From Pseudomonas sp. (lineage in GTDB: Bacteria; Pseudomonadota; Gammaproteobacteria; Pseudomonadales; Pseudomonadaceae): a stretch of DNA of 64,000 nucleotides. Positions within the stretch are counted from its first letter, which is position 1. Each line of letters starts with the position of its first letter. The translations under genes were made by a program, and so were the position numbers. The notes below the pieces were generated by a model that searched no databases, had not been told where the DNA came from, and saw only the letters and a list, made by a program, of their open reading frames with translations. The stretch lies in contig VMRT01000007.1 in NCBI GenBank assembly GCA_007713455.1, positions 248,001 through 312,000 on the forward strand, written 5' to 3'. Shown here in pieces: positions 1-64,000 of this stretch.

Positions 1-569
1 GCGTGCAGCAGACCGGCGAGATGATCGAGCAGCTCGCCGCGGACAGCCAGAAGATCAACGGCGTGGTCAACGTGATCCACAGCATCGCCGAACAGACCAA
101 CCTGCTAGCGCTCAACGCGGCCATCGAAGCAGCCCGGGCCGGTGAACAGGGCCGCGGATTCGCCGTGGTTGCCGATGAGGTTCGCAACCTGGCCAAGCGT
201 GTGCAGAGCTCCACCGATGAGATCACCCAGATGATCTCCGGCCTGCAGGCGATGACTCGCGACGCCGTGGAGTTCATGCAGGAGAGTTCACTGAAAGCCG
301 ACGATTGCGTGCGCGAGGCCCATGAAGCAGCACAGGCACTTGAAGCCATCGCCGACGCGGTAGCACAGATGCGCGAAAGCAATACGCAGATCGCCGTTGC
401 CGCCGAGCAGCAGAGCCAGGTCGCCGAAGAGCTCAACCGCTCGGTTACCGGCATCCGCGACGTCACGGAACGCACCGTGGAGCAGACCGTAAGCTCGGCC
501 AGCACCAGTGCCGAGCTGGCCGCGCTGTCCACCGATCTGAGCCGGGCCATCGGCCAGCTCAAGCTCTAG
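1..569 (+). CDS. Methyl-accepting chemotaxis protein, C-terminal part (5' end outside window)
   Basis: This is the cytoplasmic signalling tip and C-terminal helix of a chemoreceptor, which couples ligand sensing to CheA/CheW. The frame is open from the window edge, so the sensory and membrane parts are missing. The highly conserved hairpin tip is visible ([20 protein letters not shown] followed by [17 protein letters not shown]), then a long alanine/glutamine-rich coiled coil ending in QLKL. There is no C-terminal CheR-docking pentapeptide. A second chemoreceptor with the same tip lies at 58670-60166. Ligand cannot be inferred. Confidence 0.95.
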
Positions 570-583
570 CTTCCTGCCAATGC

Positions 584-605
584 GGCGTTGCGCTCGTGCA
601 ACGCC
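584..605. terminator. Hairpin 3' of the chemoreceptor gene (possible terminator)
   Basis: A perfect 8-bp inverted repeat, GGCGTTGC and GCAACGCC around a 6-nt loop, lies 15 bp after the chemoreceptor stop. No U-run follows, so it may be a 3' mRNA stabiliser or a weak terminator. Confidence 0.3.
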
Positions 606-711
606 CTCCGCGCTCGAAAAGCATGCACTGCCTCGAGCGCAGCCCCAAAACAGGGCATCCCCCTAGCGCTGCCCTTCCCCACGACGCCCGTAGCGCGCAT
701 TTTTTGTGCAT

Positions 712-727
712 TGGCATCGCTCTTGCT
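712..727 (+). promoter_or_regulatory. Sigma-54 (-24/-12) promoter of the guanidine carboxylase operon
   Basis: TGGCATC, 4 nt, TTGCT matches the RpoN consensus TGGCACG-N4-TTGCW, with invariant GG and GC correctly spaced. Transcription would start near 738, about 45 nt before the guanidine-I aptamer. This suggests dual control, by nitrogen status (NtrC/RpoN) and by guanidine. No convincing NtrC site was seen by eye upstream. Confidence 0.65.
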
Positions 728-782
728 TTGCATCCTTTGCGAAGAAAAGCTGCTGCACCTGCGAAGACAATTTGAAATAGCT

Positions 783-873
783 GACTAGGGTTCCGACTCG
801 TTGACGCGAGTGGCTGGTCCGAGAGTTGGCGACCTCCAGCGAGGTTACACGGCGGGATAAAAGCCCGGGAGAC
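783..873 (+). promoter_or_regulatory. Guanidine-I (ykkC) riboswitch, copy 1
   Basis: The conserved blocks occur in order: CTAGGGTTCCG at 785, a variable stem, CTGGTCCGAGAG near 815, a second variable stem, ACACGGCGGGATAAAAGC near 847 and CCCGGGAGA near 864. This is the ykkC aptamer that binds guanidinium. It lies in the leader of permease/ATPase/carboxyguanidine deiminase/carboxylase genes, its classical context. The expression platform is unclear: a short GCGTG/CACGC hairpin follows at 875-888 without a U-run. Confidence 0.93.
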
Positions 874-924
874 AGCGTGATTGCACGCAGCTCCTGCGCT
901 ATTCCCAACACTGGAGGGTTTGCC

Positions 925-1053
925 ATGTGCCCGCTCGAAACGGCTTTGCCGTTCTCCGCTCTGCCTTGTGCCAGGGCCTCTGCCGCACCCGAACTTCACA
1001 GTATTCCACCTGTTGCCGCGGCCGTTGCACGGGGCATCTGCCTATGCGTCTGA
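925..1053 (+). CDS. Possible 42-aa leader ORF between riboswitch and permease
   Basis: An ATG at 925 follows a strong Shine-Dalgarno (GGAGGG, about 6 nt away). The frame runs 42 codons and stops at 1053, overlapping the permease start at 1044 by 10 nt. The peptide is rich in Ala, Pro and Cys and resembles nothing I know. It sits where related operons usually have the periplasmic binding protein gene. It could be a translation-coupling leader peptide, a remnant or chance; only the ribosome-binding site and the overlap support it. Confidence 0.3.
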   Translation: MCPLETALPFSALPCARASAAPELHSIPPVAAAVARGICLCV

Positions 1054-1859
1054 TCAACCGCACTCCCGGACGTAGCGGCTGGTTGGCACTGGCAATTCTG
1101 CCCTTCGCCCTGCTGCTGGCGCTGTACCTGACCAACTCGGCCCAGCGCCTGGAACTGAACCCCAACGACAAGTTGCTGCCCAGCTTCGGCCAGATGAGCG
1201 CAGCCGTCGAACGCCTCGCTTTCACCCCCGACAAACGCTCCGGCGACTTCCTGTTCTGGCAGGACACCGCCTCCAGCCTCAAGCGCCTCGGCACCGGTCT
1301 TGCCATCGCGGCAGTGGCCGGCCTGTGCCTGGGTATCGTTGCCGGCACTCTGCCGCTGTTCAGCGCGCCGCTCTCGCCGTTGCTCACGGTGCTGTCGATG
1401 GTGCCACCGCTGGCGATCCTGCCGATTCTGTTCATCGTCTTCGGCCTGGGCGAACTGTCCAAAGTGATGCTGATCGTCATCGGTATCACGCCGATCCTGG
1501 CTCGTGACCTTGAACACCGAGCACGAGAAATCCCCCGCGAGCTGCTGATCAAGGCGCAAACCTTGGGCGCCAACACCTGGACCCTGATCCTGCGCCTGGT
1601 CCTGCCGCAGCTGATGCCGCGCCTGCTGATCAGCCTGCGCCTGGTGCTCGGTTCGGCCTGGCTGTTCCTCATCGCCGCCGAAGCCATCGCCTCCACCGAT
1701 GGCCTGGGCTACCGCATCTTTCTCGTGCGTCGCTACATGGCGATGGACGTGATCCTGCCCTATGTCGCCTGGATCACCCTACTGGCCTGGGCCATGGACT
1801 ACCTGCTGCGGCGCCTGACCCAGCTGCTGTTCCCCTGGTATGAAGGAGCCAAGGCATGA
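1044..1859 (+). CDS. ABC transporter permease, urea/guanidine carboxylase-associated
   Basis: Inner-membrane permease of the NitT/TauT type, expected to import guanidine or a close relative. The protein of about 271 aa has an N-terminal membrane segment (LALAILPFALLLALYL), a periplasmic stretch, then a core of five or six hydrophobic helices. The BPD_transp_1 loop that contacts the ATPase is seen as EIPRELLIKAQTLGA. ATG 1044 was chosen because its product starts just before the first membrane helix; an in-frame GTG at 927 would add 39 non-conserved residues. The stop overlaps the ATPase start by 4 nt. No binding-protein gene precedes it, unlike typical urea carboxylase clusters; the probable partner is encoded at 24585-25658. 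Confidence 0.88.
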   Translation: MRLINRTPGRSGWLALAILPFALLLALYLTNSAQRLELNPNDKLLPSFGQMSAAVERLAFTPDKRSGDFLFWQDTASSLKRLGTGLAIAAVAGLCLGIVAGTLPLFSAPLSPLLTVLSMVPPLAILPILFIVFGLGELSKVMLIVIGITPILARDLEHRAREIPRELLIKAQTLGANTWTLILRLVLPQLMPRLLISLRLVLGSAWLFLIAAEAIASTDGLGYRIFLVRRYMAMDVILPYVAWITLLAWAMDYLLRRLTQLLFPWYEGAKA

Positions 1860-2740
1860 GCGAGAACAACGCCAAGGCACCCGTTGCCGCACAGTCGAGC
1901 CAATGCACAACGCAACCAGGGACTCGCGCAGGCGGCGACCCCGGCTCCTTCATTCAGGTGAAGAACGTCTGGCAGCAGTACGGCGATCAGGTCGTGCTGG
2001 AGCGCCTGAACCTGAACATCGCTGAAGGCGAGTTCTGCACCCTGGTCGGTGCCTCCGGTTGCGGCAAATCCACCTTCCTGCGGCTGCTGCTCGGCCAGGA
2101 AGCGCCCAGCCGTGGCGAGATCCTGCTCGATGGCCAGCCGCTGGCCAACGAACCGGATGCCAGCCGCGGCGTGGTCTTTCAGCGCTACTCGGTATTTCCA
2201 CACCTGACCGTACTGGACAACGTCGCCCTCGGCCTGGAACTGCCGCGCGCCCCGCTACTGGGCCGTCTGCTTGGTCACCGCAAGCGCGATGCCCGCGAGC
2301 AGGCCGCGCAGATGCTGCACAAGGTCGGCCTCGGCCATGCGCTGGACAAGTACCCGGCGCAGCTCTCCGGCGGCATGCAACAGCGGCTGGCCATCGCCCA
2401 GGCGCTGATCATGAAGCCCCGGGTGCTGTTGCTGGACGAACCCTTCGGCGCGCTCGACCCCGGTATCCGCAAGGACATGCATGCGCTGCTGCTGGAGCTG
2501 TGGCGGGAGACCCGACTGACGGTGTTCATGGTCACCCATGACCTGTCGGAAGGCTTCACCCTCGGCAGCCGCATCCTGGTCTTCGACAAGCCGCGCATCG
2601 ACCCCCACGCCCCGGGCGCCTATGGCGCACGAGTGACCTACGACATTCCCTTGCACGAGGGCCGCCACGCGCCCGGCGCGGCCGCTGGCCTGCCGGCCAC
2701 CCTCAGCGAGAAATTCCGAACTGCCTACCAAGGAGCCTGA
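1856..2740 (+). CDS. ABC transporter ATP-binding protein, guanidine uptake
   Basis: ATPase subunit pairing with the permease at 1044-1859. Walker A is GASGCGKST, the signature is LSGGMQQR, Walker B is VLLLDEPFGALDP, and the switch histidine is in VTHDLSEG. At 294 aa it is longer than a minimal NitT/TauT ATPase because of about 35 extra N-terminal residues (Ser/Gln/Thr/Ala-rich) and a C-terminal tail. A later in-frame start is possible, but the ATG at 1856 overlaps the permease stop (ATGA), favouring translational coupling. The next gene begins 2 nt after its stop. Confidence 0.9.
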   Translation: MSENNAKAPVAAQSSQCTTQPGTRAGGDPGSFIQVKNVWQQYGDQVVLERLNLNIAEGEFCTLVGASGCGKSTFLRLLLGQEAPSRGEILLDGQPLANEPDASRGVVFQRYSVFPHLTVLDNVALGLELPRAPLLGRLLGHRKRDAREQAAQMLHKVGLGHALDKYPAQLSGGMQQRLAIAQALIMKPRVLLLDEPFGALDPGIRKDMHALLLELWRETRLTVFMVTHDLSEGFTLGSRILVFDKPRIDPHAPGAYGARVTYDIPLHEGRHAPGAAAGLPATLSEKFRTAYQGA

Positions 2741-2741
2741 C

Positions 2742-3470
2742 ATGAGCGCTTCACTCGCGATCCGCCCCACGCTGTACGAGGAAACCGTTCCCGGCGGCGG
2801 CCACACCTCCTTCGTCCTCAAGCGTGGCCAGCTGCTGCGCCTGACCGATCTGGAAGGCGGCGCCAACGTCAGCTTGATGCTGCTCAACGCCCAGGAGAAG
2901 AGCGAGCGGCTGAACCTGCCCGACACCCTCAAGTGCCAGCACACCGCCAAGCTCACCGCCGGTCATTGCCTCTACTCGGACATGGGCCGCGTACTCGCAG
3001 CCATCACCGCCGACACCTGCGGCTGGCACGACAGCTTTGGCGGCGTGCTGAACGCCGATGAAGTCGCCGAGAAATACGGCCAGGGCCGCTATCAGGAACT
3101 GCGCAACGGCTTCTTCCGCAACGGCACCGACAACCTGCTGGTGGAGATGGGCAAGTGGAACCTCAACCTGCAGGACCTGCTCATGGTGCTCAATCTGTTC
3201 AGCCGGGTGGACGTCACCGCCGACGGCACCTTTGCCTTCCACAGCGGCAATTCCAAAGCGGGCGACTACATCGAGTTGTACGCGCCAATGGACACCCTGG
3301 TGATCCTCACCGCCTTGCAGCATCCGCTGGACCCCAATCCGCTGTACGCACCCAAACCGGTGCAGCTGAGCTGGCACAAGGTCCAGAGCGATGGCATCAG
3401 CGTGCTCTGCCGCACTTCGCGTCCGGAGAACGGCCGCGGCTTCCACAACACCGAAAGACTCTACATCTGA
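2742..3470 (+). CDS. Carboxyguanidine deiminase subunit (urea carboxylase-associated protein 2, DUF1989)
   Basis: 242-aa DUF1989-family protein of the urea-carboxylase-associated type. Together with the next gene it is expected to form the zinc-dependent carboxyguanidine deiminase (CgdAB), converting carboxyguanidine to allophanate and ammonia. Visible family features are VPGGGHTSFVLKRGQLLRLTDLEG, the ADTCGWHDSFGG motif with Cys and His, and LNLQDLLMVLNLFSRV. It starts 2 nt after the ATPase stop. I do not assign the A or B letter because I cannot verify which subunit carries which name. Confidence 0.88.
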   Translation: MSASLAIRPTLYEETVPGGGHTSFVLKRGQLLRLTDLEGGANVSLMLLNAQEKSERLNLPDTLKCQHTAKLTAGHCLYSDMGRVLAAITADTCGWHDSFGGVLNADEVAEKYGQGRYQELRNGFFRNGTDNLLVEMGKWNLNLQDLLMVLNLFSRVDVTADGTFAFHSGNSKAGDYIELYAPMDTLVILTALQHPLDPNPLYAPKPVQLSWHKVQSDGISVLCRTSRPENGRGFHNTERLYI

Positions 3471-3483
3471 GGAGGTTGCCGAC

Positions 3484-4119
3484 ATGACCATCGTAGAAAG
3501 CAGCCTGCACCCCGAAACCGCCAGCTTCCGCCACCTGATCCCGGCCGGCGAGCCGTACCTGTTCGAAGTGAAGGCCGGACAGACCCTGCGCTTGCTGGAT
3601 GTCGACGGCAATCAAGCCATCGACACGTTGTTCTTCAGCGCGAAGAACCCGCGCGAACGCTTCGACCCGCAGCGCACCCTGCGCCGGCAGAACAAGGTCT
3701 ATCTCACCGCCGGCACGGTGTTGTATTCCAACCTCGGCAACCCCTTGCTGACCATCGTCGCCGACACCTGCGGTCGCCACGACACCCTCGGCGGCGCCTG
3801 CGCCCAGGAGAGCAACGTGGTGCGCTACGCCCTGGACAAGCGCTACATGCACAGCTGTCGCGACAATTTTCTGCGCGCCAGCCTGCACGACGGCCGTCTG
3901 GAGAAGCGCGACATCGGCGCCAACATCAACTTTTTCATGAACGTGCCGGTGACGCCCGAGGGCGGCCTGACCTTCGAGGACGGCCTTTCCGCACCGGGCA
4001 AGTACGTGGAGCTCAAGGCCGAGCAGGACGTGATCGTGCTGATCTCCAACTGCCCGCAACTGAACAACCCCTGCAACGGCTGGAACCCGACGCCCGCCGA
4101 GGTGCTGGTGTGGAACTGA
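3484..4119 (+). CDS. Carboxyguanidine deiminase subunit (urea carboxylase-associated protein 1, DUF1989)
   Basis: 211-aa DUF1989 protein, the second half of the predicted carboxyguanidine deiminase. Motifs parallel its neighbour: IPAGEPYLFEVKAGQTLRLLD, ADTCGRHDTLGG, the CRDNFLRA segment, GANINFFMNVPV and a Cys-rich C-terminal NCPQLNNPCNGWNPTP. The ATG at 3484 is preceded by GAGGAGG about 8 nt upstream. The conserved Cys/His pair in each subunit fits metal binding. The stop (TGA 4117-4119) overlaps an ATG by one base. Confidence 0.88.
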   Translation: MTIVESSLHPETASFRHLIPAGEPYLFEVKAGQTLRLLDVDGNQAIDTLFFSAKNPRERFDPQRTLRRQNKVYLTAGTVLYSNLGNPLLTIVADTCGRHDTLGGACAQESNVVRYALDKRYMHSCRDNFLRASLHDGRLEKRDIGANINFFMNVPVTPEGGLTFEDGLSAPGKYVELKAEQDVIVLISNCPQLNNPCNGWNPTPAEVLVWN

Positions 4120-4238
4120 TGCCGCTGTTACGACGCCACCTGCTGCCGCTGCTGCAGGCGCGCGCCGGGCAGCGGCCCGAGCTGCCGACAGCGAAGCAAC
4201 CCTCCCCAACCACGGACGGCCGTGGCGCAGATGAATAA
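4119..4238 (+). CDS. Possible 39-aa ORF between deiminase and carboxylase genes
   Basis: An ATG overlapping the deiminase stop (TGATG) opens a 39-codon frame ending TAA at 4238. The peptide is basic at the N-terminus (MPLLRRHLLPLLQARAG) and then Pro/Thr/Asp-rich. It fills most of the 158-bp gap before the carboxylase. I do not recognise it. It may be a small coupled protein or only a remnant. Confidence 0.25.
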   Translation: MPLLRRHLLPLLQARAGQRPELPTAKQPSPTTDGRGADE

Positions 4239-4277
4239 AGGCGGGACGGCCCGCCAGCCCTTCGAGGGTTACTGAAC

Positions 4278-7200
4278 ATGTTCGACAAACTTCTGATCGC
4301 CAACCGCGGCGCCATTGCCTGCCGCATCCTGCGTACGCTGCGCGCCCTGGATGTGAAAGGCGTGGCCGTCTACTCCGAGGCCGACGCCGCCAGCCTGCAT
4401 ATCCAGCAGGCCGACGAGGCCCACAGCCTGGGCGAAGGCCCGGCAGCGCAGACCTATCTGGTGGTGGAGAAGATTCTCCGCATCGCCCGGGAAACCGGCG
4501 CGAAAGCCATTCACCCCGGCTACGGCTTTCTCTCCGAGAACGCCGCCTTTGCCGAAGCCTGTGAAGCCGCCGGCATCGCCTTTGTCGGCCCGACGCCAGA
4601 ACAGCTGCGGGTGTTTGGCCTCAAGCACACCGCCCGCGCCCTGGCCAAACAACGCGGCGTACCGATGCTGGAGGGCACTGAGCTGCTCGACAGCCTTTCC
4701 GATGCCCTCGGCGCAGCCGAGCAGGTCGGCTACCCGGTGATGCTGAAAAGCACCGCCGGCGGTGGCGGTATCGGCATGCGCGTGTGCCGCTCGGCGGCGG
4801 AACTCGCTGAGGCCTTCGACGCGGTCAAGCGCCTGGGGCAGAACAACTTCAGCGATTCGGGCGTATTCATCGAGAAATACATCGAGCGCGCCCGCCATCT
4901 GGAAGTGCAGGTGTTCGGCGATGGTGCCGGCGACGTCATCGCCCTCGGCGTGCGCGACTGCTCGGTGCAGCGACGCAACCAGAAGGTGCTGGAGGAAACT
5001 CCGGCACCGAACCTACCGGCCGGCATGGCCGAGGCACTGTGCGAAGCGGCTATCACGCTGGCCAAGGCCGTCGACTACCGTAGCGCCGGCACCGTCGAGT
5101 TCGTCTACGACGCCGAGGCCCAGCGCTTCTACTTCCTCGAGGTGAACACCCGCCTGCAGGTCGAGCACGGCGTCACCGAGCAGGTCTGGGGCGTCGATCT
5201 GGTGCGCTGGATGATCGAGCTGGCCGCCGGCGACCTGCCGCCTCTGGCGGAGCTGACCAGGATGCTGAAGCCCAGCGGGCATTCGATCCAGGCGCGCGTC
5301 TATGCCGAAGACCCCGGCCGGGATTTCCAGCCGAGCCCCGGTTTGCTCACCGCCGCGAGCTTCCCGGCAGCCGACGGCAAGGCCCTGCGCGTCGATACCT
5401 GGGTCGAGGCTGGCTGCGAGATCCCGCCGTATTTTGACCCGATGATCGCCAAGGTCATCACCTGGGCGCCGAGCCGCGAGGAGGCTCGCCAAGCGCTTGA
5501 CGAGGCGCTCGGCGACACCCTGCTCTACGGCGTGGAAACCAACCGCGATTACCTGCGCCAGATCCTTGCCTTTACCCCGTTCGCCAGCGGCAACCCCTGG
5601 ACCCGCTGCCTGGAGGGTCTCAGCTACAAGGCCAATACCTTCGAGGTTATCAGCGCCGGCACCCAAACCACCGTACAGGACATCCCCGGCCGCCTTGGCT
5701 ACTGGGCGGTAGGCGTGCCGCCGTCCGGCCCGATGGACAGCCGCGCCCTGCGTCTGGGCAATGCCCTGCTCGGCAACGCCGAAGACGCCGCCGGGCTGGA
5801 AATCACCATGAGCGGGCCGATCCTGCGCTTCAACACCGACGCGGTGGTGGCGGTGACCGGCGCGGAAATACCGTTGAAGCTGGATGACGTGCCGCAGCCG
5901 ATGAGCACTGCGCTGTTCATCCCGGCCGGCAGCACCCTGACGATCGGCACCATCGCCGGCGCCGGTGCGCGGTCGTATCTGTGCGTGCGCGGCGGTCTGC
6001 AGGTGCCGGAGTATCTGGGCAGCAAGAGCACCTTTACCCTCGGCCAGTTCGGCGGCCACGGCGGCCGCGCCCTGCGTGCCGGCGACGTGCTGCATCTGGC
6101 ACCGCTGACCGACTCGTCTGCCGGCGCCACGCTGGCCGTCGAGCTGCGCAGCGCCCTGCCGGCGGTGCGCGAAATTCGCGTGATCTACGGCCCCCACGGT
6201 GCGCCGGAGTACTTCACCGAAGGCTATATCGAGCGCTTCTTCGCCACCGACTGGGAAGTGCACTTCAACTCCAGCCGCACCGGCGTGCGTCTCATAGGCC
6301 CGAAGCCCGAGTGGGTGCGCGAGAGCGGCGGCGAAGCCGGGCTGCACCCGTCGAATATCCACGACAACCCCTACGCCATCGGCGCGGTGGACTTCACCGG
6401 CGACATGCCGGTGATCCTCGGCCCGGACGGCCCGAGCCTGGGCGGCTTCGTCTGCCCAGTGACCATTATCGAGGCGGACCTGTGGCAGCTCGGGCAGCTT
6501 AAGGCAGGGGATAAAGTGCGCTTTGTCCCGGTGGATATCGCCACAGCGCGGGAGCTGGCAAGAGCCCGGCGCGAAGAGTGCGCGCTTGTCTCCCCTCTCC
6601 CTCCAGGAGAGGGGCCCAGGCGGCCCGCGATCGGGGTGAGGGCTGTTTCAACCGACAGCAAAAGCCCCTCACCCCAGCCCTCTCCCGGGGGGAGAGGGGG
6701 CATTTACGCGCAGTCTGCGGAATATGCGCTCACCTCCCCCATCGTCCTCGACCTCGGCCAGGACGACACCCGTCTGGTCGCCCGACTCTCCGGCGACACC
6801 CATCTGCTGCTAGAAATCGGCGCGCCGGAACTGGACCTGGTGCTGCGCTTCCGCGGCCATGCGCTGATGCAGGCGTTGGAAGCCAAGGGACTCGACGGCG
6901 TCATCGACCTCACACCCGGCATCCGTTCGCTGCAAGTCCACTACCAGCCGGAAACCCTGCCGCTGGCCGTGCTGCTGGAAACAGTCGCCGGCCTGTGGGA
7001 CGCAGTGTGCGCCGCGCAGGATCTCAAAGTCCCCTCGCGCATCATCCACCTGCCGCTGTCCTGGGACGACCCGGCTTGCCAGCTGGCGATCGAGAAGTAC
7101 ATGACCACGGTCCGCAAGGACGCGCCCTGGTGCCCGAGCAACCTGGAGTTCATCCGTCGCATCAACGACCTGCCGAACCTCGACGAGGTGTACCGCACGG

Positions 7201-7982
7201 TGTTCGAGGCCAGCTATCTGGTGATGGGCCTGGGCGACGTCTACCTCGGCGCGCCGGTGGCCACCCCGCTGGACCCGCGCCACCGTCTGGTCACCACCAA
7301 GTACAACCCGGCGCGCACCTGGACCGCCGAGAACTCGGTGGGCATTGGCGGCGCCTACATGTGCGTCTATGGCATGGAAGGCCCGGGCGGCTACCAGTTC
7401 GTCGGTCGCACCCTGCAGATGTGGAACCGCTACCGCGCGCTCGAGGCGTTCGGCGGCCAGCCCTGGCTGCTGCGTTTTTTCGACCAGATCCGTTTCTACC
7501 CGGTCAGCGCCGAGGAGCTCCTGAAGATTCGCCGCGACTTCCCGCTGGGCCGCTACCCGCTGAAGATCGAGGAGACCGAGCTGTGCCTCTCCGACTACCA
7601 GGATTTCTTGGTCAAGGAAGCCGAAGGCATCGAAGCCTTCCGCAGCCAGCAACGCGCCGCCTTCGACGCCGAGCGCCAGCGCTGGATCGAATCGGGGCTG
7701 GCGCATTTCGAGAGCGAGGAAGTAGCGGCCGATCTCGGTGAAGACGCCCCGCTTGGCGCGGGTGAGCACGGCATCGAAAGCCATATCGCCGGCAATCTCT
7801 GGCAGGTGTCGGTGGCCGAGGGAGCGCGCGTGGCTGCCGGCGACGTGCTGGTGATCCTTGAGAGCATGAAGATGGAAATTCCGCTCATCGCTCCGGTCGC
7901 CGGGGTGGTGAAGGACATCCGTGTGCAACCCGGCTCCCCGGTGCGCGCCGGCCAACGGGTGGTGGTGATCGAGGAGGTTTGA
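4278..7982 (+). CDS. Biotin-dependent guanidine (urea) carboxylase
   Basis: ATP- and biotin-dependent carboxylase; in clusters with DUF1989 pairs and a guanidine-I riboswitch this family carboxylates guanidine better than urea. It has 1234 aa. Residues 1-450 are biotin carboxylase (MFDKLLIANRGAIACRI, ATP-grasp KSTAGGGGIGMRV, EVNTRLQVEHGVTE). Residues 455-765 and about 815-1130 are the AHS2- and AHS1-like carboxyltransferase halves. Residues 1160-1234 are the biotinyl domain with ESMKMEIP. Between the two carboxyltransferase halves, residues 770-810 are Pro/Gly-rich and encoded by an inserted REP/BIME element. Substrate preference is inferred from context; residues distinguishing urea from guanidine enzymes were not checked. 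Confidence 0.92.
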   Translation: MFDKLLIANRGAIACRILRTLRALDVKGVAVYSEADAASLHIQQADEAHSLGEGPAAQTYLVVEKILRIARETGAKAIHPGYGFLSENAAFAEACEAAGIAFVGPTPEQLRVFGLKHTARALAKQRGVPMLEGTELLDSLSDALGAAEQVGYPVMLKSTAGGGGIGMRVCRSAAELAEAFDAVKRLGQNNFSDSGVFIEKYIERARHLEVQVFGDGAGDVIALGVRDCSVQRRNQKVLEETPAPNLPAGMAEALCEAAITLAKAVDYRSAGTVEFVYDAEAQRFYFLEVNTRLQVEHGVTEQVWGVDLVRWMIELAAGDLPPLAELTRMLKPSGHSIQARVYAEDPGRDFQPSPGLLTAASFPAADGKALRVDTWVEAGCEIPPYFDPMIAKVITWAPSREEARQALDEALGDTLLYGVETNRDYLRQILAFTPFASGNPWTRCLEGLSYKANTFEVISAGTQTTVQDIPGRLGYWAVGVPPSGPMDSRALRLGNALLGNAEDAAGLEITMSGPILRFNTDAVVAVTGAEIPLKLDDVPQPMSTALFIPAGSTLTIGTIAGAGARSYLCVRGGLQVPEYLGSKSTFTLGQFGGHGGRALRAGDVLHLAPLTDSSAGATLAVELRSALPAVREIRVIYGPHGAPEYFTEGYIERFFATDWEVHFNSSRTGVRLIGPKPEWVRESGGEAGLHPSNIHDNPYAIGAVDFTGDMPVILGPDGPSLGGFVCPVTIIEADLWQLGQLKAGDKVRFVPVDIATARELARARREECALVSPLPPGEGPRRPAIGVRAVSTDSKSPSPQPSPGGRGGIYAQSAEYALTSPIVLDLGQDDTRLVARLSGDTHLLLEIGAPELDLVLRFRGHALMQALEAKGLDGVIDLTPGIRSLQVHYQPETLPLAVLLETVAGLWDAVCAAQDLKVPSRIIHLPLSWDDPACQLAIEKYMTTVRKDAPWCPSNLEFIRRINDLPNLDEVYRTVFEASYLVMGLGDVYLGAPVATPLDPRHRLVTTKYNPARTWTAENSVGIGGAYMCVYGMEGPGGYQFVGRTLQMWNRYRALEAFGGQPWLLRFFDQIRFYPVSAEELLKIRRDFPLGRYPLKIEETELCLSDYQDFLVKEAEGIEAFRSQQRAAFDAERQRWIESGLAHFESEEVAADLGEDAPLGAGEHGIESHIAGNLWQVSVAEGARVAAGDVLVILESMKMEIPLIAPVAGVVKDIRVQPGSPVRAGQRVVVIEEV
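6592..6700. repeat. REP/BIME element inserted in frame in the carboxylase gene
   Basis: Two palindromic REP-like arms, CCCCTCTCCCT...AGGAGAGGGG at 6592-6614 and one beginning CCCCTCACCCCAGCCC at 6665-6700, face each other in opposite orientation. They match the repeats at 8008-8043 and 8133-8781. The element is translated as a low-complexity Pro/Gly/Ser stretch and keeps the frame. Confidence 0.8.
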
Positions 7983-8007
7983 GAGCTATGGTCTTTGCCG
8001 ACCATTT

Positions 8008-8043
8008 CCCCCTCACCCTAGCCCTCTCCCTCAGGGAGAGGGG
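8008..8043. repeat. Single REP-like palindrome
   Basis: A palindromic element of the form CCCCTCACC...CCCTCTCCC, loop, GGGAGAGGGG lies 26 bp after the carboxylase stop. It is the same family as the elements inside the carboxylase gene and in the array that follows. Confidence 0.75.
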
Positions 8044-8132
8044 ACCGGTTCGGCGCGGCTCCGGGGCTGGACATCGACGCAGCTCGCGCATTGCCATGAG
8101 CCGCGTAACGAACTCTCAGCGCCTGCGATACG

Positions 8133-8781
8133 AAAGCAACGCCGGACCAAAAGACCATCAGCAACACCGAATCAACCCCCTCGCCCGTTGGGAAGAGGAC
8201 TGGGGAGAGGGGAAAGAGGCCCAACCAAGTTCCTCTGCCACGACATACCACAGGCTCCGGACTAACAGCACCAAAGCAACGCCAGACCACAAAGACCACC
8301 AGCAACACCGGATCAACCCCCTCGCCCCTTTGGGGAGAGGGCTGGGGTGAGGGGAAGAGACCCAACCAGATGCCTCGCCACGAAACACACCAAAGGCTCC
8401 GGACTAACAGCACCAAAGCAACGCCAGATCACAAAGACCGCCAGCAACACCGGATCAACGCCCTCGCCCCTTTGAGGAGAGGACTGGGGTGAGGGGAAAG
8501 AGGCCCAACCAAGTTCCTCCGCCACGACGTACCAAAGGCTCCGGACTGACAGCACTAAAGCAACGCCGGACCACCAGACCGCCAGCAACACCGAATCAAC
8601 CCCCTCGCCCCTTTGGGGAGAGGGCTGGGGTGAGGGGAAAGAGGCCCAACCAAGTTCCTCCGCCACGACGTACCAAAGGCTCCGGACTAACAGCACTAAA
8701 GCAACGCCGGACCACCAGACCGCCAGCAACACCGGATCAACCCCCTCGCCCCTTTGGGGAGAGGGCTGGGGTGAGGGGAAA
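8133..8781. repeat. Tandem array of ~141-bp units each carrying a REP-like palindrome
   Basis: Units anchored on AAAGCAACGCC start at 8133, 8273, 8415, 8557 and 8698, giving four complete copies of 140-142 bp and a fifth of about 84 bp. Each carries a CCCTCGCCC...GGGGAGAGGG palindrome and the phrase GAGGCCCAACCA. The last two full copies are nearly identical; the first is the most diverged, which fits recent expansion at the 3' side. The array fills most of the 866-bp gap between carboxylase and hydrolase genes. Long open frames across it are by-products of the repeat. Confidence 0.9.
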
Positions 8782-8848
8782 CGGCCGCCAGCCTGACCTG
8801 AATCCCGACCGCCCGAACAGACCAGGCCTGCCACAGAGGAAGCCAACC

Positions 8849-10651
8849 ATGACGACCCATTTCGATCTTAGCCTCGACACGCTGCGCAATGCCTATGAAG
8901 CCGGCACCACGACCCCGCGCCAGCTGATCCTCGAACTGCACGCCAAGGCCGCAGAACTGAACGGCGAATTCAACGCCTTTATCCACCTGCTGAGCGTCGA
9001 AGAACTCGAGCCCTACCTGACCGCACTGGAGAACAAGACGCCAAACAAGCTGCCGCTCTACGGCATCCCCTTCGCCATCAAGGACAACATCGACCTGGCC
9101 GGCATTCCCACCACCGCCGCCTGCCCGGCCTTTGCCTACACACCTCAAACCAGCGCCACCATCGTCGAGCAGTTGATCGCCCTCGGTGCCGTGCCGCTAG
9201 GTAAGACCAACCTCGACCAATTCGCCACCGGCCTCAACGGCACCCGCTCGCCCTATGGCGAGTGCCGCAACAGTGTGCGCCCCGACTACCCGTCCGGTGG
9301 CTCCAGCGCCGGCTCATCCCTGGCCGTGGCACTGGGCCTGTGCACCTTTGCCCTGGGCACCGACACCGCAGGCTCCGGCCGCGTGCCGGCGGCGCTGAAC
9401 AACCTGGTGGGCCTCAAGGCCAGCAAGGGCCTGATCTCCACCGCCGGCGTCGTCCCCGCCTGCCGCACGCTGGATTGCGTGACCTTCTTCACCGCCACAG
9501 CGGCCGAAGCCAGCCAGCTGCTGGCGCTCACTGCCAGGCTCGATCCGCGTGACGAATACAGCCGCGCCAACCCGCTGTGGAACGACGGCTCGGCCTTCGG
9601 CCAGGTGAAGTCCTTTCGCTTCGGCGTACCGAAGCAGCTCGAGTTCCTCGGCTGCCCGGAAAGTCCGGCGCTGTTCGCCGCCACCATTGAGCAGCTAAAA
9701 GCCATCGGTGGCGAGCCAGTTGAAGTGGACTTTTCGCCCTTTCTCGAAGCCGCGCGCCTGCTCTACGAAGGCCCCTGGGTCGCCGAACGCTATAGCGTGG
9801 CGGGCGAGCTGATCGAGCAGCAGCCCGACGCCGTCCTGCCGGTGATAAAGGCGGTACTGGAAAAGGCACCGGGCACCACCGCCGTGCAACTGTTCCAGGC
9901 GCAATACCGCCTGCAGCAGCTGAAGGCCATCTGCGACCGGATCATGGCCGAGGTCGATTGCGTACTGACGCCCGCGTACCCGCGCCCGGTGACGCTCGTC
10001 GAGCTTCACGCCGAACCGGTCAAGCGCAACTCGGACCTGGGCTACTACACCAACTTCATGAACATGCTGGATTACGCCGCCGTGGCTGTACCTGCCGGCG
10101 TTATGGAGAACGAGCTGCCCTGGGGCGTGACGCTGTTCGGCCGTGTGTTCACCGACCAGTACCTGCTGAGCCTGGCCGATGCACTGCAACGCCGGACCGG
10201 CCTGGCGCTGGTGGGCAGCAATGCGATCACAACACCTGCCCCGCAGAATCCGGCGCGCAACGACCGGACGAGAGTGGTGGTCTGCGGCGCGCACCTCGAT
10301 GGCCTGCCGCTGAACTGGCAACTTCGCCAGCGCGGCGGTCGGCTGCTAGAGGCAACCACCAGCAGCGCGGCGTACAAGCTCTACGCCCTGGCCGGCGGCC
10401 CGCTGTTACGCCCGGGGATGGTGCGCGTCGCCGAGGGTGGGACGGCCATCGCCGTGGAAGTCTGGGACATCCCCAGCAGCGAGCTGGGCTCGTTCCTCAC
10501 CGGCATCCCGGCGCCGCTGGGCCTGGGCAAGGTGGAGGTAGAAGACGGGCGCTGGGAAACCGGGTTTATCTGCGATGCTTACGGCCTTGACGGCGCCGAG
10601 GACATCACCCACTTCGGCGGCTGGAAGGCTTGGCTGGCGCAGCGGGGTTGA
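8849..10651 (+). CDS. atzF: Allophanate hydrolase
   Basis: 600-aa amidase-signature enzyme hydrolysing allophanate to ammonia and CO2, the last step of guanidine breakdown here. The Ser-cisSer-Lys machinery is visible as AIKDNIDLAG (Lys), SGGSSAGSS (cis-Ser) and TDTAGSGR (nucleophile region). A C-terminal domain of about 150 aa (RVVVCGAHLDGLPLNWQL onward) is typical of full-length AtzF. ATG 8849 has GAGGAAG upstream; the frame stays open further 5' only because it runs into the repeat array. Whether it is cotranscribed with the carboxylase through the array is uncertain. Confidence 0.93.
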   Translation: MTTHFDLSLDTLRNAYEAGTTTPRQLILELHAKAAELNGEFNAFIHLLSVEELEPYLTALENKTPNKLPLYGIPFAIKDNIDLAGIPTTAACPAFAYTPQTSATIVEQLIALGAVPLGKTNLDQFATGLNGTRSPYGECRNSVRPDYPSGGSSAGSSLAVALGLCTFALGTDTAGSGRVPAALNNLVGLKASKGLISTAGVVPACRTLDCVTFFTATAAEASQLLALTARLDPRDEYSRANPLWNDGSAFGQVKSFRFGVPKQLEFLGCPESPALFAATIEQLKAIGGEPVEVDFSPFLEAARLLYEGPWVAERYSVAGELIEQQPDAVLPVIKAVLEKAPGTTAVQLFQAQYRLQQLKAICDRIMAEVDCVLTPAYPRPVTLVELHAEPVKRNSDLGYYTNFMNMLDYAAVAVPAGVMENELPWGVTLFGRVFTDQYLLSLADALQRRTGLALVGSNAITTPAPQNPARNDRTRVVVCGAHLDGLPLNWQLRQRGGRLLEATTSSAAYKLYALAGGPLLRPGMVRVAEGGTAIAVEVWDIPSSELGSFLTGIPAPLGLGKVEVEDGRWETGFICDAYGLDGAEDITHFGGWKAWLAQRG

Positions 10652-10853
10652 GATAGCGAAACCACTTATCTGGCTGTAAGCGGTAAGGAGCGAAACGCAG
10701 CCAGTGAGAAATGAATGCGCGGGACTGACCAACAACTATGCATCTGGTACATCCCGCGCAGCGCTCGATAGCGATACAGCGCCTAAACGGCAGCTCCTAT
10801 AACGCCGGTCAGGTAGCCATCTCGGGCCAGGGTGTGCGCATCCAGTCCTCGCG

Positions 10854-12166
10854 CTAGTCTTCGTCGCTGCTGCGGCGCCTCGGCAAAGCCTCGTCCAGCG
10901 CTGACCCTCCCTCTCGCAACACGACTTGATGAACCCCCGGACCAGGCAGCGCGACCCCCGAAGCGCGCAACGCCTCAATCAGGTTTGCCCGCACACGCGA
11001 GGCGGTGAGCATGAAGTCCGACCGGCGCGAGTCGCACCAGAATTGCACCTGAAAGGCGAGCTCGCTCTGGCCCATCTCGCGTATCGCCACTGTGGGTGGT
11101 GGCTCGGCGATGACTCCTTCAGCACCCCGGGCTGCCTCCTTGAGCACGCTCATTACCTGTGGCAGATCGACTTCGTAGCCGAGGTAGCAGATCACCTGAC
11201 CACGGCGCACCGGCGCAGCGGTGTTGTTGGTGACCCGCGAGGTAAAGGTTTCCGCATTCGGCACCAGGACCCGGCGTCCGTCGTAGGTGCGGATCTGCGT
11301 GGCACGCAGTTCGATGCGCTCCACGCTGCCCTCGGTGTCGCCGATGATGATCTGGTCGCCGAGCTGGAACGGTCGCAAGGTGAGGATCAGCAGGCCGCTG
11401 ACAAAGTTGGAAAGGATATCCTTGAGGGCGAATCCGAGCGCCAGGCTGGTCAGCCCGAGGCCTGTGGCGAGCGTCCCGGGTTCGAGACCAAAGGCGGTGG
11501 CAGCGACGATCAGCCCCAGCAGCCAGACGGTGTAGTAACTGACCTGCTTGATCAGGTTCTCCACCGTCCGATCGCGTATCAGTCGATGGGAGATCAACCG
11601 GACCCCTGCCCGCACACTCGCAGCCAATGCCCAGAACACGCCGATCACCAGAAGCGCCGCCAGTGCTCGCGGCACGATGCTGATGGCCGCTTCCAGCAGC
11701 CGAGCGAAGGCAGTATCGACGCTGGCGCGCACGTCGGTCACGAAGCGCGCTCGCTCCGACGTCCGCCGTGTGCTGGCCTGCGCCTTGCAGTTTCGAGAAC
11801 CGACGCCCACTCGCGCGCCTGCGCCTCGAGCGCCCGGCCGTTGGCTTGGGCATCCTCCTCCGTGACCTGCATCAGGATGCGCCCAGCCATGGTGATCTGG
11901 CGCGCCTCGGCGTTTTCCCCGGCCGGCGCGATGCGCGCCCTGCTTATGCCCTGCGGGGTTTCCAAGACCGTCAGCAATTGCCGCTCTATCTGCCGAGCCC
12001 GCAGGCGCGCCTCCAGCTCCTCGGTTCCGCCAATACGAAACAGCGCGCGGCCGTCGAGCCGCACCGTCGCCAAACCATCATCCACCTGCGCGGTCGCGGG
12101 CAATGAGGCAAACACGGCGAGCAGCACCAGCAGCACGGCCATCGGCAGATGCATCAGTCGAGTCAT
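10854..12166 (-). pseudogene. Mechanosensitive channel (MscS family), frameshifted
   Basis: Two overlapping frames make one MscS-like protein. The upstream frame (ATG 12166) has a signal peptide ending near LPATAQ and a periplasmic helical domain; it ends at 11738. The downstream frame, in use from about 11790 to 10854, encodes membrane helices, the pore-helix motif LTSLALGFALKDILSNFVSG, the beta-domain LRPFQLGDQI and a cytoplasmic tail. The frames join within ETA/KAQASTRRTSERARF, and a one-base insertion near 11786 would restore a continuous protein of about 437 aa. This is a real frameshift or a sequencing error. The gene is convergent with atzF, and the strand opposite the flanking operons suggests an insertion between them. 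Confidence 0.75.
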
Positions 12167-12246
12167 GAAAAGAGATATTGCGGCAGGAGCGCTCCCCTGG
12201 GCCGACCGATGTGCCATCTGCGACCCAGGGTGCATACGCGTGCGTG

Positions 12247-12333
12247 TCAGAAGATCAGGGCAAAGAGGCCGATGACCACGATCAGGCCGATCAGAAAGAT
12301 GATGCCAATGGTGCTACCTAGAAACTTCAGCAT
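12247..12333 (-). CDS. Small single-pass membrane peptide (28 aa)
   Basis: A 28-codon ORF starting MLKFLGSTIG, followed by one uninterrupted hydrophobic helix of Ile/Leu/Val/Gly/Phe. GGGAG lies 7 nt before the ATG. It is just upstream of the channel gene on the same strand, so the two may be cotranscribed. Function unknown. Confidence 0.5.
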   Translation of the reverse strand: MLKFLGSTIGIIFLIGLIVVIGLFALIF

Positions 12334-12579
12334 GTGATGGCTCCCGTTTTTCGTGAGTTCATCAGTTCCGACTGGCAGGCACCTCCATCGTTCAAGGTTT
12401 TCGCCGACCAGTACATCTCGCGACTGTATCCCGATCGTCATTAAGACGCGCCGCAGCACCATTCGGGAGCGCCCTTTCAGAAATTGACCTGCATCCGAGC
12501 ATGCCCGCCGCTCAACAAAAAGCCTCGTGCCGCAACGGACGCGCCGTACCACGCGGGCTTGCCGAGCTTGCACGGCATC

Positions 12580-12595
12580 TGGCACGCAACCTGCT
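12580..12595 (+). promoter_or_regulatory. Sigma-54 (-24/-12) promoter of the second riboswitch operon
   Basis: TGGCACG, 4 nt, CTGCT matches the RpoN consensus at every position except the first T of the -12 element. The predicted start near 12606 leaves about 67 nt before the second guanidine-I aptamer. A possible half NtrC site (GCACCA) lies about 120 bp upstream, near 12456; it is weak. Confidence 0.65.
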
Positions 12596-12672
12596 CTATC
12601 CCACGTGAACGGGATGAGTCGCCACCGGCACTCATGACGCTTGGCACAAAACAAAGGAGCAGCTTCAAGGAG

Positions 12673-12766
12673 AACTAGGGTTCCGGCTCACAGGGAGTGG
12701 GCGCTGGTCCGAGAGTTCTCCGGTCCCAGGGACGGGACTACACGGAGGGATAAAAGCCCGGGAGAC
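12673..12766 (+). promoter_or_regulatory. Guanidine-I (ykkC) riboswitch, copy 2
   Basis: CTAGGGTTCCG at 12675, CTGGTCCGAGAG near 12704, ACACGGAGGGATAAAAGC near 12740 and CCCGGGAGA near 12757 repeat the conserved blocks of copy 1 in the same order. The variable stems differ, so the two copies are diverged paralogues. The gene behind it is a NMT1-type binding protein heading an eleven-gene run with no obvious guanidine carboxylase components. Confidence 0.93.
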
Positions 12767-12815
12767 GCGATGTCATCCCGTGCCTTGTCATTCCAATGTG
12801 TAGGGAAATCACGCC

Positions 12816-13817
12816 ATGTCCACACTGCGCTCGCTGAACAAGACCCTCCTCGCCGCCGGCCTCGCCGTTGCGACCTTGATTTCACCGCTGGCCAGCCAGG
12901 CCGCCGAGAAGCTGAGGATCGGCACCGTGGTCTGGGCCGGCTACGGCCCCTTCTACGTCGCCGACAAGAAAGACCTGTTCAAGCCCCATGGCCTGGATGT
13001 AGACCTGCAGTTCTTCAACGACCCTGCACTGATCCCCACCGCCATGCTCAGCCGCGCGCTGGACGGCGGCATGCTCACCTACGACCAGGTAGTGGCCTCG
13101 GTCGCCAAGGGCTTGAAGCATCGCGTGGTGATGCCCATCGACTTCTCCAACGGCGGTGACGCCATCGTCGCCGATGCCTCGGTTCAGTCGGTCGCCGACT
13201 TCAAAGGCAAGAAGGTCGGCTTCAATCCGCTGTCGCCCTCGGACTTCCTGCTGGCCTATGCGCTGCAGCAGAACGGCATGAACGACAAGGACATCGACGC
13301 CGTCAACATGACCCCGGAAGGCATCCCTGGCGCCATGGCCTCGGGCAACCTGCCGATCGGCGTGACCTACGAGCCCAACGTCTCGCAGATTCTCTCCATG
13401 GGCGGCGGCGACAAGTTCAAGGTCGTCTATTCGTCCAAGGACGCCCCCGGCCTGATCACCGACGTGCTGGTCTTCGACGAGGCGGTGATCGCCAAGAAGC
13501 CCGCCGCCATCAAGGCGATGATCCAGGGCTATCTCGACGGCCTGGCCTACATGCAGGCGCACCCCGAGGAGTCGGCTGAGATCATCTGCGAGGTGCTCGG
13601 CGTCAGCGCCGAAGAAGCCGTCGAGCAGATGGCCGGCGCCTACAACATCCCGCTCGCCGAGATGGGCAAGAGCTTCACGCCAGGTGACGACACCCATTCC
13701 TTCCATGGCAGCGGCGCGATCATCGCCAAGCTGCTCAAGGACAACGGGCAGATTCCGACCATCCCGGACTTCAGCAAGACCTACGACGCCCAGTTCACCG
13801 AAGCGCTCGCCCAGTAA
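12816..13817 (+). CDS. ABC transporter substrate-binding protein (NMT1/THI5-like)
   Basis: Periplasmic binding protein of 333 aa. The signal peptide is clear (KTLLAAGLAVATLISPLASQAAE, cleavage near residue 29). The mature part begins KLRIGTVVWAGYGPFYVADKKDLFKPHGLDVDLQFF, the NitT/TauT/NMT1 fold opening. It is first after riboswitch 2 and heads the run ending with permease (20306) and ATPase (21181), its likely partners. The ligand is unknown; riboswitch control argues for a guanidino compound. Confidence 0.88.
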   Translation: MSTLRSLNKTLLAAGLAVATLISPLASQAAEKLRIGTVVWAGYGPFYVADKKDLFKPHGLDVDLQFFNDPALIPTAMLSRALDGGMLTYDQVVASVAKGLKHRVVMPIDFSNGGDAIVADASVQSVADFKGKKVGFNPLSPSDFLLAYALQQNGMNDKDIDAVNMTPEGIPGAMASGNLPIGVTYEPNVSQILSMGGGDKFKVVYSSKDAPGLITDVLVFDEAVIAKKPAAIKAMIQGYLDGLAYMQAHPEESAEIICEVLGVSAEEAVEQMAGAYNIPLAEMGKSFTPGDDTHSFHGSGAIIAKLLKDNGQIPTIPDFSKTYDAQFTEALAQ

Positions 13818-13861
13818 GCCGATGCCCGGCGGGCAGTTGCCCGCCAGTGCTGGAGAAGACC

Positions 13862-14884
13862 ATGACTGCCAAACCCCTGTACCGCTATGCCGATGGCCGC
13901 CTGCCCAACACGCTGGCCATTCTCTATACCGCGCTTGCCTACGGCGGCGGCCTGGCCCTGCTGTTCGCCGGCGACGGCTGGTTGAACGCGCTGGGCACGT
14001 TGCTGCTGGCCCACGGCATGATCATCGCCGCCTACCTGATCCACGAATTCGCCCATGGCGCCATCTTCAGCGTGCCCAAGCACAACGAATGGGCCGGCAA
14101 CGTCTGCAGCTGGCTGTGCGGCAGCTGCTACGCCGAGTTTCAGGACCTGCGCAAGAAGCACATGCGCCACCACGTCGACCGCGCCGACGTGATCACCTTC
14201 GACAGCAAGGCCTTTCTCAAGGCGCGCCCCGTATGGTTCCAGAAACTGGTACTGGCGCTGGAATGGGCCTATGTGCCGGCGGTGGAGCTGATCATGCATT
14301 TCTACGTGATTGCCCTGCCCTTTATCACCGACAACGACAAGCACCGCGCCCGCCGTGGCAAGGTCGCCGCTGTGCTGGCCATCCGCACGCTGCTTTTTGC
14401 CGGGCTCGCGGTGCTTTCGCTGAAGGCCGTGCTGCTCTACACCGTGGCCTGGATGATCATGATCAGCGTGCTGCGTTTCGCCGATGCCTATCAGCACACC
14501 TACGAGGCTTTCGCCGTGCTGGAAGATGGCGGCAAGCTGCCGGAGGACAAGCGCCGCGACCGCAGCTACGAGCAGCAGAACACCTACAGCAACGTGGTTT
14601 CCGAGCGCTGGCCGGTGCTGAATCTGCTGCTGTTGAATTTCTCCTTCCACAACGCCCACCACGAAAAGCCGGTGGCGCCCTGGTATCGCCTGCCGAGGCT
14701 GCACGCCGAGCTGTACGGCAGCACCTACAACCAGGTGATTCCGATGCGCAAGCTGCTCGGCAGCTTCCACCGCTACCGCGTACGCCGCGTGCTGGACGAT
14801 GACTACGGCGTAGTCAGCGAAGGGCCGCACAAGGCCGACAACTTCTACGGCGCCGTGGGCGTCTCCTTCCTGACGGCGGTGTGA
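13862..14884 (+). CDS. Membrane di-iron fatty acid desaturase/hydroxylase-like protein
   Basis: 340-aa integral membrane protein of the desaturase/AlkB hydroxylase superfamily, which uses O2 and two irons. Three histidine boxes are present: HEFAH near residue 62, HMRHH near 100 and HNAHH near 265, with four hydrophobic segments between. ATG 13862 follows GGAG by 6 nt. No ferredoxin or reductase is adjacent, so the electron donor is not encoded here. In a guanidine-controlled operon the substrate is more likely a guanidino compound than a lipid: carbon hydroxylation next to nitrogen would release an aldehyde and a smaller guanidine. That role is inference. SDR genes follow after 1 nt. Confidence 0.85.
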   Translation: MTAKPLYRYADGRLPNTLAILYTALAYGGGLALLFAGDGWLNALGTLLLAHGMIIAAYLIHEFAHGAIFSVPKHNEWAGNVCSWLCGSCYAEFQDLRKKHMRHHVDRADVITFDSKAFLKARPVWFQKLVLALEWAYVPAVELIMHFYVIALPFITDNDKHRARRGKVAAVLAIRTLLFAGLAVLSLKAVLLYTVAWMIMISVLRFADAYQHTYEAFAVLEDGGKLPEDKRRDRSYEQQNTYSNVVSERWPVLNLLLLNFSFHNAHHEKPVAPWYRLPRLHAELYGSTYNQVIPMRKLLGSFHRYRVRRVLDDDYGVVSEGPHKADNFYGAVGVSFLTAV

Positions 14885-14885
14885 T

Positions 14886-15674
14886 ATGCACAAGGCACTG
14901 GATTACCGCGGCCGCTGCGTGGTCATCACCGGCGCCGCCGGGGGCATCGGCCGTGGCCTGGCGCAGAGCTTCGCCGCCGCTGGCGCCACGCTGGAACTGC
15001 TCGATCGTGACGCCGAAGCCCTCGCCCGGCTCGCCGACGAACTCGCTGACGAGACGCCGCTGCACTGCGCCGCACTGGACCTCGGTGATCGCCAGGCGGT
15101 GCAGCAGTACGCCGATGACCTCGCCTGCCGCGGCCTCAATGCCGATGTGCTGGTCAACAACGCCGGCGTCGAATACGCCACGCCGCTGGATGAGTGCAGC
15201 TTCGAGGCCGATCAGCGCTGGTCGACCCTGCTGGAGAACAATGTCGGCTCCATGCAACGCCTGACCCGTGCGTTGCTGCCACGCCTGCGTGCCGGCGCCA
15301 GCGTGATCAACCAGGCCTCGATCTGGGGTCTGAAAGGCGTGCCGGGCTTTTCCGCCTATGTCGCCAGCAAGCACGCAGTGGTCGGCCTGACCCGCTCTCT
15401 GGCCTGGGAACTCGGGCCGCGGCGCATCCGGGTGAACGCGGTATGCCCCGGCTGGATCGCCACCGATGCGGCCATGCGCTCGCTGCAGGTGATGGCCGAC
15501 GTCAACGGCCGCAGCGACAGCGCCGAACTGGCGACGATCCTCGCCAACCAGGCCATCCCGGAGCTGCTGACGCCTGCGGATCTGGGCGGCACCTTCCTGT
15601 TTCTCGGCTCGCCACTGGCCGCCGCCCTGACCGGCCAGGCGCTGTCGGTCAGCCACGGCGAGGTGATGCACTGA
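14886..15674 (+). CDS. SDR family oxidoreductase (first)
   Basis: 262-aa classical short-chain dehydrogenase/reductase. The cofactor loop is TGAAGGIGRG, NNAG follows near residue 91, the catalytic Ser is in the INQASIWG strand, and the active-site motif is YVASK. The acidic residue after strand 2 (LLDRD) suggests NAD preference. It begins 1 nt after the hydroxylase-like gene and its stop shares a base with the next start, indicating coupled translation. Substrate unknown; oxidation of a hydroxylated intermediate would suit the gene order. Confidence 0.88.
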   Translation: MHKALDYRGRCVVITGAAGGIGRGLAQSFAAAGATLELLDRDAEALARLADELADETPLHCAALDLGDRQAVQQYADDLACRGLNADVLVNNAGVEYATPLDECSFEADQRWSTLLENNVGSMQRLTRALLPRLRAGASVINQASIWGLKGVPGFSAYVASKHAVVGLTRSLAWELGPRRIRVNAVCPGWIATDAAMRSLQVMADVNGRSDSAELATILANQAIPELLTPADLGGTFLFLGSPLAAALTGQALSVSHGEVMH

Positions 15675-16429
15675 TGGCTGCCATCTTTACTGGCCGGACC
15701 GCCCTGGTCACCGGCGCGGCGACCGGTATCGGCCGCGCCACCGCACTCGCGCTGGCCGCCGAAGGCGCGCGGCTCTGGATCAACCATCGCGACCAACACG
15801 ACCTGGCGGAACGAGTGGTCGAGCAGATCATCGCCAACGGCGGCTGCGCCTGCGCGATCCAGGCGGATGTCAGCGACCCGGCCGCGGTCGCGGCGATGTT
15901 CGAGACCATCGAGGCGCACGGGCCGCTGGATCTGCTGGTCAACAACGCCGGGGTGATCCTGGAAAAGCCCTTTCTCGAGACCAGCGAAGCAGACTGGGCC
16001 ATGGTGCTGGGCGTCGACCTCGCCGGCGTCTACCGCTGCTGTCGCCATGCGCTGGCACAGATGCAGCCGCGGCGCAGCGGCGCCATCGTCAATGTCGCCT
16101 CGGACCTCGGCTTTCTCGGCCGCGAACAGTACGTCGCCTACTGCACGGCCAAGGCCGGGGTGATCGGCCTGACCCGTTCACTGGCGCGCGAATTCGCCGC
16201 CGATGGCATTCGCGTCAACGGCGTCGCACCCGGCCCCATCGCCACGGCGATGGTCAGCCCGGAGCACATGAGCGACGAGTGGATGGCGAAGGAGCTGGCG
16301 ATCCCCATGGCGCGCCTGGGCACGCCGGAGGAAGTTGCTGCCGCCATCGTCTTCCTGCTTTCGCCGCAGGCGAGCTATTTCACTGGACAGCTGCTTGGGC
16401 CCAATGGCGGCTCCTGGATGGGCACATGA
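15674..16429 (+). CDS. SDR family oxidoreductase (second)
   Basis: 251-aa classical SDR with TGAATGIGRA, NNAG, the VNVASD catalytic Ser strand and YCTAK active-site motif. INHRD after strand 2 lacks the Asp of strict NAD enzymes at the first position, so NADP use is possible. It shares only family features with the preceding SDR, so the pair is not a recent duplication. ATG 15674 overlaps the previous stop; its own stop overlaps the EamA start (ATGA). Confidence 0.88.
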   Translation: MAAIFTGRTALVTGAATGIGRATALALAAEGARLWINHRDQHDLAERVVEQIIANGGCACAIQADVSDPAAVAAMFETIEAHGPLDLLVNNAGVILEKPFLETSEADWAMVLGVDLAGVYRCCRHALAQMQPRRSGAIVNVASDLGFLGREQYVAYCTAKAGVIGLTRSLAREFAADGIRVNGVAPGPIATAMVSPEHMSDEWMAKELAIPMARLGTPEEVAAAIVFLLSPQASYFTGQLLGPNGGSWMGT

Positions 16430-17310
16430 ACAGCCTGATGCCACAGGGCATGCTGATCGGCGGCGCCATCATGTGGGGCCTGGGCTGGCTGCCGCTGCAG
16501 TTCTTCGCCGCCCGCGGCCTGGCCGGCATGCCGCTGGTGCTGCTGACCTATTCGCTGCTCAGCCTGCTGGCGCTACCGGTGCTCTGGCAGCAGCGCCGGC
16601 AGTGGGCGAGCCAATATCGCCAGGTGCTCACCATGGGCCTGTGCGGCGGCTGGGCCACCGCAGCACTGGTCACGGCGCTGGCTGACGGCAACGTGGTGCG
16701 GGTGATGCTGCTGTTCTACCTGGCACCGGTGTGGGCGATGGTCGGCGGCTGGCTGCTGCTAGGCGAACGCTTCAGCGGCACGCGGCTGTTCGCCCTCGGG
16801 CTGGCGATGCTCGGCATCGGCCTGACCCTCGGCATCACCGGCGAAGCCCTGGATGCGCCAGGCGCGAATGACTGGCTGGCGCTTTCCGCCGGCCTCGCCT
16901 TCAGCCTCAACAACCTCGCCACTCGCGCCGCTGACCAGGTGCCGCTGGCGAGCAAGGCGCTGGTCAGTTTCATCGGCAGCGCGCTGCTCGGCGGACTGTT
17001 CTGCCTACTGCTGCGCCAGCCACTTCCGCCCTTGGATCTGACCCTGAGCTGGCAGATCGCCCTGCTGGCCCTCGGCTGGCTGGTCAGCATGGCCGCCGTG
17101 CAGTACGGCCTCACTCATCTTGATGCCGGCCGTGCTGCGGTGCTGGTGGTGTTCGAGCTGATCGCCGCGGTGCTGTCGTCCGCCTGGTTCGGCAACCACG
17201 CCATCGGCCCGAACGAATGGCTCGGCGCCGCCCTGATCACCACCGCCGCGCTGATCGCCGGCTGGCCCGAACGTCCCCTCCCCATCGCGACTAGGAGCAC
17301 CTGCGCATGA
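16426..17310 (+). CDS. EamA/DMT-family transporter
   Basis: 294-aa inner-membrane protein with about ten hydrophobic helices in two EamA repeats, starting MLIGGAIMWGLGWLPLQFF. The drug/metabolite transporter superfamily also contains the small Gdx guanidinium exporters, but this is the ten-helix EamA type with no known guanidine activity. It may export a by-product or import the substrate. ATGA overlaps join it to both neighbours. Confidence 0.85.
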   Translation: MNSLMPQGMLIGGAIMWGLGWLPLQFFAARGLAGMPLVLLTYSLLSLLALPVLWQQRRQWASQYRQVLTMGLCGGWATAALVTALADGNVVRVMLLFYLAPVWAMVGGWLLLGERFSGTRLFALGLAMLGIGLTLGITGEALDAPGANDWLALSAGLAFSLNNLATRAADQVPLASKALVSFIGSALLGGLFCLLLRQPLPPLDLTLSWQIALLALGWLVSMAAVQYGLTHLDAGRAAVLVVFELIAAVLSSAWFGNHAIGPNEWLGAALITTAALIAGWPERPLPIATRSTCA

Positions 17311-18068
17311 GCGTGCACATGGATCAACTGAGCTGGGTCGACTATGAACGCCGCGTCGGCGAAGGCGTCGTGGTCTTCCTGCCCTGCGGCGCTACCGAGC
17401 AGCATGGCCCGCACCTGCCGCTGGGCACCGACGCGCTGCTGGCCAGCGCCATCAGCGCCGAAGTGGCGATGAGGGTCGGCGGGCTGGTCGCGCCGGCGCT
17501 GTCCTACGGCTACAAGTCGCAACCGAAATGCGGCGGCGGTCAGCATTTCTGCGGTACCACCAGCCTGGATGGCGCGACCTTGAGCGCTCTGGTGCGCGAC
17601 GCCGTGCGGGAGTTCCACCGCCACGGCGTGCGCCGCCTGGTGCTGGTGCTCGGCCATTACGAGAACCAGTGGTTCGTCGCCGAAGGCATCCAGCTGGCGC
17701 TGCGCGACCTCGGACCGGACGCCGGGCTGGAGGTGATGCGCCTGGAGCACTGGGATTTCTGCCGCGAGCAGACCCTGACCGATGTCTTCCCCGATGGATT
17801 CCCCGGCTTCGCTCTGGAGCACGCTGCGGTGATCGAGACCTCGCTGATGCTGCACTTCCATCCGCAGCTGGTGGCGCTGGAGAAGATTCCGGACGACGCC
17901 TCGGCTGACTTCCCGCCCTACGACATGTACCCCACCCGTACCGAGTGGGTGCCGCCTTCCGGCGTGCTGTCCTCGGCCAAGGGCTCCAGCGCAGAGAAAG
18001 GCCAGCGGCTGGCCGACGACATCGTCGAAGGCATCGCCGCCGCGGTGTGCAAGGAGTTCGCCCTGTGA
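17307..18068 (+). CDS. Creatininase-like amidohydrolase (creatinine amidohydrolase homologue)
   Basis: 253-aa creatininase-fold hydrolase. From memory it resembles authentic Pseudomonas creatininase (creatinine + H2O <-> creatine) along its length: YGYKSQ, GGG.HF.GTTSLDGATL, RRLVLVLGHYEN, WDF, FPPYD and LSSAK..S.EKG. The metal ligands fall at E and H of EQHG, D of LGTD, and H and E of GHYEN. The Trp that in characterised creatininase closes over the substrate (GW before IEH) is Phe here (GFALEH), so specificity may be shifted. No creatinase gene is in the window. ATGA overlaps on both sides place it firmly in the operon. Confidence 0.85.
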   Translation: MSVHMDQLSWVDYERRVGEGVVVFLPCGATEQHGPHLPLGTDALLASAISAEVAMRVGGLVAPALSYGYKSQPKCGGGQHFCGTTSLDGATLSALVRDAVREFHRHGVRRLVLVLGHYENQWFVAEGIQLALRDLGPDAGLEVMRLEHWDFCREQTLTDVFPDGFPGFALEHAAVIETSLMLHFHPQLVALEKIPDDASADFPPYDMYPTRTEWVPPSGVLSSAKGSSAEKGQRLADDIVEGIAAAVCKEFAL

Positions 18069-18724
18069 GCCTGACGACGAACCTGCTGCACCCCCAGCGC
18101 ACGGCGCTGCTGGTGATCGACATGCAGCGCGACTTCTGCGCCCTGGGCGGTTACGCCGACCAGGCCGGCATGGACGTCAGCCGCCTGCGCGCACCGATTC
18201 CGGCGATTCAGGCGCTGCTGGATCGCGCTCGCGGGCTGGGCATGCTCGCCGTGCACACCCGTGAAGGTCATCGTCCGGATCTTTCCGATCTGCCCGACCC
18301 CAAACGCCGCCGTGCCGAAGCGACCGGCGCCTCCATCGGCAGCGCTGGCCCCCTCGGCCGCCTGCTGGTGCGCGGCGAATTCGGCCATGACCTGATCGAC
18401 GAACTGCAGCCGCGCGCTGGCGAGCCGGTGATCGACAAACCCGGCTACAGCGCTTTCGCCCATACCGATCTCGAACTGATCCTGCGCCGCCGCGGCATCG
18501 AGCGGCTGATCCTGACCGGCGTGACTACCGAGGTCTGCGTGTCCTCGACGCTGCGCCAGGCTATCGATCTTGGCTTCGACTGCGTGAGCATCAGCGATGC
18601 CTGCGCCTCGTCCGATCCACAGCTGCACGCCGCTGCACTTGCGATGATCGAAGTCGAAGGCGGGCTGTTCGGCAGCGTGACCGACAGCATCGACCTGCTG
18701 CGGCGCCTGGAGCGTGTCGCATGA
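18065..18724 (+). CDS. Isochorismatase-like cysteine hydrolase
   Basis: 219-aa protein starting at GTG 18065, overlapping the creatininase stop. The Asp-Lys-Cys triad is present: Asp in LLVIDMQRDF, Lys in VIDKPGYSAF, Cys in TTEVCVSSTLR. This family includes N-carbamoylsarcosine amidohydrolase, biuret hydrolase, ureidoacrylate hydrolase and the guanylurea hydrolase of metformin degraders, all acting on urea- or guanidine-like C-N bonds. Context supports a substrate of that kind, but I cannot tell which. It is distinct from true isochorismatases, which sit in siderophore clusters. Confidence 0.85.
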   Translation: MSLTTNLLHPQRTALLVIDMQRDFCALGGYADQAGMDVSRLRAPIPAIQALLDRARGLGMLAVHTREGHRPDLSDLPDPKRRRAEATGASIGSAGPLGRLLVRGEFGHDLIDELQPRAGEPVIDKPGYSAFAHTDLELILRRRGIERLILTGVTTEVCVSSTLRQAIDLGFDCVSISDACASSDPQLHAAALAMIEVEGGLFGSVTDSIDLLRRLERVA

Positions 18725-19503
18725 CCGATGTGCTGAAGCTCTGGCCGCTGCTGACGGCCACGCATCGCTACGACAAGTCGATTTCCACCCGCAATCGCGG
18801 CCAGGGCACGCTGATCGACGCGCCGATCCTCGCCTTCCTAATCGAAACCCGACAGGGTCGCGTGCTGTTCGACGTCGGCTGCGACTACGCCAAGCTCAGC
18901 GATCCGCAGCTGCGTGCGCGCTGGTTCGATCCGGTGGAGTTTCCCATGGGGCCGCCCGAGATGACCGAGGAGCAGCGTCTGCCCGCCCATCTGGGCCGAC
19001 ACGGGCTGTCCCCCGCCGATATTGATCTCGTGTTCCTCAGTCATCTGCATTTCGATCACGCCGGTGGCCTGTGCGAACTGTGCGGCTGCGATGTGCATGT
19101 GCACGAAGCGGAACTCGCCGCCGCCCGCGCCCAGGCGGACGACGCCTACTTCGCCGATGACTTTGCCGGCGAACATCGCTGGAAGCTGCAGCGCGACGAA
19201 TACGAGCTGCTGCCGGGACTGCGCGCCATCAATACCCCCGGGCACACGGCCGGCCACATGTCGCTGCTTATCGAACTGCCGCACGGCAAGCCGGTGATTC
19301 TCGCCGGAGACGCTGCGGACCTGAGCGAGAACCTGGTCGACGAAGTCGCGCCCGGCCTCTGCTGGCACGACCGCGAAGACCTGGCGCTGGCCAGCATCCG
19401 CAAGCTCAAGGCCACCGCTGCCGAAACCGACGCCGCTATCTGGCCGAATCATGACATGGCCTTCTGGCGCACCCTCAAACGCTTTCCGGAGTACCACGCA
19501 TGA
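18721..19503 (+). CDS. Metallo-beta-lactamase-fold hydrolase (AHL-lactonase-like)
   Basis: 260-aa cytoplasmic MBL-fold enzyme. The dinuclear zinc motif is SHLHFDHAGG; further ligands are in NTPGHTAGHMS, AGDAAD and WPNHDMAFW. N-terminal and core organisation matches the N-acyl-homoserine-lactonase branch, which opens small lactone-type rings. In this operon it might open a cyclic intermediate such as a hydantoin- or lactone-like ring; that is inference. ATGA overlaps both neighbours. Confidence 0.85.
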   Translation: MTDVLKLWPLLTATHRYDKSISTRNRGQGTLIDAPILAFLIETRQGRVLFDVGCDYAKLSDPQLRARWFDPVEFPMGPPEMTEEQRLPAHLGRHGLSPADIDLVFLSHLHFDHAGGLCELCGCDVHVHEAELAAARAQADDAYFADDFAGEHRWKLQRDEYELLPGLRAINTPGHTAGHMSLLIELPHGKPVILAGDAADLSENLVDEVAPGLCWHDREDLALASIRKLKATAAETDAAIWPNHDMAFWRTLKRFPEYHA

Positions 19504-20309
19504 AGAGCGTTCCCGATGCCTATCTTGGCGTGTGGCGCCGGCGCCTGCTGGCCACCACCGCCGGCTTGCGTGACGAAACCAGCGAGGTGTACTGGCTGCA
19601 AACCGCCAGCCTGCACGCCGACCTGCGCCTGCCGCGACCACAGACACTACCGCCAGCCGCCTCGCTGGAAACCTGCAGCCATGCCCAGCAGCTGGCCCTG
19701 AGCGAACAGGCAGGCTTCGCCGGCGTCACCGAGGTCAACGGCGATATCTGCCAGTGGCATCGGCTGATCGACTTCCAGCCGCCGGGCGGACCTGCGGATA
19801 TCGGCCTGATGCACTTCGAGACCCCGGAGCGGCTGCTGGAAGACGGGCTGGACGGCAGCTATCACGAAATCTGGCAGCGCCTGCCGGAGTCGCAGGGGCG
19901 CAACTGGGGCATCTGGCTGCGCGCGGCGGAGCAGCCAGCTCGCCAGGCCTGCCTGCTGGTGGCGGGCGACTACTTCCTGTTCGCTGCCGAGCGGCCGATT
20001 CTGCTGCCGGCCAGCACAGGATATCTGCGTGACCAACTGGCCGCCGTCAGCCCCGCGCTGCGGCCACAGTTGCTGGCCTGCGAGCTGTCCTTCGGCCGCC
20101 ACCGCAACGGCGCAACACCCTGGCAAATCACCCACTCGACGCTCCCCGGCCGCGTCGGCGACGCCCTGTTGTCGAGCTACTGGAACTTCGCCGACCCCGC
20201 CAGCCTGCCCGCCGCGGACCTCGCCGCCCTCGGTCGCTATCCGGCGGCCGGCGGCTGGCAACGCGTCGAACTGGATGTGCCCACCGTTTCACAGGAGGTT
20301 CCCGCATGA
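19500..20309 (+). CDS. Hri1-like protein of unknown function
   Basis: 269-aa soluble protein without signal peptide or membrane segment. The opening (YLGVWRRRLLAT followed by EVYWLQTASLHADLRLP) and the later FAGVTEVNGDICQWHR, IDFQPP and GLMHFETPERLLEDG resemble the fungal Hri1 family, a beta-barrel/lipocalin-like fold of unknown function. That assignment is from memory and moderate. The Trp/Tyr-rich N-terminal half suggests a ligand-binding barrel. Its place between the hydrolases and the ABC genes suggests a dedicated accessory role. Confidence 0.55.
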   Translation: MKSVPDAYLGVWRRRLLATTAGLRDETSEVYWLQTASLHADLRLPRPQTLPPAASLETCSHAQQLALSEQAGFAGVTEVNGDICQWHRLIDFQPPGGPADIGLMHFETPERLLEDGLDGSYHEIWQRLPESQGRNWGIWLRAAEQPARQACLLVAGDYFLFAAERPILLPASTGYLRDQLAAVSPALRPQLLACELSFGRHRNGATPWQITHSTLPGRVGDALLSSYWNFADPASLPAADLAALGRYPAAGGWQRVELDVPTVSQEVPA

Positions 20310-21184
20310 CAGCGCAGATCAGCATCCCCTCCGCTGCCACCGCCGCGCAGCAGCGACATACGGCAACACCGGCCGCACCGGCCGAACAGGTGGTGCGCAA
20401 GAGCAGTTTCTGGCGCATTCGCGGCGAGATATCCCGGCGCAGCGCCTGGCTGCTGACCGGCGCCGGGCTGAGCCTGCCCTTCATCATCTGGTGGCTGTGG
20501 ACCGCGCTTGGCCTCGCCGACCCGATGTTCATGCCCAGCCCCGGCGCAGTGCTCGAACGCATCGGTCGCTGGTGGACCAGCGAGGGGCTGCTGGGGGACA
20601 TCGGCATCAGCGTCTGGCGGGTCATGGCGGGCTTCGGCGCCTCGGCGCTGATCGCCCTGCCGCTGGGGCTGTACATCGGCACCTACCGGCCGGTGCAGGC
20701 CTTTCTCGAACCGCTCACCGACTTCATCCGCTACATGCCCGCAGTGGCGTTCATTCCGCTGGTGATGCTCTGGGTCGGCATCGACGAAGGCTCGAAGGTA
20801 CTGATCATCTTCATCGGCACCTTCTTCCAGATGGTGCTGATGGTGGCCGAAGACGTCCGCCGCGTGCCCATGGCGCAGATCGAGGCGGCGCAAACCATGG
20901 GCGCCAACCGCAGCGAGATCGTCAAGCTGGTGATCCTGCCGTCGGCCAAGCCGGCGCTGCTCGACACCCTGCGTATCACCTGTGGCTGGGCCTGGACCTA
21001 TCTGGTGGTGGCCGAACTGGTCGCGGCGAACTCCGGCCTCGGCTACGCCATCCTCAAGGCGCAGCGCTACATGCACACCGACAAGATCTTCGCCGGCATC
21101 CTGCTGATCGGCCTGATCGGCCTGCTCACCGATCAGGCCTTCCGCTGGTTGCACCGCCGCGCCTTTCCCTGGATGAGGAAATGA
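20306..21184 (+). CDS. ABC transporter permease (NitT/TauT type)
   Basis: 292-aa permease with about 60 cytoplasmic residues at the N-terminus, then six hydrophobic segments. The coupling helix is EAAQTMGANRSEIVKLVILPSA. The family-typical start of the core (LPSP-like FMPSPGAVLERI) is present. It differs from the permease at 1044-1859 and is more like nitrate/taurine/thiamine-precursor permeases. Likely partners are the binding protein at 12816 and the ATPase that overlaps its stop. Confidence 0.9.
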   Translation: MTAQISIPSAATAAQQRHTATPAAPAEQVVRKSSFWRIRGEISRRSAWLLTGAGLSLPFIIWWLWTALGLADPMFMPSPGAVLERIGRWWTSEGLLGDIGISVWRVMAGFGASALIALPLGLYIGTYRPVQAFLEPLTDFIRYMPAVAFIPLVMLWVGIDEGSKVLIIFIGTFFQMVLMVAEDVRRVPMAQIEAAQTMGANRSEIVKLVILPSAKPALLDTLRITCGWAWTYLVVAELVAANSGLGYAILKAQRYMHTDKIFAGILLIGLIGLLTDQAFRWLHRRAFPWMRK

Positions 21185-22026
21185 CCATGTCCGATGCCAA
21201 GATTCATGTCCGTCAGGTCGGCAAGACCTTCGTCAGCGAGCGCCGTGAGGTGCAGGCGCTGCAATCGATCGACCTGGATATCCAGCCCAACGAGTTCGTC
21301 ACCTTCGTCGGCGCCTCGGGCTGCGGCAAATCCACCCTGCTGCGAATCATCGCCGGGCTGGAAACGCTGAGCCGTGGCGAGATCCTGCTCGACGGCAAGC
21401 CCATCGACGGCCCTGGCGTCGACCGAGCCATGGTCTTCCAGCACTACAGTCTCTACCCCTGGCTGACGGTGATGCAGAACATCAAGTTCTGCCGCCAGCT
21501 CAAGGTGATCGGCGACACCGTGCGCCACGACGGTGACGTGGAGTCGGCCGCAGGCCGCGCCGACGCCCTGCTCAATCTGATGGGCCTGACACGCTTCACC
21601 GATGCCTACCCCAGCCAACTCTCCGGCGGCATGCAGCAACGCGTCGCCATTGCCCGCGCCTTGCTGCCCAAGCCCGCGACGCTGCTGATGGACGAGCCGT
21701 TCGGTGCGCTGGATGCGCAGACGCGTGAGGTCATGCACGACCTCATTCGCCATGTGCACAGGCTGGAAAAGAGCACCATCCTGTTCGTCACCCACGATGT
21801 CGAGGAAGCCATCTATCTGGGCAGCCGCATCGTGCTGATGGCGCCGAGGCCCGGGCGTATCGATTCCATCTACGAGGTGCCACTGCCGGCCCAGCGGCAT
21901 CAGGACATGAAGCTCGCGCCGGAATTCACCGAGCTCAAGCGCGAGATCCTCGCCCGCATCCGCGAGACGTCCGGCATGCAGACCGACCTCGAGCAACTGG
22001 CCAAACTCAGTGCCGTGGCCGGCTGA
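21181..22026 (+). CDS. ABC transporter ATP-binding protein (NitT/TauT type)
   Basis: 281-aa ATPase: Walker A GASGCGKST, signature LSGGMQQR, Walker B TLLMDEPFGALD, switch VTHDVEEA. ATG 21181 overlaps the permease stop; an ATG two codons later is an alternative. It ends the long operon. Its stop is only 3 bp from the stop of the convergent hydrolase gene and no terminator hairpin is visible, so transcripts probably run into each other. Confidence 0.92.
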   Translation: MTMSDAKIHVRQVGKTFVSERREVQALQSIDLDIQPNEFVTFVGASGCGKSTLLRIIAGLETLSRGEILLDGKPIDGPGVDRAMVFQHYSLYPWLTVMQNIKFCRQLKVIGDTVRHDGDVESAAGRADALLNLMGLTRFTDAYPSQLSGGMQQRVAIARALLPKPATLLMDEPFGALDAQTREVMHDLIRHVHRLEKSTILFVTHDVEEAIYLGSRIVLMAPRPGRIDSIYEVPLPAQRHQDMKLAPEFTELKREILARIRETSGMQTDLEQLAKLSAVAG

Positions 22027-22029
22027 AGG

Positions 22030-23052
22030 CTAGCGCCCGAGTAGCTCGGCCATCGCTGCGAAGACCTGCTGCATGGCCGCCGCGCTGCGGCCGGGCCCAC
22101 CGGCGCAATGCCCCCAGTCCGACTCGAGCACCCGTAGCTCGGCGCCCGGAATCAGCGCGGCCTCGTGGCGGACATCCTCGACGGTGAAATACAGATCGCT
22201 GCTGCCGGGCATGAGGATGGACCGCGCGCGGATGCGACCCAGCGCTTCGGCCAGCGAGCCGGCAGCGAAACTGCGGGCCGGGTCGGCCGATTGCCAGGTA
22301 TGCAGCACGCAGAGCAGGTCGTTGGCGTCCTGCTCCAGATGATCGTGTTCCCAGTAGTCGAGCAGCGCCTCAAGGCTCTCGAAGCCCAGCTCGCGCCACA
22401 GCTCATGACGATAGAACGCCTGGGAATAGGCCCAGCCGGCATAGGCACGTCCGAACGCGCGCAGCCCCCGTTCCGGCGGCACGCTGTAGCGCCCACCCAG
22501 CCAGGCGGCGTCGGCGCACAGCGCCGCCTTCACCCCTTCGAGAAACACCCGATTGTGCGGCCAACAGCGTGCCGTGCAGCAGAACGGCAGGATGGCGCGC
22601 ATCCGCTCGGGATAGGCCATCGCCCAGAACAGCGTCTGCATACCGCCCATGGACCAGCCGCTGACCAGGGCGAGCTGCCAGTCGTCACCGAACAGCCGGT
22701 CGAGCAATGCCTTCTGTGCGTGCACATTGTCCAGCAGGCCCACCTGTGGAAAGTCCGCACCTTCCTGTCCCGGCGCCGCGTTGCTCGGCGAAGTCGACCA
22801 GCCGGCGCCGAAAAGGTTGGTCAGCACCACGCAGTAATCGCCGCCTGCCAGTGGCCCCTCCGCACCAAGCAGGGGCAGGCTGCCCCAATGTGTGCCGCCG
22901 TAGTAGCTCGGAATCAGCACCAGGTTGTCTCGCGCCCGGTTCGGCGTGCCTATTACCTGATAGCAAATGCGTGCATTGCGCAATCGCTCGCCGCTTTCCA
23001 GGCTCATTTCGCCCAGCGCGTGAAGCTTCTTTTCACTTTTTATTTCAAGCAT
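22030..23052 (-). CDS. Alpha/beta hydrolase of the homoserine O-acetyltransferase (MetX)-like group
   Basis: 340-aa alpha/beta-fold protein. The nucleophile elbow is SGWSMGGMQ, the acid is probably in MPGSSDLYF and the His in SDWGHCAGG. Oxyanion region LIPSYYGGTH and the overall order match MetX-like acyltransferases/hydrolases. The start chosen is ATG 23052, which has GGGAG about 8 nt upstream; an ATG two codons earlier is too close to that site. It is divergent from glnT across a region holding an inverted repeat. Its role in nitrogen scavenging is unknown. Confidence 0.8.
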   Translation of the reverse strand: MLEIKSEKKLHALGEMSLESGERLRNARICYQVIGTPNRARDNLVLIPSYYGGTHWGSLPLLGAEGPLAGGDYCVVLTNLFGAGWSTSPSNAAPGQEGADFPQVGLLDNVHAQKALLDRLFGDDWQLALVSGWSMGGMQTLFWAMAYPERMRAILPFCCTARCWPHNRVFLEGVKAALCADAAWLGGRYSVPPERGLRAFGRAYAGWAYSQAFYRHELWRELGFESLEALLDYWEHDHLEQDANDLLCVLHTWQSADPARSFAAGSLAEALGRIRARSILMPGSSDLYFTVEDVRHEAALIPGAELRVLESDWGHCAGGPGRSAAAMQQVFAAMAELLGR

Positions 23053-23111
23053 CTGCATGACTCCCACATCGGCGAAACGGGCAAGCAGTGGCACCAGACG
23101 TAGCCCGTTTC

Positions 23112-23136
23112 TATACACGCTGGCATGTATATTGGA
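23112..23136. promoter_or_regulatory. Inverted-repeat operator overlapping a possible sigma-54 promoter
   Basis: TATACA, 8 nt, TGTATA is a perfect inverted repeat at 23112-23131 between the divergent hydrolase and glnT genes, a plausible site for the TetR regulator encoded at 25761. Overlapping it, TGGCATG, 4 nt, TTGGA at 23121-23136 resembles a -24/-12 promoter, but GC is replaced by GG in the -12 element. If both are real, the regulator would block RpoN polymerase directly. Confidence 0.45.
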
Positions 23137-23197
23137 TGAAGGAATCGTGCCAGCGGTGCCAAGCGCCGCCATTCATGACTCCAAGGAGCGCAAGCAG

Positions 23198-24562
23198 ATG
23201 ACCAGCTTCCCACTCTCCTCCGTCGAGGAGCTGAAACAGCGGCTGCAGGACAAGGGCGTGAAGTACGCCATGGCCAGCTACGTCGACATGCACGGCGTGA
23301 TCAAAGGCAAGTTCGTTCCGCTCGACCATCTGGGGCAGATGCTTCGCGGTTCCGAGCTGTACACCGGCGCAGCGCTGGACGGCGTGCCGCAGCAGATCAG
23401 CGATAACGAAGTGGCGGCGATGCCCGATCCGGCCAGCGCCACCCAGTGCAGCTGGAACCGCAGCCTGGCCTGGTTCGCCAGCGACCTCTACCTGGACGGC
23501 AAGCCGTTCGACGCCTGCTCGCGCGGCATTCTCAAGCGCCAGACCGACGCTGCGGCCGAGATGGGCTACAGCTTCAATCTGGGCATCGAGACCGAGTTCT
23601 TCCTCTACAAGGACACCCCGGACGGCGGCTTCGCCCCGCTCAGCGATCGTGATACCGCGGCCAAGCCCTGCTACGACCCGCGCCTGCTGATGGACAACCT
23701 GCCGGTGATCGACGAACTGGTGGAAGCCATGAACGAGATGGGCTGGGGCGTGTACTCGTTCGACCATGAAGACGCCAACGGCCAGTTCGAAACCGACTTC
23801 AAGTACGCCGACGCGCTGACCATGGCCGACCGCTTCGTGTTCTTCCGCATGATGGCCAATGAGATCGCCCGCAAGCATGGCGCCTTCGCCACCTTCATGC
23901 CCAAGCCGTCCGCGCAGCGCACCGGCAGCGGTGCGCACTACAACATGTCCCTGGCGGACCTGGCCTCGGGCAAGAACCTCTTCGAAGTGGATGGCGAAGA
24001 CCCTCACGGCTGCGGTGTCACCCCGCTCGCCTATCACTTCATCGCCGGCGTGCTGAAACACGCCAAGGCGATCTGCGCGGTCATCGCGCCAACGGTGAAC
24101 AGCTACAAGCGGCTGATCCGCAAGGGCGCCATGTCCGGCTCGACCTGGGCGCCGGTGTTCGTCTGCTACGGCAACAACAACCGCACCAACATGCTGCGCA
24201 TCCCGTCCCAGGGCGCGCGGGTCGAATGCCGCGCCGCGGATATCGGCTGCAACCCTTACCTCGGCGCCGCAATGATCCTCGCCGCCGGCCTGGAAGGCAT
24301 CCGCGACAAGCTCGAACCGGGCCAGCCGCACCGCGAGAACATGTACGACTACAGCGAAAAGGATGTCGCGGACATGGGCATCGAAACCCTGCCGCGCACG
24401 CTGTCCGAAGCCATCGACGCCTTCGAGGCCGACCCGCTGTCGCGCCAGGTCTTCGGCGACGCCATGTACCAGGCCTTCGTCGACTACAAGCGCGACGAAT
24501 GGAATGCCTACCACACCCATGTTTCCGACTGGGAAATCCAGCGCTACCTGAAATTCTTCTGA
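23198..24562 (+). CDS. glnT: Type III glutamine synthetase (GlnT)
   Basis: 454-aa member of the GlnT (type III glutamate-ammonia ligase) family, related to gamma-glutamyl-amide synthetases such as gamma-glutamylmethylamide synthetase. Features include GIETEFFLY, FDHEDANGQFETDF, KPSAQRTGSGAHYNMS (active-site His region) and NNRTNMLRIP. AAGGAG lies about 9 nt before the ATG. A binding-protein gene follows after 22 bp. It may assimilate the ammonia released from guanidine, or glutamylate an alkylamine by-product; sequence alone does not decide. Confidence 0.85.
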   Translation: MTSFPLSSVEELKQRLQDKGVKYAMASYVDMHGVIKGKFVPLDHLGQMLRGSELYTGAALDGVPQQISDNEVAAMPDPASATQCSWNRSLAWFASDLYLDGKPFDACSRGILKRQTDAAAEMGYSFNLGIETEFFLYKDTPDGGFAPLSDRDTAAKPCYDPRLLMDNLPVIDELVEAMNEMGWGVYSFDHEDANGQFETDFKYADALTMADRFVFFRMMANEIARKHGAFATFMPKPSAQRTGSGAHYNMSLADLASGKNLFEVDGEDPHGCGVTPLAYHFIAGVLKHAKAICAVIAPTVNSYKRLIRKGAMSGSTWAPVFVCYGNNNRTNMLRIPSQGARVECRAADIGCNPYLGAAMILAAGLEGIRDKLEPGQPHRENMYDYSEKDVADMGIETLPRTLSEAIDAFEADPLSRQVFGDAMYQAFVDYKRDEWNAYHTHVSDWEIQRYLKFF

Positions 24563-24584
24563 CTCGATGAAAAGGAGATTCACC

Positions 24585-25658
24585 ATGCAAGCCAATACGT
24601 TCAAGCGGGCACTCTGTGCCGGCGCCGTGATCTTTGCAGCCCTTTCGCCTTTTGCCGCGCAGGCCGAGGAAAAGAAAAGCTTCGATATTGCCTGGACCAT
24701 CTACGCCGGCTGGATGCCATGGAAGTATGCGGATGAGTCGGGAATCATGAAGAAGTGGGCCGACAAGTACGGGATCGAAGTGAACATCACCCAGGTCAAC
24801 GACTACGTCGAGTCGATCAACCAGTACAGCGCCGGCCAGTTCGACGGGGTGGTCGCCACCAGCATGGATGCGCTGTCGATTCCGGCAGCCGGCGGCATTG
24901 ATACCACGGCACTGATCGTCGGTGACTATTCCAACGGCAACGACGGGATGGTGATGAAGGACAGCGCCGACCTGAAGAGCCTCAAGGATCAGCAGATCCA
25001 TCTGGTCGAGCTGTCGGTTTCGCATTACCTGCTGGCCCAGGCGCTCGATAGCGTCGGCATGAGCGAGCGCGACGTACAGGTGGTCAACACCTCGGACGCC
25101 GATCTGGTCGCGGCGTTCAGCACCGACGAAGTGCGCAATGTCGTCACCTGGAACCCGCTACTCGACGAAGTCGCCGCCACGCCCGGTGCGCACCGCACCT
25201 TCGACTCCAGCCAGATCCCCGGCCACATCAAGGACCTGACCATCGTCAACAGCGAAACCCTGGCCGACAACCCTGATTTCGGCAAAGCCGTGGTTGGCGC
25301 CTGGTATGAAGTGATGGCGATCCTGGAAAGCGACACCGAAGAAGGCGCCAAGGCGCGTGCCTCGCTGGGCCAGGCCTCCGGAACCGATCAGGCCGGCTAC
25401 GAAAGCCAGCTCAAGGGCATGAAGATGTTCTGGAAGCCTGCCGACTCGCTCGCGTTCATCAACAGCGACGAGGCGTATCAGGCCATGGACAGCGTGCGCA
25501 GGTTCTCCTTCGACCACGGTCTGCTGGGCGACGGTGCGGACTCGGTAGACTTTATCGGCATCGCCATGCCTGGCGGCAAGTTGATGGGCTCGGATGCCAA
25601 CGTCAAACTGCGCTTCGATACCACCTACATGCAAATGGCCGCGGACGGAAAACTCTGA
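24585..25658 (+). CDS. ABC substrate-binding protein, urea-carboxylase-associated family
   Basis: 357-aa periplasmic protein with signal peptide (RALCAGAVIFAALSPFAAQAEE). The mature start SFDIAWTIYAGWMPWKYADESGI, then NDYVESINQYSAGQFDGVV and IPAAGGIDTTALIVGDYSNGNDG, match my recollection of the binding protein normally encoded in urea/guanidine carboxylase operons. That gene is missing from the operon at 1044-10651, so this is probably the guanidine-binding protein serving the permease at 1044. ATG 24585 follows AAGGAG. It is cotranscribed with glnT. Confidence 0.85.
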   Translation: MQANTFKRALCAGAVIFAALSPFAAQAEEKKSFDIAWTIYAGWMPWKYADESGIMKKWADKYGIEVNITQVNDYVESINQYSAGQFDGVVATSMDALSIPAAGGIDTTALIVGDYSNGNDGMVMKDSADLKSLKDQQIHLVELSVSHYLLAQALDSVGMSERDVQVVNTSDADLVAAFSTDEVRNVVTWNPLLDEVAATPGAHRTFDSSQIPGHIKDLTIVNSETLADNPDFGKAVVGAWYEVMAILESDTEEGAKARASLGQASGTDQAGYESQLKGMKMFWKPADSLAFINSDEAYQAMDSVRRFSFDHGLLGDGADSVDFIGIAMPGGKLMGSDANVKLRFDTTYMQMAADGKL

Positions 25659-25670
25659 GTCTTCAGCGTG

Positions 25671-25689
25671 ACGGGCGCCAAGCGCCCGT
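25671..25689. terminator. Hairpin after the binding-protein gene
   Basis: A perfect 8-bp stem, ACGGGCGC and GCGCCCGT around CAA, lies 13 bp after the stop. It lacks a U-run; it may attenuate read-through into the TetR gene. Confidence 0.45.
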
Positions 25690-25760
25690 ATCATCAGCCA
25701 CGGCGCGCTGTCGCACAGTGGGTTCTGGCTGAGCCACCGCGCATCATCTGAGGCCCCCAC

Positions 25761-26411
25761 ATGCGCCGGACCAAAGAAGACGCCGAACAGACCCGTCTGA
25801 AGATCATTGCTGCAGCACTGGAATTGTTCAGCCGCAACGGTTACACGAACACCACGCTGGCGATGATCGCCGACAGCGCCGGCTTCAGCCGCGGCCCGAT
25901 CTACTGGCATTTCAAAAGCAAGGACGAGCTGTACGAAGCGGTCCTGGCCTACTCCCAGGCACCGCTGGAGCAGCTCATCGCCCGTAGCCGAAAGCTGGCC
26001 GACGAGCCGCTTGTCGCGCTCAAGCACTTCATCGACGACTGGTTTCGGCTGTTGCTCGAGGACCGCTGGTATCGCCAGTCTTTCGAGATCCTGCTGAACA
26101 AGACCGAACTCACGACACAGATGGCCAGCACATTGAAGCGTGAACGCAAGCTGACCCGCGACATGGTCCAGCTGCTGGAGGCGCTCGTCGAGCGAAGTCA
26201 GCAAACCCCTGGCACCGGCAACTGCCAATCCCCACGATCGCTAGCGCTGCTGCTCTATTCGAGCCTGATGGGCATCACCCACACCTGGTTGCTGTCACCC
26301 AAGCTGTTTTCGCTCAGGGAGCAGACGCCCTTCATGGCGAGCAATCTGTTGGCGCTGGTGACGTCGCACGCTCCATCCTCAGTGACTAGCCAAGCAAGCG
26401 AGGGCGCTTGA
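25761..26411 (+). CDS. TetR/AcrR-family transcriptional regulator
   Basis: 216-aa repressor-type regulator. The N-terminal HTH is typical (TRLKIIAAALELF, then TTLAMIADSAGFSRGPIYWHFKSKDELY). The C-terminal ligand-binding region resembles TtgR/AcrR-like regulators. It closes the guanidine island 103 bp after the binding protein and could bind the TATACA/TGTATA repeat at 23112. Its 3' end overlaps the convergent DUF1652-like gene by 26 bp. Confidence 0.88.
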   Translation: MRRTKEDAEQTRLKIIAAALELFSRNGYTNTTLAMIADSAGFSRGPIYWHFKSKDELYEAVLAYSQAPLEQLIARSRKLADEPLVALKHFIDDWFRLLLEDRWYRQSFEILLNKTELTTQMASTLKRERKLTRDMVQLLEALVERSQQTPGTGNCQSPRSLALLLYSSLMGITHTWLLSPKLFSLREQTPFMASNLLALVTSHAPSSVTSQASEGA

Positions 26412-26658
26412 GCTTGCTCAGCAGTGCCGGCCGCAGCGCGGCGGCGTCCAGATCGATGGTATTGATCAGCCCGGTGATCTCGGCGCGGGAAAGCGATAGC
26501 CGGCACGGCAAACCGGTGAGCAAGAGCGACTCGCCTGCCGCTTCATCGACTAACAGCACGCGGATGGTCGAGGGCGAATCCATCCGCGCGCTGAACAGCA
26601 GCGGTTCGAAATATTGTTGAACCAGGGCAAATGCCTCCGGTTGCCTGAATCGCTTCAT
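26386..26658 (-). CDS. DUF1652-like small protein
   Basis: 90-aa protein starting at ATG 26658 with GGAG 8 nt upstream. The pattern (an aromatic-rich FALVQQYFEPLLF segment, an IRVLLVDEAAGESLLLTGLP beta region, then SRAEITGLINTI) resembles DUF1652 proteins found mainly in Pseudomonas. Function unknown. The coding end overlaps tail-to-tail with the TetR gene. Confidence 0.55.
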   Translation of the reverse strand: MKRFRQPEAFALVQQYFEPLLFSARMDSPSTIRVLLVDEAAGESLLLTGLPCRLSLSRAEITGLINTIDLDAAALRPALLSKLKRPRLLG

Positions 26659-26879
26659 GATGACAACTCCATTTGTCAGGCGGCGGATTCTAGCAGTGGC
26701 TTTCGCATCGCTTTGGCTGGCAAGTGCCAACTGCAGCACAACGTGGGTCGACACTGTCAGAGCAAAACTTGCCCTACGGATGTTGCAGGAAGTCGCGCGG
26801 GCAGCCTACGCAATGAACTGCAGCCTGACATTCGCCGGGCCTGGCAACATCCGCGCTCATTTTCCGTACCGCAGAAACG

Positions 26880-26907
26880 CTGAAGGCCCCGTAATCGGGG
26901 CCTTCAG
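26880..26907 (-). terminator. Terminator of the tRNA-Ser gene
   Basis: An 11-bp perfect stem (CTGAAGGCCCC paired with GGGGCCTTCAG, 6-nt loop) lies 9 bp beyond the tRNA 3' end on the minus strand and is followed by CGTTT. Confidence 0.75.
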
Positions 26908-26916
26908 GATTGCAGA

Positions 26917-27006
26917 TGGCGGAAGCGCAGAGATTCGAACTCTGGGAAGGGTCTCCCCTTCGGCGGTTTTCAAGACCGCTGCCTTCAACCACTCGGCCAC
27001 ACTTCC
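26917..27006 (-). tRNA. tRNA-Ser (anticodon TGA)
   Basis: A 90-nt class II tRNA read on the minus strand: acceptor GGAAGTG pairs with the 3' CGCTTCC before encoded CCA, D-arm GGCCGAGTGG, anticodon loop CTTGAAA giving TGA, a long variable arm and T-loop GTTCGAAT. It lies beside yccA, as in other Pseudomonas genomes. Confidence 0.97.
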
Positions 27007-27134
27007 GGATAAAGCGGGCGCAATAGTACCGGATAGAAATACACTGTCAAACACTGATGCTAGGCATCCAACTTGCCTCTGTTATGATCCGGGACAAATC
27101 GTCTCAGGCTTGAATTCATCCAAGGAGTGTCGCC

Positions 27135-27803
27135 ATGCACGAACACGAATACGCGCTTAGCCACACGCAGGTCGAACAGCGTGAGGTCAGCAAGGTCCTG
27201 CGCAACACCTACGGGCTACTGGCCATGACGCTCGCGTTCAGCGGCCTGGTTGCCTATATGGCCATGCAGGCCAACGCGGCCTACCCGAACATCTTCGTGG
27301 TGCTGATCGGCTTCTATGGCCTGTTCTTCCTCACCGCCAAGCTGCGCAACTCGGCATGGGGCCTGGTTTCCACCTTCGCTCTGACCGGCTTCATGGGCTA
27401 CACGCTCGGGCCGATCCTCAATATGTATCTGGGTCTGGCCAATGGCGGTGAGCTGATTAGCTCGGCGCTGTCGATGACCGCTCTGGTGTTCTTCGGACTG
27501 TCGGCCTACGTGCTGATTACCCGCAAGGACATGAGCTTCCTCAGTGGCTTCATCACCGCGGGTTTCTTCGTGTTGATCGGCGCCATGCTGGCGGGCTTCT
27601 TCTTCCAGATCACCGGGCTGCAACTGGCGATCAGCGCAGGTTTCGTGCTGTTCTCCTCGGCCTGCATTCTGTTCCAGACCAGCGCCATCATCCACGGCGG
27701 TGAGCGTAACTACATCATGGCCACCATCGGCCTGTTCGTTTCGCTGTACAACCTGTTCATCAGCCTGCTGCAGCTGCTGGGCATCTTCGGTGGCGACGAC
27801 TGA
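27135..27803 (+). CDS. yccA: Bax inhibitor-1/YccA family membrane protein
   Basis: 222-aa inner-membrane protein with seven hydrophobic helices of the BI-1/YccA/TMBIM family. In E. coli YccA modulates the FtsH protease. The N-terminal segment [21 protein letters not shown] and the C-terminal [23 protein letters not shown] are characteristic. AAGGAG-like sequence lies just before the ATG. A terminator follows, so it is probably monocistronic, ahead of tusDCB. Confidence 0.9.
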
Positions 27804-27822
27804 TCCGGCATCGCCTTGAACG

Positions 27823-27845
27823 AGCCCGCTTCGGCGGGCTTTTTC
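27823..27845 (+). terminator. Intrinsic terminator after yccA
   Basis: A 7-bp stem, AGCCCGC and GCGGGCT around a TTCG tetraloop, is followed by TTTTC. Confidence 0.9.
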
Positions 27846-27893
27846 ATGCCCGCAGCTGGCGTATCATGTCAGCTGTTCTGCCATGGTGCTCCG

Positions 27894-28286
27894 ATGAAAT
27901 TCGTAATCGCCCTGTTCGCTCCGCCCCATTCACCCGCTGCCCGCCGCGCGTTGCGCTTTGCCGAAGCCGTGCTCGCTGGCGGGCATGAAATCGTCCGGCT
28001 GTTCTTCTATCAGGATGGCGTGCACAGTGCTTCAGCGAACGTCGTGGCGGCACAGGACGAACTGGACGTGGCGGCTGAATGGAGCCGTTTCGTCAGCGCC
28101 AACCAGCTGGACGGCGTGGTCTGCATCGCCGCCGGCCTGCGTCGCGGCGTACTGGATGCCGGCGAAGCGCAGCGCTACCAGCGTCCGGCAGCGAACCTTG
28201 CCGCTGGCTGGGAGCTGTCGGGGCTGGGCCAGTTGCATGAAGCCGCGCAGCAGGCCGATCGGCTCGTCTGCTTCGGAGGCCAATGA
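27894..28286 (+). CDS. tusD: Sulfurtransferase TusD
   Basis: 130-aa DsrE-family subunit of the TusBCD complex, which relays persulfide sulfur from TusA to TusE for 2-thiouridine formation on tRNA wobble positions. The active Cys is in GVVCIAAG near residue 77, matching the known position. ATG 27894 was preferred over an upstream in-frame start that lies in the terminator. It overlaps tusC. Confidence 0.93.
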   Translation: MKFVIALFAPPHSPAARRALRFAEAVLAGGHEIVRLFFYQDGVHSASANVVAAQDELDVAAEWSRFVSANQLDGVVCIAAGLRRGVLDAGEAQRYQRPAANLAAGWELSGLGQLHEAAQQADRLVCFGGQ

Positions 28287-28645
28287 TGGCGCGTTCCATG
28301 CTTATCATCAGCCGTCAGGCGCCTTGGGCCGGCCCCTCTGCGCGTGAGGCACTGGATATCGTTTTGGCCGGTGGCGCTTTCGAGCTGCCGCTAGGGCTGC
28401 TGTTTCTCGATGACGGCGTGTTCCAGCTTACGAAGGCGCAGCAGGCCGCATCGCTCGAGCAGAAAGACCTGACAGCGAATCTACAGGCGCTGCCGCTGTT
28501 CGGCATCGACAGCCTGTTCGTCGCTCGCAGCAGCCTGACCGAGCGCAACCTGGATGAATCCTCTCTGGCGCTGCCGGTCGAAATCCTCGACGACGCTGGC
28601 CTGAGCACCCTGATCAACCGCTATGACCATGTGATCACGATCTGA
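28283..28645 (+). CDS. tusC: Sulfurtransferase complex subunit TusC
   Basis: 120-aa DsrF-like subunit of TusBCD. It starts within the tusD stop (ATGATG, so the start may be one codon later) and ends overlapping tusB. The fold pattern RSMLIISRQAPWAGPSAREALDIVLAGGAF and LLFLDDGVFQL is typical. TusC has no catalytic Cys and is structural. Confidence 0.9.
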   Translation: MMARSMLIISRQAPWAGPSAREALDIVLAGGAFELPLGLLFLDDGVFQLTKAQQAASLEQKDLTANLQALPLFGIDSLFVARSSLTERNLDESSLALPVEILDDAGLSTLINRYDHVITI

Positions 28646-28947
28646 TGGCGACTCTGCATCTGCTTTCCCATTCGCCCTTCAGCGACGGCCGCTTCAACAG
28701 CTGCCTGCCGCTACTAGGCGACACCGACGCCCTGCTGCTGGCCGGCGACGCAACCTACGCCCTGACAGCCGGAACCAAACCCGCGACCGAATTGGAGCAA
28801 CTGCCAGAGCAGGTCGCGCTGTTCGCACTTGAAGAAGACGTGCAGGCCCGGGCACTCGGCATGCTGCCGACGCGCGTGCAATTGCTGGACTACGCGGGCT
28901 TCGTCGAACTGACCTGCCGTTACGAACGGATCAACAGCTGGCTATGA
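28645..28947 (+). CDS. tusB: Sulfurtransferase complex subunit TusB
   Basis: 100-aa DsrH-like third subunit of TusBCD, starting MATLHLLSHSPFSD. It overlaps tusC by one base and tusE by 4 nt. Gene order D-C-B-E is conserved in pseudomonads. Confidence 0.88.
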   Translation: MATLHLLSHSPFSDGRFNSCLPLLGDTDALLLAGDATYALTAGTKPATELEQLPEQVALFALEEDVQARALGMLPTRVQLLDYAGFVELTCRYERINSWL

Positions 28948-29279
28948 GCAGCCTGGTCGTGGATGGGCGCGAGATCGCGCTGGACAAGGACGGCTTTCTG
29001 GTCGATCTGAGCGACTGGAACGAAGCCGTTGCCGAAGCGCTGGCGCGCCGTGAAGAGTTGGAGCTGGAAGACGAACATCGGGAAGTGCTTCGGCTGCTGC
29101 GCGAGTTCTATGCCGAATTCCAGCTGTCGCCGGCTACACGCCCGCTGATCAAGTACACCGCACTCAAGCTGGGGCCTGAAAAGGGCAACAGCATGCACCT
29201 CAACCGCCTGTTCAAGGGCACCCCTGCCAAACTGGCCGCCAAGCTGGCCGGGCTGCCAAAACCGAGCAACTGCCTATGA
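28944..29279 (+). CDS. tusE: Sulfurtransferase TusE (DsrC family)
   Basis: 111-aa DsrC-family protein that takes sulfur from TusBCD and hands it to MnmA. LDKDGFLVDLSDWNEAVAEALA and the C-terminal arm ending NCL carry the signature, with the reactive Cys as penultimate residue. It overlaps both neighbours by 4 nt. Confidence 0.93.
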   Translation: MSSLVVDGREIALDKDGFLVDLSDWNEAVAEALARREELELEDEHREVLRLLREFYAEFQLSPATRPLIKYTALKLGPEKGNSMHLNRLFKGTPAKLAAKLAGLPKPSNCL

Positions 29280-30259
29280 GCCTCGAAACGCCTGCAGAAC
29301 ATCCTTTCGCCGCCTTCGTGCGCATCCTTGGCAAAGGCAAGCGCGGCGCCCGCGACCTGACACGCGAAGAAGCCCGCGAAGCCATGGGCATGCTGCTCGA
29401 CGGCAAGGTGGAGGACGCTCAGCTGGGCGCCTTCCTCATGTTGCTGCGGCACAAGGAAGAAAGCCCCGACGAGCTGGCGGGCTTTACCCAGGCCGTGCGT
29501 GAGCGCGTGCAGGCACCGACTATCCCGGTCGATATCGACTGGCCGACCTATGCCGGCAAGAAGCGCCACCTGCCCTGGTATCTGCTGGCAGCCAAGTGCC
29601 TGGCAGCCAATGGCATACGCATCCTCATGCACGGTGGCGGTGCCCATACTGCTGGGCGCATCTATAGCGAACAGCAGCTTGAGCTGCTGGGCATTCGTCG
29701 ATGCGAGAACTGGCAACAGGTCAGCGTGGCACTGGACCAGAGCAATCTGGCGTTCATCCCGCTAGGAGCCTGGATGCCGGTGCTGCAGCGCATGATCGAC
29801 ATGCGCAACCTGCTCGGCCTGCGCTCGCCAATCCACTCGCTGGCGCGCCTGCTCAACCCGCTGGGCGCACGCTGCGGCCTGCAGAGCATCTTCCACCCTG
29901 GCTATCAGGATGCCCATCGCCAGGCCAGCACCCTGCTCGGCGACCACGCCGTCGTCATCAAGGGCGAAGGCGGCGAGATCGAGATGAACCCGGACAACAT
30001 CTCCCATCTCTACGGCACCACTGGCGGCACGCCGTGGGACGAGGAATGGCCGGCACTGTCCGAGCGGCGCCACGTGAAGCCCGCACAGCTCGACCCGCAG
30101 CAGCTGCTTGCTGTCTGGGCTGGCGAGCAGGAAGACGCCTACGGTGAACTCGCTGTGATCGCCACCATGGCTCTTGCCCTGCGAGGCCTTGGCGCGACGC
30201 GGGAGGCAGCTTTCGAGCAAGCGCAAAGCTACTGGCGCGCCCGCCATTCATCGATTTAA
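29276..30259 (+). CDS. ybiB: TrpD2-like glycosyltransferase-fold protein (YbiB)
   Basis: 327-aa homologue of anthranilate phosphoribosyltransferase, in the TrpD2/YbiB group that binds nucleic acid and lacks TrpD activity. The N-terminal helical domain carries LTREEAREAMGMLLDGKVEDAQLGAFLMLLR; the phosphoribosyl region has HGGGAHTAGR in place of the TrpD glycine-rich loop. It overlaps tusE by 4 nt and belongs to that operon. Confidence 0.85.
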   Translation: MSLETPAEHPFAAFVRILGKGKRGARDLTREEAREAMGMLLDGKVEDAQLGAFLMLLRHKEESPDELAGFTQAVRERVQAPTIPVDIDWPTYAGKKRHLPWYLLAAKCLAANGIRILMHGGGAHTAGRIYSEQQLELLGIRRCENWQQVSVALDQSNLAFIPLGAWMPVLQRMIDMRNLLGLRSPIHSLARLLNPLGARCGLQSIFHPGYQDAHRQASTLLGDHAVVIKGEGGEIEMNPDNISHLYGTTGGTPWDEEWPALSERRHVKPAQLDPQQLLAVWAGEQEDAYGELAVIATMALALRGLGATREAAFEQAQSYWRARHSSI

Positions 30260-30343
30260 GCGATAGGATTAACCCGCCATTCGGTCACATCGATCGAACG
30301 ATGCTTCCTAGACTGGCCTCCTATGCCGTAACAGGAGGGCACC

Positions 30344-31351
30344 ATGGGATTACTGATCGATGGCCAGTGGCACGACCGCTGGTACGCAAGCCGCGATGGC
30401 AAATTCGAACGCGAACAGGCCAAGCGCCGGCACTGGGTCACGCCCGACGGCGCGCCCGGGCCTGACGGCCAGGGTGGCTTCCAGGCTGAGGCCGGTCGCT
30501 ATCATCTCTATGTTTCCCTTGCCTGTCCGTGGGCGCATCGCACGCTGATCTACCGCAAGCTCAAGGGGCTCGAGCCGCTGATCGACGTGTCCGTGGTCAG
30601 CTGGCTGATGGCCGAGCACGGCTGGACCTTCGACAAGTCCACCGGCTCCAGCGGCGATGCGCTGGACGAATTCGACTACCTGCATCAGCGCTACACCCGT
30701 GAGGATCCGAAGTACTCGGGCCGGGTCACCGTTCCCGTTCTTTGGGATCGCGAGCGCCAGTGCATCGTCAACAACGAGTCGGCCGATATCATCCGCATCT
30801 TCAACAGCGCTTTCGACGAGCTGACCGGCTCTACGCTGGATTTTTACCCAGAGGCGCTGCATGGCGAAATCGATGCGCTAAACGCGCGGATTTATCCGGC
30901 GATCAACAACGGGGTCTACCGAGCAGGTTTCGCCACGACCCAGGAGGCCTACGAAGAGGCCTTCGACGAGTTGTTCCGTGAGCTCGACTGGCTGGAGCGA
31001 CGCCTGGGCAAGCAGCGCTACCTGACAGGGGAGTACCTGACAGAGGCCGACTGGCGGCTGTTCACCACAGCCATTCGCTTCGACGCGGTTTACCACGGCC
31101 ACTTCAAGTGCAACCTGCGCCGCATCGAGGACTATCCGAACCTGTCGAACTGGTTACGCGAGCTCTACCAGTGGGCGGGAATTGCCGAAACGGTGGATTT
31201 CACACACATCAAGAACCACTACTACGCCAGCCATCGACAGATCAACGGAAATGGCATCGTGCCGAAAGGTCCGCTTCTTGGACTGGATCGACCACATGAT
31301 CGCGAGCGCCTGCGAGGCAACGGCATCTGGGTGAGATCGGAGCACAGCTAG
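30344..31351 (+). CDS. yqjG: Glutathionyl-hydroquinone reductase (YqjG/ECM4 type glutathione transferase)
   Basis: 335-aa Xi-class glutathione transferase that reduces glutathionyl-hydroquinones. The catalytic Cys motif is SLACPWAHRT, followed by the thioredoxin-like VPVLWD and NNESADIIRIFN. The C-terminal helical domain has RYLTGEYLTEADWRLFTTAIRFDAVY. GGAGG precedes the ATG. Single gene, unlinked in function to its neighbours. Confidence 0.92.
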   Translation: MGLLIDGQWHDRWYASRDGKFEREQAKRRHWVTPDGAPGPDGQGGFQAEAGRYHLYVSLACPWAHRTLIYRKLKGLEPLIDVSVVSWLMAEHGWTFDKSTGSSGDALDEFDYLHQRYTREDPKYSGRVTVPVLWDRERQCIVNNESADIIRIFNSAFDELTGSTLDFYPEALHGEIDALNARIYPAINNGVYRAGFATTQEAYEEAFDELFRELDWLERRLGKQRYLTGEYLTEADWRLFTTAIRFDAVYHGHFKCNLRRIEDYPNLSNWLRELYQWAGIAETVDFTHIKNHYYASHRQINGNGIVPKGPLLGLDRPHDRERLRGNGIWVRSEHS

Positions 31352-31466
31352 CCTGAAACCCATACCATCGCCCAGATGTCGTGCTTCTACAAAACTCCAG
31401 GTCCTGTGTGAAGCGCGCCCGCGGCGATGCGGTCACATCCGACGGCTGCCGGGGCCAGCGGATCAG

Positions 31467-34106
31467 TCATCCAGCTGTACCATGCTCGAGCATATGGCAC
31501 ATGGCAGTCTTCAGCTTCATCGGCCGCACCGGCTTGTGCATCAGCATATGGCCCAGCTCGCGGACCTGCTGCTTGAGTTCGTTGCTGTAGTTGGCGGTGA
31601 TCATCAGCGCCGGTAGCGGGCTGGCGCGGCGCGCATTGACGGTGGCGACGACATCGATGCCGGTGTGGCCATTGTCCAGGTGGTAGTCGGCGATCATCAA
31701 GTCGGCCTCGGCATGGAAGTTGTCCACCTGCCGCGCCAGGTCCTCCTCGGACAGCGCCGTGATCACCTTGCAGCCCCAGCCTTCCAGCAGCGTGCGCATG
31801 CCCGCACAGATCGCCGTGTCGTTGTCCAACACCCAGACCCGGGCGCCCTGCAGCCGCTGTAGCACCAGCTCCGTGGTGCTCGGCTCAGGCCGCGCCTTGG
31901 GTGCGCGCTTGGCCAAGGGTACGTCGATGGCGAAACACGAGCCGCGTCCCGGGTGCGAACTGACCCGGATACGATGGCCCAGCATGCGCGCGATCTTCTC
32001 GACGATGGCCAGGCCAAGGCCGAGACCACGATCCTGGTTGGGACGCACGCCCTCGCCGCGTTTGAATTCCTGAAAGATTTCCTCGAGCTTGTCCGAGGCG
32101 ATGCCCACGCCGGTATCCCAGACTTCGATGGACAGACTCTGCCGGTGGCGACGACAACCCAGCAGTACGCGTCCTTTGGGTGTGTAGCGAATCGCGTTGG
32201 TCAGCAGATTGCGCAGGATGCGCGCGAGCAGCTGGATATCGCTACGCACCAGCGCCGAACAGGGAATAAAGTCCAGCTGCAACTGTTCGGCCCCGGCGAT
32301 CTGGCGGAACTCCATGGCCAGGTTTTCCAACAGCTCACTGACGGCGAACGGGGCGATATCCGGTTTGATCACACCGGCATCCAGCTTGGAAATATCGACC
32401 AGCGTGCCAAGCAGGTTCTCCACGTCTTCCAGCGAGTTGCTGATGTTGCGGATCAGCCCGCCGTTGGGCGCCCCCGGTTGTTCCAGCAAGGCGCTGGTGA
32501 ACAGCCGCGCGGCGTTGAGCGGCTGCAGCAGGTCATGGCTGACCGCGGCGAGGAATTTGGTCTTGGACAGGTTAGCCACTTCCGCCTCGCGCTTGGCTTC
32601 GCGCAGCCGCGCCTCGACATGGCTGCGCTCGTCGATCTCGCGCAGCAGCTGGTCGTTGAGGCTGGTCAGCTCGGCAGTGCGCTCACGCACCCGCTGTTCG
32701 AGATTCTGATAGGCCTGATGCAGCGCCTCGGCGGTGCGCCGGCGATCGGTGATGTCCTGAATCAGCACGAAGATGCCGGCCACTTCGCCATTGGCCTGCC
32801 GGTTCGGCACATAGGAGCGCAGCATGTAGCGCTGCTGGCCGGCATGGTTGCGCTCGGCCATCTCGAAGCTGACGCTTTCGCCCGAGAGTGCCCGGTCGAT
32901 GTACGGCTCCAGCTGCCGCCAGTGCTCGCCGCTGTGGACCTCGCGCAGCGACTGGCCGAGCATGCCGTCGCTGGGCCAGCGATACCATTCCTCGTAGACC
33001 TTGTTGGTGAACTCGTAGGTGAGATCGGCCGAGACATAGGCGATCAACGCCGGCACATGGTCGGTGATCAGGCGGATCCAGCGCTCGCTCTCGCGCAGCG
33101 CCTCGGCATGGCGGTAGCGCTCGGTGATGTCGGTGAAGGTATTGACGAAGCCACCGGTTGGCAGCGCATGGGTGCGGATTTCCAGCACGCGCCCATCGAA
33201 CAGCCGCTGCTCCAGTTCGCGAATCGGCCGGCCACGGGCGTCACGGCTGTTGGGCGTGAGCAGGGTCAGCTCGCTGTCGGCCATGACTTCCTCGAACGGC
33301 CGGTGCGCCTCGATCGGCGCCAAACCACAGAGTTCGAGAAAACGCCGATTCCACAGTTCCAGCGCGCCTTCGGCGCTGACCATGGCCACCCCCTGGGACA
33401 GGTTGTCCACGGCGCGCTGCAACAGCCGCGATTTCTGCGCCAGGGCCTGCTCGCGGCGCATGGTTTCGCTGACTTTCACCTCGGTGATGTCGGTGTAGAG
33501 AATCACCAGCCCGCCTTCGCGGGTCGGGCGCTCACTGACCTGCACCCAGCGCCCGTTGTTCAGGCGATACACCGTTGGCTCATCGCCCTTGCCGCGGTGT
33601 TCCTCGACGATCAGCCCGGTGCTTTCCGCCAGTCGGCGCACCTCCGCCAGCCGGGTGCCGGCGTTGATGCGCGCGCGCGTGCGCGTCCATAGCGACTTGA
33701 AGCGACGGTTGAACAGGACGATGCGCTGATCCCGGTCGAACAGCACGAAGGCGTCGGAAATGCTTTCGATGGCGTCTACCAGGTGCTGGTGCGCGGTTTC
33801 CGCACGCAGCCGCGCATCGCTGAGCAACTGGTTGCTGCCCTTGAGCTCGGCCATCGCCTGGTTCAACGCGTCGGTGCGCTCGCGCACCTGCTCGGCCAGT
33901 TCCACCGAATGCTGAAACGCCGCATAGGAGGCATCGCGCCCCGCGCCACTGGACTCGACGCGCTCGATCAGCGCAGCGTTGATGCGTTTGAGCTTGAGGT
34001 TTTCGCGCTCGAGTTCGGCCTGGCGCGCCAGCAGCTCAGCGACCTGCCCGGCCTCCGGGTCGGCCAATGGCGACACCGGTGAAGGTCTGGTTGATGTGCA
34101 TGCCAT
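31467..34106 (-). CDS. nahK: PAS-containing hybrid sensor histidine kinase/response regulator (NahK-like)
   Basis: 879-aa soluble kinase without membrane segments. Order: N-terminal coiled coil (residues 20-100), PAS at about 110-220 (VLFDRDQRIVLFNRRFKSLW), PAS at about 240-350, PAS at about 355-470, coiled coil, HisKA with phospho-His in AAVSHDLLQPL near 525, HATPase with NLLTNAIRYTP and DTGVGIASDKLEE, and a receiver near 750-870 with Asp in LMIADYHLDNG. It follows nosP with a 71-bp overlap, so the true start may be later. In P. aeruginosa NosP-NahK links nitric oxide to biofilm and quorum control; the same partnership is inferred. Confidence 0.87.
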   Translation of the reverse strand: MACTSTRPSPVSPLADPEAGQVAELLARQAELERENLKLKRINAALIERVESSGAGRDASYAAFQHSVELAEQVRERTDALNQAMAELKGSNQLLSDARLRAETAHQHLVDAIESISDAFVLFDRDQRIVLFNRRFKSLWTRTRARINAGTRLAEVRRLAESTGLIVEEHRGKGDEPTVYRLNNGRWVQVSERPTREGGLVILYTDITEVKVSETMRREQALAQKSRLLQRAVDNLSQGVAMVSAEGALELWNRRFLELCGLAPIEAHRPFEEVMADSELTLLTPNSRDARGRPIRELEQRLFDGRVLEIRTHALPTGGFVNTFTDITERYRHAEALRESERWIRLITDHVPALIAYVSADLTYEFTNKVYEEWYRWPSDGMLGQSLREVHSGEHWRQLEPYIDRALSGESVSFEMAERNHAGQQRYMLRSYVPNRQANGEVAGIFVLIQDITDRRRTAEALHQAYQNLEQRVRERTAELTSLNDQLLREIDERSHVEARLREAKREAEVANLSKTKFLAAVSHDLLQPLNAARLFTSALLEQPGAPNGGLIRNISNSLEDVENLLGTLVDISKLDAGVIKPDIAPFAVSELLENLAMEFRQIAGAEQLQLDFIPCSALVRSDIQLLARILRNLLTNAIRYTPKGRVLLGCRRHRQSLSIEVWDTGVGIASDKLEEIFQEFKRGEGVRPNQDRGLGLGLAIVEKIARMLGHRIRVSSHPGRGSCFAIDVPLAKRAPKARPEPSTTELVLQRLQGARVWVLDNDTAICAGMRTLLEGWGCKVITALSEEDLARQVDNFHAEADLMIADYHLDNGHTGIDVVATVNARRASPLPALMITANYSNELKQQVRELGHMLMHKPVRPMKLKTAMCHMLEHGTAG

Positions 34107-35199
34107 TGAACTGCTCTCCGTAGGTGTTGAAGCCGATCACCTGCTGGCGTCGGAGAAAAGCCGAGGTCTGTTCGCTGGTGTCGTTGCCCTCGATTTCCAG
34201 CCGGCGCAGAAAGCAGTCGCAACCAATGGTCAACAGCGGCGGCCCGAGGCGCTGTTCCAGCCGCTCGAACAGGGCTTCCAGATTCGGCATCAGCGGACCG
34301 GGTTCCATGGCGGTGAGCACGATGCCGTTCTCCACCGCGCAATAGAAGGTCAGGCTCATGTCCTCGTTGACCTTCTGGATCGAGCGCACGTAGTAATGCT
34401 CGTTGATCCGCACCGCCAAGGGATGGGCGGCGAACAGACGGTGATCGAGATCGCTGACAGGCACACCGATCAGCCGGGCGTATTCCTCGGCGGCCGGCTC
34501 GGCGTTCAGCTCGTAGACCCGCCTGCTGTTGCTGTCGGCGCGGGTCACGACCAGTTTGTCTTCGAGTGGCAGGATGTGATGGGTGGTGAACACCTCGAAA
34601 TCCAGCCAGGTGTTGATCAGCACCACGATCGCCGCACCGCTGTAGAACCGGCCGTCGTAATAGACGTAGGTATCGCTGAGGTGATTGTCGTCGCCAGCCG
34701 AACCGCCGAAATGCGGAATGCTGCCGAACGCGGCGCTAAGCGCAGACAACACGATTTCCTCACGGCTGGACAGCCCGTCGAGCAGCGTCAGCGCAAAGCT
34801 GTGGTCCTTGATCGGTGCCAGCGAGTTGCTGCGGCAGTCGCTACCCAGGCGTTCGACCAACTGCTGTGCCTCGATCAGGCTGAAGCGATCCATCTCGTCG
34901 ATCAGCTCGCAGGCGATGGAGAAGCTTCGATGGTCGAAGCCGACTGCCGTCACGCAGCTACGCCCATAGCCTTGGGAGGTGATCTCGCCCGCCGAAGTGC
35001 AACCGACCAGACGCACGCCACCGAAGTATTGGCGCAGCGCATCGCCCAGTGCCGGCAAGTCATATTCCGCTGAACAGAAGAACAGCACGAAGCCCAGATG
35101 CGGGTGCATCAGTTGGCGCGCCAGGTCCTGCGCCACCGTTTCGGGTAGCCGGGCCTCGGACATCGCCGTGCGGATCACTTCGCCTTGTTCATCGGTCAC
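34036..35199 (-). CDS. nosP: Nitric-oxide-sensing FIST-domain protein NosP
   Basis: 387-aa cytoplasmic protein with FIST_N and FIST_C domains. Features are GGVRLVGCTSAGEITSQG, a second half with FGGSAGDD and the C-terminal GCDCFLRRLE then GFNTYGEQFNGMHINQTFTGVA. NosP is a haem protein that reports nitric oxide to the adjacent kinase. The GTG at 35199 gives full length; ATG 35163 is an alternative 12 residues in. Co-occurrence with the NahK-like gene supports the name strongly. Confidence 0.88.
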   Translation of the reverse strand: MTDEQGEVIRTAMSEARLPETVAQDLARQLMHPHLGFVLFFCSAEYDLPALGDALRQYFGGVRLVGCTSAGEITSQGYGRSCVTAVGFDHRSFSIACELIDEMDRFSLIEAQQLVERLGSDCRSNSLAPIKDHSFALTLLDGLSSREEIVLSALSAAFGSIPHFGGSAGDDNHLSDTYVYYDGRFYSGAAIVVLINTWLDFEVFTTHHILPLEDKLVVTRADSNSRRVYELNAEPAAEEYARLIGVPVSDLDHRLFAAHPLAVRINEHYYVRSIQKVNEDMSLTFYCAVENGIVLTAMEPGPLMPNLEALFERLEQRLGPPLLTIGCDCFLRRLEIEGNDTSEQTSAFLRRQQVIGFNTYGEQFNGMHINQTFTGVAIGRPGGRAGR

Positions 35200-35453
35200 G
35201 CACGATACCCCGCACCACTTGAATCGGATGACCCCATTCTTGGGCAGGGCATATGGGACGAAAATGCTACTTGAGTACCGGTAAAGGCCTGCCTAGGTAG
35301 TATCGCGACGAAACAACGCAGCGCAGGGATGCTAGTTCAGCTGAAGTGGCCACCGTGTCGGTTCCCGTCTACCAGCCATCCTCTGCACCGCGAACCAAAC
35401 GGTTCAGGCCTGGCCTCGACGCACGCTGGCCATGCTCAGTGATGCACAGATGC

Positions 35454-35488
35454 AGAAAGGCCGGCCCCTTACGGGTGCCGGCCTTTCT
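35454..35488. terminator. Bidirectional terminator-like hairpin between nosP and porin
   Basis: A perfect 12-bp stem, AGAAAGGCCGGC and GCCGGCCTTTCT with a 12-nt loop, lies about 130 bp past the porin stop. It would serve the porin mRNA on the minus strand. Confidence 0.6.
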
Positions 35489-35615
35489 CGGGGTTGCGCA
35501 GAGATCATCACTGCGCACAGGGCGTGGGATACGCTCAACGTACGTCCCACTGCCGATGCAACGGATGGAGCGACCTACGGTTCGACGTCCATCCGCGCCC
35601 TGCTGATCGCCTCGC

Positions 35616-36803
35616 TTAGAAGCTCAGCGCCGCACCCACTGCGAAGGTGCGGGTTTCTTCGTCCAGTGCGGGGCTGTCCTTGCCTTCGATCTCGAACTGG
35701 TTCAGTTCGGCGACCAGGGTCAGGTTGTCGTTGATGCTGTGGAACAGGGCGATACCGCGGGTCTCGTAATCGGCCTCACCGCCCAGACCGTTGCCATCAT
35801 CCTTGGTCTGACCGTAGGACAGCGCAACGCGGTTCTTGCCGAAGCGGTAGGAGCCCTGCAGCAGGTAGCCGTCGCTGTCCACTTCACGCAGCAGTGCTTC
35901 GCCGGCGTTGTTGGTGAAGAACGGGTTGATACCTTCGGCCTGGAAGCCCGATGCGGTCAGCGACAGGCTGCCCATCTTGGCCTGCACGCCGTAACCCAGG
36001 CCCTTGGAGTCGACCTTCTCGATGCTGCTGTCGGTGTTGTCCGAGCTCTGCTGCATACCGTTGATCCAGGTATAGAACTGGGTGCCGCCCATCTCGAACT
36101 CGTAGGTGATCTCGGTTTCGAAGCGCGGCGCTTCCTGGTAGGCCTTGTCCAGGGTGGACGAGGTGTCGTCGGTGGTGTCTACCGGGTCCATGATGCCGGC
36201 AGCGATGCGCAGGCCGCTCATCTTCGGCGAACGGTAGGTGATCTGCGACGTCGGGAACGGATACGGGTAGCCGGTACCGATGTTGCCGAAGGAGACGCCG
36301 CCGCCATCGACCAGACCCAGGGTGTCGCTAACCTGGCCGTAACCGCTCAGCATCTCGTCGAGCAGGATGTTGGAGCGACCGAACAGGCCGAAGTCCTTAC
36401 CGAACAGCACTTCGCCCCACTGCTCATTCGCTGCGGTGGCGTAGAACTGACGAACGTCGATACCGGTTTCGGTGCTGTTGCTTTCGCTGTCGTTGATGGT
36501 CACCCAGAACGAGGAACGACCGCCCAGTTTGAGATCGCCGACCTGCTTGCCGAAGTTGAAGCCGATCCAGTTGGGCAGGAAGCCCATCTTCACCCGCGAC
36601 TGCTTGCGATCGAACTGCTCGCCGGCACGCTCGACGTCGCTGTGAACGTAGAAGGTGTTGAAGTAACCATCGGTGGAAAAGGTGGTGTCGTCCTGATCGT
36701 AAAGCACGATTTCGGCGACGGCCGACTGGCTTACGGTCATGGCGACGGCACTGGCCAGGACCAGTGGCAACAGGGTTGATACGGCTTTCTTGTTGTTGTG
36801 CAT
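35616..36803 (-). CDS. Outer-membrane porin (general diffusion type)
   Basis: 395-aa beta-barrel porin. Signal peptide VSTLLPLVLASAVAMTVSQSAVAE is cleaved near residue 30. Amphipathic strands alternate along the chain and the last residue is Phe (FAVGAALSF), the barrel-insertion signal. FTTDGYFN-like opening and GKQVGDLKLGGRSSFWV match proteobacterial Gram-negative porins. GGAG precedes the ATG. The pqqF gene lies just upstream on the same strand, so a role in alcohol or sugar uptake for PQQ dehydrogenases is possible but unproven. Confidence 0.88.
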   Translation of the reverse strand: MHNNKKAVSTLLPLVLASAVAMTVSQSAVAEIVLYDQDDTTFSTDGYFNTFYVHSDVERAGEQFDRKQSRVKMGFLPNWIGFNFGKQVGDLKLGGRSSFWVTINDSESNSTETGIDVRQFYATAANEQWGEVLFGKDFGLFGRSNILLDEMLSGYGQVSDTLGLVDGGGVSFGNIGTGYPYPFPTSQITYRSPKMSGLRIAAGIMDPVDTTDDTSSTLDKAYQEAPRFETEITYEFEMGGTQFYTWINGMQQSSDNTDSSIEKVDSKGLGYGVQAKMGSLSLTASGFQAEGINPFFTNNAGEALLREVDSDGYLLQGSYRFGKNRVALSYGQTKDDGNGLGGEADYETRGIALFHSINDNLTLVAELNQFEIEGKDSPALDEETRTFAVGAALSF

Positions 36804-37096
36804 GGCGCTCTCCGCGGTTTTGACGACAAGCAGTCGTGACGGGAGCGATTATCGAAAGGCCGTCCGAGCGCACATACGCTGCGATGGCGGCGAAAGGCTA
36901 GTACTTTCGCCCGGGGTGCCGTCTTGCATGTAAAGCATCTCATCCGACCGCCAGACGCACGAGGCTTAGGTCGTACACCCAAAGCAGCGCGCCACCATAC
37001 CCCGGCACAAGCCACGGCAGCCCGCCGTAAACGGCTGGCCATCGAGTTGCATCTCGGGGTTGAATGGGCGGGTGATGTGGGACGCTGAGGTAACCG

Positions 37097-39613
37097 TCAG
37101 CAACGATGCCAACGCGTGTCGGGCGCTTCAGCATTGGCGACCACATGCCAGCCGCCTTCGGCATCGCGCAGCGCCTGTAGCTGAGCACGGATAGCTCGGG
37201 CATCGAGGTTGGCCGACGCCGCAGCCACCGCCTCCGGGTGATCACCATCGAAGCCGGCCAGGTGCGCCTGCCATAGAGACTCGGCGAGGCGGCGCAGGTC
37301 GCCGTCGTGGTTGCCGGTCGAGGGATCCGCTGCAGCGACTTCAACCAGAGTGCCGGCAAAGCCGTCGAGGAAGGTTTCGATATGGCCGAGGATCTCACTA
37401 GCAGATGCGCTGGGAGACTGCACCGCGAAAACGATGCCCGGGCACTCGCCGAACTGACGATAGCCACAGAACACCGCATAGCCGAGCTGCAGTTCGCTGC
37501 GTAGTCGACGGAAGAATGCGCCTTCCATCAATCGCGCCAGGCGGCGCCAGCTCGCCTCGATGAAGGCTGTCCGAAGCGGCAGCGGACAGAACAGCACCAA
37601 CGCGGTTTCCACGCCAGGCTGACCAAAGCGCGACCAGCAATAACTCGGTGTGCTTTCGTGGTACTGACCGGCACCGGGCCCGGCCAGCCCAGGCAGCTCA
37701 GCCAGTACCGTCTGCATCGGGCCACTCAGATGCCGAGGCAGCCCCACTGCCAATGCATCCCAATGGGACTGATGCCAGGCTTGATCGATTGCATGCTGGT
37801 CCAGCGATGCATCACCGTCTCGTGCGGCTCCCGCGAGCAGGAGCGGCAGGCGGCGCAGCAGTTGCCGTATCAGTATCTCGTCGGCACCTGACGCCACGGA
37901 CTCGTAGCGCAGGCGGTGTCCTTCATTGAAAGCAGCCGGCGACGGCGCTTTGAGGATGTCGGTCAGGTCACGAAGAATTACTGGCAACGCTTCGGCATAA
38001 CCGAACAGCCTCAGGCACCAGCTGTGCGCATGGTCATCGAAATGCAGCTCGACACCGGCTTGCGCCGCAGCGATGGTATGCCTGCGTAGCGCCGCGTGCA
38101 GCGTATGCCAGAGCCCTGCCGGCGGCTGGCCCGCGGCAAACCGCCAACGCAGGTAGAGCGCGCCCTGCCCTGCAGCATCGGCGTGTTCGACCCAGCGCAG
38201 GGATGGTATCTGCAACGCCGCCACGCCCGGTTGCATGCGCTCACTAAGCCAAGGATTGCGTTCCGGCAGGCGCCATTGCCATCCAGTCCTGTCTGACGGT
38301 GGCAACTGCTCGGCGACCAGGTCCAGCTCGAACCCAGCCTTTACCGGCTCGATGCGCTTAGTCCGAGCGCGACCTTCGCCGTCCACCGTCAATACGATCG
38401 GCCTGCTCGCATGAAGCTGCGCACCCAGCATCTCAAGCGCCTGCTGCACACGATTCGTATCGATCGACGGCGTCCAGGCAGCCGGGTCAATCCAGTAGCG
38501 CAACAGGGCCAGCGGCTCCTTGCCCATGAGTCCGCGCTGACGGATCTGCGCGTACTCACCCCAGAGCTCTGACCAGGCTGCCTGCGTGCTCATGAAATGC
38601 AGCCAGTCACGCACTACGGCAACCATCTGCGCGCGTTCCGCCATGCCGCGTTCGGTCAACTGCACCTCGAAGACGGCCACACCCTGCCCGTCATGCCAGT
38701 ACGGCACCCGCAACGAGACGGCATCGCACCAGTGGGCGTCGCTGAGGGTTTGGAAAAGACTCCGGTCGGCTTGCGAGCTCAACCATGAGCCGAGCACATC
38801 CAGCGCCACGCAGGCTTCATCCGGCAGCCCATCGAGGGCGAAAGCGATATCCAGATACGGTCGCGCGCCATCGACGCTCAGACGCAAGGTGCCGCCATCA
38901 TCGGCGCGCAGTGGCTGTATCGGCCTCGCGACGATCGGTGCGACCGGTAGCTGGCATTCATCGCTCTGCAGCAGTTCCAGCACCTGCTCAAGGCTGCAGG
39001 GTGCGGCGACCAGCAGTTCCATCTGCCCGGTTTGATAGAAGCGCTGGTGATAGCCCGTCAGCGCTTTCTGGAACGCTGGCGCCTCTACCGGCAGCGTTTC
39101 GCGATTGCCCGCGTGAAACCCTGAAAAGGGATGCGCGCAGCTCAGTGCCGTACCGATCGCGGCGTCGCACAGGGTCTCCCGGTCCCGCCCCCGTGCCAGG
39201 AATTCGGCCTGCAACACCTCGCGCTCGCGCAACTGCGCCGCAGGATCGAGCAGCGGCCGGGCGAGCATGTCGAGCAGGCGTTCAAGGGCTTCACCGAAGG
39301 CAGCGGCAGGCACCTGGAAGAAGAAGTCGGTATGACGCTCACGGGTCGATGCGTTCAATTGCCCGGCGCAACCCTGCACGAACGGCATCAGGCTCTGGGT
39401 TGGCGCATAGGCCTGGCTACCCAGGAACAGCAGGTGTTCGAGAAAATGCGCAAGCCCTGGGTATTCGCCCGGCCCATCGTGTGCGCCGGCGTTCACGCGA
39501 ACGAGGGCTGCTGCCTGGCTGCCCGCTGGGAGCTGGATAAAGCCCAGCCGCAGGCCATTGGGCAGGACGTGCCACTGCGGTAACACGGCAGGCGGAACGC
39601 TGTCTGGCGTCAT
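37097..39613 (-). CDS. pqqF: PQQ biosynthesis peptidase PqqF (M16 metalloprotease)
   Basis: 838-aa M16 peptidase that trims the PqqA precursor during pyrroloquinoline quinone synthesis. The inverted zinc motif HFLEH appears at about residue 55-59 (GLAHFLEHLLFLGS), with the downstream Glu in REREVLQAEFLARGRDRE. The C-terminal inactive half has LMEGAFFRRLRSELQLGYAVFCGYR. AGGAG precedes the ATG. No pqqABCDE genes are in the window, so it is an outlier from its operon. It starts 38 bp after the MerR gene on the same strand and may be cotranscribed with it. Confidence 0.87.
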   Translation of the reverse strand: MTPDSVPPAVLPQWHVLPNGLRLGFIQLPAGSQAAALVRVNAGAHDGPGEYPGLAHFLEHLLFLGSQAYAPTQSLMPFVQGCAGQLNASTRERHTDFFFQVPAAAFGEALERLLDMLARPLLDPAAQLREREVLQAEFLARGRDRETLCDAAIGTALSCAHPFSGFHAGNRETLPVEAPAFQKALTGYHQRFYQTGQMELLVAAPCSLEQVLELLQSDECQLPVAPIVARPIQPLRADDGGTLRLSVDGARPYLDIAFALDGLPDEACVALDVLGSWLSSQADRSLFQTLSDAHWCDAVSLRVPYWHDGQGVAVFEVQLTERGMAERAQMVAVVRDWLHFMSTQAAWSELWGEYAQIRQRGLMGKEPLALLRYWIDPAAWTPSIDTNRVQQALEMLGAQLHASRPIVLTVDGEGRARTKRIEPVKAGFELDLVAEQLPPSDRTGWQWRLPERNPWLSERMQPGVAALQIPSLRWVEHADAAGQGALYLRWRFAAGQPPAGLWHTLHAALRRHTIAAAQAGVELHFDDHAHSWCLRLFGYAEALPVILRDLTDILKAPSPAAFNEGHRLRYESVASGADEILIRQLLRRLPLLLAGAARDGDASLDQHAIDQAWHQSHWDALAVGLPRHLSGPMQTVLAELPGLAGPGAGQYHESTPSYCWSRFGQPGVETALVLFCPLPLRTAFIEASWRRLARLMEGAFFRRLRSELQLGYAVFCGYRQFGECPGIVFAVQSPSASASEILGHIETFLDGFAGTLVEVAAADPSTGNHDGDLRRLAESLWQAHLAGFDGDHPEAVAAASANLDARAIRAQLQALRDAEGGWHVVANAEAPDTRWHRC

Positions 39614-39651
39614 GGATCAATCTCCTGTTGCCGGACAGCTGTGCGCATGAC

Positions 39652-40599
39652 TCAGGTATCCAGCTGGCCGGCCAGGAACTGGCGCAGACGGCGCTGCATC
39701 AGCTTGCCGGAACTGCCGAGGCAGGCGATCGGCGTACCCGCCAGCGCTTCACGACCCAGTTCGGCCGCCTCCCCGGCCAAAGCCAAGGAGCAATCAAGCG
39801 CGAGGGACAGCTTGTTGAGCTGGCGCAACTGCGCCTCGCCATGGGGAACATTGGAGAACAGCACCAGCCCCTGCGGTTTCATCTTGTCGCAGACCAGCGC
39901 GAGTTCTTCCAGCGGCTGCCCGATCGGCAACACGCTGACGGCCAGGCTGTCGCCACTGAGCATCAGGCCTGCCACGAGCAATTCAAGCTCGCGACACTGC
40001 CCCGGCATCGCGGCGAGCAGTACACGCTCGCCAGCCGGCATACGGGCCAGCTGCAGCCGCTGCAGCGCCCGGGCACGAAGGAAGGCATCGAGAAACAGCC
40101 ACTCGCTGGTACCGCCAAATTCCTCCTGACGCAGCAGCAGCTCCTGCCACACCGGCAACAGGACATCCTGAAACACCACAGCCAGCGGATAGGTGGAGAA
40201 TATCTGGCCGTATAGCTGCTCCAGCCGCACCTCGTCGAAACCATTCACCGCATCACGCAGTTGCCCCTGCCATTCGTTCCACTCGTTACTGGGGGTTGCG
40301 GTCGGTTCCTCTGCCTCGCGGGTCGCTGCGCTGCGCGCCAGTATGCTGCCGACCTTGCTTACCGCCACGCCACGCTCGGTCCAGGAAAGAATGCTGCGAA
40401 CCGCCTCCACGTCGGCCATCGAGTACAGGCGATGGCCGCTCTCGGTCCGCGTCGGCCGGATCAGCCCGTAGCGGCGCTCCCACGCTCGCAGGGTGACCGG
40501 GTTGACCCCGGTCAGGCGGGAAACTTCACGGATAGGGAATAGATCCTGCTGCTCGAAGGCGCTCGAGGCCAGGTTCGAAGCGCCGGAAGAATCGGTCAT
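39652..40599 (-). CDS. MerR-family regulator, LitR/PplR-like (first paralogue)
   Basis: 315-aa regulator. The HTH (LFPIREVSRLTGVNPVTLRAWERRYGLIRPTRTESGHRLY) is MerR type. The C-terminal 200 residues have the helical-bundle-plus-Rossmann layout of B12-dependent LitR/CarH photosensors, but the W-x9-EH signature is degraded (EW in place of EH) and no DxHxxG is present. It therefore resembles class II LitR proteins of P. putida (PplR), which take light information from a LOV protein. It shares architecture with the regulator at 51749. Divergent from the DCC gene across a TGTACA operator. Confidence 0.85.
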   Translation of the reverse strand: MTDSSGASNLASSAFEQQDLFPIREVSRLTGVNPVTLRAWERRYGLIRPTRTESGHRLYSMADVEAVRSILSWTERGVAVSKVGSILARSAATREAEEPTATPSNEWNEWQGQLRDAVNGFDEVRLEQLYGQIFSTYPLAVVFQDVLLPVWQELLLRQEEFGGTSEWLFLDAFLRARALQRLQLARMPAGERVLLAAMPGQCRELELLVAGLMLSGDSLAVSVLPIGQPLEELALVCDKMKPQGLVLFSNVPHGEAQLRQLNKLSLALDCSLALAGEAAELGREALAGTPIACLGSSGKLMQRRLRQFLAGQLDT

Positions 40600-40657
40600 G
40601 GGGCGGCTCGCTGGAAAAGAATGCCGAGATTGTAACCCAGCGTTTCGCAGCATACCC

Positions 40658-40679
40658 TCTACAAACGTTGTACAAACGC
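40658..40679. promoter_or_regulatory. Candidate MerR/LitR operator, regulator-DCC intergenic region
   Basis: ACAAACG, 4 nt, ACAAACG direct repeats with TGTACA at 40669-40674 lie between the divergent MerR and DCC genes. The same TGTACA core recurs upstream of folE and at 50674-50770. Confidence 0.55.
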
Positions 40680-40692
40680 AAGGTGCGATGAA

Positions 40693-41139
40693 ATGACGCC
40701 TGATTTGCCCCTGACGCTCTATGTCGATCGAGCCTGTCCGCTGTGTGCCCGAGAAGTTCGTTGGCTGGAACGCAGCGCCGATCCGGCAAGGTTGCGGCTG
40801 GTGGATATCAGCGCTGCCGATTTCGATCCTAAAGGGCTCGACCGGGATCTGGCGCAGCTCCGACGGCGTCTGCACGCCCGCAGCGCCAGCGGTGCCTGGC
40901 TGACCGGCGTGGACGCCACCTACTGGAGCTGGCGACTGGCAGGCCACGGTCGCTGGGCCGCACCGCTCGGCTGGCGTCCATTGCGGCCGCTGCTGTTGCT
41001 CGGTTACCAGCTGTTCGCCGTGCTGCGCCCGCATCTTGACTGGCTGCCGCATCCCGACGGTGCGAGTCGTTGCACAACCGAGTGCAATGTGCCGCAAAAG
41101 CCGTCGAAGACCAGCGCTGCAAGCGACGATCGCCTTTAG
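40693..41139 (+). CDS. DCC-family thiol-disulfide oxidoreductase-like protein (DUF393)
   Basis: 148-aa protein of the DCC family, named for the Asp-Cys-Cys motif: LYVDRACPLCAREV holds the CxxC and Asp. A hydrophobic stretch follows (LLLLGYQLFAVL). It is probably a small redox protein. It diverges from the LitR-like regulator across a TGTACA box, so light control is plausible. Its 3' end overlaps the next gene, on the opposite strand, by 4 bp. Confidence 0.82.
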   Translation: MTPDLPLTLYVDRACPLCAREVRWLERSADPARLRLVDISAADFDPKGLDRDLAQLRRRLHARSASGAWLTGVDATYWSWRLAGHGRWAAPLGWRPLRPLLLLGYQLFAVLRPHLDWLPHPDGASRCTTECNVPQKPSKTSAASDDRL

Positions 41140-41450
41140 TTGTCGGCAAGCAGAGGCATGCGCAGGCCAAACCCGGATTCCACAGCAGCCGGGCGGCCGA
41201 TCATTTCGTCATGGCTGACCGGCTGCCGCCAGTAGACCTCACGCACACCGCACGCCCTGAGCTCCCGCTTCAAGCTGCCCTGGTCGCTCCAGACGTTGCG
41301 CTGGCCATCGGCGAACTGCCTGCGGCGACCGCTGCGCTCGACCACCCAGGCGCTGTACCCGCAGCAGCGCAGACCATGCAGTTCGACCCGCTCTACTCGG
41401 CCACGAAATAGCGCAATACGCAGCCCAAGCCTCGACACGCCCTGTTTCAT
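41136..41450 (-). CDS. Small conserved protein, DUF6482-like
   Basis: 104-aa basic protein. The pattern VWSDQGSLKRELRACGVREVYWRQPVSHDEMIG resembles small Pseudomonas proteins of the DUF6482 type; the HDEMIG motif is the main link and the assignment is moderate. It is divergent from folE, and a TGTATAGG sequence lies 12 bp before its ATG, the same element found before the epimerase gene. Function unknown. Confidence 0.55.
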   Translation of the reverse strand: MKQGVSRLGLRIALFRGRVERVELHGLRCCGYSAWVVERSGRRRQFADGQRNVWSDQGSLKRELRACGVREVYWRQPVSHDEMIGRPAAVESGFGLRMPLLADN

Positions 41451-41461
41451 ACTCGGATACC

Positions 41462-41467
41462 TATACA
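41462..41467 (-). promoter_or_regulatory. TGTATA box before the DUF6482-like gene
   Basis: Read on the minus strand, CTGTATAGGTATCC immediately precedes the start of the small gene. A near copy, GTGTATAGGTGTATG, precedes the epimerase gene (50508-50523). Confidence 0.4.
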
Positions 41468-41555
41468 GATTCAGTTAGCCGCATAGCCCCGCAATCGCCC
41501 ACCTGCCTGCCAAATGGCGGGCTCGGGCAAAGGAGCTCTTATGCAGCAGAATATT

Positions 41556-41595
41556 CCTGTACATTTACCTGTACAAGAAGCAATATCCGTATAGC
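41556..41595 (+). promoter_or_regulatory. folE promoter region with paired TGTACA operator boxes
   Basis: CCTGTACA occurs twice in direct repeat with a 12-bp period (cores 41558-41563 and 41570-41575). A TTTACC at 41564 and TATAGC at 41590 are 20 bp apart, the long spacer typical of MerR-controlled promoters. The arrangement suggests control of folE by a LitR-like regulator. Confidence 0.55.
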
Positions 41596-41667
41596 TTTAT
41601 CGCATCCCTCATCGATGCAACAGCATTCCCTCCACGCAACAGCGCCCGGCGCACAAAAGGAACCGTC

Positions 41668-42225
41668 ATGAACGATCTGCCTGGTCATTACCGCGAAATA
41701 CTCTCCGGGGTGGGTGAAAACCCGGAGCGTGAAGGTCTGCGCGACACGCCGCAACGCGCGGCGAAGGCGATGCAATACCTGTGCGGCGGTTACAACCGCA
41801 GCCTGGAAGAGATCGTCAACGGCGCGCTGTTCGCCTCGGACAACGACGAGATGGTCATCGTCAAGGACATCGAGCTGTACTCCCTGTGCGAGCACCACAT
41901 GCTGCCCTTCATTGGCAAGGCCCATGTGGCGTACATCCCCACCGGGCGCGTGCTGGGCTTGTCGAAGATTGCGCGAATCGTCGACATGTTCGCCCGTCGC
42001 CTGCAGATCCAGGAAAACCTGACCCGCCAGATCGCCGAAGCCATTCAGGAAGTCACCGGCGCCGCAGGTGTTGCGGTGGTCATCGAAGCCAAGCACATGT
42101 GCATGATGATGCGCGGCGTGGAAAAGCAGAACTCGGTGATGAACACCTCGGTGATGCTCGGGGCCTTCCGCAGCTCCTGCAACACACGGATGGAATTTCT
42201 ACAGTTGATCGGGAGGGGCCAGTAA
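41668..42225 (+). CDS. folE: GTP cyclohydrolase I (type IA)
   Basis: 185-aa enzyme converting GTP to 7,8-dihydroneopterin triphosphate. Zinc ligands are visible in [10 protein letters not shown] (Cys74, His77) and [10 protein letters not shown] (second Cys). AAAGGAA lies before the ATG. It overlaps folX by one base. In this setting the pterin may supply a folate or pterin antenna for photolyase, or other photo-stress cofactors; a second housekeeping folE elsewhere in the genome is likely but not visible. Confidence 0.95.
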
Positions 42226-42596
42226 TGCCGCGCCTGGAACCTGGCATGGCGCGCATCCGGGTGAAGGATCTGCGCCTGCGCACCTACATCGGCATCAACG
42301 AGGACGAGATCCTCAACCGCCAGGACGTGCTGATCAACCTGAGCATCCTCTACCCGGCGGTCGAGGCGGTGCGCGACAACGACATCGAGCAGGCACTCAA
42401 CTACCGAACCATAACCAAGGCGATCATTCGCCATGTGGAGCTGAACCGCTTCGCCCTGCTCGAGCGCATGACCCAGGAAATCCTCGACCTGGTGATGGCA
42501 CATCCCGCGGTGAGCTACGCCGAGGTGGAAGTCGACAAGCCCCACGCGCTGCGCTTTGCCGACTCGGTCTCGATCACCCTCGCCGGCAATCGCTGA
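42225..42596 (+). CDS. folX: Dihydroneopterin triphosphate 2'-epimerase (FolX)
   Basis: 123-aa member of the FolB/FolX tunnelling fold. [30 protein letters not shown] is the FolX-type opening; the conserved Glu is in [20 protein letters not shown]. It follows folE without a gap. FolX epimerises dihydroneopterin triphosphate to the monapterin form used in tetrahydromonapterin synthesis in Pseudomonas. FolB is the alternative, but the sequence favours FolX. Confidence 0.87.
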
Positions 42597-42606
42597 GCAC
42601 GATGTC

Positions 42607-43134
42607 GTGAATATCCGCCGCGCTGTGCTCGCCAGCCTGCTGTCGCTGATCCCGCTGATCCCGCTGATCGCAGCGGCGAGCTGGCGCGAAGCCGTGCCAC
42701 AGGCGCTCCTGGTTGGCGAAGGCCAGTTGCGCTTCTTCGGCTTGCGCATCTATGACGCGCGCCTGTGGAGCGAAACCGCGCCGCTGCAAGCCCGTACGGC
42801 GTTCGCGCTGGAACTGACCTATCACCGCTCCATCAGCCGCGACGACCTGGTGCGCACCAGCCTGGAAGAGATTCAGCGACTCTCCGGCGAGCCGCTCGAT
42901 GCCGAACAACTGCGCCGCTGGCGCGCAGACATGCAGCAAGCCTTCGTCGATGTAGAGGCGGGTGACCGAATCACTGGCGTCTTCTTGCCCGGGCGCGGTT
43001 GCCGCTTCTACGTGAATGATCGCCTGCAGCATGAGGTCGCCGACGCTGCGTTCGCCGACGCCTTCTTCGCCATCTGGCTCGACCCGCGCAGCCGCGACCA
43101 GAAGTTGCGGCGCAACCTGCTGGGCCAGCGATGA
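42607..43134 (+). CDS. Chalcone isomerase-like periplasmic protein
   Basis: 175-aa protein starting at GTG 42607. The N-terminus is a signal peptide (RAVLASLLSLIPLIPLIAAAS). The mature region (VGEGQLRFFGLRIYDARLW, AFALELTYHRSISRDDLVRTSLEEI) matches bacterial chalcone-isomerase-like proteins, which are probably lipid- or fatty-acid-binding rather than flavonoid enzymes. It precedes the GPH transporter with a 4-nt overlap. This trio with DUF3833 recurs in photo-oxidative stress loci. Confidence 0.75.
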   Translation: MNIRRAVLASLLSLIPLIPLIAAASWREAVPQALLVGEGQLRFFGLRIYDARLWSETAPLQARTAFALELTYHRSISRDDLVRTSLEEIQRLSGEPLDAEQLRRWRADMQQAFVDVEAGDRITGVFLPGRGCRFYVNDRLQHEVADAAFADAFFAIWLDPRSRDQKLRRNLLGQR

Positions 43135-44369
43135 AAAGCCCGGCGCTGGCAGCCTATGGAATGCTCGGCCTGCCGCTAGCGATGGCCATGCTGCCGATCT
43201 ATGTGCTGGTGCCGAATTTCTATGCGGCCGATCTTGGCCTCGGCCTGACGCTGACCGGCGCCGTGCTGTTTCTCGCCCGCCTGCTGGACACCGTGCAAGA
43301 CCCCTGGCTTGGCCGCCTTATCGATCGCCGCTCACCACGTGGCTGGACCATTCTGCTCGGGGGCGTGGCCGTGTTGCTGAGCCTGGCGATGGCGGCACTG
43401 CTGATCCCACCCGGCAACTTAGGCAGTTTCGGCTTAGCCGCGTGGCTCGGCGCGTTGCTGGCGCTCACCTATACCTTGCACAGCCTGATCAACATCACCT
43501 ATCTGGCCTGGGGCGCGCGCCTCTCCGACCAGCCGGATACCCGCACCCGAGTCGCCGCCTGGCGCGAAGGTGCCGGACTGTTCGGCGTGGTGCTCGCCAG
43601 CGTGCTGCCTACCGTGCTGGCGACCCGATACGGCATGGCGACGGCGCTGGCAACCTTTGCCGTTACCTTCGCCGTGCTGCTGTTTGCCGGCACGGCGATC
43701 TTGTTGTTCGGCGCCCCACGCCCCCATCGCGCCGTGCGTACCGAAACCAGCAGCTGGCGACTGCCCCTGCGCAACCCTGCGTTCCGGCGCCTGGCGGGCG
43801 TCTACTTCATCAATGCCGTGGCGGTGGCGATTCCGGCCACCCTGGCGCTGTTCTTCATCGCCGACCGCCTGCAACTGGCGCGACTGACCGGGCTGTTCCT
43901 GGCGCTCTACTTCATCAGCGGCGCATTGGGTCTGCCGCTCTGGACCCGTCTGGCTGATCGCATCGGCAAACGACGCAGCTGGCGGATCGGCATGCTCACC
44001 GCCTGCGCCGCCTTTATCTGGGCGGTGCTGCTGGAGCCGGGCTCGGCCTGGGCCTATGCCGGCGTCTGCATGATGTCCGGCCTTGCCCTCGGAGCCGATC
44101 TGGCCCTGCCACCAGCGCTGCTGGCCGACATCATCCCAGTCGAGGAGCGTGATTCCACTGCCGCCTACTTCGGCTTGTGGAGCTTTCTCGCCAAGCTGGC
44201 GCTCGCACTCGCCGGTCTGGCTTTGCCATTGCTGGCGTTGAGCGACTACCAACCGGGCAACGCGGCCGGCTGGAACCTTGCGCTGGTCTACGCCGGCCTG
44301 CCCTGCCTGCTGAAGCTACTGGCAGCGCGGCTACTCACTTCCCTGCCCTGCGGAGAAACGAAATCATGA
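43131..44369 (+). CDS. MFS transporter, GPH (sugar/cation symporter)-like
   Basis: 412-aa, 12-helix transporter. LDTVQDPWLGRLIDRRSPRGW is the loop 2-3 motif of GPH/MelB-type carriers. Its neighbours in the singlet-oxygen regulon of Rhodobacter include a similar transporter, so it probably moves a lipid-modification or protective metabolite rather than a sugar. The stop overlaps the lipoprotein start (ATGA). Confidence 0.82.
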   Translation: MKSPALAAYGMLGLPLAMAMLPIYVLVPNFYAADLGLGLTLTGAVLFLARLLDTVQDPWLGRLIDRRSPRGWTILLGGVAVLLSLAMAALLIPPGNLGSFGLAAWLGALLALTYTLHSLINITYLAWGARLSDQPDTRTRVAAWREGAGLFGVVLASVLPTVLATRYGMATALATFAVTFAVLLFAGTAILLFGAPRPHRAVRTETSSWRLPLRNPAFRRLAGVYFINAVAVAIPATLALFFIADRLQLARLTGLFLALYFISGALGLPLWTRLADRIGKRRSWRIGMLTACAAFIWAVLLEPGSAWAYAGVCMMSGLALGADLALPPALLADIIPVEERDSTAAYFGLWSFLAKLALALAGLALPLLALSDYQPGNAAGWNLALVYAGLPCLLKLLAARLLTSLPCGETKS

Positions 44370-44893
44370 AAAAGGTACTGATCCTGGCTTGCTGCCTGCT
44401 GCTGCTCAGCTGCACCGCCGTCGATGTCGAGCATTACCGAGACGAGGAGCCGCAGCTTGATCTGCGCAAGTATTTCGTCGGCACGGTGGATGCCTGGGGC
44501 ATGTTCCAGAAGCGCTCCGGCGAGGTCGTCAAGCGCTTTCATGTCGAGATCGAAGGCAGCCTCGATGGCGACAAGCTGATCCTCGACGAACACTTTCGCT
44601 ACAGCGACGGCACTACCCAGCAACGCGTCTGGACGCTGACCGAGGAGCGCCCGGGGCACTGGCGCGGCACGGCTGCAGACGTGGTCGGCGAGGCCGTTGG
44701 CGAAGTGGCCGGCAATGCCCTGCGCTGGCGCTACGTGCTCAGCCTGCCGGTGGATGACAAGGTTTACGACGTACACCTGGACGACTGGATGTACCTGATC
44801 GACGAGAACACCCTGGCCAACCGTTCGTTCATGAGCAAGTTTGGCGTAGAGGTGGGACAGGTCACCCTGTTCTTCCGCAAACGCAACGAATGA
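44366..44893 (+). CDS. DUF3833 lipoprotein
   Basis: 175-aa lipoprotein: ACCLLLLSC is the lipobox (Cys17). The rest (YFVGTVDAWGMFQKRSGEVVKRFHVEIEG, RWRYVLSLPVDDKVYDVHLDDWMYLIDE) is typical of DUF3833, a lipocalin-like family. It sits at the end of the folE-to-MFS run, overlapping the transporter, and is probably cotranscribed. Function unknown; lipid binding at the outer membrane is likely. Confidence 0.83.
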   Translation: MKKVLILACCLLLLSCTAVDVEHYRDEEPQLDLRKYFVGTVDAWGMFQKRSGEVVKRFHVEIEGSLDGDKLILDEHFRYSDGTTQQRVWTLTEERPGHWRGTAADVVGEAVGEVAGNALRWRYVLSLPVDDKVYDVHLDDWMYLIDENTLANRSFMSKFGVEVGQVTLFFRKRNE

Positions 44894-45129
44894 GCGGGTG
44901 GCCTGTGCGGTGAGTTGGTTGAGGCACGTTCGGATGACCATGGTTCCGAGATAAGGCGCTGCGACGAGTCATAGCGGGCTATGGTGAGGAGCAGCAGCGC
45001 AGTATCGGGGCCATGGGCGCCGAAATTGACCAACTGAACTTGCCAAACAGGCCACTGATGGCACTTGCAAGCACCGAGCGGACCAAGTTGTTCTAGAATG
45101 CGCGGCATGCCCTTTCAGGATGTCGTGAC

Positions 45130-45570
45130 ATGATCAATGCCAAGCTGTTGCAACTGGTTATCGAAGCCTCCAACGACGGAATCGTGGTCGCCGAACAGGA
45201 AGGCGATGACAACATCCTGATCTACGCCAACCCGGCGTTCGAGCGGCTGACCGGCTATGCGGTCGACGACATCCTCTACCGCGACTGCCGCTTCCTGCAG
45301 GGCGAGGACCGCGACCAGCCGGCCCTGCAGGCCATTCGCGAGGCGGTGAAGAACAACCAGCCGTGCCGCCAGATCATCCGCAACTACCGCAAGGACGGCA
45401 CACCGTTCTGGAACGAGCTTTCCATCACGCCGGTGTTCAACGAGGCCGATCAGCTGACCTACTTCATCGGCATCCAGAAGAACGTCACCGCCGAGGTCGA
45501 CGCCTTGCAACGCGTCGAAGCGCTGGAAGCCGAGATTCGCGAACTGAAGGCGAAGCTCGCGCAGAACTGA
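45130..45570 (+). CDS. Short LOV photoreceptor (PpSB-LOV/PplA-like)
   Basis: 146-aa protein consisting of one LOV domain and a C-terminal coiled coil (LQRVEALEAEIRELKAKL). The flavin-adduct Cys53 lies in RDCRFLQGEDRDQP; canonical LOV has Asn before Cys, while the P. putida short LOV proteins also have Asp. FMN contacts are NYRKDGTPFWNEL and YFIGIQKNV. It should be a blue-light sensor with no output domain of its own. In P. putida a homologue antagonises LitR-type regulators in the light; two such regulators are encoded nearby. Confidence 0.92.
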   Translation: MINAKLLQLVIEASNDGIVVAEQEGDDNILIYANPAFERLTGYAVDDILYRDCRFLQGEDRDQPALQAIREAVKNNQPCRQIIRNYRKDGTPFWNELSITPVFNEADQLTYFIGIQKNVTAEVDALQRVEALEAEIRELKAKLAQN

Positions 45571-45580
45571 GCACGCCGCC

Positions 45581-45601
45581 CGGCCCGCGTCCGGCGGGCC
45601 G
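45581..45601 (+). terminator. Hairpin after the LOV gene
   Basis: CGGCCCGC and GCGGGCCG form a perfect 8-bp stem with a 5-nt loop, 10 bp after the LOV stop. There is no U-run. Confidence 0.5.
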
Positions 45602-45748
45602 TTGGCTCAACGATGCGGTAGCGCTGCGCCCTCAAGCACCCCGGACAACCCTACCTAAGGGCCGTTACTCGGTAGCGGTGGATATGGGATACTGGCAAAT
45701 CGCCATTTCACCATCCTGCAGTGGGCGGTTGCGCCCTAGGATTCTGTC

Positions 45749-48406
45749 TTGACTCTCAATGCCGTCGTACAGAACGCGGTCATGCTGCTCGCGTTGTGCT
45801 GGCTGCTGGCCTTTACCACCCGCAGCTGGAACCGGAGCGGTCAGCTCTCCGCTCAATTGCTCGCCGGACTCTGGTTCGGCAGCGCCTGCATCATCGGCAT
45901 GCTGATCACCAGCGTCGGCCACACCGGGATCATCCTCGATGCACGCACCGTGGTGCTGAGCATGGCCGGGTTGTTCGGCGGGCCGCTGGTGGCCACGATC
46001 GCCGGCACCCTCGCTGGCGCCTACCGCCTCTGGCTGGGCGGGCCCGGTGTGGTACCGGGGCTGGCGAACGTGGTGTTGCCGATCGCTCTGGGGCTCGCCT
46101 ACGGCTGTGCATATCGAAAGCGTCTGCTCGGCATTGGCTTCTGGCAATTGCTCGCTTTCGGTTTGCTGCTGCACCTTGCCGCACTGGCGCTGATCGCACT
46201 GATGCTACCCAGCGACCTCGGCACCGCCGCAGTACGGGAAGCTGCCTTGCCGGCGCTGTTGGCGCTGCCCATCGCCACCGCAACCCTCGGCGTCCTGCTC
46301 AAGGATCTGCTGGAGCGCAACAAGATCGAGCAGGCCCTGCGCTTCAGCGAAGCCCGGCTGCGCGCCATCACCCAAGCCATGCCCGACCTGCTCATGGTGC
46401 TCGACGAGGATGGCCGCTACCTGGAAATCCTCTGCGCCGAACGGAGCCTGCTGTATGACGATCCGAGTAAGCTGCTCGGTCGCCGTCTGCACGACGTCAT
46501 GCCCGAAGAGGAAGAACGTCGCTTCCTCGACTTCATCCAGCTGACGCTGAACAGCGATGTACCGCAGCTGATCGAGTACTGCCTGCCGACACAGGGTGGC
46601 CTCAAGGTGTTCGAAGGCCGCGCGCTGCCGCTGGAGCAGCCGGAAGGACAGAAGCGTGCGGTGGTCTGGCTGAGCCGCGATATCACGGAGAGGGTGAACA
46701 GCGAACTGGAGCGCAGGATCGCCTCCATCGCCTTCGAATCGCAACAGGGCATGCTGATTACCGACGCGCAGAGCCGCATCCTGCGGGTCAACCGGGCCTT
46801 CACCCGCATCAGCGGCTACAGCGCCGCCGAGGCCATCGGTCAGACCACCGCTCTGCTCGCATCCGGCAAGCACGGCCCGGAGTTCTATCGCGCCATGTGG
46901 TCGAGCATCGAAACCACCGGCGTATGGGAAGGCGAAATCTGGAACCGGCGCAAGAGTGGCGAGATCTTTCCCGAATGGCTGACCGTCAGCGCGGTGCGCA
47001 ACGCGCTCGGAGAAGTGACTCACTATGTCGCCGCCTTTACCGACATCACCGATCGCAAGGCGGCCGAAGAGCGAATTCATAATCTGGCGTTCTACGATCC
47101 GCTGACCGGTCTACCCAACCGCCGACTGCTGCTCGACCGCCTGCACCAGGCCATGGCCGCCAGCCGCCGCGGCAATCAGCTGGGCGCGCTGATGTTCATC
47201 GACCTGGACAACTTCAAGAACATCAACGACCTGCACGGGCACCAGACCGGCGACCAGGTGCTGCGCATCGCCGCCGAACGTCTGCACGCCGAGGTGCGCG
47301 CCAGCGACACGGTGGCGCGCCTGGGTGGCGACGAGTTCGTGGTGATGCTGGAGAACCTCGGCGACGATCCGCTACGCGCGGCGGGCCAGGCCGAGCACAT
47401 CGGCATGAAGCTGCTGAACTCGCTGGATCGGCCGTATCGCCTGGCCGATCTCGCGCTGTACAGCAGCGCCAGTATCGGCGTGGTGCTGTTCGGTGCCGAA
47501 GCCAGCAGCAGCGACGAGCTGATGAAGCGCGCCGACATGTCTATGTACGAGGCGAAGATTTCCGGCAAGAACGCCCTGCGCTTCTTCGATCCGCGCATGC
47601 AGCTGGCCGTGCAGGAACGGTTGCGTCTGGAAGAAGAGATTCGCCTGGGCTTGAAGAACGGCGAATTCATACTCAATTTCCAGCCGCAGCTGGAGCAGAC
47701 CGAAGGCATCATCGGCGCCGAGGCGCTGGTGCGCTGGCAGCACCCACTGCGCGGTCTGCTCACTCCAGCGGCATTCATCGCGCAGGCCGAACACGCCGGT
47801 CTGATCCACACCCTCGATCAACAGGTGCTGGCGCAGGCCTGCGCACAACTGGCGCGCTGGGCCGAAACGCCGGAATTCGCCCACCTCAGCCTCTCGGTCA
47901 ACCTCAGTGCACACCTGCTGTACCAGGACAATTTCGTCGAGGGGGTGCTCGAGCTGCTGGAAAGGAGCGGTGCCGATCCGGCCCGGCTGAAGCTGGAGCT
48001 GACCGAAACGCTGCTGCTGGACAACATGCCCGAAGCGATCGCCCGCATGACGCGGCTCAAGCAGCACGGCATCCGTTTCGCCATCGACGACTTCGGTACC
48101 GGCTATTCCTCGATGAGCTATCTCCAGCAGCTGCCGCTCGATCAGCTGAAGATCGATCAGACCTTCATTCGCCGTCTGCCGGACGACAGCAGCAGCCTGA
48201 CCATCGTCCGGGCCATCTGCGCACTGGCGACCGGGCTGGGCCTGGAGGTCATCGCCGAAGGCGTCGAAAGCGAGCCACAACGGGGGATGCTGCTCGCCAA
48301 TGGCTGCCATCGCTATCAGGGTTATCTGTTCGGCAGACCGCTATCGGCGGATGCCTTCGAGGAGCTGGTTCGTGCCACCGAGGCGGACGACGGCGTGACA
48401 GCCTGA
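45749..48406 (+). CDS. Membrane GGDEF-EAL protein with 5TM-LYT and PAS domains
   Basis: 885-aa c-di-GMP enzyme starting at TTG 45749 (AGGA 8 nt upstream). Residues 1-180 are five hydrophobic helices of the 5TMR-LYT sensor type. Two PAS domains follow (about 195-310 and 325-440). GGDEF (residues 445-610) has intact RLGGDEFVVML; EAL (620-880) has GAEALVRWQHP and the downstream DDFGTGYSSMSYL. Both domains therefore look catalytically competent, so net activity is unclear. It follows the LOV gene after 178 bp; a functional link is possible. Confidence 0.9.
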   Translation: MTLNAVVQNAVMLLALCWLLAFTTRSWNRSGQLSAQLLAGLWFGSACIIGMLITSVGHTGIILDARTVVLSMAGLFGGPLVATIAGTLAGAYRLWLGGPGVVPGLANVVLPIALGLAYGCAYRKRLLGIGFWQLLAFGLLLHLAALALIALMLPSDLGTAAVREAALPALLALPIATATLGVLLKDLLERNKIEQALRFSEARLRAITQAMPDLLMVLDEDGRYLEILCAERSLLYDDPSKLLGRRLHDVMPEEEERRFLDFIQLTLNSDVPQLIEYCLPTQGGLKVFEGRALPLEQPEGQKRAVVWLSRDITERVNSELERRIASIAFESQQGMLITDAQSRILRVNRAFTRISGYSAAEAIGQTTALLASGKHGPEFYRAMWSSIETTGVWEGEIWNRRKSGEIFPEWLTVSAVRNALGEVTHYVAAFTDITDRKAAEERIHNLAFYDPLTGLPNRRLLLDRLHQAMAASRRGNQLGALMFIDLDNFKNINDLHGHQTGDQVLRIAAERLHAEVRASDTVARLGGDEFVVMLENLGDDPLRAAGQAEHIGMKLLNSLDRPYRLADLALYSSASIGVVLFGAEASSSDELMKRADMSMYEAKISGKNALRFFDPRMQLAVQERLRLEEEIRLGLKNGEFILNFQPQLEQTEGIIGAEALVRWQHPLRGLLTPAAFIAQAEHAGLIHTLDQQVLAQACAQLARWAETPEFAHLSLSVNLSAHLLYQDNFVEGVLELLERSGADPARLKLELTETLLLDNMPEAIARMTRLKQHGIRFAIDDFGTGYSSMSYLQQLPLDQLKIDQTFIRRLPDDSSSLTIVRAICALATGLGLEVIAEGVESEPQRGMLLANGCHRYQGYLFGRPLSADAFEELVRATEADDGVTA

Positions 48407-48409
48407 CGT

Positions 48410-48436
48410 GGGACGCATCGCCGCGCGATGCGTCCC
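48410..48436. terminator. Hairpin between convergent GGDEF-EAL and hemH genes
   Basis: A perfect 12-bp stem, GGGACGCATCGC and GCGATGCGTCCC around CGC, begins 4 bp after the GGDEF-EAL stop and ends 11 bp before the hemH stop, fitting a bidirectional terminator without U-run. Confidence 0.6.
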
Positions 48437-48446
48437 GCGCCTGCGG

Positions 48447-49472
48447 TCAGAGCGCCAGAGGCGCGCGACCGCAGAGTGTCACCAGCGCCTTTACCCAATC
48501 CTCGTGGGTATTCAGACAGGGCACCAGCACCAGTTCCTCGCCACCCGCCTCGATGAACTGTTCACGACCGCGATCGCCGATCTCCTCGACGGTTTCGATG
48601 CAGTCGGAGACGAAGGCCGGGCACATCACCAGCAGCTTCTTCACGCCCTGCTGCGCCAGCTCGTCGAGACGCGTCTCGGTGTAGGGCTCGATCCACTTGG
48701 CGCGGCCGAGGCGCGACTGGAAAGACACCGACCACTGATCGTCACGCAACCCGGCCTGCGCCGCGAAGCCGGCGGCGGTGCGCATGCACTGCGCGCGGTA
48801 GCAGCTGGCGAGTACCTCGCCCTCGGCACGCTGGCAGCAATCATCGCTCTTCAGGCAGTGCGCGCCGGTTGGATCGGTCTTGTGCAGGTGACGCTCGGGC
48901 AGCCCGTGGAAACTCAGCAGCAGATGATCGAAATCCTGTTGCAGATGCGGCCTGGCACTGGCGGCCAGCGCGTCGAGGTACTCCGGCTGGTCGTAGAACG
49001 GCTGCAGGATCGACAACTGCAGAGACAGTCCGCGTTCGCGGATGACCCGGCGCGCTTCCTGAATGACCGTCGTCGTGGTGCTGTCGGCGAACTGCGGATA
49101 AAGCGGCGCCAGGGTGACCTGGGTGATTCCCTGCCCGGCCAGACGCGTCAGCGTGGTCTCAATGGAGGGCTCGCCGTAGCGCATCGCCAGCTCCACCGGG
49201 CCCTGCGTCCAGTGCGGACGTACCGCCTCGTGCAGACGGCGGCTCAGCACCACCAGCGGCGAACCTTCCGGCCACCAGATCGAGGCGTAGGCATGCGCCG
49301 ATTGCTCGGGGCGCTTGATCAAGATCAGCGAGACCAGCAGGCGCCGCAACGGCCACGGCAGATCGATCACGTACGGATCCATCAGAAACTGGTTGAGGTA
49401 GCGGCGTACATCAGCGACTTCCGTGGAGGCCGGCGAACCCAGATTGACCAACAACAACGCCTGCTCTGTCAT
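48447..49472 (-). CDS. hemH: Ferrochelatase
   Basis: 341-aa enzyme inserting Fe2+ into protoporphyrin IX, the last step of haem synthesis. Metal and porphyrin motifs are [24 protein letters not shown] and a terminal [16 protein letters not shown] 49472 follows AGGAAAG. It lies downstream of the epimerase on the same strand (80-bp gap). Lowering protoporphyrin, a photosensitiser, would make sense in a light-stress locus. Confidence 0.95.
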
Positions 49473-49552
49473 GCAACTTTCCTGACTACTGTTTTTAAGG
49501 TTGCGCCGTACCCCAAGCGGGGGGCGCGCTATTTTCACACAGGGCGCACCCT

Positions 49553-50455
49553 TCAGGGGGGCGTCAATAGCTCGGCCAGGGCTGAATCCAGATCGTTGAA
49601 ACGGAAGCGGAAACCTTCCGCCTCGGCCCTCTGCGGCAACGCATGTTGCCCCCCGAGCAACAGCCCGGCCAACTCGCCGAGCAGGGGCTTGAGCACCGCT
49701 GCCGGGACTGGCAATACCGTCGGGCGATGCAGGCAGCGGCCAAGGCTGCGCGTGAACTCGACGTTGCGCACCGGGGCCGGCGCACAGGCATTGTAAGGCC
49801 CGCTTGCCGCCGGCTGGCGCAGAAGAAAATCAATCAGGGCGATTTGGTCTTCGATATGAATCCACGGCATCCATTGCCGACCATCGCCGATGCGCCCGCC
49901 CAAACCAAGCCTGAATGGCGGCAGCAACCGCTGGAGAAAGCCGCCGTCACGCGCCAGCACCAGCCCGGTACGCACCAGCACCACACGCATTCCCAGCACT
50001 GTCGCCTCCATCGCGCGCTCTTCCCAGGCATTGCACAGCTGGCTGGCAAAATCGGTGGAGACCGGCTGATCGGCTTCGGTCAGGCGGTGCTCACCGCCGT
50101 CGCCGTACCAACCCACGGCGGAACCGGAGATCAGCAGCGCCGGTTTCTGCTCGCGTCGGCCCAGCCACTCGACCAGCTGTTCGGTGAGCTTGACCCGACT
50201 GTCCCATAGCAACGCCTTGCGCGACTTGGTCCATGGCCGATCGGCGATGGGGGCGCCGGCCAGATTGACCACCGCGTCCAGCGCCACGGCATCCAGCTGC
50301 TGCAAGCTGCCCACACCCTGCACCTCGGCACCACACAACGCGGCAACGCGTTGCGGCGTGCGGCTCCATACCCATAGCCGATGCCCGTCCGCCAGCCAGC
50401 GCCGACACAACGCGCGCCCTATCAGCCCGGTACCGCCCGTCAACAAGATGTTCAT
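49553..50455 (-). CDS. TIGR01777-family NAD(P)-binding epimerase/oxidoreductase
   Basis: 300-aa atypical extended SDR (YfcH-like). [14 protein letters not shown] is the cofactor loop, [13 protein letters not shown] the active region, and a C-terminal DUF1731 segment ([24 protein letters not shown]) is present. AGGAG lies 6 nt before ATG 50455. Its promoter region holds TGTATA/TGTACA boxes shared with the divergent Fe-S gene, so it probably belongs to the light regulon. Confidence 0.88.
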
Positions 50456-50507
50456 GGTGAGCTCCTGGCGCGCAGCCATTGCGCGGGTATGACGACTTGC
50501 TTGAAAG

Positions 50508-50539
50508 CATACACCTATACACAGGCACATGAACCGTAC
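50508..50539 (-). promoter_or_regulatory. TGTATA-type boxes of the epimerase-hemH promoter
   Basis: On the minus strand TGTAC, TGTGC and TGTGTATAGGTGTATG occur within 32 bp, 53-84 bp upstream of the epimerase start. The TGTATAGG core matches the box before the DUF6482-like gene. Confidence 0.45.
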
Positions 50540-50673
50540 AGCATTTTCACGCCACCGCTTCGGCTGAGGCATTGGCGCACATCAGGCCGGCCGAAAAACG
50601 CGGTAGATCGCTCAGCCACCAAAAACCCCTCCGTACGCAGCGGCAACTATCCAAAGCCATTCGTTGACGACAT

Positions 50674-50770
50674 TTGTACAGGATTATGCACTTAGTTGTA
50701 CATTCTGTATTGACTTGTACAACACCGCGATTATGATGACCACAAGTTGTACAGAAACCCAACTTGTACA
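50674..50770 (+). promoter_or_regulatory. Promoter with five TTGTACA operator boxes
   Basis: TGTACA cores start at 50675, 50697, 50716, 50748 and 50765, each preceded by T. A sigma-70-like promoter, TTGACT at 50710 and TATGAT at 50732 with a 16-bp spacer, contains one box in the spacer and others on both sides. This is the strongest candidate target in the window for the LitR-like MerR proteins; the second of them is encoded in the operon it drives. Confidence 0.7.
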
Positions 50771-50786
50771 AGACGAGGTCGCCATC

Positions 50787-51746
50787 ATGCACACCAAGCT
50801 CCCCACGCCCAAGATTGGAATCAGCGCCTGCCTGCTTGGTAATCCGGTGCGTTTCAACGGTGGCCACAAGGAATCGCGCCTGTGCAGCGAGACCCTGGCG
50901 CAGCACTTCGAGTTCGTGCCGGTGTGCCCGGAGGTTGCCATCGGCCTTGGCACACCTCGCGAGCCGATCCGCCTGGTCGGCGACACCGACGCACCAAAGG
51001 CCGTCGGCACCGTACGTCCCGAGCTGGACGTCACCGAAGCCCTCGCCGCATACGGTCGGCAGATCGCCGGGCAGTTGCACGACATCAACGGCTACATCCT
51101 TATGCAGAAGTCGCCGTCCTGCGGCATGGAGCGGGTCAAGGTCTATGCCGCCAACGGCCATACCCAGCCCGGAGGTGGTAGCGGCGTGTTCGCCCAGGCG
51201 CTGATGCAGGCCTGTCCGGATCTGCCGGTCGAAGAGGACGGTCGACTGAACGATGCCGTGCTGCGCGAAAACTTTCTCACCCGCGTCTATGCCCATGCCG
51301 ACTGGCAGCGCCTGCGCCAGGCCGGCCTCAGCCGCCGGGCCATCGTCGATTTCCACTCGCGCTACAAGTACCAGCTGATGGCGAGCAACCCGCTGCAGTA
51401 CAAGGTGCTCGGCCGGCTGGTCGCGCAACTGGCGGAACACTCGCTGGAGGAGTTCGCACCGCAGTACTTCAGCCAGCTGATGCAGGCGCTGAAGAAGCCG
51501 GCCACCCGCGGTACGCACTGCAACGTGCTGCTGCATCTGAGCGGTTACCTCAAGGACGCGCTTGGCGCAGAGGACCGCCGCGAGATGCGCCACCTCATCG
51601 ATCAGTATCGCGCCGGCGTCATTCCGCTGGTGGTGCCGCTGACCCTGCTCAAGCACCACTTCCGTCGGCATCCCGATCATTACGTCGCACGCCAGGCCTA
51701 CATGCAGCCGCATCCCGAAACCCTCAGCCTGCGCAACGGAATCTGA
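50787..51746 (+). CDS. DUF523-DUF1722 protein (TudS-like Fe-S protein with YbgA domain)
   Basis: 319-aa two-domain protein. The N-terminal DUF523 half carries three Cys expected to hold a [4Fe-4S] cluster: ISACLLGNPVRFNGGHK, VCPEVAIGL and KSPSCGMERVK. DUF523 includes the thiouracil desulfurase TudS. The C-terminal DUF1722 (YbgA) starts near FLTRVYAHADWQ. ATG 50787 follows GAGG. It heads the operon with MerR and phrB. Pairing of DUF523-DUF1722 with photolyase is common in proteobacteria; repair of light-damaged thiolated bases is a tempting but unproven role. Confidence 0.85.
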   Translation: MHTKLPTPKIGISACLLGNPVRFNGGHKESRLCSETLAQHFEFVPVCPEVAIGLGTPREPIRLVGDTDAPKAVGTVRPELDVTEALAAYGRQIAGQLHDINGYILMQKSPSCGMERVKVYAANGHTQPGGGSGVFAQALMQACPDLPVEEDGRLNDAVLRENFLTRVYAHADWQRLRQAGLSRRAIVDFHSRYKYQLMASNPLQYKVLGRLVAQLAEHSLEEFAPQYFSQLMQALKKPATRGTHCNVLLHLSGYLKDALGAEDRREMRHLIDQYRAGVIPLVVPLTLLKHHFRRHPDHYVARQAYMQPHPETLSLRNGI

Positions 51747-51748
51747 AC

Positions 51749-52684
51749 ATGAATGAATCAACGGACCTGACGCAGCTGACGGCCAACGGGCTCCTGCCTA
51801 TCCGCGAAGTGGCGCGCATCACCGGCGTCAACGCCGTGACCCTGCGTGCCTGGGAGCGCCGTTACGGGCTGATCGTCCCGCTGCGCACGCCCAAGGGGCA
51901 TCGGCTGTACGAAGAAGCACATATCCAGCGCATCCGCGACATCCTCACCTGGCTCAATCGCGGCGTTTCGGTCAGCCAGATCAAGCCGCTGCTGGACACC
52001 ACCACGCCGCCGGAGCTGCCCAGGCAGAACCAGTGGTCGGAGCTGCTCGAAGAGCTGCTGCAGGCCATCGATCGCCTCAGCGAACGACGCCTGGACGATG
52101 CCTTCAACCGGGCCATGGCGCTGTATCCGCCGCGCACGCTCTGCCAGCACCTGCTGCATCCGCTGCTCGAGGCACTCGAACAGCGCTGGCAGGGCCAGTA
52201 CGGTGCAGCGGTGGAGCGGGCGCTGGTTCATTCCTGGCTGCGTAGCAAACTGGCGACCCGCATCTATTTCAACAACCGGCAGCAGGTCGGACGTCCGCTG
52301 CTGCTCGCCAATCTGGATAACGAGTCCTTCGCACCCGGTCTGTGGTTGACCGCCTGGCTCGTCTCCAGCACCGACTGCCCAGTCGAAATCGTCGAGTGGC
52401 CGGTACCGCTAAACGAGCTGAACCTGGCGATGGAGCGCATCCTGCCGCGCGCCCTGTTGCTCTATGCGAGCAACAGCCTGCCGGGCAACTGCCTGCAACG
52501 CGACCTGCCGCGTCTGATCGAGCAAAGCGTCGCGCCGCTCTGTGTGGCCGGGCCGGCCGTTCATATTCATGCACCCGAGCTGCACCGACATCGCGGGCTG
52601 ATGCTCGCTGAGGGTCCCCTCGGCGCCCTGCAGCAACTGCATGGCGCCGGCCTGCTGCCCGGTAGCGAAGGGAGTGCGTCATGA
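51749..52684 (+). CDS. MerR-family regulator, LitR/PplR-like (second paralogue)
   Basis: 311-aa paralogue of the regulator at 39652-40599. HTH: LLPIREVARITGVNAVTLRAWERRYGLIVPLRTPKGHRLYEEA. In the C-terminal part the cobalamin W-x9-EH signature reads W...ER (RWQGQYGAAVERALVHSWL) and DxHxxG is absent, so it should not bind B12. It lies 2 nt after the TudS-like gene and overlaps phrB (ATGA). Autoregulation through the TGTACA boxes upstream is likely. Confidence 0.87.
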   Translation: MNESTDLTQLTANGLLPIREVARITGVNAVTLRAWERRYGLIVPLRTPKGHRLYEEAHIQRIRDILTWLNRGVSVSQIKPLLDTTTPPELPRQNQWSELLEELLQAIDRLSERRLDDAFNRAMALYPPRTLCQHLLHPLLEALEQRWQGQYGAAVERALVHSWLRSKLATRIYFNNRQQVGRPLLLANLDNESFAPGLWLTAWLVSSTDCPVEIVEWPVPLNELNLAMERILPRALLLYASNSLPGNCLQRDLPRLIEQSVAPLCVAGPAVHIHAPELHRHRGLMLAEGPLGALQQLHGAGLLPGSEGSAS

Positions 52685-54111
52685 CCCAGCTGCTCTGGCT
52701 GCGCAGCGATCTGCGCACAAGCGACAACACCGCCCTCGCGGCTGCGATGGCTTTCGGCCCTACCGTGGCGCTGTATCTGGTCACTCCGGGGCAATGGCTC
52801 GCCCACGACGATGCCCCGTGCAAAGTCGACTTCTGGCTGCGTAACCTCGCCGAGCTGTCGACGCGGCTGGGCGCGCTCAACGTCCCGCTGCTGATTCGCG
52901 AGGTCGATGATTGGCAGGCGGTACCCGACGCGCTGCTGAAGGTCTGCCGCGAACAGGGCGTGCAGCGGCTGCATTACAACGACGAGTACGGGGTAAACGA
53001 GCAGCGCCGCGATCAGGCAGTTACCACGCATCTGGAAGCGGCCGGCATCAGCGTGCGCGGCTATCTCGACCAGCTGCTGTTCACTCCGGGCAGCGTACAG
53101 ACGCTGTCGGGCAGCTACTTCAAGGTGTTCAGCCAGTTCCGCAAGGCCTGCCTCGCCCACCTGAGCGTATCGCTGCCAGCCTGCGAGCCGGTGCCTACGG
53201 CCCAGGCGCCGCTGGGTATCACCAGTGACGCGATACCCACGACGGTCACCGGTTTTCCGCGACCCACGGACTATCTGCGCGCGCTCTGGCCAGCCGGCGA
53301 AGCCTTCGCCCAGCGCCGCCTGGCAGCGTTCGTCGAGGACGACCTGAACGAATACCACCAGCGCCGCGACCTGCCCGCCGAGCCCGGCACCAGCCAGCTG
53401 TCGGCCTACCTCGCCGCCGGCGTCATTTCCATCCGCCAGTGCCTGCACGCGGCGCTTGGCTACAACCAGGGCGAGCTGGACAGCGGCAGCACCGGCGTCA
53501 CCACCTGGATCAACGAACTGCTCTGGCGCGAGTTCTACAAGCACATCCTGGTCGGCTATCCGCGGGTGTCCATGTACCGCGCCTTCCGCCCGGAAACCGA
53601 GGCACTGCCCTGGCGGCGCGCGCCGTACGAGCTGGAAGCATGGCAGCAGGGCCGCACTGGCTTTCCGATCATCGATGCGGCCATGCGCCAGATGCAGGAA
53701 ACCGGCTGGATGCACAACCGTCTGCGCATGGTCGTCGCCATGTTCCTCAGCAAGAACCTGCTGATCGACTGGCGTGAGGGCGAGCGCTGGTTCATGCGTC
53801 ACCTGATCGACGGCGACTTGGCCGCCAACAATGGCGGCTGGCAATGGAGCGCGTCCACCGGCACGGATTCGGTGCCCTACTTCCGCCTGTTCAATCCGAT
53901 CAGCCAGTCGCAACGCTTCGACCCGGACGGGCAGTTCCTGCGCCGCTGGCTTCCCGAGCTGCAGCACCTGAGCAGGCGCGACGTGCATAACCCGTCGGCG
54001 CACCGCAGCCTGTTCGGCGTAACCGAGTACCCCGCCCCCATCGTCGACCTCGGCGCCAGCCGGGCGCGGGCGCTGGATGCCTTCCGCAACCTGCCGGATG
54101 CGCAAGCATGA
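52681..54111 (+). CDS. phrB: Deoxyribodipyrimidine photolyase (class I CPD)
   Basis: 476-aa blue-light DNA repair enzyme. The N-terminal antenna domain starts QLLWLRSDLRTSDNTAL. FAD-binding helices carry TTWINELLWREFYKHIL, TGFPIIDAAMRQMQETGWMHNRLRMVVAMFLSKNLLIDW and NNGGWQWSASTGTD. Its length matches E. coli PhrB. It overlaps genes on both sides by 4 nt. Its antenna is probably a folate, which ties it to folE upstream. Confidence 0.95.
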   Translation: MTQLLWLRSDLRTSDNTALAAAMAFGPTVALYLVTPGQWLAHDDAPCKVDFWLRNLAELSTRLGALNVPLLIREVDDWQAVPDALLKVCREQGVQRLHYNDEYGVNEQRRDQAVTTHLEAAGISVRGYLDQLLFTPGSVQTLSGSYFKVFSQFRKACLAHLSVSLPACEPVPTAQAPLGITSDAIPTTVTGFPRPTDYLRALWPAGEAFAQRRLAAFVEDDLNEYHQRRDLPAEPGTSQLSAYLAAGVISIRQCLHAALGYNQGELDSGSTGVTTWINELLWREFYKHILVGYPRVSMYRAFRPETEALPWRRAPYELEAWQQGRTGFPIIDAAMRQMQETGWMHNRLRMVVAMFLSKNLLIDWREGERWFMRHLIDGDLAANNGGWQWSASTGTDSVPYFRLFNPISQSQRFDPDGQFLRRWLPELQHLSRRDVHNPSAHRSLFGVTEYPAPIVDLGASRARALDAFRNLPDAQA

Positions 54112-54536
54112 GCGGCTTCCTGCAGTCTTTCGCCTGCGAGTTCGCCCGCCTCGACGCGAGCAATCTCGACCGCCTGCGCGACCTCTACAGCGCCGACGTG
54201 CACTTCACCGACCCGCTGCATGAGGTCTGCGGACTCGTCGAGCTGGAGCGCTATTTCAGCGAGCTGTATGCCAACGTCGAACATCTGCATTTCGAGTTCA
54301 TCAGCCACGATGAGATATGCGACGGCCAGGGCTATCTGCGCTGGATCATGAGTTACCGACATCCGCGGCTGAACGGCGGCAAGCTGATCAGCCTCGAAGG
54401 CTGCTCGCTGCTGCGCTGGAACGGCGCCGGCAAGGTCGTCCGCCACCGCGACTACTTCGATGCCGGCGCCCTGCTCTATCAGCATGTGCCCCTGCTCGGC
54501 GCGGCCATTCGCTGGCTGCAGCGGAGGCTCGCGTGA
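54108..54536 (+). CDS. NTF2-like (SnoaL-type) protein
   Basis: 142-aa single-domain protein with the cone-shaped NTF2 fold pattern: LDRLRDLYSADVHFTDPLHEVCGLVELERYFSELYANVEHLHFEF. No catalytic motif is certain. It is present next to photolyase and Cfa-type genes in many light-stress loci, overlapping both neighbours by 4 nt here. Function unknown. Confidence 0.82.
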   Translation: MSGFLQSFACEFARLDASNLDRLRDLYSADVHFTDPLHEVCGLVELERYFSELYANVEHLHFEFISHDEICDGQGYLRWIMSYRHPRLNGGKLISLEGCSLLRWNGAGKVVRHRDYFDAGALLYQHVPLLGAAIRWLQRRLA

Positions 54537-55300
54537 ACCTCTCGCGACGTATCTGGCTGACCGGCGCCAGCAGTGGCATCGGCCTGGAGCTGGCGCGCCA
54601 GCTGCTCGCCGACGGGCACCGCCTGGCGCTGTCGGCACGCCGCGCCGAGCCGCTGCAGGCCTTTGCCCGTCGCTACCCGGGGCGTGTGCTGGTGCTGCCC
54701 GGCGATCTCACAGACAGCGAACAGGTGCGCGACATCGGCGCCGCCATCCAGACGCAATGGGGCGCGCTGGACAGCGTAATCCTCAATGCCGGCACCTGCG
54801 AATACATCGATGCCGGCCGATTCGACGCGGCGCTGCTGGAGCGCGTGATGGGCGCCAACGTGCTCGCCGTCGGCTACTGCATCGAGGCGGCACTGCCACT
54901 GCTGCGCCAAGGGGTGCGCCCGCATCTGGTCGGCGTCGGCAGCTCGGTGACCTGGCTGCCGCTACCGCGTGCCGGGGCTTACGGCGCATCCAAGGCTGCG
55001 CTGCGCTACCTGCTCGAATCACTGCGTCTGGATCTGGCCAGCGAGGGCATCGACGTTACCCTCGTCAGCCCCGGTTTCGTCGACACGCCGCTGACCCGTC
55101 GCAACGACTTTGCCATGCCCATGACCTGGCCGGCGGACAAGGCCGCACGGCAGATCGCCCGGCGCCTGGAACGCCGCCCGCTGCACATCGCTTTTCCCGC
55201 GCCGTTCATCGCCGTACTGCGCCTGCTCTCACTGCTGCCCGCACGCCTGCAATTCGCCCTCGGCCGGCGACTGGCGCGCACGCCACTCAAGGAAGGATAA
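54533..55300 (+). CDS. SDR family oxidoreductase of the photo-stress operon
   Basis: 255-aa short-chain dehydrogenase starting at GTG 54533. TGASSGIG, NAG (VILNAGTCEY) and active-site YGASK are present; the basic residues after strand 2 (SARRAE) favour NADP. A hydrophobic tail (PFIAVLRLLSLLPARL) suggests membrane attachment. It probably acts on a lipid or fatty acid with the next three gene products. Confidence 0.88.
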   Translation: MNLSRRIWLTGASSGIGLELARQLLADGHRLALSARRAEPLQAFARRYPGRVLVLPGDLTDSEQVRDIGAAIQTQWGALDSVILNAGTCEYIDAGRFDAALLERVMGANVLAVGYCIEAALPLLRQGVRPHLVGVGSSVTWLPLPRAGAYGASKAALRYLLESLRLDLASEGIDVTLVSPGFVDTPLTRRNDFAMPMTWPADKAARQIARRLERRPLHIAFPAPFIAVLRLLSLLPARLQFALGRRLARTPLKEG

Positions 55301-55302
55301 CC

Positions 55303-56550
55303 ATGAAGATCGCCATCATCGGCAGCGGTATTGCCGGACTTACCTGTGCGCATCTGCTGTCCCGTCAGCACCAGATCGCGGTGTTCGAATCCGCCAGCTG
55401 GATCGGTGGTCACACCCATACCGTCGACTTTCGCATGCACGGCCGGGACTACGCGGTGGACACCGGCTTCATCGTCTTCAACGACTGGACCTACCCCAAC
55501 TTCATCAAGTTGCTGGACAAAATCGGGGTGCGCTACAAGCCGACCGAAATGAGCTTTTCGGTGAGCGACCCGCGCAGCGACCTGGAATACAACGGCCACG
55601 ACCTCAACACCCTGTTCGCCCAGCGCAGCAACCTACTCTCGCCGCCCTTCTGGGGCATGATCCGCGACATCCTGCGCTTCAACCGCGAAGCGCTTGACGA
55701 CTACAAGCACGGTCGCCTCGGTGCCCACGTCACCCTGGGTACCTACCTCAAGCTGGGCCGCTACAGCCAGCGCTTCATCGATCACTACATCGTGCCGATG
55801 GGCGCAGCGATCTGGTCGATGTCGCTGGCCGACATGCTGGAATTCCCGGTGGAATTCTTCATCCGCTTCTTCAAGAACCACGGGCTGCTGTCGGTGAGCG
55901 ATCGCCCACAGTGGTACGTCGTCGAAGGCGGCTCCAGCGCCTATGTATCGCCACTGACGCGGGGTTTCAGCCAGCACATCCGTCTCAACTGCCCGGTGTT
56001 CGAGGTGCTGCGCGATGAGCACGGCGTAACGATCCAGAGCCCGGCCGGTGCCGAGCGTTTCGACAAGGTGATCTTCGCCTGTCACAGCGACCAGGCGCTG
56101 AGCCTGCTGGCCGAACCGAGCCGGGTCGAACGAGAGATCCTCGGAGCCATCGGCTACGCCGCAAACGACGTGGTGCTGCACACCGATACGCGCCTGCTGC
56201 CCAAGCGTCGCCGCGCCTGGGCCAGCTGGAACTACCGCCTCGGTGGGCCGACCACGCAGCAGGCCGCGGTGACCTACAACATGAACATCCTGCAGGGCAT
56301 CGAGTCGCCGGAAACCTTCTGCGTCAGCCTCAACCAGAGCGAAGCGATCGATCCGGACCTGATCCTCGCGCGCTTCTCCTACGCCCACCCGCAGTACAGC
56401 CTGGCCGGCATCGACGCGCAGACCCGTGCCGACGAACTCCTCGGCGCCCGGCACAGCTACTTTTGTGGTGCCTACTGGGGCAATGGCTTCCACGAGGACG
56501 GTGTGGTCAGCGCGTTGCGCGTCGCCGCCGCCTTCGGAGAGTCGCTGTGA
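55303..56550 (+). CDS. FAD-dependent amine oxidase-like oxidoreductase
   Basis: 415-aa flavoprotein. The dinucleotide fold IAIIGSGIAGLTCAHLLSRQ and the VFESASWIGGHTHTV segment identify FAD binding; YFCGAYWGNGFHEDGVVSA is the C-terminal FAD contact. The family includes the desaturase-type enzyme of furan fatty acid synthesis in Rhodobacter, always beside a Cfa-like methyltransferase, as here. AAGGA precedes the ATG. A role in converting unsaturated phospholipids to protective fatty acids is inferred. Confidence 0.87.
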   Translation: MKIAIIGSGIAGLTCAHLLSRQHQIAVFESASWIGGHTHTVDFRMHGRDYAVDTGFIVFNDWTYPNFIKLLDKIGVRYKPTEMSFSVSDPRSDLEYNGHDLNTLFAQRSNLLSPPFWGMIRDILRFNREALDDYKHGRLGAHVTLGTYLKLGRYSQRFIDHYIVPMGAAIWSMSLADMLEFPVEFFIRFFKNHGLLSVSDRPQWYVVEGGSSAYVSPLTRGFSQHIRLNCPVFEVLRDEHGVTIQSPAGAERFDKVIFACHSDQALSLLAEPSRVEREILGAIGYAANDVVLHTDTRLLPKRRRAWASWNYRLGGPTTQQAAVTYNMNILQGIESPETFCVSLNQSEAIDPDLILARFSYAHPQYSLAGIDAQTRADELLGARHSYFCGAYWGNGFHEDGVVSALRVAAAFGESL

Positions 56551-57362
56551 GCAGCGCCATCGTGCACAGCGCGCTGTACAGCGGCTGGGTGCAGCATCGG
56601 CGCTTCGCGCCGCGGGCCCATGCGTTCAGCTATCGCATGGGGTTGCTGTACCTCGACCTGGCCGAACAGGACGCCGTGCTCGGGCTTTCGCCCCTGAGTG
56701 GGCGTGCCCGCTTCGCCGCATTTTCCTTCCGCGAGCGCGACTACCTGCCGGAATACACCCGCCAGGGCATCGCGCTGGCCGACGCGGTCCGCCAGCGGGT
56801 CAGCGAAGCCCTCGGGCGGCCGGTCACCGGTGCCGTGCGCCTGCTGACCCAGCCGCGCAGCTGGGGGCTGTGCTTCAACCCGGTCAGCTTCTTCTATTGC
56901 TTCGACGAACAGGAACAGCTGACCGCGGTGCTCTGCGAAGTCAGCAACACGCCCTGGCGCGAGCGTTATCACTACGTGCTGCCGGCATCCGGCAATCGCA
57001 ACCTGCGCTGCACCGTGGCGAAGACCTTCCACGTCTCGCCGTTCCTGCCCGGCGAGCTGGAATACCGCATGCGCTTCAACCCGCCGGGACGACGCATCGG
57101 CGTGCACATGGAGGATTGGCAGGGCGAGCAGAAGCTGTTCGACGCCACCCTCGGTCTGCAACGCCAGGCGCTGACTTGCGGCGCGGTGCACCGCTACCTG
57201 CTCGGCTTCCCCTGGATGACCGCCAAGACCCTGCTCGCCATCTACTGGCAGGCGCTGCGCCTGCTGCTCAAGCGCACACCGATCTTCACCCATCAGCCCG
57301 CTACCAAGGCGTACGGGCTGGCCGTCCCGCAACCCACCGGAGCCCGCCATGAAGAGCCCTAG
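56547..57362 (+). CDS. DUF1365 family protein
   Basis: 271-aa protein from GTG 56547. ALYSGWVQHRRFAPRAHAFSYR is the DUF1365 opening, and LLTQPRSWGLCFNPVSFFYCFD the hallmark core. It is genetically linked to FAD oxidoreductase and Cfa-like genes across bacteria. Biochemical role unknown. It overlaps the FAD gene by 4 nt and the Cfa-like gene by 14 nt. Confidence 0.88.
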   Translation: MSSAIVHSALYSGWVQHRRFAPRAHAFSYRMGLLYLDLAEQDAVLGLSPLSGRARFAAFSFRERDYLPEYTRQGIALADAVRQRVSEALGRPVTGAVRLLTQPRSWGLCFNPVSFFYCFDEQEQLTAVLCEVSNTPWRERYHYVLPASGNRNLRCTVAKTFHVSPFLPGELEYRMRFNPPGRRIGVHMEDWQGEQKLFDATLGLQRQALTCGAVHRYLLGFPWMTAKTLLAIYWQALRLLLKRTPIFTHQPATKAYGLAVPQPTGARHEEP

Positions 57363-58626
57363 CCTGACCGTCAAAGTCCGTCCGCTGGCGGGCATGGGAC
57401 TGGCCAGCAGCCTGCTGCGCCGTACCGTGCTGAATCAGCTCGAACACCTGCGCCACGGGTTGCTGAGACTGCAACACGGCGATGTCTGTCAGCAGTTCGG
57501 CGATCTGGCGAGCCCGCTCAAGGCAGAAATTCATATAACCGACAGTGCCGCCTGGGGCCTGATCGCCGCGCGCGGCTCGATCGGCGCCGGCGAAGCCTAC
57601 ATTCACGGCTACTGGCACAGCCCGGACCTGACCGCGGTGATCCGCCTGTTCGTCGCCAACATGGACGTGCTCGACAACATCGAGCGCGGCAGCCTGGCGC
57701 TGTTCGGCCAGCCGGTGATCAAGGCGTTGCACTGGTTCAACCGCAACACCCGCAGCGGCTCACAGCGCAACATCGCCGCCCATTACGACCTCGGCAACGA
57801 GCTCTTCGAGCAGTTTCTCGACCCGACCATGATGTACTCGGCGGCAATGTTCACCAGCCCCGAACAGGATCTGGAACAGGCCCAGCTGCACAAGCTCGAA
57901 CGCATCTGCGAAAAGCTCGACCTGCAGCCCGAGGACCATCTGCTGGAGATCGGCACCGGTTGGGGCAGCATGGCGCTCTATGCCGCCATCCACCGTGGCT
58001 GCCGGGTGACCACCACCACGCTGTCGCGCGAACAGTTCGCCTACACCCAGCGGCGCATCGAACAACAGGGCCTGCAGGACCGCATCACCCTGCTGCTCAA
58101 GGACTATCGCGATCTCGACGGTCAGTTCGACAAGCTGGTGTCCATCGAAATGATCGAAGCGGTCGGCCACGACTTCCTGCCGACTTACTTCCGACAGTGC
58201 TCGCGGCTGCTCAAGAATGACGGGCTGATGCTGCTGCAAGCCATCACCATTCGCGACCAGCGCTACGAACAGGCGCGCCGCAGCGTCGACTTCATCCAGC
58301 GCTACATCTTCCCCGGCGGTGCCCTGCCCTCCATGCAGCGCATGCTCAATGTCGTAACCAGCGACTCGGACATGAACCTGCTGCACATGGAGGACTTCGG
58401 CGAACACTACGCGCGCACTCTGCGCCTGTGGCACGAGAACTTCCGCCGCGCCCGCGGCGAGCTGGAGCGCCACGGTTACGACGACTATTTCTACCGGCTC
58501 TGGGAGTTCTACCTGTGCTACTGCGAGGGCGGCTTCATCGAGCGCGCCATCGGCACCGCACAGCTGCTGCTGGCCAAACCGGCCGCTCGTCGGAAACCGC
58601 TCTACGACGGGTCAAGCGCGGCATGA
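57349..58626 (+). CDS. Cyclopropane-fatty-acyl-phospholipid synthase family methyltransferase
   Basis: 425-aa SAM-dependent enzyme that methylates or cyclopropanates double bonds in membrane phospholipids. Motifs are [24 protein letters not shown], the SAM loop [15 protein letters not shown], and [18 protein letters not shown]. The N-terminal region ([31 protein letters not shown]) is the lipid-interaction domain. Context with the FAD oxidoreductase and DUF1365 suggests a UfaM-like branch making methylated or furan-type acids rather than housekeeping Cfa. Confidence 0.88.
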
Positions 58627-58669
58627 GGCGCCCGATAACAATGGTGCGGATATCTACCCGGAGTCATCC

Positions 58670-60166
58670 ATGAACAGCGAAAGCGTCACGCTGCAAGCGC
58701 ATTACCTCAAGGCCGATCGCATCATGCTGGGTGTGATCTGGTTTCTGGTCGCCTATTCGTTCGGCGTGGCGGCTTTCCATGGCACTTGGGCGCAAGCACT
58801 GGTCATCGGCGGGCTGACCGGCGTGGCGGTAACTGCGCTGTACATGCTGATCCCTGGTCAACGTCTGCTGCGCTGCCTGATTGGCGCCGCATTCATGGTG
58901 TTCTCCGCGCTGCATATCAACCAGGCCCACGGCATGCTGGAGATGCATTTCGGCATCTTCGCCCTGTTGGCGTTCCTGGTGTATTACCGCGACTGGCTGC
59001 CTATCGTGGTCGCCGCGCTGACCATCGCCGTGCACCACCTGAGCTTTTTCGCCCTGCAACAACAGGGCACCGACGTATTCCTGATGCCCGATGGCAACTG
59101 GGGCGAGGTATTCCTGCATGCGTTCTACGTGGTGCTGGAAAGCGCAATCCTGGTCTATCTGGCAATCCGTGCCGCCGCCGAGGCCCGCGAAGGCGAAGCG
59201 CTGCTCGGCGCTGCCGCCGCCATCACCGCGCGTCCCGAACGCATCGATCTGAGCTACCGCAGCCAGGTCAGCGGGCCGGTCACCCAGCGCTTCAATCAAC
59301 TGCTCGACCAACTGGGCGATCTGGTCGGCGCCGTGGTACGCGACACCGCGGGGCTGGGCGGCACCGCCGCCAACCTCAGCGAGGCTACCCGCCAGCTGCG
59401 TGACGGTGCCAGCCGCCAACTGGACGAGACTGCCTACATGGTCGAAGCCATGCAGCAGATGACCGTAGCCATCGATGACGTCGCCGGCCACGCCGATCGC
59501 GCGGCGCAGGCTGCCCAGGGTGCCAGCCAGAAGGCCGGCCAGGGCCGCAGCGCGGTCAGCGGCGTGCGCAGCGAGATCGGCACCCTTGCCGAACACATCG
59601 AAGGCACCGACCGCGTGGTTCAGGACCTGGCCGCGCAATCGGAGCAGATCGACCGCGTGCTGGAGGTGATCCGTACCATCGCCGAACAGACCAACCTGCT
59701 CGCCCTCAATGCCGCCATCGAGGCCGCACGAGCAGGGGAACAGGGTCGCGGGTTCGCCGTGGTCGCCGACGAGGTGCGCAATCTGGCGCAGAAGACCGCA
59801 GCTTCCACCACCGAGATCCAGGGCATCATCAGCCGCCTGCAGCAAGGCAGTCGCAAGGCCACCGAAGCGATGCAGAACAGCCGCGACAGCGTGGCCCGTT
59901 GCGTGAGCAGCAGCCAGGACACCACCGCCCTGCTGGACGCCATCGCCAGCGAGATCGAGGGCATCAGCCAGATGAACGAAATGATTGCCGCCGCGACCCA
60001 CGAACAGACCGCGGTCTCAGCCGATATGGGGCGTCATCTGCAGAGCGTGCAGCAGGTCGCCGAGCGTAACGCCGGGGACGCCAGCGAGCTGGATAACGAT
60101 GGTCGTCAGCTGCACGAGCTGGCCGGTCGCCTCGGTAGCCTCAGCGGCCGCTTCACCGTGCGGTGA
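58670..60166 (+). CDS. Methyl-accepting chemotaxis protein with multi-helix membrane N-terminus
   Basis: 498-aa chemoreceptor. Residues 15-170 form about six hydrophobic helices instead of a periplasmic sensory domain, so the stimulus may be in the membrane, redox-linked or light-linked. The cytoplasmic part has a HAMP-less linker ([25 protein letters not shown]) and the standard tip ([20 protein letters not shown]). GGAG-like sequence lies before the ATG. It follows the Cfa-like gene after 43 bp, and may be cotranscribed with the photo-stress operon. Confidence 0.9.
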
Positions 60167-60191
60167 AGCGGCGGCGCCAGTCAGCGCCGCC
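60147..60191. terminator. Overlapping hairpins between convergent chemoreceptor and hemN-like genes
   Basis: A 12-bp inverted repeat (GCCGCTTCACCG, TG, then its complement at 60161-60172) spans the chemoreceptor stop. An 8-bp stem (GGCGGCGC and GCGCCGCC, 6-nt loop) follows at 60170-60191 and covers the hemN-like stop. The two are mutually exclusive and could terminate both genes. Confidence 0.55.
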
Positions 60192-61512
60192 GGCGCCCGG
60201 CCGAATGACCAATCGCCATTGCGTTTGGCTGTTCGAAGGCCGCACACACCGCCGGCACCAGTAGCCGAGCGTGGAGCGGGATTTCCAGCCCGCTGTCGTC
60301 CAGCACGATCACCCCGTCGGCATGCAGCTGCTGCAGCGCGGGCCAATGCCGCGCGTAGCGCTGCCGCACATCCACGCCGCAGCGCTGGCTGAGCGCGTCG
60401 AAATCCAGCGCGAAGGTGCAGCGCAGGTGTTCGAGCAGCAACTGGTGCAGCGGATCGACATGGCTGGCGTGCAGACCGCAAATGCTCGGTAGCTGGTCCT
60501 GGTCGAGCGCCTGCTGATAGGCCTGCGCGGTGCTGGCGTTCTGACAATAAAGGCCATCGACCCGGCTTATCGCGCCCACCCCGAACCCCAGGTGATCGCA
60601 TTCGCCGTGCAGGGTGTAGCCATGGATATCGTGGTGCAGCGCGCCGATCTCCTGAGCCATCGCCAGATCGTCGTGAGGCAGGACGAACTTGCCCAGCCCG
60701 ATGTAGCGGTAGCCGGCGGCGCTGAGCTGCTCGACACCATGGCGGTACATCGCCAGCGTATCGGCCACCGAAGCCAGGCCGAGGCGCGCGGGATTGGAAG
60801 CGACCAGAGGCGCGTCGCGGTAATCGAACATCGTCACCTGATCGGGCGCCAGCTCGATGATCGACGCCAACTTGCGCGCGAAGCTGGCCGGCGTCTGCCA
60901 GGACCTGCCGTAGCCAAGATCCAGATTCACCGAGCGGTAATGCAACGCATGGGCGGCTTCGATCACCCCGCGGATGCGCGCCGAACTGCGGAAATATTCG
61001 ACCGTGCTGCCGTCGTCCGCGCGCAGATCGGGCACCGCGACGCTTAGCTGGTTGAAGCCGAGCTCGTGCAGCGCGCCAATCAGCGGCCAGTCGACATGAG
61101 CCAGCTCGACTTCAGCGAGAAAGCTGCCGGCATGGGAATCGACGAAACTGAAACGGCTTCTGAGCAGCGTCATCAGTTCTCGTAACGCGGCGATGCCCAG
61201 CGTGCCGGTGCTCAGCCGCAATTGCTCGACCTGCTGCAGCGGCCCGGCATGGCAACCGAGCTGTTCGATCTCGCGGTGCAGCCGCAACTGATAGGCCGCG
61301 GCCTCGCCAGGCTGCAGCTCGACGCCACCGGGCTGGTGAATGGATATCGACAGCGGGCGGCCGGCGCGACGCCCCTCGCGCAACGCACGCAGCAGATCCA
61401 GCGGGGCGATCCGGTCGCTGAAATCGGCCGCAGCCGGATAGGTGCAGTGCCTCTGCCCAATCTGTCCGTAGCGTTGTACCAGCGCGTCGTCCCAGGTCAC
61501 TGAGCCAAGCAT
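60181..61512 (-). CDS. HemN-like protein lacking the radical-SAM cysteines
   Basis: 443-aa homologue of oxygen-independent coproporphyrinogen III oxidase. HemN-type elements are recognisable: YGQIGQRHCTYPAAADF, DPHAG-like DSHAGSFLAEVELAH, GFNQLSVAVPDL, NLDLGYG, YIGLGKFVLPHDDLA and a C-terminal HemN domain. Where HemN has HIPFC..C.yC.C, this protein reads SISIHQPGGVELQ and has no CxxxCxxC cluster. It therefore cannot be a standard radical-SAM enzyme; a haem-binding or regulatory role, or decay, are the options. A perfect Anr/Dnr-type palindrome lies about 75 bp upstream. Confidence 0.82.
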   Translation of the reverse strand: MLGSVTWDDALVQRYGQIGQRHCTYPAAADFSDRIAPLDLLRALREGRRAGRPLSISIHQPGGVELQPGEAAAYQLRLHREIEQLGCHAGPLQQVEQLRLSTGTLGIAALRELMTLLRSRFSFVDSHAGSFLAEVELAHVDWPLIGALHELGFNQLSVAVPDLRADDGSTVEYFRSSARIRGVIEAAHALHYRSVNLDLGYGRSWQTPASFARKLASIIELAPDQVTMFDYRDAPLVASNPARLGLASVADTLAMYRHGVEQLSAAGYRYIGLGKFVLPHDDLAMAQEIGALHHDIHGYTLHGECDHLGFGVGAISRVDGLYCQNASTAQAYQQALDQDQLPSICGLHASHVDPLHQLLLEHLRCTFALDFDALSQRCGVDVRQRYARHWPALQQLHADGVIVLDDSGLEIPLHARLLVPAVCAAFEQPNAMAIGHSAGRRRR

Positions 61513-61584
61513 GAGAGCCTCCCGGCTGCGAATATCGCGTCTGTTGCTTTACGCGGCATCATCCGCGAGCCGCTGCGGGCGACG

Positions 61585-61598
61585 TTGACGTCCGTCAA
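61585..61598 (-). promoter_or_regulatory. Anr/Dnr (FNR-type) box upstream of the hemN-like gene
   Basis: TTGAC, 4 nt, GTCAA is a perfect inverted repeat 73 bp before the hemN-like start; FNR-family consensus is TTGAT-N4-ATCAA. It suggests induction under low oxygen or nitric oxide, as for hemN in other pseudomonads. Confidence 0.6.
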
Positions 61599-61773
61599 GT
61601 AGGTGACAGATGGCCACGGCGAGCAGCCGGACGGTCAGAACTCCGACGCGAAACACGATGTGCTGCTTGAGCAACAGCCCCTCGCGAACGCCGTTCGACC
61701 AGCCGACGTTTTGAAGAAGCCAGCAGCACGATGGTATTGATAGTGCGCCATCCACGCACCCCGGAGCCCGAAC

Positions 61774-62532
61774 GTGATTCCAGCGTCCCTGATTTCCGCC
61801 CTGCGCTCGGCGCGCCATGTCGTCGTGTTCACCGGTGCTGGCGTTTCCGCCGAGAGCGGCATCCCGACCTTCCGCGACGCGCTGACCGGTTTATGGGAGC
61901 GTTTCGATCCGGGCGAGCTGGCCACACCCGAAGCGTTTCGCCGCGATCCGGCGCTGGTCTGGGGCTGGTATGAATGGCGGCGCATGCGCGTCCTCCAGTC
62001 CCAGCCGAATCCTGCTCATCTGGCCATCGCCGACCTCGCGCGCCATGTACCGCAACTGACACTGATCACGCAGAACGTCGACGACCTGCACGAGCGTGCC
62101 GGCAGCGAGGATGTCATTCACCTGCACGGCAGCCTGCACCGACCGCGCTGTTTCGCCTGCGCCCGCGAGCCAGCCGAGCCGCTGCCGGCTGCCGACGAGC
62201 CCGAAGGCGGTCGTCGCCTCGAACCGCCCCGTTGCAGCCACTGCGGCGGACGACTGCGCCCTGGCGTCGTCTGGTTCGGCGAGAGCCTGCCCGTCACCGC
62301 ACTCAATGCCGCGTTCAAGGCGGCTGGCGAATGCGACCTGCTGCTGTCGGTGGGCACCTCCGGCGTGGTCTACCCCGCCGCCGAGGTGCCACACCGGGCG
62401 CACGACGCCGGTGCCACCGTGGTGCACATAAACCCACAGGGCGAGGCGCCCGGCAGCAACCGCGAACACCTGCTTGCGCTGCCCGCCGGCAAGGCACTGC
62501 CGGAATTGCTCCATGAAGCATTTGGCGGCTGA
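61774..62532 (+). CDS. cobB: NAD-dependent protein deacylase (sirtuin)
   Basis: 252-aa Sir2 enzyme from GTG 61774 (GGAG upstream). GAGVSAESGIPTFRD binds NAD, TQNVDDLHERAG and HLHGS hold catalytic Asn and His, and two CxxC pairs bind zinc. WYEWRR supplies the Tyr-x-x-Arg pair that in class III sirtuins recognises succinyl/malonyl-lysine, so desuccinylase activity is predicted in addition to deacetylation. Confidence 0.92.
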   Translation: MIPASLISALRSARHVVVFTGAGVSAESGIPTFRDALTGLWERFDPGELATPEAFRRDPALVWGWYEWRRMRVLQSQPNPAHLAIADLARHVPQLTLITQNVDDLHERAGSEDVIHLHGSLHRPRCFACAREPAEPLPAADEPEGGRRLEPPRCSHCGGRLRPGVVWFGESLPVTALNAAFKAAGECDLLLSVGTSGVVYPAAEVPHRAHDAGATVVHINPQGEAPGSNREHLLALPAGKALPELLHEAFGG

Positions 62533-62767
62533 GGGAGAAACAATCTGCGCCCGGCCTCGGGTCTTGATCGCCCCAAAGCGGGGAGCGCGCCCGCACCGTC
62601 GCACTGTTCTGGTTCAAGCCTGCCCCGCCCAGGTCGCAGTGACGGAGGCTGATCGCTCAGCATCCGAGCGACCCGCACCGCGCAACACCGCGCAGTCGCG
62701 CGCCTGGCAGCCGCAAATCCATGCTGCCGGACAAGCTGGCATACAACCTGCAACCACCCTGACAACA

Positions 62768-62931
62768 CCTGCCGCCTCGCGGCAGGACGTCCCAGACGGT
62801 CAGCGGCGACCGTCAAGCCAACAGGCGCGGGGCCGGGTGTAGCAGGCAACGAGGCCTGACCGACCACCCCACACACCACTAATTACCAGGCAAAGGCGCC
62901 TGGAGCTGATACCAGCTCCAGGCGCCTTTTT
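62768..62931 (+). promoter_or_regulatory. nirB leader: hairpins plus intrinsic terminator (ANTAR/NasT-type antitermination)
   Basis: Three structures follow one another. An 8-bp stem lies at 62768-62786; a 7-bp stem (GACGGTC/GACCGTC, 62795-62814) closes the hexaloop AGCGGC, with A at position 1 and G at 4, the signature read by ANTAR antiterminators; then comes a 17-bp perfect terminator stem at 62892-62929 followed by TTTTT. In pseudomonads nitrite/nitrate assimilation genes are controlled by NasT in this way. The rest of the 446-bp gap after cobB shows no gene. The first hairpin's loop is not a clear hexaloop. Confidence 0.7.
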
Positions 62932-62977
62932 GCGTTTTGCCGGCCCAGTGCCGCAGCAGCTCGACTGAGGAAAGGCC

Positions 62978-64000
62978 ATGAGTTCTACCGTCACTCCGCT
63001 CACGCTCGAAAAACTGGTCATCGTCGGCAACGGCATGGTCGGTCACCACTGCATCGAACAGCTGATCGAGCGCGGCGCCCTCACCCGCTACGAGCTGCAT
63101 GTGTTCGGCGAGGAGCGCCAGCGCGCCTATGACCGCGTGCACCTGTCCGAATACTTCGGCGGTCGCGATGCCGAGTCGCTGGCCATGTGCGAGGCTGACT
63201 ACTACAGCAGCCACGGCGTCTACACCCATCTGGGCGTACAGGTGCTGGGTATCGACCGCGAACGTAAGGAGGTCGTTACCAGTTCCGGCCGCCAGCCCTA
63301 CGACCAACTGATTCTTGCCACCGGCTCCTACCCCTTCGTGCCACCGATCAGCGGTGCCGAAGGCAGCGCGCGGCTGGTCTACCGCACCCTCGACGACCTT
63401 GATGCGATTCGTGCGGCCGCCAGCGGCGCCACGCGCGGTGTGGTGGTTGGTGGCGGTCTGCTCGGCCTGGAAGCGGCCAACGCGCTGAAGTCGCTCGGCC
63501 TGGAAGCCCATGTCGTCGAATTCGCCCCGCGCCTGATGCCGGTGCAACTGGACGGCGAAGGCGGCGCGGCATTGAAGGCGCGCATCGAGGCGCTGGGCGT
63601 CGGCGTGCACCTGTCGCGCGCCACCCAGGAGATCGTTACCGGCGAGGACTACGCCTGGCGGATGAACTTCACCGACGGCGAATTCCTCGAAACCGACCTG
63701 ATCGTGTTTTCCGCCGGCATCCGCCCGCAGGACGCCCTCGGCCATGTCGCGGAGCTGGAGATCGCTCCGCGCGGCGGCATCGTGATCGACAGCGAATGCC
63801 GCACCTCGGACCCGGCGATCTTCGCCATCGGCGAGTGCGCCAGCTGGAACGGCAGCGTGTTCGGCCTGGTCGCGCCCGGCTACAGCATGGCGCGCAGTGT
63901 CGCCGCGCAGCTGGCCGAGGAACCGCACGAGCCCTTCTACGGCGCCGACATGTCGACCAAGCTCAAGCTGCTCGGCGTCGACGTCGGTTCCATCGGGGAT
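62978..64000 (+). CDS. nirB: Assimilatory nitrite reductase large subunit, N-terminal part
   Basis: The first 341 residues of NirB, which reduces nitrite to ammonia with NAD(P)H; the gene continues beyond the window. The FAD domain begins KLVIVGNGMVGHHCIEQLIERG, the NAD loop is GVVVGGGLLGLEAANAL, and IFAIGECASWNG closes the flavin site. AGGAAAG lies before the ATG. The sirohaem/Fe-S half is not seen. The leader described above fits regulation by nitrate or nitrite. Confidence 0.93.
   Translation, partial: MSSTVTPLTLEKLVIVGNGMVGHHCIEQLIERGALTRYELHVFGEERQRAYDRVHLSEYFGGRDAESLAMCEADYYSSHGVYTHLGVQVLGIDRERKEVVTSSGRQPYDQLILATGSYPFVPPISGAEGSARLVYRTLDDLDAIRAAASGATRGVVVGGGLLGLEAANALKSLGLEAHVVEFAPRLMPVQLDGEGGAALKARIEALGVGVHLSRATQEIVTGEDYAWRMNFTDGEFLETDLIVFSAGIRPQDALGHVAELEIAPRGGIVIDSECRTSDPAIFAIGECASWNGSVFGLVAPGYSMARSVAAQLAEEPHEPFYGADMSTKLKLLGVDVGSIGD

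Follow-up and report, generated by a model that had tools for sequence, protein, structure and literature searches.

Guanidine-I riboswitches at the head of two operons

The locus considered here, a stretch of 64,000 nucleotides from a Stutzerimonas bacterium (the window), raises the question of whether two operons that both begin with a guanidine-I riboswitch form a single regulon for nitrogen acquisition, and of what the second operon contributes to it. The window was searched with Rfam covariance models, with cut-offs of 63 bits for RF00442 (gathering score) and 32 bits for RF01068 (two hairpins), and three aptamers were recovered.

774..873 (+), guanidine-I riboswitch aptamer 1, RF00442 (ykkC), 91.2 bits, full model length
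12664..12766 (+), guanidine-I riboswitch aptamer 2, RF00442, 86.4 bits, full model length
4208..4254 (+), guanidine-II riboswitch, RF01068, 41.6 bits, full model length

By their covariance-model scores these are guanidine-I and guanidine-II aptamers, for which guanidine binding is predicted. In the comparison with RF00442, the two guanidine-I copies show the same conserved blocks and different stem bases, in agreement with the sequence-only reading, which had described two diverged riboswitches of this class; they are the only guanidine-I matches reported in the genome-wide search. The guanidine-II aptamer was absent from that reading and was found by Rfam. The RF00442 search also counted two guanidine-I copies, 9 to 13 kb apart on one contig, in 25 of 56 Stutzerimonas genomes, while 22 of the 56 genomes of the genus gave zero guanidine-I matches above the cut-off. 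The term island, used for this arrangement in the sequence-only reading, is loose.

Operon 1 encodes the guanidine carboxylase pathway already known, with guanidine as nitrogen source. Its elements are listed below, together with a substrate-binding protein encoded farther downstream.

925..1053 (+), 42-codon leader ORF, first cistron after riboswitch 1, 10-nt overlap with the permease start
1044..1859 (+), ABC permease
1856..2740 (+), ABC ATPase
2742..3470 (+), UAAP1, TIGR03425, 329 bits, cut-off 206
3481..4119 (+), UAAP2, TIGR03424, 319 bits, cut-off 285
4278..7982 (+), urea/guanidine carboxylase, TIGR02712, 1860 bits
8849..10651 (+), allophanate hydrolase, 846 bits
24585..25658 (+), substrate-binding protein encoded downstream, TIGR03427, 513.6 bits, cut-off 333.9

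We take UAAP1 and UAAP2 to be subunits of carboxyguanidine deiminase, and the TIGR03427 protein probably works with the transporter of operon 1. The guanidine-II aptamer directly precedes the start of the carboxylase gene, and leader ORFs of 25 to 42 codons overlap the permease start in all 30 copies examined.

Predicted sigma-54 promoters and probable nitrogen control

Upstream of the two guanidine-I aptamers we located the following candidate regulatory sites.

641..657 (+), NtrC-like dyad 1, 9/12 match, 71 nt ahead of the -24/-12 element of promoter 1
712..727 (+), sigma-54 promoter 1 (-24/-12), TGGCATCGCTCTTGCT, 10/12 match, predicted start ~738
12455..12471 (+), NtrC-like dyad 2, 9/12 match, 125 nt ahead of promoter 2
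12580..12595 (+), sigma-54 promoter 2 (-24/-12), TGGCACGCAACCTGCT, 11/12 match, predicted start ~12606

Both promoters present the GG-N10-GC spacing, and their predicted starts precede the Rfam aptamer boundaries by 36 nt (operon 1) and 58 nt (operon 2), which corresponds to 45 and 67 nt ahead of the aptamer starts (783 and 12673) given in the sequence-only reading; its claim that each aptamer lies 45 to 70 nt after a predicted sigma-54 start holds, with sites that are conserved in relatives. A consensus scan of the whole window returned 18 matches against 15.9 expected, that is, no enrichment, and the attempt to prove the promoters from the window alone was dropped on account of this chance level. 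The promoters are credible because they are conserved in place across relatives, and not because of the window scan. In particular, a site matching at least 10/12 occurs no more than 130 nt upstream of 63 of the 66 guanidine-I aptamers of the genus, and in other genera of the family a site of at least 9/12 lies upstream of all 49 recognised guanidine-I copies (41 of them at 11/12), whereas random 250-nt windows reach 9/12 in 10% and 11/12 in 3% of cases. Furthermore, a sigma-54 site of at least 9/12 was found upstream of 27 of 28 guanidine-I aptamers in Gammaproteobacteria outside the family; as for the controls, such a site precedes 1 of 20 TPP riboswitches, and among ten guanidine-II aptamers two have a 9/12 site and none a 10/12 site. 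By the GG-N10-GC context and the positional conservation, the two sites qualify as predicted sigma-54 promoters, for which RpoN-dependent transcription would be expected. The coupling of sigma-54 and guanidine-I is not universal, since the guanidine-I aptamer of the comparison locus L152 has no site of at least 9/12 within 200 nt. The site of operon 2 stands ~230 nt upstream of its aptamer in two of the genomes, instead of ~70. Neither sigma-70 promoter-like nor intrinsic terminator-like sites were found in 690-1060 and 12560-12830. Ahead of the glutamine-synthetase-like gene at 23198 no acceptable sigma-54 site was recognised, the near match having GG, not GC, at -12.

The NtrC-like sites of the window are weak, the best reaching 9/12, and loose matches were dropped as evidence, 177 having been found against 184 expected. 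Relatives have stronger sites close to where the dyad at 641-657 lies: of 80 clusters, 55 carry an upstream NtrC-like site of at least 10/12, compared with 9.6% of random windows, and the other 25 lack one. Moreover, the spacing of these sites is periodic at 10.9 nt (R 0.634, n = 59, 0 of 2000 permutations as strong), that is, in helical turns. NtrC control of urea-carboxylase genes is itself already published: in PMC5491218, an ntrC mutant of Burkholderia cenocepacia H111 shows 6-fold lower expression of a urea carboxylase gene, and neighbouring urea-carboxylase-related genes are also lower. The main text of an NtrC study of Pseudomonas stutzeri A1501 contains neither guanidine, nor urea carboxylase, nor allophanate (PMC8443478), a silence that was counted against our preferred explanation. 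Taken at the level of sequence, predicted dual control of both operons by nitrogen and guanidine is well supported, with NtrC as the most likely activator in this strain.

How the riboswitches would act on expression may involve the leader, in which each operon presents a segment complementary to one after the aptamer.

748..753 (+), leader segment 1, complementary to 887-892, 6 bp
887..892 (+), post-aptamer partner 1, complementary to leader 748-753
12609..12617 (+), leader segment 2, complementary to 12773-12781, 9 bp
12773..12781 (+), post-aptamer partner 2, complementary to leader 12609-12617

The complementarity in operon 1 is not significant for the single copy, and single clusters reached p < 0.05 against shuffled sequences in 6 of 20 cases and against crossed pairs in 2 of 20; as a set, the complementarity gives a permutation p of 2e-4. 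These values are contiguous-helix scores, used in place of thermodynamic duplex energies, which were rejected for poor discrimination (of 69, 50 fell below the shuffled controls and 48 below the crossed pairs). A 7-bp equivalent of the operon 2 complementarity occurs in locus L060, whose operon 2 proteins are 46 to 78% identical. The second leader fold is no more stable than shuffled sequences (z -0.68).

Operon 2 and its MgdL-family protein

The second operon, which is little known, probably releases guanidine from larger molecules. Its genes are listed below, together with a linked but separate unit.

12816..13817 (+), ABC substrate-binding protein, SsuA/NMT1 type; 94.4 bits to TIGR03427, below the cut-off of 333.9
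13862..14884 (+), fatty-acid-desaturase-family protein with invariant His boxes, predicted to be a membrane hydroxylase
14886..15674 (+), short-chain dehydrogenase A
15674..16429 (+), short-chain dehydrogenase B
16426..17310 (+), EamA-family transporter (a drug/metabolite transporter family)
17307..18068 (+), creatininase, TIGR04448, 385 bits, equivalog cut-off 235
18065..18724 (+), biuret-hydrolase-like cysteine hydrolase, 272.8 bits to NF050097 (biuret hydrolase BiuH), below the equivalog cut-off of 370
18721..19503 (+), MBL-fold hydrolase, lactonase-like
19500..20309 (+), MgdL-family protein with invariant D41-L-R43, predicted to be an N-(hydroxyalkyl)guanidine lyase
20306..21184 (+), ABC permease
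21184..22026 (+), ABC ATPase
23198..24562 (+), type III glutamine-synthetase-like ligase, linked but separate unit

By sequence and synteny, orf 19500 belongs to the family of the N-(hydroxymethyl)guanidine lyase MgdL, and lyase activity is predicted for it. It shares 30% identity (pairwise E 9e-21) with a protein of L152, whose gene follows that of a 2OG-Fe(II) oxygenase, itself directly downstream of the carboxylase gene; with guanidine-I at its front and guanidine-II ahead of the carboxylase, L152 has the layout published for mgdH-mgdL (PMC12508155). An Asp-x-Arg motif is invariant in all 10 aligned rows, as D41-L-R43 in orf 19500 and as D49/R51 in the L152 protein, and D49 and R51 are the catalytic residues that PMC12508155 reports. 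The likeness to MgdL (UniProt A0A265DXW6) is drawn through the L152 homologue, the published residues and the layout. The specificity of MgdL for N-(hydroxymethyl)guanidine, also given in PMC12508155, was counted against our preferred explanation. As for the structure, the AlphaFold model of orf 19500 (pLDDT 43.5) was too poor for a check of the beta-barrel fold, and no PDB sequence matches were found for this family or for the operon 2 hydroxylase. Four weak homologue matches (E 0.001 to 0.007), three of which carry internal stop codons, were dropped.

MgdL-family homologues follow a 2OG dioxygenase gene in the gca operons of L151 and L152 and, outside a gca operon, in L153. The operon 2 hydroxylase matches PF00487 only, and the 2OG-Fe(II) oxygenase domain by which the methylguanidine hydroxylase MgdH is recognised was not found in it. 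It bears a weak likeness (E 1.6e-4, 21 bits) to GntB, the L-arginine gamma-hydroxylase of guanitoxin, but falls far under the NF041365 cut-off of 380 bits. An apparent link of 'fatty acid desaturase' to ykkC in PMC2211319 was set aside, the passage concerned dealing with a B12 riboswitch and another COG. Seven of the ten hydroxylase homologues outside the genus (E no higher than 1e-40) have a guanidine riboswitch in the same stretch, in three cases a guanidine-II aptamer immediately ahead of the hydroxylase gene; the remaining three have none within 20 kb. The hydroxylase occurs with no recognised MgdL gene in stretches L224 to L231, and MgdL-family genes occur with no recognised hydroxylase in L148, L150 and the Pseudomonas records L086 to L089 (55 to 57% identical), so that the pairing of the two is not strict. 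No guanidine riboswitch above the cut-off was found in L086 to L089 (18.7 kb) or in L148, L150 and L153 (20 kb); our preferred explanation is made less certain by the further Rfam scan, which found none beside six more MgdL-family loci. The near-complete copy in L077 has guanidine-II and no guanidine-I above the cut-off.

A proposed regulon with two inputs and its alternatives

We consider it probable that the two operons constitute a single regulon for nitrogen acquisition, governed by two inputs in series. When nitrogen is short, RNA polymerase carrying sigma-54, activated by an enhancer-binding protein that is most likely NtrC, would start both transcripts, and guanidine bound to the guanidine-I aptamer of the leader would then allow expression of the first cistron. 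The products of operon 1 (ABC importer, UAAP1/UAAP2, carboxylase and allophanate hydrolase) would convert guanidine to ammonia, with an extra guanidine control exerted by the guanidine-II switch at the carboxylase start. The ABC importer of operon 2 would take up an N-substituted guanidine, of which the desaturase-family hydroxylase would oxidise the carbon adjoining the guanidine nitrogen. Cleavage of the resulting hemiaminal by the MgdL-family protein would free guanidine, which would induce both operons and be consumed by operon 1. It is the new part of this scheme that operon 2 may supply operon 1 in this way, and the coordinated guanidine-nitrogen regulon anticipated by the sequence-only reading, backed by sigma-54 conservation, phased NtrC-like dyads, the H111 ntrC mutant and the MgdL-family protein, makes biochemical sense because operon 2 carries that protein. 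The aptamers, the promoter conservation, the phased enhancer sites in relatives, the family membership and the synteny are read from sequence, whereas the part of NtrC as activator in this strain, the way the riboswitches exert control, and the reactions and the substrate of operon 2 are what we infer.

That operon 2 acts on creatinine or a similar cyclic guanidine, in place of methylguanidine, is rather unlikely in our judgement: ring opening and trimming would fall to the hydroxylase, the dehydrogenases, the creatininase, the biuret-hydrolase-like amidase and the MBL hydrolase, while a ring or acyl hemiaminal would be split by the MgdL-family protein. The creatininase well exceeds its equivalog cut-off and matches solved creatininases at E ~1e-77, and L149, from a different family, keeps the same order of nine genes (SBP-desaturase-SDR-SDR-EamA-creatininase-BiuH-MBL-MgdL, where SBP is the substrate-binding protein and SDR a short-chain dehydrogenase) at 54 to 68% identity for seven of the nine, 39% for EamA and 38% for MgdL. 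However, in L060 and L062 a core form (riboswitch-SBP-desaturase-MgdL-permease-ATPase) exists in whose cluster creatininase, SDR, BiuH and MBL genes were not found, so that ring opening is not required of the core, and the creatininase-like matches in L148, L227 and L230 are just 26 to 30% identical.

That sigma-54 control is real but exerted through an enhancer-binding protein other than NtrC would accord with the 9/12 sites of the window and with the 25 clusters devoid of stronger ones, yet it seems improbable given the phased dyads in most clusters, the ntrC mutant data reported in PMC5491218 for Burkholderia, and a search of operon proteins, covering part of the window, in which no gene for an enhancer-binding protein was found. 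Still further from what we expect is that operon 2 serves guanidine detoxification or export through the EamA protein and not assimilation. The family membership of this protein is in its favour, as is the association of guanidine riboswitches most widely with the exporter genes sugE/emrE (PMC7736828), but operon 2 has an ABC importer with its substrate-binding protein, an MgdL-family protein and a sigma-54 promoter, and the core-form cluster has no EamA gene.

Relation to known systems and significance

With the Vreelandella boliviensis guanidine carboxylase operon (PMC12508155), the locus shares guanidine-I at the operon start, guanidine-II before gca, the ABC importer, cgdA/B, gca and atzF, as well as an MgdL-family gene with a D-x-R motif that fits the published D49/R51. 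Different from that operon, the MgdL-family gene lies here in a second operon, which has a guanidine-I switch and an importer of its own, and a desaturase-family oxygenase (PF00487) is found instead of the 2-oxoglutarate dioxygenase MgdH; L152, the examined locus of the V. boliviensis type, is also without a sigma-54 site. Carboxylase-type genes are under NtrC by measurement in B. cenocepacia H111 (PMC5491218) and under sigma-54 by prediction in a regulon survey (PMC12316311), but in the main texts of these two papers 'guanidine' appears 0 times and 'riboswitch' only in one reference title, and neither paper connects the two controls. Compared to the RF00442 family, to which both aptamers conform in score and conserved blocks, no intrinsic terminator-like site lies nearby, and the leader segments, as a set, are complementary to the post-aptamer segment.

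Where guanidine comes from in nature is a standing question: three bacterial pathways of guanidine synthesis are listed in a 2025 review (PMC12186494), and the authors of PMC12508155 state that they are unaware of any enzymatic source of methylguanidine. It is possible to hypothesize, with a confidence that stops somewhat short of even, that operon 2 encodes a so far undescribed route to guanidine, where MgdH would be replaced by a membrane di-iron hydroxylase of the desaturase family, which lies directly behind guanidine-II in some other bacteria and would work with an MgdL-family lyase; that its longer form would begin with creatinine or a similar cyclic guanidine and yield methylguanidine or guanidine enzymatically; and that in Gammaproteobacteria guanidine-I would usually be read from sigma-54 promoters, the sigma-54-started leader being part of the switch. 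A further route to guanidine would be gained if a second type of oxygenase acts alongside an MgdL-family lyase, and the frequent pairing of guanidine-I with sigma-54 in the class suggests that the role of the riboswitch is opportunistic nitrogen supply rather than detoxification.

Guanidine riboswitches and the carboxylase operon

Both guanidine-I aptamers claimed by the sequence-only reading were confirmed by Rfam; its inventory stood as to these two aptamers, and overlooked a third riboswitch, of the guanidine-II class. The features concerned are the following.

774-873, guanidine-I aptamer 1 (Rfam, 91.2 bits)
4208-4254, guanidine-II aptamer (Rfam), inside operon 1 and immediately 5' of the carboxylase gene
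12664-12766, guanidine-I aptamer 2 (Rfam, 86.4 bits)
24585-25658, substrate-binding protein TIGR03427 (514 bits), apart from operon 1

No guanidine-I match beyond these two was reported in the genome, and guanidine-II has a second match elsewhere in it (G000:C23). Within the genus, 35 of 56 genomes carry a guanidine-I match (above the cut-off in 34), and a pair spaced 9-13 kb on a single contig occurs in 25 of the 56, as counted from the match table. In one genome (G003, locus L034), about 17 kb hold three guanidine-I aptamers, all with a sigma-54 site of their own, and one of the three interrupts operon 1.

Operon 1 comprises permease, ATPase, UAAP1, UAAP2, carboxylase (TIGR02712, 1860 bits) and allophanate hydrolase genes, UAAP1 and UAAP2 presumably being the carboxyguanidine-hydrolysing subunits, and these genes are those of the guanidine carboxylase pathway. 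The pathway genes have been named cgdA/B, gca and atzF in a report whose operon, headed by guanidine-I and with guanidine-II before gca, shows the same placing of switches as operon 1 (PMC12508155). Between the carboxylase and allophanate hydrolase genes, a 141-bp unit is repeated in 4.6 tandem copies (8133-8781). The guanidine-type binding protein at 24585-25658 lies away from its presumed permease and ATPase, beside a type III glutamine-synthetase-like gene and a TetR regulator. A small ORF on the reverse strand (12247-12354) weakly resembles YohP, a membrane protein, at 20 bits, which is under the cut-off.

Predicted sigma-54 promoters and NtrC-like sites

The two -24/-12 sites of the sequence-only reading were located by consensus scan, and the best NtrC-like dyads, which match 9 of 12 positions in both operons, were found upstream of them.

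641-657, NtrC-like dyad, operon 1 (9/12), position shared with relatives
712-727, sigma-54 -24/-12 site, operon 1
12455-12471, NtrC-like dyad, operon 2 (9/12), position shared with relatives
12580-12595, sigma-54 -24/-12 site, operon 2

Since the scan of the whole window gave 18 sites against 15.9 expected, near the chance number, the weight of the two sites comes only from the comparison with relatives. In the genus, where 66 of 67 guanidine-I matches were tested (one truncated match below the cut-off was left out), a site within 130 nt matches at least 9 of the 12 consensus positions in 64 copies, at least 10 in 63 and at least 11 in 50; the three copies below 10 are one with a degenerate site (9/12) and those of two genomes where the operon 2 site is farther upstream. 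In other genera of the family, 44 loci (the 24 best scoring and 20 picked for spread) yielded 49 aptamers recognised by pattern in 43 of them, with none recognised in L129; a site scoring 9/12 or better lies within 250 nt of every one of the 49, and 41 have one of 11/12, compared with 10%, 4% and 3% of random 250-nt windows of these loci reaching 9, 10 and 11 matches. Among class members outside the family, 28 of 29 listed guanidine-I matches were examined, and the site reaches 9 in 27, 10 in 24 and 11 in 15, the sole miss (L197) being an aptamer internal to an operon (L230). Five of these 27 copies have the site so close to the aptamer boundary (7-18 nt) that transcription would start about at the aptamer itself. 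At the guanidine-I locus of L152, a comparison locus considered below, no site of at least 9/12 was found in 200 nt.

As controls, TPP riboswitches of the same genus (one of 21 was dropped because it could not be placed) gave 1/20 at 9/12 and 0/20 at 10, and of ten guanidine-II loci, some inside operons, two had a site of 9/12 and none had one of 10. Neither a sigma-70 promoter-like nor an intrinsic terminator-like site was detected around either guanidine-I aptamer. With a sigma-54 site conserved beside guanidine-I aptamers in genus, family and class, we judge the earlier proposal of dual control by nitrogen status and guanidine to be well supported.

The NtrC dyad consensus is TGCACY-N5-RGTGCA. 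Scored 5' of the sigma-54 sites, after dropping regions that lacked such a site or had less than 300 nt upstream, a dyad of at least 10/12 occurs in 60% of 121 distinct upstream regions versus 4% of shuffled and 8% of random sequence, and, on clustering by shared 8-mers, in 55 of 80 clusters (which still include related species) versus 9.6% of random windows. Dyad positions are periodic at 10.9 nt (R 0.634 for 59 positions within 150 nt; 0 of 2000 permutations as high), the ladder expected for an activator having to bind one helix face. We infer NtrC to be the activator of the sigma-54 promoters. An ntrC mutant of B. cenocepacia H111 is reported to express a urea carboxylase gene 6-fold lower under nitrogen limitation, with no ratio given, owing to the mutant read number, for the genes of a urea-carboxylase-related periplasmic protein and an aminomethyltransferase (PMC5491218); a sigma-54 regulon survey lists 102 COG3665 genes as predicted to be sigma-54-controlled, and 59% of these bear the name urea carboxylase (PMC12316311). 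The word "guanidine" is absent from the main texts of both papers.

Leader segments and the leader ORF

The leader segment between the sigma-54 start and the aptamer tends to be complementary to a segment soon 3' of the aptamer (matched pairs 19.7 versus mismatched 16.1; permutation p 2e-4, 24 clusters from 99 rows), and a 20-cluster version gave a Fisher p of 5e-4, though only 6 of 20 clusters were significant alone. In the window, copy 2 offers 9 bp (12609-12617 with 12773-12781) and copy 1 only 6 bp. On this complementarity, the sigma-54-started leader may be part of the guanidine-I switch.

925-1053, leader ORF after riboswitch 1, its 3' end overlapping with the start of the permease gene

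Where a recognised riboswitch 1 copy precedes the permease, the first cistron is a leader ORF (30/30); these ORFs have 25-42 codons and variable sequence, and their 3' end overlaps the permease start in every copy, by 10 nt in 27; in the other three, the first start met is 16 nt short of the ORF end. We read this overlap as a sign that translation of the permease is coupled to the riboswitch. In L033, L059 and L061 the binding-protein gene takes the place of the ORF, which is perhaps a ribosome landing pad for coupling where that gene is missing.

Operon 2 and its probable role

Operon 2 (12816-22026) encodes an ABC importer, a desaturase-family protein (the predicted hydroxylase, 13862-14884), two short-chain dehydrogenases, an EamA transporter, a creatininase (above cut-off), a biuret-hydrolase-like protein (below cut-off), an MBL hydrolase and an orphan protein (19500-20309) that matches no Pfam or NCBIfam family. 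The closest named loci of the orphan are 97-99% identical, in records of S. kunmingensis, S. xanthomarina, S. chloritidismutans and S. stutzeri, which makes Stutzerimonas the very probable genus of the window. Matches of the orphan at E<=0.01 occur in 10 of 369 class genomes, that of the window included; three weak matches of the 10 were dropped. In three comparison loci (L151, L152, L153) the homologue is immediately 3' of a 2OG-Fe(II) oxygenase gene. The order in L152 is guanidine-I, importer, UAAP1, UAAP2, guanidine-II, carboxylase, oxygenase, orphan homologue, other genes including ABC-transporter ATPases, and allophanate hydrolase, in agreement with the published operon, where mgdH and mgdL lie between gca and atzF (PMC12508155). 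A D-L-R motif is invariant in the alignment of 10 family members and corresponds in the L152 protein to D49 and R51, the residues reported as catalytic in MgdL (PMC12508155). From this layout and motif we assign the orphan to the MgdL family.

Some relatives depart from this picture: no guanidine riboswitch above cut-off was found in the stretches scanned of L086-L089 (other Pseudomonas, homologue 55-57% identical), L148 (UAAP1, UAAP2 and carboxylase genes near the homologue), L150 and L153. In Tepidiphilus succinatimandens (L077), not a pseudomonad, operon 2 genes are 88-96% identical, operon 1 genes up to the carboxylase 86-93% and the TIGR03427-type binding protein 76%, identities that suggest lateral transfer; guanidine-II is present there, and guanidine-I above cut-off is absent.

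All 15 aligned rows keep the histidine boxes of the hydroxylase; they represent 14 distinct genes, as L032 and L084 are the same gene. Homologues at E <= 1e-40 occur in 10 of 368 other class genomes, and for seven of the ten the surrounding stretch contains a guanidine riboswitch: L147, L149 and L224 have guanidine-I; L225, L226 and L230 have guanidine-II immediately before the hydroxylase gene, L230 with two guanidine-I as well; and L228 has guanidine-II before the carboxylase of a carboxylase operon. None was found in L227, L229 and L231. A core form stands alone in L060 and L062, with riboswitch, binding protein, hydroxylase, MgdL-like protein, permease and ATPase. The searchable open literature yielded no tie between the operon 2 oxygenase and guanidine.

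Having a guanidine switch ahead of importer, oxygenase and MgdL-family genes is in keeping with the release of guanidine from an N-substituted guanidine, and operon 2 is probably a guanidine-releasing pathway, a role that the sequence-only reading had not seen. Since, in V. boliviensis, methylguanidine is reported to be as effective as guanidine on the guanidine-II switch and the guanidine-I switch to respond to guanidine alone (PMC12508155), methylguanidine would be the simplest substrate of the core form. Methylguanidine may in turn come from creatinine or a similar ring through the creatininase, dehydrogenases and amidases that operon 2 has beyond the core.
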